From a virus, in the IMG/VR virus record IMGVR_UViG_3300012009_000049, positions 1 through 29,889 of that record: a DNA stretch of 29,889 nt. One strand, written 5' to 3'. The notes under the pieces are model-generated. The model had not been told where the DNA came from. It did no database searches and worked only from the letters and a program-made list of their open reading frames with translations. This document shows positions 1 to 29,889 of this stretch, piece after piece. The position numbers and the translations under genes are program-made. The first letter of the stretch is position 1, and every line of letters starts with the position of its first letter.

Positions 1-804
1 CTCCCATAATATTTCCATATCCTCGCCGCCGTGCAGTCGCCATTTTTTCCCGTCATAACTCGGCACTAACCCAATATTCCACAGGTCAACCGCTGACTGA
101 AACGGATACTCACCGGGTTTATGGTCTATGTCTTTCCACGTAGAAGTGACATTGCGGAAAATATATCCAGCATATGCCCCGCCCAAAGCCCTGACCGACA
201 CCCAGACTGGATCCCAGACCGACTCCGCGGCCGAAACCCCGAGCGACTCCCAGACCGAAGCCCAGACCGGACCCCAAGCCGAAGCCCAGGCCGAATCCAC
301 GGCCGCCTCCCAGACCGGACCCCAAGCCGAAGCCTCGTCCGGATCCCTGACTGACTCCCAGACCAAAGCCTCCACTGAAGCCCTGACTGACGGATCCCAG
401 ACCGAATCCCACTTCCTCAATAATGCAATATGTTCATCGGTTATTTTTCCAGGTGGGATGACATTGAGCGGGTTTACGGGATTACACGCGAGGCTATAAT
501 CCCACTTAAACACATCTTCCGGCTGTAATTCTCGTATAACATTCAACTGTTTAAATCCGCATTTTTCTGGGTCTTCCACAACAGGCTTCCCAGTCACTTC
601 GAACACAGCGCATGGTATTTCTGCCCCAGCAAAAGCGTCATTCGGGTTGCGGGACGCATGGATAACGGTACCTGAACATAACTCCGGTTTCCCTATATTT
701 TTCCTTCGCACTCTTTTCCCTATACTCTCACGGTAATTGATTGTTTTTCCCGTGAAAAAGTCCCACCCATCCGGGCGGGTGAGTTTATAGAATTTCTCAC
801 TCAT
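1..804 (-). CDS. Tryptophan-rich tetrapeptide-repeat protein (3' end beyond window)
   Basis: An open frame of 268 codons begins with ATG at 804 and reaches the left edge without a stop. The start overlaps the stop of the upstream 47-residue gene as ATGA (801-804) and follows a GAGGGGG ribosome binding site. Residues 1-135 look globular (start MSEKFYKLTRPDGWDFFTG). Roughly residues 138-205 are about 17 copies of a four-residue unit, Ser/Pro-Val/Ala-Trp/Arg-any (SVWD, SVRD, PVWE, SAWG, SVWE). A non-repetitive segment with GYIFRNVTSTWKDIDHKPGEY follows. Similar SVWDSVWD-type repeats are known to me from phage and bacterial proteins of unknown function. The regular spacing suggests a solenoid-like or helical array. 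It is the last visible gene of the recombination/replication operon, so it is probably early. I do not assign a biochemical role. Confidence 0.85.
   Translation of the reverse strand, partial: MSEKFYKLTRPDGWDFFTGKTINYRESIGKRVRRKNIGKPELCSGTVIHASRNPNDAFAGAEIPCAVFEVTGKPVVEDPEKCGFKQLNVIRELQPEDVFKWDYSLACNPVNPLNVIPPGKITDEHIALLRKWDSVWDPSVRASVEALVWESVRDPDEASAWGPVWEAAVDSAWASAWGPVWASVWESLGVSAAESVWDPVWVSVRALGGAYAGYIFRNVTSTWKDIDHKPGEYPFQSAVDLWNIGLVPSYDGKKWRLHGGEDMEILWE
180..412. repeat. 12-bp-period tandem repeat encoding the Trp tetrapeptides
   Basis: The DNA repeats with a 12-base period; minus-strand units resemble tcggtctgggat. It includes a 26-base exact direct repeat at 261-286 and 309-334, 48 bases apart, which is exactly four units. 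Because the period is divisible by three and the units lack stops in several frames, the stretch also produces long spurious open frames on both strands. The coding frame is the minus one that starts at 804. Such arrays can gain or lose units by slippage or recombination. Confidence 0.85.
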
Positions 805-944
805 AATTCCCCCTCATCCTTAACTGCGTGATACTTTTCATCCCCGATGTCGTCCGGGTCTTTGTAGTACACGCACTCCCCAAGGAGGCACTGTCGGTCT
901 TCCCCTTGGAATCTACACTCATCCTTCGTGCAGTACTGGCTCAT
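801..944 (-). CDS. 47-residue Cys-rich protein, possible zinc-binding
   Basis: The chosen ATG at 944 overlaps the stop of the upstream replication-initiator-like gene (ATGA at 941-944) and follows an AGCAGG-like ribosome binding site. An in-frame ATG at 965 and a longer open frame reaching 1028 are less likely because they lie inside the upstream gene. The product has cysteines at residues 5, 10, 19 and 24 (two C-x4-C pairs), then an acidic tail. The pattern suits one small metal site or two disulfides. The stop overlaps the start of the Trp-repeat gene, so translation is probably coupled at both ends. No family recognised. Confidence 0.6.
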   Translation of the reverse strand: MSQYCTKDECRFQGEDRQCLLGECVYYKDPDDIGDEKYHAVKDEGEL

Positions 945-1522
945 AAAACCTGCTTGCTTTGCCATTTCAGAAACTCCTTCCACCGACCATTTAAGAAGCT
1001 GGTCGGAAACATTGTCGTCTTTTCCCACGCCTCGAACGTTACGTCACGCTGCCGACTCACTTGTTTGCCAAAATCCAAGTAAGCCTTAACTGAATTGATT
1101 ATCCTGGTTGGGTCAACGCCGGAGCGTATCATGTGGAGAAACACCGGGCGGGCATCATCTTCATGCGCATTGTTCGGGTACAGGTCCATAAACTGCCCAA
1201 ACAACTCTGCTTCCGCTTTGTTTGGCGGCGGCTCTTTGGTTATTTTTGATCTCCATTTTTTTGGCTCATTAAGTTTGTAGTACGTCCAGCCCGGCTCGGG
1301 CAGGGACGTGCGCAGGATGATATTCTTTTGTTCAAGCAGCCGGATCGTCCGGGTTATGTGGGATTTTTGTATTTGTGTTTCTTCGCGCAGCTGTTCCAAC
1401 TTGACTGAGCACATCTCCCGCTTTTCAACAATCATCAGCTCCGCGAGAGCGGCGAAAAGGCGCCACTCATACGAGGACAAGTTAAGTCTCTTTAGTCTTT
1501 TCAGTATGTTTTTAATCTCCAT
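941..1522 (-). CDS. Winged-helix replication initiator / replisome organiser-like protein
   Basis: 193 residues. Residues about 10-90 read as a winged helix: SYEWRLFAALAELMI, then a recognition-helix segment LREETQIQKSHITRTIRLLEQ, then a wing ending near GWTYYKLNEP. This layout resembles the N-terminal DNA-binding part of phage replication proteins of the lambda O/DnaD-like type. The C-terminal part (about 110-193, with SFLNGRWKEFLKW) resembles the helical end of such proteins, which commonly bind a helicase or loader. It lies two genes after the annealing protein and exonuclease, as expected for a phage replication-recombination operon. The start overlaps the upstream stop as TAATG at 1520-1524. 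A transcription regulator with the same fold is the main alternative. No helicase or loader is visible, although one could lie left of the window. Confidence 0.65.
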   Translation of the reverse strand: MEIKNILKRLKRLNLSSYEWRLFAALAELMIVEKREMCSVKLEQLREETQIQKSHITRTIRLLEQKNIILRTSLPEPGWTYYKLNEPKKWRSKITKEPPPNKAEAELFGQFMDLYPNNAHEDDARPVFLHMIRSGVDPTRIINSVKAYLDFGKQVSRQRDVTFEAWEKTTMFPTSFLNGRWKEFLKWQSKQVL

Positions 1523-1737
1523 TATACACCTCTCTTTTTTCGCTTTATGGACCCCGGGTCGGCCAAAACCTTAAAATTCCAGGCGGTGGCCCTGAGGATA
1601 GACAGAAACTCACACCCTCCCCCGGACTTCATTTTCTTAAACGCTTCGCAATCGGGGCGGCAATACCGTACTTTGGTGCCGGACATCATAGACAGCCAGC
1701 AGATTGTTCTTTCTTCGTCAGGGGCGTCTGGCATCAT
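1522..1737 (-). CDS. 71-residue Cys-containing protein of unknown function
   Basis: The ATG at 1737 overlaps the exonuclease stop (ATGA at 1734-1737), and a second in-frame ATG follows directly. Four cysteines at residues 13, 26, 30 and 42 could bind a metal, and the C-terminal tail is basic (IKRKKRGV). The stop overlaps the next start as TAATG. Its place inside the recombination operon suggests an early DNA-metabolism accessory role, but nothing in the sequence identifies it. Confidence 0.6.
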   Translation of the reverse strand: MMPDAPDEERTICWLSMMSGTKVRYCRPDCEAFKKMKSGGGCEFLSILRATAWNFKVLADPGSIKRKKRGV

Positions 1738-2717
1738 AACGGCTCCATTGTGTCATCAAAGTTCATGGCTTCAATTTCAATCTTATCCATGTATTTTTCC
1801 TTCACGTCCTTGGGCACATTGTAAACAGTCCGAGAATAACAGCGGGGGTTATACAGCCACCGCTTACCTATGCGGACTTTGCCTTGCCCCTTCAAGGTTG
1901 CATTAAGCTTCCTATGCAGTTTATCGTACTCTCCCTTAAGCGGCTTCAACTCTTCGTGTCGCCCCACGTCTGCTATAATCTCCGGGTCATTAATCTCTTC
2001 CAGCGACTCGACTTGTCGATTGCCGGGGAAGCATTGCTTAACCAGGGGGCAGTCGTCGCAGGCGTCACACCATATCGGGTCAGGCGCTTCACTATAGCTT
2101 TCTAATTTCTCCAGTCGCGCCAGCAGGAACGACACTGTGTTTTCGTCCACGTCATCCCATATCAGCTTATAAGCACCGCTCTCTTTGTCTTTGAATATCA
2201 CAAGCAGGTTCGGTATCCCCATCAGGATGTAATAACCGTGCAGGCTGTAGTAATAATCTCTTATCCAGAAGAACGGCGAGGACAGGAGTTCGCTCACCCG
2301 GCTGGTATGCCGAAGGGATCGGAACATTGCTGAGGAGCATGACTTGTAGTCAGCGATAAAGGGTTCACCGCCGACAGATAATATATCGTCAATCTCTCCG
2401 GTCAACGGCGGGCTCAGGGTCCAGTATCGCCGGGCTGGCTGCTCCAGGCGCCGGATATATTCATTATCCACCACGTTAACGTCAGCCCGCATAAGCTTTT
2501 CCTGCTGATGTCCCTCCCGGAATCGCCGCAGCTTTTCCACGGGGTCCCCTTCCGCCGGGCCAAACGTCTCCAGCCAACTCCACCTGGGGCAGTCCATCGC
2601 CCGCCCCAAGCCGCTAACCCGGAACATACCAGACAATTCTCTTTGCCTATCCAGGTCAGCCGCGATGTTATTCAGCGCATCCTGCGCCGCCTGTACTTTT
2701 TCTTTTAGGTTATTCAT
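1734..2717 (-). CDS. PD-(D/E)XK exonuclease, Cas4/RecB-like with Fe-S cysteines
   Basis: 327 residues. The RecB-family nuclease signature is visible: EGHQQEKLMR (His70), GEIDDIL with the catalytic Asp near 110, and FIADYKSC with Asp123 and Lys125, followed by an aromatic helix RDYYYSLHGYYI near 153-164. One cysteine at 43 (MDCPRW) plus Cys217, 220, 223 and 229 match the split one-plus-three arrangement that holds a 4Fe-4S cluster in Cas4, AddB and related nucleases. The expected role is resecting double-stranded ends to give single strands for the annealing protein encoded just upstream, with which it shares an ATGA overlap (2714-2717). The C-terminal 90 residues are unrecognised. There are no CRISPR genes nearby, so this is most simply the exonuclease half of a phage recombination pair. 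Confidence 0.82.
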   Translation of the reverse strand: MNNLKEKVQAAQDALNNIAADLDRQRELSGMFRVSGLGRAMDCPRWSWLETFGPAEGDPVEKLRRFREGHQQEKLMRADVNVVDNEYIRRLEQPARRYWTLSPPLTGEIDDILSVGGEPFIADYKSCSSAMFRSLRHTSRVSELLSSPFFWIRDYYYSLHGYYILMGIPNLLVIFKDKESGAYKLIWDDVDENTVSFLLARLEKLESYSEAPDPIWCDACDDCPLVKQCFPGNRQVESLEEINDPEIIADVGRHEELKPLKGEYDKLHRKLNATLKGQGKVRIGKRWLYNPRCYSRTVYNVPKDVKEKYMDKIEIEAMNFDDTMEPL

Positions 2718-3769
2718 CCGGCCTCCTCTTCTGCGATCTTAATTGATTCACCCAAGAGCTCCATCAGAAAGCCAGCTGCTTCCATATCCAGAGACCCGGG
2801 GATTTCCGCATAATGCGTGTCATATTGGTTTTCTAAGCGGTCAATGATTTTCGTGAGCAGCTTGTCCCGGTCGCGCCCAAGTTCTGCCATGCGGTTAATC
2901 TGCTCATTTATCTTTGCCTTTACAAGCCCCAGGTCCTCTGGCTCCTCTTGGTTTTCCTCTTCATCTCCCTCATCGACAACTTCAGCGTCAACGATCTCCT
3001 CATCTTCCGGCCCTTCTTCTTCATCTTCCGCTTCTGCCGCTGGCTCCTCCTTCTTTTCCTGTTTCTTCTTCGTGTCAGCCTCGCTCTGCGCCTTCTCCTG
3101 CTTTACCTTACCCTTGGCCTTGGTTCCGCTTTTTTTCTCATCCTCCGGCTTCTCCTGCGGCTTCTCTTTGTTTTCCTCTTGCTTCGGCTCTGCGTATTTG
3201 ATATCGCCCATCTCTTGGGCTGCTGGGATTTCATCAGCCGTGTATGGCATCCCGCTTATCTCTGCCGGGAAAGCCAAGCGGAAGCCCTGAGACAAACACA
3301 CCTTCATAAGCATGGTCCGGGGCATTTTCTTCCAAAATTTAGTAATATTCCCCTTGCTTGTGTATTGAACGTACTCATCCCACCAGACCTCATGGTACAG
3401 CGGGTGGTTCCAGTCTTTCCTGAATATCTCACACCAAGCAACCAGCACCCGGTTACCCTTGCTGTCCTCTTCATATTTCAGGCCCTTCTTTAGTCCATCC
3501 CATTGCTTGGACTTTTCAGCCCGCTTAAGGTAAGTCTCGTAGCCCACTACGATTGAAGCCGGCTGATCCCGCTTGTACTTGATCAGGTAGACTTCCCTCT
3601 TGAAGGGGTTTAGGTCCCACAGGCGGCAGATTTCAAGAAACATCTCAATCTCTTCCCGGCTGGCGTACTCGTTTATATGCCGGGTCACCACCTCTGGAGT
3701 TAGTTTAATTTGCGGAGCGTCTATCTCCGTGCCCCGCTTCTCGATCGCCTTGTCGTTTTGTTTTGTCAT
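2714..3769 (-). CDS. bet: Bet/RecT-type single-strand annealing protein
   Basis: 351 residues. Residues about 20-190 read as the phage recombination protein Bet/RecT core: EEIEMFLEICRLWDLNPFKREVYLIKY, SIVVGYETYLKRAEKSKQWDG and KMPRTMLMKVCLSQGFRLAFP. Such proteins coat and anneal single-stranded DNA. The following stretch to about 275 is a low-complexity Glu/Lys linker with acidic runs, and the last 75 residues form a separate helical segment, a longer tail than usual. The linker may recruit single-strand-binding or replication proteins. The ATG overlaps the stop of the small membrane-peptide gene (TAATG), and AAGGAG lies just before it. The stop overlaps the exonuclease start. It is the first clearly functional gene after the promoter at 3911-3939. 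Confidence 0.9.
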   Translation of the reverse strand: MTKQNDKAIEKRGTEIDAPQIKLTPEVVTRHINEYASREEIEMFLEICRLWDLNPFKREVYLIKYKRDQPASIVVGYETYLKRAEKSKQWDGLKKGLKYEEDSKGNRVLVAWCEIFRKDWNHPLYHEVWWDEYVQYTSKGNITKFWKKMPRTMLMKVCLSQGFRLAFPAEISGMPYTADEIPAAQEMGDIKYAEPKQEENKEKPQEKPEDEKKSGTKAKGKVKQEKAQSEADTKKKQEKKEEPAAEAEDEEEGPEDEEIVDAEVVDEGDEEENQEEPEDLGLVKAKINEQINRMAELGRDRDKLLTKIIDRLENQYDTHYAEIPGSLDMEAAGFLMELLGESIKIAEEEAG

Positions 3770-3897
3770 TAGATGATCTCCTTAAAAATGTAGATTAATA
3801 CCAAAACCGCAGCTCCCAGGCAGGATAAACATAGAATCCAACCAAGCAGACACGGCCAGTTAATGCGTTTTGTGATAAAATGCAATGCTTGTTTCAT
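3769..3897 (-). CDS. 42-residue single-helix membrane peptide
   Basis: A short frame with ATG at 3897, preceded by GAGAGGG, whose TAA overlaps the bet ATG as TAATG. The product has a basic amphipathic start (MKQALHFITKRINW) and one long hydrophobic stretch (about residues 15-38), so it should sit in the inner membrane. Coupling to bet supports it being a real gene, although it could act mainly as a translational leader. No family recognised. Confidence 0.55.
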   Translation of the reverse strand: MKQALHFITKRINWPCLLGWILCLSCLGAAVLVLIYIFKEII

Positions 3898-3908
3898 GCG
3901 CCCTCTCT

Positions 3909-3922
3909 ATCCTATATAGGAT
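3909..3922. promoter_or_regulatory. 14-base perfect palindrome over the -10 element (operator candidate)
   Basis: The sequence ATCCTATATAGGAT is a perfect inverted repeat covering the -10 region of the bet-operon promoter. That placement is typical of a repressor dimer site. No repressor gene is visible in the window. Confidence 0.5.
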
Positions 3923-3939
3923 TTAATTACCATTGTCAA
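3911..3939 (-). promoter_or_regulatory. Sigma70-like promoter of the recombination operon
   Basis: On the minus strand a perfect TTGACA (3939-3934) is followed, 17 bases on, by TATAGG (3916-3911). A TATATA at 15-base spacing is an alternative. Transcription would start near 3904, only a few bases before the ATG at 3897, leaving almost no leader. It lies inside the 3' end of the preceding small gene, so the bet operon can be expressed separately from the upstream early genes. Confidence 0.6.
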
Positions 3940-4015
3940 TGCCTTTTTTTTCATACAGCCGATACAGCCAACCCGAAAAAAAAGCGACGATAAACACCAG
4001 CAGCCCTTCAATCAA
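3923..4015 (-). CDS. 30-residue membrane peptide, TTG start
   Basis: A TTG at 4015-4013 overlaps the stop of the upstream zinc-ribbon-like gene as TTGA and is preceded by AGAGG at good spacing. The product has one hydrophobic segment (IEGLLVFIVAFFSGWLY) then a charged tail. The non-ATG start and small size make this tentative; the overlap and ribosome binding site are the main support. The bet promoter lies within its last codons and just beyond. Confidence 0.42.
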   Translation of the reverse strand: MIEGLLVFIVAFFSGWLYRLYEKKGIDNGN

Positions 4016-4212
4016 GGTTGCCTCTTTTTGACATGCTTATCTTCCGCTGTAGGTAAATATTTAGATTTGCATTTAGGGCAATATGCTTTATCGTAAGTTA
4101 TATGCCATCCATATCTTTTCGCATAGCCATGAATTGTTTCCCCCTGAATATAACCCTTATGCTTAGCTTTGCAATCAGAACATCTTAATATTATTTTTAT
4201 TCCATCAGCCAT
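4012..4212 (-). CDS. Small zinc-ribbon-like protein
   Basis: 66 residues from the ATG at 4212, which has GGAGGGAGG upstream. A longer frame to 4278 starts inside the upstream gene and is unlikely. Two C-x2-C knuckles (Cys11/14 and Cys45/48) are separated by 30 residues, with short strand-like segments between, which is a classic zinc-ribbon arrangement. The C-terminus is basic. Ribbons of this sort bind nucleic acid or partner proteins, but the target is unknown. The start lies in an 8-base overlap with the upstream stop. Confidence 0.7.
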   Translation of the reverse strand: MADGIKIILRCSDCKAKHKGYIQGETIHGYAKRYGWHITYDKAYCPKCKSKYLPTAEDKHVKKRQP

Positions 4213-4390
4213 TGGATTCCTCCCTCCACTGCTTATAATGCGGTGATTGTTTGCCATAAGAACAATCAGAATAAACACTTGTTTTTCCGGTATATCCGCA
4301 TGGGTGTTCTCCAGCGTAGGCTATCGCTTCACACTCAATAGGCTTTCCGCCCGCCTCATGCCACCAAAAACATGGCTTCTCAATTCTCAT
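4205..4390 (-). CDS. 61-residue protein with four cysteines
   Basis: The ATG at 4390 overlaps the stop of the upstream 28-residue frame as ATGA (4387-4390); a GTG three codons earlier is the alternative start. Cysteines at residues 7, 20, 31 and 43 and a Trp/Tyr-rich sequence (CFWWHEAGGKP) suggest a small metal-bound or disulfide fold. No family recognised. It is translated in a chain with the genes on both sides. Confidence 0.55.
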   Translation of the reverse strand: MRIEKPCFWWHEAGGKPIECEAIAYAGEHPCGYTGKTSVYSDCSYGKQSPHYKQWREESNG

Positions 4391-4473
4391 GGCCGCCACT
4401 CAATCTCCGCCCGCTCCTCCGGTGTTACCCGAATGAACAGCGTGGATGATTTGTTCTGTTTTTTATTTGTCAT
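4387..4473 (-). CDS. 28-residue peptide resembling the start of a ribbon-helix-helix protein
   Basis: ATG at 4473 follows a perfect GGAGGAG with seven bases of spacing and runs to a TGA overlapping the next ATG. The segment LFIRVTPEERAEIEWRP looks like the strand and first helix of a ribbon-helix-helix or MobC-type domain, but it ends before a second helix. It may be a real micropeptide, a remnant, or a leader that feeds ribosomes to the next gene. Confidence 0.5.
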   Translation of the reverse strand: MTNKKQNKSSTLFIRVTPEERAEIEWRP

Positions 4474-4500
4474 TATTTCTCCTCCTCAGGCAACCTCAAG

Positions 4501-4989
4501 CTAATCAAAACCTATCCCGTTTGCTCTTGCCCATTCTTCCACTTCCCCTAAATCCTGGGAGCTGAAAAGGATATTTTCTTCTCCGGTGCCGCCTTCATCG
4601 CAAGCGTCCGGGCACAAAACCTCCAATCTCCACCAGGGGGCGGCTTCTGCTTCTCCTGTAACATCGACTAACACAACCAAACCCAGCTTTCCGCAAAGTG
4701 CGCAGGGGCGCAATTCTGCCCCCGGCACTTTTTTGAAAGTTTCTACCACTGGGTCTTTCCATCCTTCCAACGGTTCGCCGTCTGGGTACACTCCAATGAC
4801 AGACCCGTCTGTGTTTTTAACCTCACCGCAGGCAAAGCGCTCATATTTTCCCTCTCTCATGTCCCATTCCGCGCCGTTAATATCCATAGCCAGGATATAC
4901 CGCTGTTGTTCGCCGTCCCCGGCCCCTTGCCAGTCACTCCAGGTGACGATTACATCGTTTCCGTCAATTTTTCTTGTTTCTTTTTGCAT
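4501..4989 (-). CDS. Unrecognised 162-residue early protein with paired Cys knuckles
   Basis: ATG at 4989 lies directly after the TAA of the upstream gene, with GGAGG before it. The protein is acidic. CALC at 96-99 and CPDAC at 126-130 form a possible zinc knuckle pair in an otherwise beta-rich sequence. The last 25 residues (LGEVEEWARANGIGFD) look helical. The first codons resemble those of the upstream gene (MQKARK versus MQKETRK). No function can be given. Confidence 0.7.
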   Translation of the reverse strand: MQKETRKIDGNDVIVTWSDWQGAGDGEQQRYILAMDINGAEWDMREGKYERFACGEVKNTDGSVIGVYPDGEPLEGWKDPVVETFKKVPGAELRPCALCGKLGLVVLVDVTGEAEAAPWWRLEVLCPDACDEGGTGEENILFSSQDLGEVEEWARANGIGFD

Positions 4990-5301
4990 TTAATCCTCCA
5001 GGCCCCAAGCTTTACATTCCGCTTGTTTTGTTTCTTCCTTTATAAAGTGGATCGGATAGTTTTTCTCTCGCTCATAAGCATACGGGTCCTTTTTATACTT
5101 TGCTGGTATCCACCCTGCCCCTGCCATAGCTTCAATCGCAACAAAACGGCTATGATCCCCATAGCCATAGGCAAACGGGACCGTTAGGGTATCCGAATTG
5201 TTTGTTTTTGTTATCCGCGCTGAAAAGTAACTGTTCCCATTGGCTTTATCAAACCATTCCTTTACGTGGACAATAAATTTGATTTTCCTTGCTTTTTGCA
5301 T
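4990..5301 (-). CDS. Unrecognised 103-residue early protein
   Basis: ATG at 5301 has GGAGGG upstream, and the stop abuts the next ATG. The first half is strand-rich (KIKFIVHVKEWFDKANGNSY, then FSARITKTN). A glycine-aromatic motif AYGYGDHSR follows, then a Lys/Tyr-rich end. The layout resembles small conserved phage proteins of unknown function that I know from environmental genomes, but I cannot name a family. It lies in the minus-strand early cluster. Confidence 0.7.
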   Translation of the reverse strand: MQKARKIKFIVHVKEWFDKANGNSYFSARITKTNNSDTLTVPFAYGYGDHSRFVAIEAMAGAGWIPAKYKKDPYAYEREKNYPIHFIKEETKQAECKAWGLED

Positions 5302-5302
5302 T

Positions 5303-5536
5303 TTAGCCCTCCTGTTTGATTGTCTTTACCGCGGCATCCGCGAACGCGACCGCGGCACCCCATGTTTTAAACCAGGACCAGCCGGAAGACAACATATTCC
5401 GCAGGTCCCGGACCAGGACAAGATATACTTCACCGTCCGGACCCGAGAATTCCCGGCCGACTTCACGGGCATCGACTCTCAAGCAGCCGTGTGTACCTGC
5501 ATGGTAATAAAGGTTTTCTGTTGCGGTTTGTTTCAT
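5303..5536 (-). CDS. Unrecognised 77-residue early protein
   Basis: ATG at 5536 has AAGGAGAT upstream. The sequence contains HAGTHGCLRVDAREVG, a strand pair EVYLVLVRDL and an amphipathic C-terminal helix (AAVAFADAAVKTIKQ). Its 5' leader shares sequence and a hairpin with the leader of the next upstream gene (5612-5854), and both proteins begin MKQ, although the rest do not match clearly. No family recognised. Confidence 0.65.
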   Translation of the reverse strand: MKQTATENLYYHAGTHGCLRVDAREVGREFSGPDGEVYLVLVRDLRNMLSSGWSWFKTWGAAVAFADAAVKTIKQEG

Positions 5537-5603
5537 TGTTTTTAATCTCCTTTTGTTAATTTGCCGTGACTCCGGATCACTCCGGAGTTTCGCTGGAGTC
5601 TCG
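5537..5603 (-). promoter_or_regulatory. Leader A: hairpin plus conserved box before the 77-residue gene
   Basis: Read on the minus strand, this leader has a GACTCC...GGAGTC-type stem region that includes the palindrome ACTCCGGAGT. It then has GGAGTCACGGCAA, AAAAGGAGATT and the ATGAAACAA start. The order and most bases match leader B (5855-5911). It may be a translational control element or simply a duplicated intergenic segment. Confidence 0.5.
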
Positions 5604-5611
5604 CAAGCTCA

Positions 5612-5854
5612 TCAGACGGCTTCATCCCCTTTTAGCCATTGTTTAATTGCACCCTCAAAAGTGCTGAAATAGTTCCCCCAAAAACAATCCCCGGTTTCTG
5701 GATCAAATGACCAAATGACGTATTCATCAGGTCGATCTGGAGCAGGATTTTCCCAAAAAGCAAATGTCTTGCGCCGATCATGGTTTACCGCAAGGCATAG
5801 AGCATTATTTTTAATGCGTTTCCCTGGGATAATTTCATGTTTTGCTTGTTTCAT
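5612..5854 (-). CDS. Unrecognised 80-residue early protein
   Basis: ATG at 5854 follows AGGAGATT. The N-terminus is basic (MKQAKHEIIPGKRIKNN). Strand-like segments RKTFAFWENP and YVIWSFDPETGD follow, then WGNYFSTFEGAIKQWL, a pattern seen in small single-domain phage proteins with a strand-helix end. No family is recognised. It is the first gene downstream of the non-coding island on the minus strand. Confidence 0.65.
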   Translation of the reverse strand: MKQAKHEIIPGKRIKNNALCLAVNHDRRKTFAFWENPAPDRPDEYVIWSFDPETGDCFWGNYFSTFEGAIKQWLKGDEAV

Positions 5855-5911
5855 ATTGAATCTCCTATTTTTGATTTTCGGCCATTGCCGTCACTCCTCT
5901 ATGGAGTCACA
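5855..5911 (-). promoter_or_regulatory. Leader B: copy of the hairpin and box before the 80-residue gene
   Basis: Read on the minus strand: GTGACTCC, a four- to five-base loop, GGAGTGACGGCAA, a short A-rich spacer, AGGAGATT and ATGAAACAA. It aligns in order with leader A and differs mainly in the loop and spacer. Confidence 0.5.
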
Positions 5912-5950
5912 AAGCCAAACCAGGACAAAAAAAATTACCCCCCCAACAAG

Positions 5951-6040
5951 CTATCTATATATATATACCTATATACCTATATTTTCTTATATTCTATATA
6001 TACTTAGATACCTACCTATACCCAAAACCAAAACCAAAAC
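5951..6040. repeat. AT-rich low-complexity tract with TATACC and CCAAAA repeats
   Basis: The plus strand shows alternating TA runs, repeated tatacctatatacc-type units to about 6020, and then three tandem CCAAAA units (about 6022-6040). This is the most AT-rich stretch of the window and would melt easily. Confidence 0.6.
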
Positions 6041-6042
6041 AT
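6016..6042 (-). CDS. Possible 8-residue leader peptide MFWFWFWV
   Basis: An ATG at 6042 sits three bases after GGAGG (GGAGGAGT at 6050-6043). It encodes Met-Phe-Trp-Phe-Trp-Phe-Trp-Val, then TAG. The alternating aromatic codons come from the CCAAAA repeat. A short peptide with a strong ribosome binding site in an untranslated leader recalls attenuation or stalling peptides, but it could be chance in low-complexity DNA. Confidence 0.2.
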   Translation of the reverse strand: MFWFWFWV

Positions 6043-6062
6043 ACTCCTCCAGGGGAGAGTTA

Positions 6063-6082
6063 CCCTCCTCCCTCCCCTCCCC
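6063..6082 (-). other. G-quadruplex-capable G-rich tract
   Basis: The minus strand reads GGGGAGGGGAGGGAGGAGGG, four runs of at least three G with short loops. This fits the usual pattern for an intrastrand quadruplex in DNA or in the minus-strand transcript. Confidence 0.45.
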
Positions 6083-6113
6083 TACACTTCCTAATGTCCG
6101 ACTCAGGACACCC

Positions 6114-6167
6114 GGCTATCGCGATAGATAGCCTATTCCGGATAGAGAACGTGTGTTATACGTATAA
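6114..6167. repeat. Cluster of three dyads
   Basis: CTATCGCGATAG at 6116-6127 is a perfect 12-base palindrome and also part of a seven-base stem GGCTATC/GATAGCC (6114-6133). CTATTCCGGATAG (6133-6145) is a near palindrome. TTATACGTATAA (6156-6167) is a second perfect 12-base palindrome. The even spacing suggests sites for a dimeric DNA-binding protein. Confidence 0.55.
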
Positions 6168-6206
6168 GTCTCTATGAGAGTATTTTCTTCATCGCGCCGG
6201 TGCACG

Positions 6207-6236
6207 TATGCGCGGGTATGCGCGGGTATGCGTGCG
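6207..6236. repeat. Iteron-like 10-base direct repeats
   Basis: Two exact copies of TATGCGCGGG (6207-6216 and 6217-6226) are followed by a third, altered copy (TATGCGTGCG). The 10-base period equals about one helical turn, so a bound protein would line up on one face of the DNA. Confidence 0.55.
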
Positions 6237-6358
6237 ATCGCGCAAGGGACACCCCCTGGGGTATGGGGAATTTTGGCCTCGCGCGCGGGCGTAGAGTATA
6301 TACCTTCCGGCAAAAATTCGCGGAAAATTTTAGGGTATTTGCCTATGGCCTGGTTAGG

Positions 6359-6553
6359 TTATTTAGGTAGGGGGGTTTTAGTCGTGGTATTCATAGACTT
6401 TTCTTGTTTTAAAGTCGAGGTAGAGTCGTTTATCTTTTGGCAGGTGTATTTTTCACGGAGCCAAGTGATCCATGGTTGGAGGTTACCTAGCTTTCTAGCG
6501 ACGATGATCATATCTTCTTTTGACACGGGGCAGGTTGGCTTGGTTTTAGTCAT
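6359..6553 (-). CDS. Unrecognised 64-residue early protein
   Basis: ATG at 6553 overlaps the end of the upstream coiled-coil gene by eight bases and has GAGGAGAT upstream. The first half looks helical (SKEDMIIVARKLGNLQPWITWLREKY) between two cysteines, and the last 25 residues are Ser/Thr/Lys-rich and probably disordered. No family recognised. It is the last gene before the non-coding island. Confidence 0.6.
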   Translation of the reverse strand: MTKTKPTCPVSKEDMIIVARKLGNLQPWITWLREKYTCQKINDSTSTLKQEKSMNTTTKTPLPK

Positions 6554-6794
6554 GGGGGTCTATCTCCTCTAGGGTGGCTGGTACGATTTTGCTTGGGGTG
6601 TATTTGAGGTTGAGGTGCTTAAGGAGAAGGTTAATCATATTTCGCGCCCCGCTGTCGGCTGGTCTGACTTTTTTTGCATCAGTTTCCATTTTTAGCATCC
6701 GGCAGTCATGTCTCGCCGACGTTACTTGACTGGAGAGGTACTCTACCTCTCGCTCCAGCCTTTCAATTCTTCTGGCCATTACTTTTTTCTTCAT
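6546..6794 (-). CDS. 82-residue coiled-coil protein
   Basis: ATG at 6794 is preceded by GGAGG at ideal spacing. Residues 4-45 form a heptad-like helix (RRIERLEREVEYLSSQV), suggesting a dimer. The C-terminal part contains ARNMINLLLKHLNLKY and an acidic end. It is one of the earliest genes on the minus strand. The function is unknown. Confidence 0.65.
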   Translation of the reverse strand: MKKKVMARRIERLEREVEYLSSQVTSARHDCRMLKMETDAKKVRPADSGARNMINLLLKHLNLKYTPSKIVPATLEEIDPHD

Positions 6795-6819
6795 GCTTAT
6801 CCTCCTTTTTGGGTGGCCC

Positions 6820-6990
6820 CTATAGCGGCTGAGGTTTCCATTGGCGGCAGTCGATGAGATAGGATGAGGCGTTTACCTTTTCGCTCATGATGTAGTCAAA
6901 CCACTCGGATTTTTTACAGGTGCAGGTTCCGGCTGGTCCGTAGATGTGGTCCCACCAGCGGCAGGTTCCGCAGCGCTTTTTGGGCTTCAT
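6820..6990 (-). CDS. 56-residue Cys-rich protein, first gene after the divergent promoter
   Basis: I choose the ATG at 6990. A longer frame to 7041 needs a TTG lying in the promoter. CGTC at 7-10, CTC at 23-25 and a late cysteine at 48, with aromatic residues (RWWDHIYG), suggest a small zinc-bound fold. No ribosome binding site is seen before this ATG, and the predicted transcription start lies at or next to it, so it could be read from a leaderless message. No family recognised. Confidence 0.6.
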   Translation of the reverse strand: MKPKKRCGTCRWWDHIYGPAGTCTCKKSEWFDYIMSEKVNASSYLIDCRQWKPQPL

Positions 6991-6996
6991 GGTTTT

Positions 6997-7026
6997 AGGG
7001 TAATCCCAATGAGGATTAAATGTCAA
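6997..7026 (-). promoter_or_regulatory. Minus-strand early promoter
   Basis: A perfect TTGACA on the minus strand (7026-7021) is followed at 18-base spacing by TACCCT (7002-6997), which keeps the most conserved T, A and final T of a -10 box; TTACCC at 17 bases is the alternative. The start would fall near 6990. The -35 box is sound and the -10 box weak, so it may need an activator. Confidence 0.45.
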
Positions 7027-7034
7027 GAAAAAGG

Positions 7035-7063
7035 TTGACAAAGCATTTTGTGTGGGTTATATA
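7035..7063 (+). promoter_or_regulatory. Plus-strand promoter of the right arm
   Basis: TTGACA (7035-7040), a 17-base spacer and TATATA (7058-7063) form a good sigma70-like promoter. It is arranged head to head with the minus promoter: the two -35 boxes form an inverted repeat separated by eight bases (7021-7040). Transcription would start near 7070 and carry a leader of about 160 bases. Confidence 0.65.
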
Positions 7064-7164
7064 GTAGGGGCGATGCGAGGTTTTAGCGGTCAATGGGACG
7101 CTGTATCAAAGCAAACAAGACAAGTGTTAATCCCTGACAGAGTCTCATGCGTCCAGGCTGTAAG

Positions 7165-7213
7165 GGGGGGGTGCCTCTCACTGTCAACCCCTAATTTATC
7201 CGGGCACCTCCCC
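7165..7213 (+). promoter_or_regulatory. Strong hairpin in the right-arm leader
   Basis: The arms 7165-7175 (seven G then TGCC) and 7203-7213 (GGCACCTCCCC) pair over 11 positions with one G-U pair, closing a 27-base loop. It ends 16 bases before the first ATG, which has no clear ribosome binding site. No T-run follows, so it is not a normal terminator. A translational control element is possible. The rest of the leader (7064-7164) shows no gene. Confidence 0.5.
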
Positions 7214-7229
7214 TGCCTCTCAAAATAAG

Positions 7230-7547
7230 ATGGAAAACTGGGTAAACATAGCTCTTGGGATTAAAGAAGATATCCCCGCGTGTGATTTCAAAGAGACGTA
7301 TTTTGAGGTGATACCGGCGGGAAAGGTTCGGTTCGGGTTTTATAGCCCGGAAGGAAGATTCCTTAGGGCGAAGTCGGTCGAGGCGCCCGTCTTGACTGGT
7401 TATATACAGAGGCATGAAAAAATGAGCAACGGGACACCCCCCACCAAAGAGCATATAGCCTATTTGGTCTGGATGGGAGTGTTGCCGGAAATAGGAGGTC
7501 GCTATGTCCAGGATTCAGAAACTACTGTGGTGGCTGTTCGGGATTAA
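7230..7547 (+). CDS. Unrecognised 105-residue protein, first plus-strand gene
   Basis: ATG at 7230 is the first start after the leader hairpin and lacks an obvious ribosome binding site. The product has beta-rich segments (YFEVIPAGKVRFGFYSPEGRF) followed by TPPTKEHIAYLVWMGVLP. It overlaps the next gene by 44 bases. No family recognised. Its 3' end lies over the ribosome binding site of the next gene, so the two are probably translated together. Confidence 0.6.
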   Translation: MENWVNIALGIKEDIPACDFKETYFEVIPAGKVRFGFYSPEGRFLRAKSVEAPVLTGYIQRHEKMSNGTPPTKEHIAYLVWMGVLPEIGGRYVQDSETTVVAVRD

Positions 7548-8895
7548 CAGCCTGTGGGGTAAGCTTTGGCTTAAGGTCTTTCATACGCTTCGACCTGTTT
7601 ATATCCCGAGTTACAAGGCGGAGGCTATTGGGGAAACCCCGATCCCCAAAGAAAGAACGGTTCCGGAGGACCCCGGGGAAAAAGAAGATAAGCCCTACCC
7701 TGAGACAGATAAAACCCCGAAGGTTTTCCCTGTAGACCGGGTCATGGTTATAAAAAAACATCATGGGCGCGGATTCCATGTTTTTCCCTGCTTTCTCCCG
7801 GACTTACTGGTAAACCGGAAATTCAGATACCGCGACATAAAGTCTTTCGTTAAGCGGTTCGTGGATTGCAAAGCCGGGAACTCAATGCGGTTTTTCACCT
7901 CAGCTGTCCCTGAGCCGAAGCTTGTCCGTGAGATGCTCATGCCGTTCAGGAAAGACAGCGGCATTTATCAACTTCCGGCCCCAACGGCTTCCCCGGGGGA
8001 TTTTTACAGGGCGCTGAACAAGAAATGGCTGAACATGGTCGTCTCGAGACTCAAGGTGTTTCTGGACGCGCGGATATTTACCATTATAGAACTTATCGAC
8101 AACTGTTCTCTTCACATTCACAGACCCGGATATTGGAATGCACACTGGCTGAACCCGGCGAACAATAACCAGGATTTCCCGCGAGACCCGGAGGCCGTTG
8201 TCTATCACTATTATGAGTACTGGGCGGGGGGTGTTCACGAAAACCATCATCCGCAGAATGTCATTGACCAATATACGCGAGTCGGAACGTTCCTTGAGAA
8301 ATTCTGGACGGTCATGATGGACGCGATAATTGCAAGCCTTAGCCCGACACAGCTCCAGTGCCTTGGCATCTCCGCGGGAAACGAGGTTAAAGCAGGTATC
8401 GGGTGGCACGGGCGTATGCTGGGGTTGATCCACCAGGCGCTAAAGAAGGGCAGCCCCAAAATGCCGAGGGCCTGGCGAGTCTTTACAAGCCCATGGATAC
8501 ACCCGACAAAAACACTCCCCGACAGCGAGGTCTTTCATCTTACAAGGAAAAAGCTCATGGGGTTCAGGCAAATTGTCCATGGCATATATAGCGAAAAAGA
8601 ACGGAACCACGCCGCCCTTAATTGCTCAGACAAGGGCTTTATTGCGTCCCATGACGGAAACGCCGGGAGCCCAAAGGCCTTAGCTCTTAAGGTTCTTATG
8701 CTGAATCTTATCGAAAAGGGCCAGTCAGGATATGAACTTATGGAAGGTGTTTGGGAGCAATACTACGAACATGAACAGCACGGCGGGCCAGCCTATGATA
8801 TGACAAAGATTGACTTAAATCCCGGGTCGTTTGCGATGAGGGAGTTCAGGCGGCTTGCCCGGAATTTCAACATCCCGGAAGGCCAAGATGAGTAA
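7504..8895 (+). CDS. Possible TIM-barrel glycoside hydrolase-like protein
   Basis: 463 residues, ATG at 7504 with GGAGGTCGCT before it. An N-terminal hydrophobic/amphipathic segment (LLWWLFGINSLWGKLWLKVF) is followed by a Pro/Glu-rich linker (about 35-75). The rest alternates strand-like and helical stretches, with FTIIELIDNCSLHIH, then LGISAGNEVKAG and later GFIASHDG and GYELMEGVWEQ. The Asn-Glu at a strand end is the arrangement of the acid/base residue in clan GH-A barrels such as family 5. This is a reading by eye; the nucleophile cannot be fixed. It lies before the packaging genes, away from the tail genes, so a virion depolymerase is not obvious. A non-enzymatic barrel protein is the main alternative. 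Confidence 0.35.
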   Translation: MSRIQKLLWWLFGINSLWGKLWLKVFHTLRPVYIPSYKAEAIGETPIPKERTVPEDPGEKEDKPYPETDKTPKVFPVDRVMVIKKHHGRGFHVFPCFLPDLLVNRKFRYRDIKSFVKRFVDCKAGNSMRFFTSAVPEPKLVREMLMPFRKDSGIYQLPAPTASPGDFYRALNKKWLNMVVSRLKVFLDARIFTIIELIDNCSLHIHRPGYWNAHWLNPANNNQDFPRDPEAVVYHYYEYWAGGVHENHHPQNVIDQYTRVGTFLEKFWTVMMDAIIASLSPTQLQCLGISAGNEVKAGIGWHGRMLGLIHQALKKGSPKMPRAWRVFTSPWIHPTKTLPDSEVFHLTRKKLMGFRQIVHGIYSEKERNHAALNCSDKGFIASHDGNAGSPKALALKVLMLNLIEKGQSGYELMEGVWEQYYEHEQHGGPAYDMTKIDLNPGSFAMREFRRLARNFNIPEGQDE

Positions 8896-9169
8896 CAAGC
8901 AAGGCATAAACAAAAAGCCTGTAGAAAGACCCGACATTAAGTCTGTTTGGGTTGAGTCAATTACCGAAGATGGGCAGCGGGGAGTGGCTAAGGTTGAGTC
9001 CGGGGCCAAGGGATTCAAGATTAGACCCGGCTTGGAATTTACCCACTATGATACACACTTGGGTGAATACGTCTCGTATCCATGGAGCCGGATAATCAAG
9101 ATCGTCTACAACTACCCCAAGATTAAGCAAGTTAAGCTTGAGGTTCCGAAGGGGCGGAGTAATGCCTGA
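8888..9169 (+). CDS. Unrecognised 93-residue protein
   Basis: ATG at 8888 overlaps the end of the previous gene by eight bases and follows GGAAGG. An in-frame ATG at 8855 lies further inside that gene and is unlikely. Residues 20-90 look like a small beta barrel (KSVWVESITEDGQRGVAKVE, then LGEYVSYPWSRIIKIVY), and the protein is basic overall. No family recognised. Confidence 0.65.
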   Translation: MSNKQGINKKPVERPDIKSVWVESITEDGQRGVAKVESGAKGFKIRPGLEFTHYDTHLGEYVSYPWSRIIKIVYNYPKIKQVKLEVPKGRSNA

Positions 9170-9518
9170 ATACAAAATGAAAGAAGCTGCGGTAGACAAG
9201 AAGGAAGAAAAGCGCTTTCTTCCGCGAGAGGCTTATGAGTTCATGACGGAGAACCGGGTCACAACCTGCTCATATCCCGTCTGGATTCAGTATGTTGCGG
9301 CATTGATATTAGAGAAGCCCGCCATGGAGTTCCGCCTCCATGTCATCTACCACCCCAGGCATTTAGAGAACGGAGACTCGAATAAGCAGAACCTGATGGT
9401 TGTTAAAATAAAAACAAAGGACATCGCCGATGAGATTCAGCGCCTAAATGAAGACGGGTCTTTTGAGGAGCTTCGACTGACTCCACTGGAGATTCCTAAG
9501 CCCACGGAGGGTTCTTGA
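9162..9518 (+). CDS. Unrecognised 118-residue protein
   Basis: ATG at 9162 overlaps the previous stop by eight bases and follows GGCGGAG; an earlier in-frame ATG at 9138 is inside the upstream gene. The product is charged, with strand segments such as MEFRLHVIYHPRH and NLMVVKIKTKDIADEI. The stop codon lies on the -35 box of the next promoter, so this gene closes a transcription unit in layout, although no terminator is seen. No family recognised. Confidence 0.65.
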   Translation: MPEYKMKEAAVDKKEEKRFLPREAYEFMTENRVTTCSYPVWIQYVAALILEKPAMEFRLHVIYHPRHLENGDSNKQNLMVVKIKTKDIADEIQRLNEDGSFEELRLTPLEIPKPTEGS

Positions 9519-9543
9519 CAATTATCAAAGCAGTCTATATCTT
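9515..9543 (+). promoter_or_regulatory. Promoter before the packaging/head genes
   Basis: TTGACA (9515-9520), 17 bases, then TATCTT (9538-9543). The start would be near 9550, exactly where AGGAGG (9550-9555) begins before the ATG at 9561. The leader is therefore only about a dozen bases, as at the bet promoter. A second TTGACA at 9542-9547 has no matching -10 box. Confidence 0.55.
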
Positions 9544-9560
9544 GACATTAGGAGGCAAGC

Positions 9561-10139
9561 ATGCCACAGAAAGCATCTGATTTTATCAAAACCATTGAAG
9601 ACGACCGGACGGACAAAGACGGAAATATCGTCCTCAGCGTCAATGAACTTATGGAGGAATTAGGTGGAAACACCGCCTTCTCCTTCGACCAAATTATCCA
9701 GCAGCTCGCAGCCTGCGATGACGACAGTGATGATTTTATCATCAACTATCGGGACCTTCGGTACAGGGTCCCTATTGACTCTATTCGAGAATACTTTGAG
9801 GAGCACGCTAAGCCAGAGAAACCCATGTCTCTAAGAGAAGAAAACAAGTATCTCCGAGACAAACTGGCTGAGGCCGTGGAGAGAATAAAGGCCCTGGAAA
9901 GCGGTCTCGGTGAGGCAAAAGCAAAAAAGAAAACGCCTAACCAGGCAAAGGAAGCCTACCAAAAAAAAGACCTAAAGACGGTTGACCCCAAAGTCAGGGC
10001 GCCAAGGGAACCCTCTCCTCCCCCCGCCGAGGACGAGGGCGAGCAGGGCTTAAGTGAAATCCACGACCAAATCAAAAGGGACTTGGAAGGAAAGAAAACA
10101 AGGATAGCCAACCGGGATGGGAAAGAAAGCGTATTATAA
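9561..10139 (+). CDS. Unrecognised acidic 192-residue protein upstream of terS
   Basis: ATG at 9561 with AGGAGG. The N-terminal half is acidic (ACDDDSDDFIINYRDLRYRV) and includes two helix-like regions. Residues about 90-120 form a short coiled coil (LREENKYLRDKLAEAVERIKAL). The tail is Lys/Pro/Glu-rich and probably disordered. Its position just before the small terminase suggests a packaging or DNA-binding accessory, but no motif proves it. The end overlaps the terS start by 23 bases. Confidence 0.65.
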   Translation: MPQKASDFIKTIEDDRTDKDGNIVLSVNELMEELGGNTAFSFDQIIQQLAACDDDSDDFIINYRDLRYRVPIDSIREYFEEHAKPEKPMSLREENKYLRDKLAEAVERIKALESGLGEAKAKKKTPNQAKEAYQKKDLKTVDPKVRAPREPSPPPAEDEGEQGLSEIHDQIKRDLEGKKTRIANRDGKESVL

Positions 10140-10647
10140 AACCCTAACCGTAAGGCAGCAAAAGTTTTTCGAGCTATGGAAAGCGGAAAACTTTGCGAAG
10201 AATAAACGGACAGAGTGCATGAGGAAGGCGGGCTACAAGAGCCCGGCATCCAACGCGACCAATATTCAGCGAGCAGTCGGTAGGCGTCTCAAGGATGCTT
10301 TGCGCCGGCAGGGCGTTGATCTGGATTCAATGGCGAAAGAGCACTCCCGTTTGCTTTTTAAGTCTAAGCACCCTAAATACGGAACGCCCAATGATACTAT
10401 CCGTTTACGTGCGCTGGAATTGGCATATGAAGCCTGCGATGAAATGCCCGCCCAAAAAGTCGATGTCAATCAGCGGATTCAATCAGATTGTAAAGTGTCC
10501 GGGGAGGTCGCAGTCAAAGTGGCTGAGACCCTGGACCCGGCCAATATGATTGAAGGGGAAATCATAGAAGAGGAAAAAGAGGTGAAAGAGAAAGATGGCG
10601 GGCCTGCTCTCCTTCCTAAACAATTCACAAAAGACGAGCTCTTATAG
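10117..10647 (+). CDS. terS: Terminase small subunit
   Basis: 176 residues. The N-terminal helix-turn-helix pattern LTVRQQKFFELWKAENFAKN, then RTECMRKAGYKSP and NATNIQRAVGRRL, matches small terminase subunits that recognise packaging sites. A central helical region and ALELAYEACDEMP would serve oligomerisation, and the C-terminus is acidic (EIIEEEKEVKEK), as is common where it contacts the large subunit. The next gene is the large terminase, which supports the call. Confidence 0.78.
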   Translation: MGKKAYYKTLTVRQQKFFELWKAENFAKNKRTECMRKAGYKSPASNATNIQRAVGRRLKDALRRQGVDLDSMAKEHSRLLFKSKHPKYGTPNDTIRLRALELAYEACDEMPAQKVDVNQRIQSDCKVSGEVAVKVAETLDPANMIEGEIIEEEKEVKEKDGGPALLPKQFTKDELL

Positions 10648-12112
10648 CGAAGTTATCCCCGAGGACATTATGTCCTGGGATGACTGGCGCAAAAGGTCTG
10701 AAAGCCTTTTCTTTTTTTGCAACGTGGTCCTCTCCACCGTGTTCGGAGATAAATTCCAAAACTTTGGCATTATTCACCGCCACCTCTGTCGGTTCCTGAC
10801 AGGCCCATCCCGAAGAAAGTTTATATCCGTTTTCCGCGGGTCATTTAAAACAACCGTGCTTTTAGGGTATTGCGTTTATCTTTACTGCTGGGCTGTCGCC
10901 AACAATACCCCCATAAGCATTTGCTACAATACCGCCACGAAAGAGAATGCAGAGCATTTCATGGAGGATTTCCGGGAGATACTGCGGTCGAGTAAGCTAC
11001 TGCGATGGATTTTCCCTGAGCTCCCGGCGGTGAAAGAATTCCGCATTTGGCGTAAGTGGAAGGTCGAATATAAAGATTTTAAATTCCACGTGTCCTCCCT
11101 GGAAACAGCCACCGTTTCCCGGCACTACACCGTCATGATTAACGACGACCTGGTAAACGACCTTAACAGCGAATCAGAACTTGAGCGCAAGAAAATAATA
11201 AAATCCTGGCGCTACCAAAAATCAGTCCTGACGAAGTATAAGAAACTTGGGATCGGGCTGGAGGTTGATGTCGGGACCCCCTACCACTCGCAGGACCTGA
11301 TTAGCTATATCTACAAGAAAGTGAAGTCATACGACAAGTTTGTCGTCCCGTACAAACTAGATGGGTACTTAACCTTCCCGGAGATGTATACTTGGGATGA
11401 CTTCAGCGACAAGCGTGACGACCAGGGCGCCAGTATATTTGCCACTCAATACGAGCTTGTTGTCCTGGAAGAGGCCGACAGGCTCCTGAAGGAAGAGTGG
11501 GTCAGATACTGGAAGCAGCTTCCTCAGATATACCGGAGATACATGATTGTTGACCCCGCCGGGACAGAAGAAAGCCGAAACTGCCCCACCGGCATTGTTA
11601 TATTCGACATAAATGAGGCTGGCGTGATCTTCCTTGTGTATGCGGAAGAGCTTTGGCTCACGCCTCGCGGCCTTATAAACAAAACAAAAGAGTTGAAGGA
11701 GGTGTATGACCCGGATGAAATATACTTCGAGAAAGAAAAGTATTCAGTCACTATAGCCGACACCATGGAGCACTTGGCTCCGCGACTGGAGTTTAGTTTC
11801 GTTACCCCGAAAAACAGGCGGAAGGTAGACAGGATATTGAAGCTCAAGCAAAAGTTTGAAACAAAACGAATCCTGTTTGCGGAGGGGATGAAAACCCTCA
11901 TAGACCGCGGGGTCACGTTCCCGGACTCAGAATATGTTGATATGCTGGACGCCTTGGCTTATGGTGCGGAAATAGCGATACCCCCGCCCCGCTCGAGCAG
12001 GTATGGGCGGCGAGGGGAAAACAAGGAAAGGGAGCTGGATGAGTTTGAAAAAGAACTTCACCAAATCCAAGAGGTTATGAATCGCAGGGAGAATTATGAT
12101 GCCTATTTTTAA
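10595..12112 (+). CDS. terL: Terminase large subunit (ATPase and nuclease)
   Basis: 505 residues from the ATG at 10595, but the ATG at 10670 has a better ribosome binding site (GAGG, seven bases away) and avoids the 53-base overlap with terS. Numbered from 10595: Walker A-like VFRGSFKTT at 79-87, Walker B MINDD at 181-185, and a coupling motif VGTPYH near 226-231. The RNase-H-like nuclease acidic residues are Asp320 (MIVDPAGT), a Glu near 379 (IYFEKEK) and DMLDALAYG with Asp449/452. The Walker A lacks the usual GKS ending, a variation common in phage terminases, and NDD replaces the DE pair. It pumps DNA into the prohead through the portal. Confidence 0.92.
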   Translation: MAGLLSFLNNSQKTSSYSEVIPEDIMSWDDWRKRSESLFFFCNVVLSTVFGDKFQNFGIIHRHLCRFLTGPSRRKFISVFRGSFKTTVLLGYCVYLYCWAVANNTPISICYNTATKENAEHFMEDFREILRSSKLLRWIFPELPAVKEFRIWRKWKVEYKDFKFHVSSLETATVSRHYTVMINDDLVNDLNSESELERKKIIKSWRYQKSVLTKYKKLGIGLEVDVGTPYHSQDLISYIYKKVKSYDKFVVPYKLDGYLTFPEMYTWDDFSDKRDDQGASIFATQYELVVLEEADRLLKEEWVRYWKQLPQIYRRYMIVDPAGTEESRNCPTGIVIFDINEAGVIFLVYAEELWLTPRGLINKTKELKEVYDPDEIYFEKEKYSVTIADTMEHLAPRLEFSFVTPKNRRKVDRILKLKQKFETKRILFAEGMKTLIDRGVTFPDSEYVDMLDALAYGAEIAIPPPRSSRYGRRGENKERELDEFEKELHQIQEVMNRRENYDAYF

Positions 12113-12344
12113 GAAAAAAAAGCCGTATGTTTATACGGCAGGATTTGAGAAAGATATGCGTGGAATGCTGCTTAAATTGGGTGCCCTTGAGGCCATGAGA
12201 GAAGAGGCCTCAAAGCTGCGCACGCAAAATCAAGTGTTGACAAATAAAGTTTTAGACCTTATAAATAAGTTGGAAGTCAAGCCCACGACGACCGGAACAG
12301 CAGAACCGCCCAAGAAGCCGACAGACGAAGATTATAGGTTCTAA
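12096..12344 (+). CDS. Small coiled-coil protein between terL and portal
   Basis: 82 residues. Start ATG at 12096 (or 12099), with AGGGAG upstream, overlapping terL by 17 bases. The N-terminus is basic (KKKKPYVYTAGFEKD). Residues about 18-62 form an amphipathic helix (LGALEAMREEASKLRTQNQV), and the end is Pro/Thr-rich. The stop overlaps the portal ATG (TAATG). A packaging or portal accessory is likely from its position only. Confidence 0.65.
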   Translation: MMPIFKKKKPYVYTAGFEKDMRGMLLKLGALEAMREEASKLRTQNQVLTNKVLDLINKLEVKPTTTGTAEPPKKPTDEDYRF

Positions 12345-14482
12345 TGGAAAAAGAAGCGAAGAAGAAAAAAGATGAGGGCAAGTCTCTTTCGGAATGGATT
12401 AAGATTGACGGCGAGAAAAAAGACCCCGAAGAATTTTGCTCATGGATTGACACTCAAGTCTTTCACCACCCGGTTGTAGAAAACCATCACGGCAAGTGGA
12501 AGGAAATCCTGGCTTGGGAGGAAGGCCATCAGTATTCTCTTTGGAATAAAACACAGGGCCGCGTTCTTCCTGTTGATCTAAACATCCGAAAAACGAAACT
12601 TGTAGTCAATGTCATAAAACCCCTGATTGAAACTATCGAAGGAAAGCTAAACTTTGAATATATGATCTCCGGCAAACCGAATTCCGGGGAAGACAAAGAT
12701 ATCCGGGGGGCCGATGTCGCCACAAAAATGCTTGACCACAATGATTACGTGGTCGGGATAGAAGACAGGCTGGAGGAACTTAAGGAAGATTTGCTCCGCC
12801 CTGGGAACGCTTGTGTCAAGTGGTGGTGGGACAAGAGCGCCAAAGGCCAATGGGCCCCAAAAAAGGGCGAGGGTATCGATAAAGAAAACACCCAGAACGA
12901 CCCTGGTGAGGTTGCCTCAGATGTTATTCCTATATTCAACATGCGGGTAGACCCGACCGCGCGAAGGCCGAGAGATGCTCGGTGGGCGCTGGAAATCAAA
13001 GAGGTGAACCGCGCTGATTTACTTGACATCTTCGACCTCCATGGAATTGACCTGAAGGATATAGACCCGACGCTTGAGTTTCAGGACCTCGAGGAAAACA
13101 AGGACAGCTACCCTATCGTCCGCAACGTAGAGAGGAAGGAAAACCAGCATAAAGAGTCAACATATATCATCAAGGAATACTGGGAAAAGGCAAGCAAGGA
13201 TTACCCGAAAGGACGATTTATCCTCACCTGCGGCCCCTATGTGCTTTATGCCGGGAAAAACCCGTCCCCGGAAGCCCTTCTCCCGTATTTTTTCTTTTTT
13301 TACAAAAAGCACAAGTACAGCTTTTGGGCCAATGGACCGGTCTATTATGTTATGGACCTGCAAAGAAACATCAACCGCACCATATCCCTTATCGCTGAAC
13401 ACATAGAAGCCTGGCGCCCCAAGATGGCGATCCCGGACGGCTCCTTAAAGCGTCACGCCAGCTTTACTGTTGGGCCTTTCGAGTTGGTCGAAATCGACAC
13501 CAGCAGGGGAGACCCCAAGCCGATAACTATGCCGGAGCTCTCTCCGCAGGTTATGGCTCACCGCGACTTCCTGATAGCATCCGTAGACAGGGTAAGTAAT
13601 ATTCATGAAGTGTCTTACAGTCGCTTACCTCAGTATGCATCCAGGGCCCCGGCCTCTCTTTACTCTATGATGCTTGAGCAGGAAAACATTAAGCTGGCCC
13701 CTATGGTAAAAATGGTGAATAAGACAATACAAGACATGGCGGCCTTTCGGCTGAAGCTTATGGGGCAGCATTACAAGCGCAAAAGAATGGTCCGGATAGT
13801 GGGCATAGCCAAGTCCACCTCAGTTGACTTTTTCGACGCAGATGACTTGAATCACAATTATGACGTCAGGCTTGAGCGCGGCGTCACAATCAATAAATCC
13901 AGCACTATCCAGACTAGGCTGTTGTTGGAGCTCTGGGAGAAAGGTTTACTCAAGGATGCCGACCGTTACAATATCATAAAACTTTTAGACTTCGGGACGG
14001 CGGAAAACGAGATTCGCTCCGATGTTGTTGACCAGGAAAGGGCAAGACGTGAAAACTATGCGTTGCTCCACGGCGAATGGGATAAGTTGCCGGACTACAA
14101 GCCTTTTAACTTGGACGTAATGGAGGCCTTGGGGATGCAGGGCCCTCAGTTTGAAGCGATGAAAGCACAGATGGATACAGAGAAAACGTCGAAAATATAC
14201 AAACATGACGATCATGCTTTACACTTAGATCAGCACACGACTTTGGTGAAATCTGAAGAATGGACCCAGGTTGACCCGGAGTTGCAAGTAAAAATGCTAG
14301 CGCACATTGAAGAGCACTTTTTCTATTTCCAGAATGAACAGCGTGCTCAGCAAGCGGCGCAGCACGGGCCGCCCCCAGCGAAGCCACCGGGAGTTAGTTC
14401 GTCTATTCCGCAGTCTGCGGGACCCGGAGGGACTTCCGGCGAACCCATGATCGAAGGGTTCCAGGGGGGACAAGGAGGGTAA
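12344..14482 (+). CDS. Portal protein (podovirus/P22-like)
   Basis: 712 residues, close to the size of P22-type portals. Typical segments are KLVVNVIKPLIETIEGKLNF (85-104), an acidic/basic region after it, PIFNMRVDPTARRPRDARW (196-214) and the long central helix and crown. NIHEVSYSRLP and VSRAP-like residues lie in the wing, and the C-terminal 200 residues are helical with Gln/Gly/Pro-rich ends. Twelve copies would form the vertex ring used by the terminase and later joined to the connector. Its order after terL and before scaffold and capsid agrees. It has no protease domain. Confidence 0.88.
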   Translation: MEKEAKKKKDEGKSLSEWIKIDGEKKDPEEFCSWIDTQVFHHPVVENHHGKWKEILAWEEGHQYSLWNKTQGRVLPVDLNIRKTKLVVNVIKPLIETIEGKLNFEYMISGKPNSGEDKDIRGADVATKMLDHNDYVVGIEDRLEELKEDLLRPGNACVKWWWDKSAKGQWAPKKGEGIDKENTQNDPGEVASDVIPIFNMRVDPTARRPRDARWALEIKEVNRADLLDIFDLHGIDLKDIDPTLEFQDLEENKDSYPIVRNVERKENQHKESTYIIKEYWEKASKDYPKGRFILTCGPYVLYAGKNPSPEALLPYFFFFYKKHKYSFWANGPVYYVMDLQRNINRTISLIAEHIEAWRPKMAIPDGSLKRHASFTVGPFELVEIDTSRGDPKPITMPELSPQVMAHRDFLIASVDRVSNIHEVSYSRLPQYASRAPASLYSMMLEQENIKLAPMVKMVNKTIQDMAAFRLKLMGQHYKRKRMVRIVGIAKSTSVDFFDADDLNHNYDVRLERGVTINKSSTIQTRLLLELWEKGLLKDADRYNIIKLLDFGTAENEIRSDVVDQERARRENYALLHGEWDKLPDYKPFNLDVMEALGMQGPQFEAMKAQMDTEKTSKIYKHDDHALHLDQHTTLVKSEEWTQVDPELQVKMLAHIEEHFFYFQNEQRAQQAAQHGPPPAKPPGVSSSIPQSAGPGGTSGEPMIEGFQGGQGG

Positions 14483-14483
14483 G

Positions 14484-14747
14484 ATGGCCAACAAAACCAC
14501 CAAAAGCAAAGCCAGTCGTTCTAGAAAAAAAGAACCGACGCTGGCGAAGGATGACCTCAAAAGCATCATCGAGAGCGGAAAGACAGTAGAGCTTCCGTCC
14601 GATGTTGACATCGTTAAGTATAACGGGAGGTTGCGCAAGGTGCACAAGTATCGACCTACAATGGAGCATGTTTCGTCTATCTTGACGATTCAAGCTAAAA
14701 CGGAAAAAGGAAAAATGAAATTCATGATTTCTACGCAGGATGCGTAG
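14484..14747 (+). CDS. Unrecognised small basic protein between portal and scaffold
   Basis: 87 residues, GGAGG before ATG at 14484. A basic Ser/Lys start (NKTTKSKASRSRKK) is followed by a compact region with PSDVDIVKYNGRLRKVHKY. The length and position would suit a head-assembly accessory, but I recognise no family. Confidence 0.6.
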   Translation: MANKTTKSKASRSRKKEPTLAKDDLKSIIESGKTVELPSDVDIVKYNGRLRKVHKYRPTMEHVSSILTIQAKTEKGKMKFMISTQDA

Positions 14748-14764
14748 ACTGGGAGTAAAAAGCA

Positions 14765-15883
14765 ATGCCTATGCCTGAAAACCAAGAAGCAGAAAAAAAG
14801 GACACCGGTCAAGAGGACTCGAAGGCCAAAGCACAAGCCTTCATGAGTCCCGGCGCCATGTCGGAGTGGGCTGAAGAAGCCAACATCTTCGTGGATGAAG
14901 AGGCTCCCCCGGATAAACCCCCGGAGGCGGAGAAGGAACCCGAAGGTGACGACAAGTCCAATAAAAAGTCCGCTGACCCCAAAGCAACGGACGCTGATAA
15001 ATCGGGAGAGAGTGAGAACGCCTCTCCCAAAGAAGAAGGTAGCCAAGTAGATGAGCGCCACACAGAGCGCTCCAAGACTTTGGAGGAACGCGAGAGAACC
15101 CTGAATGAGAAGGAAGAGGCGCTGGCCCAGAAACTTGACCAGCTTAACGAAGTCCTTTCTCGCGAGGGGCAAGGCCAACAACAAGCAGCCGACGGCAGTC
15201 AGCCTGCGGGAGAACAGCCACAGGAAGATAATATCGACCTTGATGAGATTGACGACCCGGCGGCACGTAATACCGTCAAGTCGCTGCTGAGTGAAATAGG
15301 CGGCCTTAAACGGCAAATAAAGACGTTTGAGAAATTCTCGCAAAGACAGCAGTATGACGAAGTCCGCAAAGGCTTGGAAGCGACCGTGTCGCAAGCACGT
15401 AAGGATTTTCCCTTCGAGGATACTATCGACAAAAAAACCGGAAGAAACGTTGCGATGGATGCCGTGGCTAATATAGTTGCGATTGAAGCGCAAAAGGATC
15501 AAGTGGCTCTGAAAAAAGACAAAAACTACAAAGTCCGAAACTTGACGGACTTGTTCTCTCATGCAGCCCGGTCAGTCCAGGCTCTCCAAGGGTCTGCGAA
15601 AGCGGACACTAAAAGCGAGCCGGTGACTGCGGAAGGCATCCTGAAGAACCACCCGGATATAGCCAAAGAGATAGGTGAAGCCTACCTTGCCAATTATCAA
15701 AAAGAACAGGCAGAGGAAGGCGCTCCAGTCCCCAGGGGCACAAGTCGAGAAGCCTCCATCGAAGCCCTGCAAAAACAGCAGAATAAGCGGAAAAACAGCG
15801 GGTCCTTGAGAGACCGCTTGGACGCCGCTATGGAAGACCCTGAAATTTACAATGCATTAAAAAAAGCTACCGCGAAAAGGTAA
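14765..15883 (+). CDS. Scaffolding protein candidate
   Basis: 372 residues between portal and capsid genes, the usual scaffold position. The first 95 residues are acidic, Pro/Lys/Glu-rich and disordered. A heptad helix follows (TLEERERTLNEKEEALAQKL), then helical regions such as VKSLLSEIGGLKRQIKTFEK and an Arg/Lys-rich C-terminal helix (LRDRLDAAMEDPEIYNAL). A long helical acidic protein with a basic C-terminal helix is the common scaffold design, in which the tail binds the coat. The call rests on position and composition and not on a sequence match. Confidence 0.7.
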   Translation: MPMPENQEAEKKDTGQEDSKAKAQAFMSPGAMSEWAEEANIFVDEEAPPDKPPEAEKEPEGDDKSNKKSADPKATDADKSGESENASPKEEGSQVDERHTERSKTLEERERTLNEKEEALAQKLDQLNEVLSREGQGQQQAADGSQPAGEQPQEDNIDLDEIDDPAARNTVKSLLSEIGGLKRQIKTFEKFSQRQQYDEVRKGLEATVSQARKDFPFEDTIDKKTGRNVAMDAVANIVAIEAQKDQVALKKDKNYKVRNLTDLFSHAARSVQALQGSAKADTKSEPVTAEGILKNHPDIAKEIGEAYLANYQKEQAEEGAPVPRGTSREASIEALQKQQNKRKNSGSLRDRLDAAMEDPEIYNALKKATAKR

Positions 15884-15907
15884 TGTAAAAATTCAGGAGA
15901 AAAAAGA

Positions 15908-17191
15908 ATGAGCGTTTTTAATATGTCTGACTCCGGCGTGACCAAGCTCTTCAATGAGTTCGTCATAGGCGGTGTCAGCGATCAAATCGTTGAGGAAACG
16001 ACTCTTTATGGTCGTTTCAACACCAACACACGTGATTGTAAAGGCAAGTACGCCCTTTTCAAGAACCTAACCCAAACCCCAACCTCGGCACGTCCGTCCT
16101 CTACCTCCACTCTGCCGACCGCGCAGCAGGGCACTTACGATGAGTTCAAGCTCTACATGAAACGCGGCATGTACGCACAGTTGCAGTTTGACGGGCTAGC
16201 CACCGCCTGCGCAGAAGGCAAGGGCGCCGTGGTTGATGTTCTAGAACAGGAAATTCAATCAATCACGCTTTACATGTCAAACCGGATGAACAAGCAGTTC
16301 TGGGGAGACGGCTCTGGCCGCTTGGCCCAGCTCGAGGCCGCCTCCAGCTCAAGCACGACCGTCCAGATTGACGGGCCCCTGTTTGGGCAGGACACGAATG
16401 GGTATACCGACCCTGGCCAGTATATCAACCAGGGGCAGTACGTTGACATCTATGACACCTCGGGAAATCTAGAGGTTGAAGAGGTCGAGATTTCCACCTT
16501 GGCTGACGATGGCGATGGAACCGGAACCCTGACTATGGCTGAGTCCGTAACTGCATCCAACGACAGTTACGTGTTTGACCATGACACTTACGCTTCGTCA
16601 GAAGCCGCGGGGACTGGTGTCCCCATGGGGATTCACGGAATAGTTAACTCCGCGGACCCTTACGTCGGTATCACTCAAGTTTCCTTTCAGGGTGTTGACC
16701 GCGATACCTATTCTTGGGCCCAGGCGAACGAAGTCGATATGGCAGATGCCGCAATCACCAACAATAAGATTCTCCAGCTGGTTCACCAGTGTGCAAAATG
16801 GGGAGGAAAGACATCGGTTCTGTTGACCAACGAAATAATCTGGCGGAGTTATTACCAGATTCTCGAGGGCGACAAAACCATGCCTGACTCTAAGTCATAC
16901 TGGGGCGGCCTTGAAGGCCTGACTTTCTACGGCGGGCGAAAAGGGAAAATCCCGATCATTTTCGATTATGATTGTCCCGACAACAGCATGTATGCTCTTG
17001 ATGATCGCTTCATCAACGTGTACGCTCCCACCAGCAACGGCCTGACTTGGCTTCCGGGGCAAAAAGGCCCCCTGACTAGAGTATCCGGTAAGGACGAGTG
17101 GGTTGCGGGCTTGGTGTATTACTACAATTTGGGTACACCGAAGCCGAGAGCCCATGGTCGCTTGTATGACATCAAGCACGCGGCCAGTTAA
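15908..17191 (+). CDS. Major capsid protein
   Basis: 427 residues with AGGAGA upstream. The pattern of an HK97-fold coat is visible: an N-terminal arm (to about 60), an extended loop region FNTNTRDCKGKYALFKNL, a spine-like helix AVVDVLEQEIQSITLYMSNRMNKQFWG (about 108-134), an inserted acidic beta region (about 150-240), and a helical A-domain IKILQLVHQCAKWG-like stretch followed by SVLLTNEIIWRSYYQIL. The C-terminal part contains strand segments such as IPIIFDYDC and DEWVAGLVYYYNL. It follows the scaffold. The exact capsid family cannot be fixed by eye. Confidence 0.85.
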   Translation: MSVFNMSDSGVTKLFNEFVIGGVSDQIVEETTLYGRFNTNTRDCKGKYALFKNLTQTPTSARPSSTSTLPTAQQGTYDEFKLYMKRGMYAQLQFDGLATACAEGKGAVVDVLEQEIQSITLYMSNRMNKQFWGDGSGRLAQLEAASSSSTTVQIDGPLFGQDTNGYTDPGQYINQGQYVDIYDTSGNLEVEEVEISTLADDGDGTGTLTMAESVTASNDSYVFDHDTYASSEAAGTGVPMGIHGIVNSADPYVGITQVSFQGVDRDTYSWAQANEVDMADAAITNNKILQLVHQCAKWGGKTSVLLTNEIIWRSYYQILEGDKTMPDSKSYWGGLEGLTFYGGRKGKIPIIFDYDCPDNSMYALDDRFINVYAPTSNGLTWLPGQKGPLTRVSGKDEWVAGLVYYYNLGTPKPRAHGRLYDIKHAAS

Positions 17192-17202
17192 GGGAGGGCA
17201 TA

Positions 17203-17625
17203 ATGGGATTCCAAGGACCTAAAGAAGTATTTAAGAAGCTACTCGATACATACAAGCTCACCTTCGACCACACGAACGGGACAATCGAACTCCCCATCGC
17301 TGTAAAGACAGCAGATGCCACGCTCTCTCGCTCTGACTCAGGGAAGATCATCACAACCTACGGGGATGCAAATGACATCGAGATTACGCTTCCCACCGCA
17401 AAATATAAGGGGTTTTTCTGCCTTATCGTCCAGTCAACGGATAATGAGCTGAAGGTGACTGCTGGAACAGCGGACACTTTAATAACTCACAATGACGTTG
17501 CTGCCGACTCGGTGGCATTCACCACCGGGACAGAGCAGATCGGGCAGGCTGTCCTTGTTTTGTGTGATGGAAATAAGTATTATGCCCTGCAAGTTACCGC
17601 CGGAACCTTTACGGTTGCGACATAA
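17203..17625 (+). CDS. Head-associated protein, first tandem paralogue
   Basis: 140 residues; AGGGAGGG precedes ATG at 17203. After a short start (MGFQGPKEVFKKLLDTYKL), the sequence is beta-strand rich with ITTYGDANDIEITLPTAK and TAGTADTLITHN. The next gene encodes a close relative. Position right after the coat and the beta-rich build fit a decoration (cement) protein or head-fibre base, but no family is recognised. The coding sequence ends 12 bases before the paralogue. Confidence 0.7.
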   Translation: MGFQGPKEVFKKLLDTYKLTFDHTNGTIELPIAVKTADATLSRSDSGKIITTYGDANDIEITLPTAKYKGFFCLIVQSTDNELKVTAGTADTLITHNDVAADSVAFTTGTEQIGQAVLVLCDGNKYYALQVTAGTFTVAT

Positions 17626-17637
17626 TAGGAGGGTATA

Positions 17638-18063
17638 ATGGGATGGCAAGGAGCGAAGGAAAATTTCAAAACGTTGATTAATGCGTACAAATTGACCTTC
17701 GATCATTCAAACGGAACAATAGAATTGCCTTATACGGTTAAGGCGGCGAGTGCTACACTGACCCGCTCTGACTCCGGGAACGTCATTACGACTTACGGAG
17801 CAACGGCGGCGGTGACAATAACTCTGCCGACTCCTGTATTTAAAGGGTGGTGGTGTCTGATAGTCAATGCGGTTGACCAGAACCTAACGGTGACCGCCGG
17901 GACTGCCGACACTCTTATCACCCACAACAACGCGGGAGCCGACTCGGTCGACTTCGACCAGACCAACAACAAAATTGGACAGGCCGTGCTTGTCATATCT
18001 GACGGCAATGCCTACCATGCGTTGCAGGTGACCGCTGGAACATTCGGCGTCAACGACGCTTAA
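17638..18063 (+). CDS. Head-associated protein, second tandem paralogue
   Basis: 141 residues, AGGAGGG before ATG. Its length matches the preceding protein, and it shares long exact stretches with it: YKLTFDH, NGTIELP, RSDSG, ITTYG, TAGTADTLITHN, IGQAVLV and ALQVTAGTF, without gaps except near the end. A recent tandem duplication is the simplest origin. Differences cluster between 50 and 85, which could mean the two copies occupy different capsid positions or form a mixed trimer. Confidence 0.7.
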   Translation: MGWQGAKENFKTLINAYKLTFDHSNGTIELPYTVKAASATLTRSDSGNVITTYGATAAVTITLPTPVFKGWWCLIVNAVDQNLTVTAGTADTLITHNNAGADSVDFDQTNNKIGQAVLVISDGNAYHALQVTAGTFGVNDA

Positions 18064-18093
18064 TAAGGCTGTTAGACTTTTTGGGCATAGCAA

Positions 18094-18133
18094 GGGCAGA
18101 GGGTCAGGCTCACCATAGCGGTCGCCTCTGCCC
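18094..18133 (+). promoter_or_regulatory. Hairpin between paralogue 2 and the next gene
   Basis: GGGCAGAGG (18094-18102) and CCTCTGCCC (18125-18133) give nine perfect pairs closing a 22-base loop, with flanking AGCA/TGCT (18089-18092 and 18137-18140) able to extend it. No T-run follows, so it is not a standard terminator. It could slow or partly stop transcription, lowering expression of the downstream genes relative to the capsid genes. Confidence 0.4.
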
Positions 18134-18158
18134 CCCTGCTTAAAACACGGAGGCAAAT

Positions 18159-19328
18159 ATGGGTTTTCTAAAAGGCCAAAGAATAGATGGCAGGCTGCAA
18201 GTCCGTCACGGCTTAGACTTCACGATGTGTCCTACATGGGCACTGGGGTCTAACGCCGAGATAAAGCTGAAAAACTCTCAGCTTATTGACGGCCAAACAG
18301 CTGGCTATATCTACTTTAAAGACGATAACTCCAACGAGCTTCTTTCTTTGAAAGAGGTGACGAGCGCAGTTAATTATCCCGAACTTTACGGGGGAGCGAC
18401 TGGCTCTGGAGTTTATGTTGAAGCAAAGGGTGGTGACACGAATATCGATGTCATCATGAAACCGAAAGGGACGGGGGTAGTCAAGCTAGATAGCTTTGAT
18501 GAGAATTTTATTATCGGGCTAAAAAGCACGGTTGCGCTCGGTGATTTCGTGCATAATGAAACAACCGAGACCGCCCTGGCTGCGGCGTATGCGAAAGTTT
18601 ACGACGACTCCGCATCAGAGTACCAGCCCCTCGCCACCTCCTCAGACGGCGACGGCTATACGAATGATTTCCAATGCTTTCCAGACACCGAAGCGGCTGA
18701 CGACTATGTTATGTTCGGCATGGACTCACCGTTCGGTGTTGTTCATTTCGACGTTTCAGCGACCGTTGGGGTATATAATGACGACGCCTGTAAATGGCAG
18801 TATTACGACGGCTCTGCTTGGCAGGACTTGACTATCATTTACGACGCCACGGACACCGAAGCATACGACGGCTTGCGTCCGTTTCAGGGCGACGGCTACC
18901 TTGTATTCTCTGCCCCAAGCGATTGGGCCGCGGCGACTTTCGATAGCCAAGAGGCTTATTGGATTCGGTCAGTTATTACCGCCGCCGAGGTCACCACTAT
19001 TCCCGTACTGGCAGATGAACACCGGGCTGTTACGGCTCCGGCGGCCTCAGAAGCTCCGGCTGACGGGACAATCGGGCGAGGACGCGTTTCCTTTACCACC
19101 AAATCTGGCACGAATAACGATACAAAATTTGTCCTGCTAAACTTGACAACCGGAGAGTGTTCGGCAGAAAAAACAATTACGAAGGGGCAGCTAGAAGATG
19201 AGATTGCGAACCTTGCCCTTTCTGTATCGAAGGACGATCAGTTAATGATGTTCTATACTGCTATAGACACAGGGACAGAGTACGCCAATGGTATATTGGA
19301 GCTTCGCTTACAACGGAGCTATTCGTAA
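18159..19328 (+). CDS. Possible head- or virion-surface protein
   Basis: 389 residues, GGAGGC upstream. The N-terminal 120 residues contain MKPKGTGVVKL, a motif common where phage fibre proteins describe repetitive beta structure. The middle (about 150-300) has WQYYDGSAWQDLT, then LVFSAPSDWAAATFD and YWIRSVI, resembling a beta-sandwich module that recurs in phage structural proteins. The end is charged. Acidic, Gly/Asp-rich and beta-rich, it suits a head-decoration or fibre protein. Specific function is not shown. Confidence 0.55.
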   Translation: MGFLKGQRIDGRLQVRHGLDFTMCPTWALGSNAEIKLKNSQLIDGQTAGYIYFKDDNSNELLSLKEVTSAVNYPELYGGATGSGVYVEAKGGDTNIDVIMKPKGTGVVKLDSFDENFIIGLKSTVALGDFVHNETTETALAAAYAKVYDDSASEYQPLATSSDGDGYTNDFQCFPDTEAADDYVMFGMDSPFGVVHFDVSATVGVYNDDACKWQYYDGSAWQDLTIIYDATDTEAYDGLRPFQGDGYLVFSAPSDWAAATFDSQEAYWIRSVITAAEVTTIPVLADEHRAVTAPAASEAPADGTIGRGRVSFTTKSGTNNDTKFVLLNLTTGECSAEKTITKGQLEDEIANLALSVSKDDQLMMFYTAIDTGTEYANGILELRLQRSYS

Positions 19329-19338
19329 TTAACCGGGG

Positions 19339-19360
19339 GAGGGGGAACTCTCCCCTCTTT
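19339..19360 (+). promoter_or_regulatory. Small hairpin with short T-run before the two-helix membrane gene
   Basis: GAGGGG (19339-19344) and CCCCTC (19352-19357) form a six-base stem with a seven-base loop followed by TTT, then the ATG at 19364. It may be a weak terminator. It also contains the only purine-rich sequence upstream of that gene. Confidence 0.45.
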
Positions 19361-19363
19361 ATC

Positions 19364-19585
19364 ATGACTGAGAAAAAGAGAGAACGCTTAGGGAGGCGGT
19401 TTTTTACCGGGGTGGTTATCATAGCCTTGGTAACAGTTGCCTTCTATTTCAGCGTTTACAGGGAAGCGGATTTTCAGTATTTTAAATACTATTCGCTGCT
19501 TGTAACTATCGTCGGTTTATTTGTCGGTGGGTATTTAACTGTCACCGATGTGATAGCCATAAGGAACGGAAAAAAGGAGAAATAA
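19364..19585 (+). CDS. Two-helix membrane protein, holin-like
   Basis: 73 residues. Two hydrophobic helices (about 13-32, TGVVIIALVTVAFYFSVY; and 42-64) are joined by a short polar loop, with a basic start (MTEKKRERLGRR) and a basic end (RNGKKEK). This is the shape of class II holins, which open the inner membrane at lysis, but many phage membrane proteins share it. No ribosome binding site is seen next to the ATG and a hairpin precedes it, so expression may be held low. No endolysin lies nearby, which weakens the holin reading. Confidence 0.55.
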   Translation: MTEKKRERLGRRFFTGVVIIALVTVAFYFSVYREADFQYFKYYSLLVTIVGLFVGGYLTVTDVIAIRNGKKEK

Positions 19586-19588
19586 GCT

Positions 19589-19957
19589 ATGACCCAAAAA
19601 ACAAAAGATAATCGTGTAACACTTATGTTGTCGATTCGGGATCGATTCAAACTCAGGGAATGGCTTCCCCTTTATCAGGGCGGCCTTACAGACACTATCC
19701 TCATAAAGGGCCTGCAGGAGAAAATTGAGTTCACGGAAAATGAAATTGAGCAGTTTTGCATCAAGGACATTTACAAGGAAGGAAAGTCCGTGGGGACCCA
19801 GTGGGACTCTAAAACAGAGAAGCCCCTGCCCCTCAAGCTGAACCCCGCCCAAACCCAGGCACTCAAGCGAGTCGTGGACATGGCAGATAAACAGAAGCTG
19901 ATGAACCTAGACAACGTTAGTTTGGCCGTCAAAATCCGGGACCTGAAGGAGAAATAA
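19589..19957 (+). CDS. Unrecognised 122-residue protein
   Basis: ATG at 19589 with AAGGAG. Mixed helical sequence: TLMLSIRDRFKLREWLPLYQGG, then an acidic helical middle (TENEIEQFCIKDIYKEGK) and KLNPAQTQALKRVVDMADKQ at the end. The stop abuts the next ATG. It sits in the connector region. A head-completion or assembly accessory is possible from position, but no domain is recognised. Confidence 0.6.
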   Translation: MTQKTKDNRVTLMLSIRDRFKLREWLPLYQGGLTDTILIKGLQEKIEFTENEIEQFCIKDIYKEGKSVGTQWDSKTEKPLPLKLNPAQTQALKRVVDMADKQKLMNLDNVSLAVKIRDLKEK

Positions 19958-20380
19958 ATGCAGGCGCCAAAATGGTTTTTGCGCTCACTCTCTCTCCTGG
20001 ATAGAGACTATTTCCCCGAATGGGACGAATTGAGCAAGGGCTGGTATATTCTAAAGCGAATGGAAGTTGAAAAAAGGGGGGTTCACATAAAGAACCCGCG
20101 TGTAGGGTGGTATGAACACCTGAACGAAAAAACCCTTGAGGACCTCCGCCGGCGGAAATGGCTTGGTCGTAAGTATGACACGGTTAATCACCCGGAAAAG
20201 TTTCTGAACATGTTAATCCAAAACAACAAAGAAGCGACCCTGAAGCGAAAAAGGGAAGCTCTTTATAAGATGGCTGACGGGTTAATGATCGGGCACCGGG
20301 CCGGGAGTCAAATTAAGTTTGACATAGGAGCATCTTATGACCGAAGCCGAAATCAGAACCGCAGTCCACAACCTGGTTAA
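19958..20380 (+). CDS. Unrecognised 140-residue protein before the connector
   Basis: ATG at 19958 with AAGGAGA. The first half contains aromatic-rich segments (YFPEWDELSKGWYILKRMEV and PRVGWYEHL), and the second half is basic and helical (ATLKRKREALYKMADG). It overlaps the next gene by 44 bases. Its ordering among head-tail genes suggests a virion or assembly role, but nothing identifies it. Confidence 0.6.
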   Translation: MQAPKWFLRSLSLLDRDYFPEWDELSKGWYILKRMEVEKRGVHIKNPRVGWYEHLNEKTLEDLRRRKWLGRKYDTVNHPEKFLNMLIQNNKEATLKRKREALYKMADGLMIGHRAGSQIKFDIGASYDRSRNQNRSPQPG

Positions 20381-21056
20381 GGAGTATTCTACAGACACAG
20401 GAGCTCTACTGGGGGCAGACAACACCCTCATTGACTTTTTCATCGACACCGCCATGGATGTGGTTGTTATCGACTTGGTGGAGTATTGCCCGGAAGAGTT
20501 TGTCACCGATGAAGATGTAGACTTAGTTGCGGACACGGCGACTTTCACCTTCTCCAACACGAATTGGATACAAATCCGGGCGGCACACAAGAATGAAGAT
20601 GACGAATCAAAAACACCGATTCAGTATATAGAGCAGACCGACCTTGACAAGTTTTCGTATGTCGGGCAGACCGACGCCGATCCTCTTCACTTTACCAGGA
20701 AGGGGGGGACCATGGTTTGGCTCCCAACGCCGTCGGGCGCCGTAACAGACTACGCTAAATTCTGGCTTATCCTAGGGGACTCCATGGCGGAATCCGGGCC
20801 GTCACTTATCCCATCTATCGCCCATCGCCTCATTCCGATGATGGCAGCAAATATCATTCTTATTACCTTTGAGAGCACTGAGGCTAATAATATTTTCCGG
20901 CTGTATCAGTACATGCTCCGCAAGGTTGGGAGCCTCTTGAGACATCGGATGCAATTTCAGCCTCAGTATTTAAGAAGAGACCCTGCCACCCACCGGTCGG
21001 TGAGAGAACCCACTGAATACGATCCTTTCAGCAGGGGCTTTTTCGGGAGCGAATGA
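20337..21056 (+). CDS. Head-tail connector (adaptor) protein
   Basis: 239 residues, AGGAGC upstream of ATG at 20337. The helical opening MTEAEIRTAVHNLVKEYSTD, then LIDFFIDTAMDVVVIDLVEY, is followed by a beta region (DTATFTFSNTNWIQIRAAH) and a long C-terminal helical bundle (IAHRLIPMMAANIILITFES; NNIFRLYQYMLRKVGSLLRHRM). This build matches podovirus connector/adaptor proteins that ring the portal. The next gene is a nozzle-type protein, as expected for such a short tail. The precise family is inferred. Confidence 0.6.
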   Translation: MTEAEIRTAVHNLVKEYSTDTGALLGADNTLIDFFIDTAMDVVVIDLVEYCPEEFVTDEDVDLVADTATFTFSNTNWIQIRAAHKNEDDESKTPIQYIEQTDLDKFSYVGQTDADPLHFTRKGGTMVWLPTPSGAVTDYAKFWLILGDSMAESGPSLIPSIAHRLIPMMAANIILITFESTEANNIFRLYQYMLRKVGSLLRHRMQFQPQYLRRDPATHRSVREPTEYDPFSRGFFGSE

Positions 21057-23780
21057 ATGCGGGACAGGCTTAGAAATCTACGGGTGTTGCGCGGTCGTGC
21101 CAATGGTGGAGTGGATGAGGTTTCCCGCGCGGTTGACATCGCAAGGAATGATTATGAGGCGATGGAGAACATGCGTCCGACAAAAGACGGAAAGTGGCTG
21201 GAGAAACGGGACGGCCTCGCCGCCGTAACCACCACCTCGATAACAGCCGCGGGCAAGCAGATTTTGGGCTACTTCACGTGCCATGATGACAGCGACGACT
21301 TTATCCAGATAGTCGCAACAGACACGGCAGTCTGGCGGAAGGTCGGGGCGGCGGCATGGGCTTCTGTCCACACCTGGACAAGCCAGATGTTTCACCCGAT
21401 AAAAATCCACCATTTCCAGGACAAGGTTATTATCGTAACCGAAGAAGATAATATCATGTTCTTGGATCACGGGAGCGGGACTAAGGTTCAGCTCGGGATA
21501 ACAGCGCCCACGACGATTCCGACCTTGACCGGGAGCTTTGAGAATACGGCTGCGGTAGACGAGGATTTTGACTATGCGGACACGGCAGCCCTAACCTCCG
21601 CCGGCTGGGTGGATGATGATAGCGGAGGGACGTCCGCGGTTTCAGCCTCTGACCCAAACAGCACGGCTGGCCCAGATGCTGACTCTAAGTATCTTCGTTT
21701 TTACGACGGCTCTCCCGGAAGCGGGCGGTATGCTTCTCGGTACAAGCTGGCCCCCGACATTCCCAGTGAATTCGATGTTGAGCTTAATGTTCACTTCGAT
21801 GACGCAGGGTACCAGCCGTGGAATGGCGACTTTCAGCTTCATGTTTACAACAGCGTTTATCATTTTGAAATCATCTTCTGCTCTTCTTACGTTTGGATAC
21901 ACAACGGCGTCCAATACAAAGAAGTCTGGAAGCCGCCGGGAAATAACATTAAGGACAAGTGGTGGAATTTCAAGTGTCATTGTACGGAGAATGAAATCAA
22001 GTTTTATGTCGACGAGGTTTTAAAAGGCACGGTGACCGGGTTCAGTCGTGCGGAAACGTCAACGACCAGCCGGGTCCAGTTGAAGCTGAAAACGGGGCAC
22101 GCGACTTACGGCGATGGAGATGTATACATCGACAGCATTAAAATCTCAGGCGGGGGAGGAGGCACGGGGAACCTGAACGGGACTTATCGGTATGCCGTGA
22201 CCTATGCGAGGAATTCAGGGAACTATCCGGGCGAGAGCAACCCCATCAAGGCAACGATAGGCTCAGCGACTCAAACCGGGACAGGCCTGGATGACATGAC
22301 TGTATCCGGAACGTATACCGGGGATGAGGAAAAAACCATCCGCGTCCAGATTGACGGGACGGGGACCCCGGACACTATTAAGTGGAGCGATGACGGAGGG
22401 GAGTCTTGGCGGTCTTACACGTATGAGCTGTCCAGTAAAATGTATCTTCCGTGGGGTATAGAGTTGAACTGGGGCGCGACTACAGGGCACACCTTGGATG
22501 ATTACTGGGAGTTTACAGCTTATCCATGCATTATCACCTGCACGAACCAGAAGGTAACCCTCTCCGCTATCCCGACGTCCTCGGACGCGCAAGTTACGCA
22601 GAGGAAGATTTACCGCACAAGGTCCGGGGGAGTGGCTTATTATCATTTGGCGACCATAAACAACAACACGACAACCTCTTTCGTGGATAACTTCACAGAC
22701 GCTGCTCTTGGGTTAACCCTGGCGGAAGATAACGATGTCCCCCCAAACGGGAAGGCCTCCGCGGTGTTTGATAACAGGTTGTGGATTTTAGATGATGACG
22801 AGAATATACTTTACTTCAGCAAGGACGCAAAGCCCGATCAGTTTAACCAGTCGGGGGATGGTTCTAGATACATCAGCCTTAGAGACGGTTCCGCAGATGA
22901 CGAATGCACTGGCATTATCCCGTATTCGGGACATTTGTTTGCTTTCAAGCGGGACTCTATCCATCAAATCCGAAAGAAACTAAGCGATGTCTACGGGAGA
23001 TATGAGGTTGTTAGCGGGCTAGGCAACATCGCCCCGTTCGCCCTTGTCGAGGTCTACGGTCTTCTTCTTTTTGTTTCCTGGAGAGGATGGGAAGCCTTCA
23101 ATGGGGAGCGGCCTTATGCTCCGGAGTTCTCTTATCCTATATCGGTTACCCTGTCCACAATCGACAAGGATTACACAGACAGGATTTCCGTGGTTCACAA
23201 GCCGGAGTTCCATGAGGTTTGGCTTTCCATCCCAAACAGAACCGGGTCGGCTGACGCCGTGACCGTGGTTAATAACTATTACACCGGGAAATTCTACACA
23301 TTCAGCTTTCACAAAACCCCATCATGCTTGGTGGCGGCAAGGGACTCTAACAAGGAGCGTCAAGTTTACCTAGGGACTACTGATGGAAACCTGTATACAA
23401 CCGACTCAGGCACCCAGGACGGCACGACAAACATAACCGCGACCGCAAGGTCGGGTTTTCATCGTTTGAGCCGCAATGCCCGCGTGGTGCGCTCAGATTG
23501 GGAGTTTGAGGCGCCGGACGGGAACGCTTGGACAATCAATCATTACATGGATTTCGATAAGGATAACAAAAGAACGGTTACGCTCTCGGGGAATGACCCA
23601 GCCACCACAGACCAAGAGTATCGGCAAGTTCAGCATAACCGGGATGAATTCAATATCCGAGGTGAATACCTGGCGTTTAAGATAACAAACGCGCAGAATG
23701 TCGGGTCTGACATGAAGATCGGCAAATGGATTTATGAGTATCAGGACTTGCACCTCAAGGGGGACGTGGCCGGTGACTAA
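21057..23780 (+). CDS. Tail nozzle / hub protein (P22 gp10-like), with inserted domains
   Basis: 907 residues; the start immediately follows the connector stop. Segments NRLWILDDDENILYFSKDAK and PDQFNQSGDG (about 573-602), GHLFAFKRDSIHQIR (625-639) and VYGLLLFVSWRGWEAFNGE (666-684) resemble the beta-propeller of P22 gp10-type tail stabilisation proteins. The opening (SRAVDIARNDYEAMENMRPT) is typical too. Two extra modules are visible. Residues about 165-363 read as a concanavalin/LamG-like beta sandwich (FDVELNVHFDDAG; EIKFYVDEVLKGTV; GDVYIDSIKIS) followed by a glycine linker. About 400-490 hold a TVSGTYTGDEEKTIRVQIDG module set inside an Fn3-like stretch. It should plug the connector and hold the fibre. 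Confidence 0.78.
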   Translation: MRDRLRNLRVLRGRANGGVDEVSRAVDIARNDYEAMENMRPTKDGKWLEKRDGLAAVTTTSITAAGKQILGYFTCHDDSDDFIQIVATDTAVWRKVGAAAWASVHTWTSQMFHPIKIHHFQDKVIIVTEEDNIMFLDHGSGTKVQLGITAPTTIPTLTGSFENTAAVDEDFDYADTAALTSAGWVDDDSGGTSAVSASDPNSTAGPDADSKYLRFYDGSPGSGRYASRYKLAPDIPSEFDVELNVHFDDAGYQPWNGDFQLHVYNSVYHFEIIFCSSYVWIHNGVQYKEVWKPPGNNIKDKWWNFKCHCTENEIKFYVDEVLKGTVTGFSRAETSTTSRVQLKLKTGHATYGDGDVYIDSIKISGGGGGTGNLNGTYRYAVTYARNSGNYPGESNPIKATIGSATQTGTGLDDMTVSGTYTGDEEKTIRVQIDGTGTPDTIKWSDDGGESWRSYTYELSSKMYLPWGIELNWGATTGHTLDDYWEFTAYPCIITCTNQKVTLSAIPTSSDAQVTQRKIYRTRSGGVAYYHLATINNNTTTSFVDNFTDAALGLTLAEDNDVPPNGKASAVFDNRLWILDDDENILYFSKDAKPDQFNQSGDGSRYISLRDGSADDECTGIIPYSGHLFAFKRDSIHQIRKKLSDVYGRYEVVSGLGNIAPFALVEVYGLLLFVSWRGWEAFNGERPYAPEFSYPISVTLSTIDKDYTDRISVVHKPEFHEVWLSIPNRTGSADAVTVVNNYYTGKFYTFSFHKTPSCLVAARDSNKERQVYLGTTDGNLYTTDSGTQDGTTNITATARSGFHRLSRNARVVRSDWEFEAPDGNAWTINHYMDFDKDNKRTVTLSGNDPATTDQEYRQVQHNRDEFNIRGEYLAFKITNAQNVGSDMKIGKWIYEYQDLHLKGDVAGD

Positions 23781-26700
23781 GATATCCAAGAAAAAGCCGG
23801 GGGCCCGCAAGCCAGGCAATCCCTTCCTGGACGCCACCTTCAACCTCAACCGTTTTGCTAATGAAAAAGGCATGAGGCCGGATGATATTGCAGAACGCAC
23901 GGGAATTCCGACAAATGAGCATATCGAGATTCAAACTATAGAGGGGATGACCTTCCTTAAGCTTGACGACACTCCGGATGAGTATACCGTCAGTAAATAT
24001 CTCCGGGTTAATGAGGACGCAGACGCTATAATTTTCGACGACTTGGATGTTGAGGTGTTTTGGGCGAAAGGGTCTGAGTGTATTTATTACAAGGACAGAA
24101 ATGTCGCCGTAGGAAAAACGACTGCCGACTATACGTTTGACGTTGAAGGGACGGTCCGGGCGACAACGGCCTTACTCTCTGACGCCCACGTAACAGCCGG
24201 AAGCTACGTCAAGGCAGACACTTACGTTGACGCCACAACGTATTATAAATTCGGCGGGAATAACCTATTATGGATAGAAGATGATAATAATATTATTCTT
24301 GGCGAGGACATTCTTGGCGGCGACAACCTGTCCGGCGTTAATTTTTCAGGCTCATTCTTGGGGGGGTACAAAGCGGCATGGAATGCAGAGTGGAGTCTAA
24401 GCTCTGTCGTCATCGGCGCTTATGCCGGTTATCATGGATCCGGGCTAACAAGGTGTGTTTTTTTAGGGCATTATGCTGGGGACGGAGAGGCGGCCGCAAC
24501 AAACAATGATTACACAAACACGATCGCGATTGGATGGCGCGCGAGGCAAGAGGGGAGCGGTGACACCTCTGGTGTTTACATTGGAAATAGCGCAGGGAGG
24601 TTCTTAGGCTACGGTCAGGATCGCATCTGTATCGGCCGCAGCGCAGGACGAGGACGAGCAACGGACCCGACGGGGTACCTGAACAGCACATATAGCTATG
24701 GTATTTTTATAGGGAGCTCTGCGGGCGGGAGCGGAGCTGCGAACATCACTGGGGATGATGATGTGGGCATAGGAAGAAACGCTCTTCATTCCGTCACCTC
24801 TTCCGCGCACAGTATTGCCCTTGGCAGGAACTCTTTATACCAAGTCACTGAAGGCTCTGGCAATATCGGCATCGGTGGATATGCTGGAAACACCCTCACC
24901 ACCGGGACGTACAACATCCTCCTTGGCTACGACGCAGACACGGACGGGGTTGATTACACAAATTCAATAGGGATCGCATACCAGGCGGCAGTGACAAAAA
25001 GCAACCAAATCGTGCTTGGGAACTCTTCTCACACGGAATTTAAGATGCCGATGTTTGGGGCCGGGTCATTGCAGTCGGATGCGGACGGAGTCGTTACCGC
25101 AAGCGGTTCTTTAGGGTTAGGCGACCCGGGGGCAGACAGGATTGCGTTTTGGGACGACAGCGAATCATGCTTAGCTTGGCTTACTCCCGGAACGGGGCTT
25201 TCCATAACAACGACGAATCTTAACGTAGACGTCGGTATTGCGAATGACAAAATCGTACAAGTTGACCAAGGGGCAGGTTTGACCGATGACCAAATGGTTA
25301 GGGCCACAGCCAACGGTATTGAGTCTATTTCCGATGCTGATTTATTAGCGCAGCTTTCAGGAGATGCCGGTGCGGCCTTCGATTGGAACGACCAAGACCT
25401 CCTGAAGGTTAACTCTCTGGCTGGCAAGGAAATATCAACACCAGCAAATCCGTCCGCAGGGTATAATAAATTATATTCCAAATCTGATGATAAATGGTAT
25501 ACCCTGGACTCAGACGGTAATGAAACTGAATTGGGTTCAGGCGGCGGCGCGTCTGCTTTCACGGATTTGACCGATGTACCAGCCAGCTATTCAGGAGAAG
25601 GTGGCAGTTTGGTTGCAGTTAATGATGCTGAAACAGACCTTGAGTTTATAACAAATGATGCTGTTACATCTTTGTGGGGAAGGGTAATGATTGATGAAGA
25701 TTTTGAATCTGTGTCAACAGGTGATATTGATACACAGGGAAGCTACCCTAATTTTGACGCTTTCAGTGTTACAGCAGATGCGAGTTGTACGGCGGAGGTT
25801 GTAGATGATTCAGGCAACCAAATATTAAGATTATCAGATTCAAATGCAAGCGGACATGTAGAGGCACAGATAGATGTTAGTGACCGTGAACCAACAAAAT
25901 TTTACTGCTCATTTAAAATGCGTATTAACAGTACATCATTATCGGGGCTGGTGATATTTACGCATGCCAATGCTAATTGGTGGCAATTTTATTTCCGGGG
26001 AGCAGATTCAACAATAAATTATTACGATGGCACCCGTCAATCGTTGACAGCATTTTCAGCAGATACATGGTATGAGGTAGAAATTTTGGTGGATACGCAA
26101 ACCGCGTCAGAGCAAATCTCAATGTGGGTAGATGGAGCATATGAATATTCAGAAGCTGGCCCAAACGTTGGCGGCTTCCCCTTAGCTTCCATCAAATTTG
26201 AAACTGTAGATGCAGATGATGGGGTTGTATTTGATATCGATGATTTTAAGGTTATTGACTTGTCACGGCCATATAGCGGAACGTTGCAGGGAGTAGAATT
26301 CGATAATATTAAAATTAAAGATGGTGGTGAATTGCGTTTATACGATGTCGGCGATTCTAATTATGTGGGGTTTGAAGCTCCGGCATTGACAGCTAATCAA
26401 ATATGGGTTTTGCCGGATGCTGACACTGCAGGCCCAGGATGCCTAAAATCTGATGGTAGCGGAAATTTAGGGTGGACGAGTGCGGTAACCGGGATATCAT
26501 GGGGCGACAATTTCACCATCGGCACCAGCGGCACTGGCCTTATTGGTTATTATGCCAATTTTGGCGCAAGTATGGCCGCAACAATCGGCAGTGGAAAAAC
26601 CTACTCAGACTGGGCCGATATGCTGTCATCTGCGCCGTCATTTTTTAACGGCAATTCAACAATTACGATTGGAACAGGTGAAACCTTATCGGAACATTGC

Positions 26701-27516
26701 GAATGGAAGTATAGGCATGGGATGGGTGATTATACCTTCACCATAGAGGCCGAGGATTATTTTCCGCAATCCGGTGCTATACCAACAGCCTCTTCTGCGA
26801 CAGCAACAACGCTTGTGGATTCAACACAGGCTTGGGCGGTTGACCGGTTTATTGACTGCTGGGTGCTGATAGTGGACGGCACGGGAACCGATAATGGGTT
26901 TGTGGCGATAACTGATAGTGACGCTACCAGCGTTACCGTAGCCTCCTGGCCCGGAACCCAACCAGACAACACCAGTAGATACATTATTGTCGGTGCTCTG
27001 ATAGACGGGGGCAATTCCAGAAATTACGGTATGAGTATTGAGGGGTGCACCATCCCTGTTCTGGTCAATGGAATCGGGTTTAAGGATTGTACTACCAGTG
27101 GTTTGATTAGTCAATTTGGAGCTTATACGTATTTATCATATTGCGGGTTTTATAACTGCGATAAAAGCGGAGTCAGGTTCACAAGCGCTTATCGGAGCAT
27201 ACTGCAGTATTCCGGTGTAGTTAACTGCAATACGGATAACGGAACGAATGATGGAGGATGCAGAATAGACGGTATTAATTACGCTTCTGTCGTTGGGTGT
27301 GCTTTTTCAGACAATAACCGAAGAGGTATACTGGTAGAGAGGGGCCATGCGGCAATTAACAACAACTTCGGTGACGGAAACGGAACCTGGGGCACATACG
27401 CCCAAAATAACGGGTTTGCAAGCGCCGGCGGCACGGAATGTTCCGGCTCTTCCGGCAATCATTCAGATGCGGGCACAGCGGGGAGTAACAGCGCAGACCA
27501 AGCCGTTGTGTATTAA
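23773..27516 (+). CDS. Multi-domain receptor-binding tail fibre / spike
   Basis: 1247 residues from a GTG at 23773, chosen because it gives the usual eight-base overlap and has AGGGGG upstream; an ATG at 23734 is deeper in the nozzle gene. The N-terminal 150 residues should attach to the nozzle. About 205-410 is a YadA-head-like left-handed beta roll with repeated IG-x-x-A units (VVIGAYAG, IAIGWRA, VYIGNSAGR, IFIGSSAGG, IGIGGYAG). Linkers with TDLTDVPAS follow, then a LamG-like sandwich (about 640-832, VMIDEDFESVS to IDDFKVIDLS) and a C-terminal beta-helix-like region (about 985-1225) with repeated Gly/Asn/Cys turns (CTIPVLVNGIGFKDC, YLSYCGFYNC). It should bind a surface glycan or other receptor; enzyme residues cannot be assigned. 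Confidence 0.85.
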   Translation: MTKISKKKPGARKPGNPFLDATFNLNRFANEKGMRPDDIAERTGIPTNEHIEIQTIEGMTFLKLDDTPDEYTVSKYLRVNEDADAIIFDDLDVEVFWAKGSECIYYKDRNVAVGKTTADYTFDVEGTVRATTALLSDAHVTAGSYVKADTYVDATTYYKFGGNNLLWIEDDNNIILGEDILGGDNLSGVNFSGSFLGGYKAAWNAEWSLSSVVIGAYAGYHGSGLTRCVFLGHYAGDGEAAATNNDYTNTIAIGWRARQEGSGDTSGVYIGNSAGRFLGYGQDRICIGRSAGRGRATDPTGYLNSTYSYGIFIGSSAGGSGAANITGDDDVGIGRNALHSVTSSAHSIALGRNSLYQVTEGSGNIGIGGYAGNTLTTGTYNILLGYDADTDGVDYTNSIGIAYQAAVTKSNQIVLGNSSHTEFKMPMFGAGSLQSDADGVVTASGSLGLGDPGADRIAFWDDSESCLAWLTPGTGLSITTTNLNVDVGIANDKIVQVDQGAGLTDDQMVRATANGIESISDADLLAQLSGDAGAAFDWNDQDLLKVNSLAGKEISTPANPSAGYNKLYSKSDDKWYTLDSDGNETELGSGGGASAFTDLTDVPASYSGEGGSLVAVNDAETDLEFITNDAVTSLWGRVMIDEDFESVSTGDIDTQGSYPNFDAFSVTADASCTAEVVDDSGNQILRLSDSNASGHVEAQIDVSDREPTKFYCSFKMRINSTSLSGLVIFTHANANWWQFYFRGADSTINYYDGTRQSLTAFSADTWYEVEILVDTQTASEQISMWVDGAYEYSEAGPNVGGFPLASIKFETVDADDGVVFDIDDFKVIDLSRPYSGTLQGVEFDNIKIKDGGELRLYDVGDSNYVGFEAPALTANQIWVLPDADTAGPGCLKSDGSGNLGWTSAVTGISWGDNFTIGTSGTGLIGYYANFGASMAATIGSGKTYSDWADMLSSAPSFFNGNSTITIGTGETLSEHCEWKYRHGMGDYTFTIEAEDYFPQSGAIPTASSATATTLVDSTQAWAVDRFIDCWVLIVDGTGTDNGFVAITDSDATSVTVASWPGTQPDNTSRYIIVGALIDGGNSRNYGMSIEGCTIPVLVNGIGFKDCTTSGLISQFGAYTYLSYCGFYNCDKSGVRFTSAYRSILQYSGVVNCNTDNGTNDGGCRIDGINYASVVGCAFSDNNRRGILVERGHAAINNNFGDGNGTWGTYAQNNGFASAGGTECSGSSGNHSDAGTAGSNSADQAVVY

Positions 27517-27562
27517 AGAAATGGAATGAATAAAATAACGATAAACATAGAGGAGATCAGGA

Positions 27563-27886
27563 GTGCTTGACCAAGCGACGCAACAAGTAGTACAGCAAGC
27601 CCAAGGAGTCGTATATGGCGGGGCCGGGGCCCTAGGGTTGTTAATCTTATCCAATGTCGGCCAATGGATAAAAGAGTGGCGCCGCTCCCAAAAGATTGAT
27701 AAAATAAACGAAAAGCTGGATAAGCTGGTCGAGGCCAACAGTAAGCAAAACGAGAGGATTGTTCACCTGGCAACTAAGCAAGACAGCTTTTCAGAGTCAT
27801 GTTCTTTAGAGAAGACAAGGAATGATGTCCGAATCCGCTCGATTGAAGATCGGGTTTTAGACTTAAGCAAAGGAAAGGGAGGTTAA
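27563..27886 (+). CDS. Membrane-anchored coiled-coil protein
   Basis: 107 residues from a GTG at 27563, with AGGAGATCAGGA before it. One transmembrane helix (about 17-37, VVYGGAGALGLLILSNVGQ) is followed by a basic patch and a long coiled coil (about 45-80, IDKINEKLDKLVEANSKQNE). It could be a lysis protein such as a holin or spanin subunit, or a membrane-acting injection protein. The sequence alone does not decide. It comes directly before the virion-associated genes. Confidence 0.6.
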   Translation: MLDQATQQVVQQAQGVVYGGAGALGLLILSNVGQWIKEWRRSQKIDKINEKLDKLVEANSKQNERIVHLATKQDSFSESCSLEKTRNDVRIRSIEDRVLDLSKGKGG

Positions 27887-27887
27887 C

Positions 27888-28253
27888 ATGCTACCGTGGT
27901 GGGGAACTTTACTAATGGCCTTGGGCCCTTCCGTGCTGCAAATGCTTACAAGCGGCGGCAAGGACGGCAACCAAGACCAGTACAAACAGACGCAGGAGAT
28001 GACACAAAGCCCCAGGGGGTATCAGTCTCCCAACATTGGCTTGCTTGACCCAGCCCTTATGGACATGCTGATAAGGAACGTGCAGAGCTTTAGTGGCGCC
28101 GGGATGCCTGGCGGCGGCAACATGCCGGGCTATTTAGGCGACATCCTTGACATGCTCGGCGGTGACGCCGGTGGCCTCATTGACGCCTACAAAACAGGCA
28201 GCGCAAAGGAAAAAGGGCGTTCGCCGGAAAGAGGCAAGCGAACCCGATCATAG
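27888..28253 (+). CDS. Unrecognised Gly/Met-rich 121-residue protein
   Basis: ATG at 27888 follows GGAGG. An N-terminal hydrophobic stretch (MLPWWGTLLMALGPSVLQML) is followed by a polar Gln/Lys region and then Gly/Met-rich sequence (GAGMPGGGNMPGYLGDILDM), with a basic tail (RSPERGKRTRS). A hydrophobic head and glycine-rich body suit a virion or ejection protein, but I recognise no family. The stop is nine bases before the next ATG. Confidence 0.6.
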   Translation: MLPWWGTLLMALGPSVLQMLTSGGKDGNQDQYKQTQEMTQSPRGYQSPNIGLLDPALMDMLIRNVQSFSGAGMPGGGNMPGYLGDILDMLGGDAGGLIDAYKTGSAKEKGRSPERGKRTRS

Positions 28254-28262
28254 GAGGTTTCT

Positions 28263-29603
28263 ATGGGCTATTTCTTAGGTAAAGGTGCAGGCGCCCCGGT
28301 TACATTTGGGCCCACTGAGGCGAATCAACCCGCCGGTGACGCCGGGAGTGCGACAGCAGAACAATGTAGGCAAAGGTGTGACGAGCAATACCGGCAAATG
28401 CTGGCTGACGCAAACATCTCTAACGAGCGCGCAGAGCGAATGTGGAACCGATGCATCCAGCGGTGCGAGGATATCACGGGCCCGCACCCTGATGACCCAA
28501 TTAACCCGCCGGATGACCCTGCGACGCCCTGCCCTGGAGGGTACAAGCCTAAACTCATAGATGGAGTGCAAGTCGTGCCCTGCAAGGAAAGCTTTGTTCC
28601 ATTTACTGCTCCTGATGGAGGGAAGTGGTGCTGCCCGCCGCCGGACGACCCTGAGGACGATGGGGTCCCGTGCCAGGGGGGATACAAAGCACGCGTTGTG
28701 AACGGAAAGATAGCGCCTTGCGATGCGGGGTACATACCGACAACCACCCCCAACGGAGACCGATGGTGCTGTCCGCAAGGAGGCCCTGACGACCCCGACA
28801 CACCGGGAGGAGAGGACGTCCCGTGCGAGGGCGGTTACCTTTTAGCAAACGACCCGGTAGAAGGCGGCGGCGGGAAAATCTGGACAGACAGTGTTATTAA
28901 GGCCAGCGACGGGTGGTATCGGGACTCAAAAGCCCAGTCTCATAAAATATGGCATCCCGATTGGGGCTTCCAGCAACTTGAGGACGTGTATGCTTATATT
29001 CAGGGCAAGGGAGACTTGACCCCAAACAAAGGCAGCGCTTGCAAAAAGGGATATAAGAAAACAAACATAAATGGCGAAGAGTGGTGCTGCCCCGGCGCAG
29101 AAGGCGGCGGTGGTGGCGATGGTCTTGGGTATTTTCAATGGCCCGACGAGCTGATGAACCTCTACCGCAGCCTTGCCCAAAGGGGGACAGACCTGCTGGG
29201 GAAAGAGCCGGGTTTTTCTGATGAGGCTATACGGACAATGTTTGGCCGGGATTACGATAAGGTTCGGCAAACGGGCGATCTCTCCAGAGAGCGGGTCATG
29301 AACCAGCTCCAAACAGAAGGGCTCGCCGGAACCGGGACATCACAAGACGTCGGTATGGATACAGCCTGGCAGACAGAGCGGGCTCTCAATGATGTTATGG
29401 AAAACGTCTTTCTCGCCAATGAAGAGCAGAAGAGAGAGGACTTGAACCTCTACACAACCTTGGCTAACATGATATTGGGCTCAGGCTCTGGCTTCATCGC
29501 TGGAGGGGAAGCCATAAATGCTGGCCGCCGGGGAGAGCAGCAGAATAGCTTACAAATGCTCATGCAGTTCCTTCAAATGCTGCTAGGATCATACGCACAA
29601 TAG
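28263..29603 (+). CDS. Cysteine-repeat virion-associated candidate with twin CX3C motif
   Basis: 446 residues, GGAGG upstream. Residues 35-39 and 64-68 hold a twin CX3C pair (CRQRC, CIQRC) on two helices, as in disulfide-linked helical hairpins. About 90-276 has three repeats of the form C-x-GGY, x(14), C, x(14-15), CC-P: Cys90/107/123/124 (repeat 1) and Cys137/153/169/170 (repeat 2). In repeat 3, CEGGY at 188 is parted from CKKGY (260) and CCP (275-276) by an inserted segment of about 60 residues with Trp-rich DGWYRDSK. The C-terminal 150 residues (LSRERVMNQLQTEGLAGTGT; then helical) resemble internal virion or ejection proteins. No known family is assigned to the repeat. Confidence 0.6.
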   Translation: MGYFLGKGAGAPVTFGPTEANQPAGDAGSATAEQCRQRCDEQYRQMLADANISNERAERMWNRCIQRCEDITGPHPDDPINPPDDPATPCPGGYKPKLIDGVQVVPCKESFVPFTAPDGGKWCCPPPDDPEDDGVPCQGGYKARVVNGKIAPCDAGYIPTTTPNGDRWCCPQGGPDDPDTPGGEDVPCEGGYLLANDPVEGGGGKIWTDSVIKASDGWYRDSKAQSHKIWHPDWGFQQLEDVYAYIQGKGDLTPNKGSACKKGYKKTNINGEEWCCPGAEGGGGGDGLGYFQWPDELMNLYRSLAQRGTDLLGKEPGFSDEAIRTMFGRDYDKVRQTGDLSRERVMNQLQTEGLAGTGTSQDVGMDTAWQTERALNDVMENVFLANEEQKREDLNLYTTLANMILGSGSGFIAGGEAINAGRRGEQQNSLQMLMQFLQMLLGSYAQ

Positions 29604-29612
29604 GAGGCATAA

Positions 29613-29889
29613 ATGGATAAAAACACAGGCGGAATGAGCCTTATCGGGCGGAAAATAATGGAGCAGATGAATAAAATCGGGGAGCCGCGCACGGCCACGA
29701 CTACCACCACGATGGACGTCCCCAAGCCAAGCATCGACTTTGGCCAGCTTGGGATGCTGCTGGCGATGATGTTGAGCCAAGGCCAACAGCCAGGGACAGA
29801 GAAGCTTTTGGAGACCCCTGTCCCACCGGGAAGAACCGTGCCGATGCCCTCAGGCGCAGGCGTCCAGGGGGCCGGAATGGCAAGCGGAG
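29613..29889 (+). CDS. Unrecognised protein, cut by right edge
   Basis: An open frame starts at ATG 29613 with GGAGG eight bases upstream and has 92 complete codons without a stop. It begins MDKNTGGMSLIGRKIMEQMN, then has a Thr run (TATTTTTM), then IDFGQLGMLLAMMLSQGQQ and a Pro/Gly-rich end. The start resembles small virion or ejection components but is not recognised. It probably continues beyond the window. Confidence 0.55.
   Translation, partial: MDKNTGGMSLIGRKIMEQMNKIGEPRTATTTTTMDVPKPSIDFGQLGMLLAMMLSQGQQPGTEKLLETPVPPGRTVPMPSGAGVQGAGMASG

Follow-up and report, generated by a model that had tools for sequence, protein, structure and literature searches.

The gene and its genome context

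A gene at the right-hand end of an uncultured virus record raises the question of what a phage does with a protein so rich in paired cysteines, whether these form disulfides outside the cytoplasm or bind metal, and to what the repeats that carry them are attached. The record (IMGVR_UViG_3300012009_000049) is 29,889 bases long and was analysed whole; we refer to it as the window. The gene (28263–29603, plus strand) has an ATG start with AGGAGG at 28252–28257 and specifies a 446 amino acid protein, here named CysP, which consists of a head built of cysteine modules and a cysteine-free helical C-terminal domain, and for which ten homologs were found.

The structural genes of the window lie on the plus strand and include those for the large terminase (from 10595), a P22/SU10-type portal (12344–14482), the major head protein (from 15908), a possible nozzle (21057–23780; weak match to head-closure Hc3, E=0.0039) and, upstream of the block containing CysP, a tail spike or fibre (23734–27516; phrog_4636, E=3.6e-8). 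Directly before CysP are two small genes, both on the plus strand. The first (27563–27886) codes for a 107 amino acid protein with a possible single membrane helix, and a counterpart of 105–121 amino acids occupies the matching position in several relatives. The second (27888–28253) codes for a cysteine-free protein of 121 amino acids with a YQSP motif, which also has a counterpart in the relatives. After CysP only the start of the next block gene is present (29613–29888, plus strand), free of cysteine up to the point where the contig end interrupts it.

GC skew and coding strand both switch near 5.5–6 kb of the window (1–5300 versus 6000 onward), and the minus strand carries RecT (2714–3769) and a MarR/phage replication O-like protein (941–1522). 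The annotated start of the spike gene lies 47 bases inside the gene before it, and may have been placed too early. By eye, its product carries, as NPFLDATFN, a version of an N-terminal segment (NPWLDPxFNTC) common to spike or fibre proteins in three other records (L024, 2447–3412; L025, 11698–15546; L031, 5642–8707); the distal parts of these proteins are very different despite the common segment, as with a shared anchor.

Homologs of CysP

Searches of the window CysP against Pfam, PHROGs, NCBIfam and PDB sequences, and by tblastn against cultured phages, gave nothing significant, and viral and genome contigs scanned with this protein alone revealed no relative. Homologs were reached through other genes. 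Twelve relatives of the portal were collected and their whole records searched, of which four encode a CysP homolog; four more were picked up with a C-terminal domain profile, and the giant protein encoded downstream, used as a lead, gave another two. The family therefore has eleven members, the ten homologs all residing in uncultured phages. With the C-terminal profile no confirmed copy was found in the prokaryote genome collection, where distant copies could escape since the scan is seeded by short exact peptide patterns. The cultured-phage collection likewise gave no confirmed homolog, with a weak cyanophage match at most, and the profile detected no CysP in L043, a distant relative by its giant protein. 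An alignment of the repeat units was too weakly conserved for contig searching, and its PDB matches were set aside as looking like chance. Also rejected was a weak match (E=4e-3) between the modules of one homolog (L032) and cyanophage gp5, a baseplate hub/tail lysozyme protein of cyanophage S-SCSM2R (L038, 20047–22470), which may be chance. The original prediction knew of no phage family with this plan, and neither a curated family nor a cultured-phage relative emerged here.

The cysteine-rich head

All 16 cysteines of CysP fall within residues 1–276, and its cysteine content of 3.59% compares with 0–2.1% in the 21 other open reading frames measured. The predicted arrangement of a twin CX3C pair followed by three C-GGY..C..WCCP units was borne out. 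The pair (C35, C39, C64 and C68) lies in residues 32–71 (28356–28475, plus strand), and the model shows it as a helical hairpin with a pLDDT of about 80. The units follow on the same strand at residues 90–125 (28530–28637), 137–171 (28671–28775) and 188–277 (28824–29093). In 20,000 composition-matched shuffles, three WCCP together with three CxGGY motifs never occurred; two CX3C motifs alone were reached by 9% of shuffles, so that the pair taken singly is a weak motif. The hairpin, CX3C-X24-CX3C, resembles those of the small-Tim type in being modelled as two helices; CysP differs in lacking a Pfam match to that family, and the resemblance is one of motif only. At a mean pLDDT of 56 the model of the whole protein is poor, and for this reason neither the folds of the units nor the pairing of the cysteines was taken from it.

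The third unit is interrupted, as had been predicted. Its first and second cysteines are 72 residues apart compared with 16–17 in the other units, which gives an insert of about 55 residues, slightly shorter than the roughly 60 first estimated, at approximately residues 196–252 (28848–29018, plus strand). The last unit of one homolog (G009) carries the same insert, with 38% identity over 93 residues that include both unit ends. By this homology the insert is inherited. The single WCCP unit of L032 is without it.

Across the family the spacing first noted is kept in part. The twin CX3C hairpin occurs in eight of the eleven members; the WCCP plan is found in three and is missing from the remainder. 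What was first observed is real and conserved, and no artefact.

Exchange of modules on a constant domain

The constant part of the family is not the repeats: it is a helical domain of some 160 amino acids at the C terminus. The head is a mosaic which, besides the hairpins and WCCP units, contains CPC..C..GY..CxC units in seven of the eleven members and Myxo_Cys_RPT-type repeats in several, and in ten members a module of WCCP or CPC..CxC type stands last before the constant domain. The WCCP plan represents one among several interchangeable heads that the conserved, cysteine-free C-terminal domain carries.

Two relatives, G001 and G002, display this most clearly. Their constant domains are 97% identical, the 273 bases before the head are 100% identical, and 274 of the 275 bases after it agree. 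The heads are wholly different, G002 having two twin-CX3C hairpins and G001 other cysteine modules. This looks like an exchange of modules and not drift.

Such mosaicism and so clean a cassette swap are typical of receptor-binding proteins. They favour the main rival to the role proposed below, namely that CysP is displayed on the outside as a tail-tip or adhesion protein, anchored to the tail by its C-terminal domain, with a receptor-binding cysteine head oxidised after lysis. The gene does lie shortly downstream of that for the tail spike, and a displayed protein could acquire its disulfides without refolding after ejection. Against this, the gene sits inside the block and not beside the nozzle, the C-terminal domain, like the flanking genes, has the cysteine depletion of ejection proteins, and the fold of the domain is unlike that of any tail anchor in the partial list compared. 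We regard a tail-tip role as possible but rather unlikely.

Disulfides or metal

The heads contain between 10 and 24 cysteines, and always an even number. The eleven counts (16, 16, 18, 22, 24, 10, 16, 22, 10, 10 and 24) are not independent, since the members are related and each added module raises the count by an even number. Matches to TIGR04201 (Myxo_Cys_RPT) occur in six of the eleven phage records, inside the CysP reading frames, and exceed the curated cut-off in two relatives (G014 and G017); there were none in 14 control genomes and none in the window CysP. Repeats of the form DxDCPxGxxCxxGxC are shared between several relatives and the Myxo_Cys_RPT family, with the difference that those of the phages sit on a virion-type domain. 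The relatives' repeats also have weak Pfam matches to DUF7107, Dickkopf_N and EB. We take all four families to represent extracytoplasmic modules of the disulfide type.

The original prediction had left the choice between disulfides formed outside the cytoplasm and metal sites. Since the cysteine counts are even and the repeats match extracytoplasmic types, disulfides are the better of the two, and we infer that those of the head would be formed outside the cytoplasm. Cysteine modules that bind metal (zinc) in the cytoplasm or capsid, and make up small zinc-stabilised folds, are the less favoured half of the original pair. CX3C, CPC and CC motifs are able to ligate metal and CysP is synthesized in a reducing cytoplasm. 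Set against this are cysteine numbers that are even throughout, repeats in the relatives that fall to the four families named above, and the lack of any match between the cysteine modules and a zinc-finger family, and we consider metal binding distinctly improbable.

The conserved C-terminal domain

The C-terminal 160 residues of CysP were absent from the original description. The domain comprises residues 289–446 (29127–29600, plus strand) and is without cysteine in all eleven members (0 of 1,927 residues). It carries a motif, NAxRRGE, in which N, A, R, R, G and E are invariant among nine aligned members; a later member (L042) reads SAGRRGE at this position. Modelled alone (pLDDT 78), the domain has four helices, of which two are long, with a glycine-rich turn linking them.

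In structural re-alignment, the full CysP model placed gp14 of coliphage T7 at rank 1 (7ey7, Z=9.0 over 100 residues), and with the domain model gp14 chains held ranks 7, 9 and 16 (9jz0, Z=8.4 over 117 residues; 8e4g, Z=8.3 over 121; 7ey7, Z=7.8 over 100). All three chains were confirmed to be gp14. This internal virion protein forms an outer-membrane channel, and the stretch of it seen in 7ey7 is the hexameric channel observed after ejection (PMC8954989). The similarity concerns the modelled helical arrangement over gp14 residues 21–145; for the helical channel segment (residues 37–139) the Z values of 7.8–9.0 over 100–121 residues lie in the range of common helical arrangements, and unrelated proteins score alike. 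Foldseek searches of PDB and of viral models returned no hit at E=0.001. Profile comparisons with T7 gp14, gp7 and the SU10 proteins were negative (gp14, E=0.24–0.63). Because the Z values are ordinary, the Foldseek result is not significant and the profiles are negative, we rejected filing the domain as a gp14. Among phage proteins gp14 is nevertheless the best match to the modelled fold, weakly, and the domain may work in a similar way. The two proteins also differ: gp14 has one cysteine and no cysteine-rich head, and is about 200 amino acids long compared with 314–458 in the CysP family. Simple hydropathy finds no strong transmembrane segment in CysP, a test which T7 gp14 fails too.

Cysteine depletion in the gene block

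In the relatives the block runs in the order 121–163 amino acids, CysP, about 140–230 amino acids (missing in some), 300–420 and 1750–2550; since the window ends before them, the large block genes of its phage are inferred from these relatives. The block lies downstream of the nozzle and fibre genes and CysP precedes the medium and giant genes, and its late position is like that of the ejection genes in phages SU10, P22 and T7. T7- and P22-like phages have ejection genes in the order small, medium, giant (PMC8954989), with gp14 first in T7. Gp20–24 of SU10 (Kuravirus) belong to the virion and are lost from it once the genome has been released (PMC9509320). As with the CysP block, their relative map position is after the terminase, portal, head, nozzle and fibre genes, and a series of small genes leads up to a giant one. 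They show no detectable sequence similarity to CysP; among 16 comparisons, one with gp21 gave the best value (E=0.033).

That the gene keeps its place in a structural block across the relatives argues against a non-virion role late in infection, for example as a secreted factor or, at the time of lysis, at the envelope. Disulfide-rich mini-domains are frequent among secreted proteins, and a small possible membrane protein is encoded two genes upstream; CysP itself has neither a hydrophobic segment nor a signal-like start, and such a role seems very unlikely.

Cysteine usage in ejection proteins was counted in eight podoviruses (T7, P22, SU10, Sf6, epsilon15, phiKMV, P-SSP7 and SP6; L046 and L052–L058), with the proteins picked from annotations and the review PMC8954989. 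The ejection proteins contain 8 cysteines in 17,611 residues (0.045%), compared with 139 in 20,225 (0.69%) for other virion and terminase proteins. The neighbours of CysP in the block have 5 in 11,996 (0.042%), whereas the proteins of terminase, head and nozzle in the window have 22 in 2,790. The p values of the two differences (2.6e-28 and 3e-12, respectively) are indicative, since protein choice followed annotations and that review and residues were treated as independent. No mention of this depletion was found in the open papers located. It may also offer an inexpensive way to spot ejection genes in an unknown phage. The C-terminal domain and the neighbours of CysP conform to it, the latter nearly as cysteine-free as SU10 gp20–24, which have none; the head is contrary. 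The unusual point is this cysteine-rich, swappable head amid a neighbourhood which otherwise excludes cysteine.

Several other proteins near the block merit mention. The downstream proteins of about 1,950 amino acids in G001 and G002 (L025, 1992–7886; L026, 10623–16454), of which the G001 copy has no cysteine, contain NLYRGARP...DLGAGIYWTD, which by eye resembles an ADP-ribosyltransferase motif; Pfam gave no match. In a gene upstream of the block in L033 (7963–8958) a serine-protease-like motif (LSNNHVLA ... GDSGSA) was seen by eye. A tail-fibre-like protein encoded upstream of CysP in L032 (6177–8768) has a C-terminal PT-HINT/Hint (intein-like) domain (residues 737–858, Pfam E=1e-16) and a CBM_4_9 carbohydrate-binding domain.

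Proposed role of CysP

CysP, which carries no name in the libraries covered by the searches, is best described as a variant protein of the podovirus ejection block. Ejection proteins exit via the portal and form anew within the envelope of the cell that is infected next. We propose, giving it about an even chance, that CysP belongs to the ejection (pilot) set of virion proteins of a short-tailed phage and that its head, disulfide-bonded outside the cytoplasm, touches the host envelope. The helical C-terminal domain would package or assemble CysP with the other ejection proteins. The head would be synthesized reduced, in the cytoplasm of the producing cell, and oxidise beyond it, either in the particle released after lysis or on reaching the periplasm of a new host. 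Once oxidised it could provide small rigid binding domains facing the envelope, and exchange of modules would adapt this contact to the host. Of this picture, the domain plan, the place of the gene, the contrast in cysteine content with its neighbours and the cassette swap are observed, while ejection, oxidation and contact with the envelope belong to the proposal.

Support for an ejection role comes from the position in the block, the cysteine depletion, the ranking of gp14, the even cysteine counts, the extracytoplasmic-type repeats and the cassette swap; it is weakened by the ordinary Z values, the negative Foldseek and profile comparisons, the cysteine-rich head and the lack of a strong transmembrane segment.

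A further step, which we put forward as speculative and on balance unlikely, is that ejected CysP docks through its swappable disulfide head on host-specific envelope components, cassette exchange then partly setting host specificity after adsorption. An ejection protein whose exchangeable modules hold 10–24 cysteines would stand as an exception to a nearly cysteine-free class and would test where and how ejection proteins fold. It would also suggest a second layer of host contact, following adsorption.
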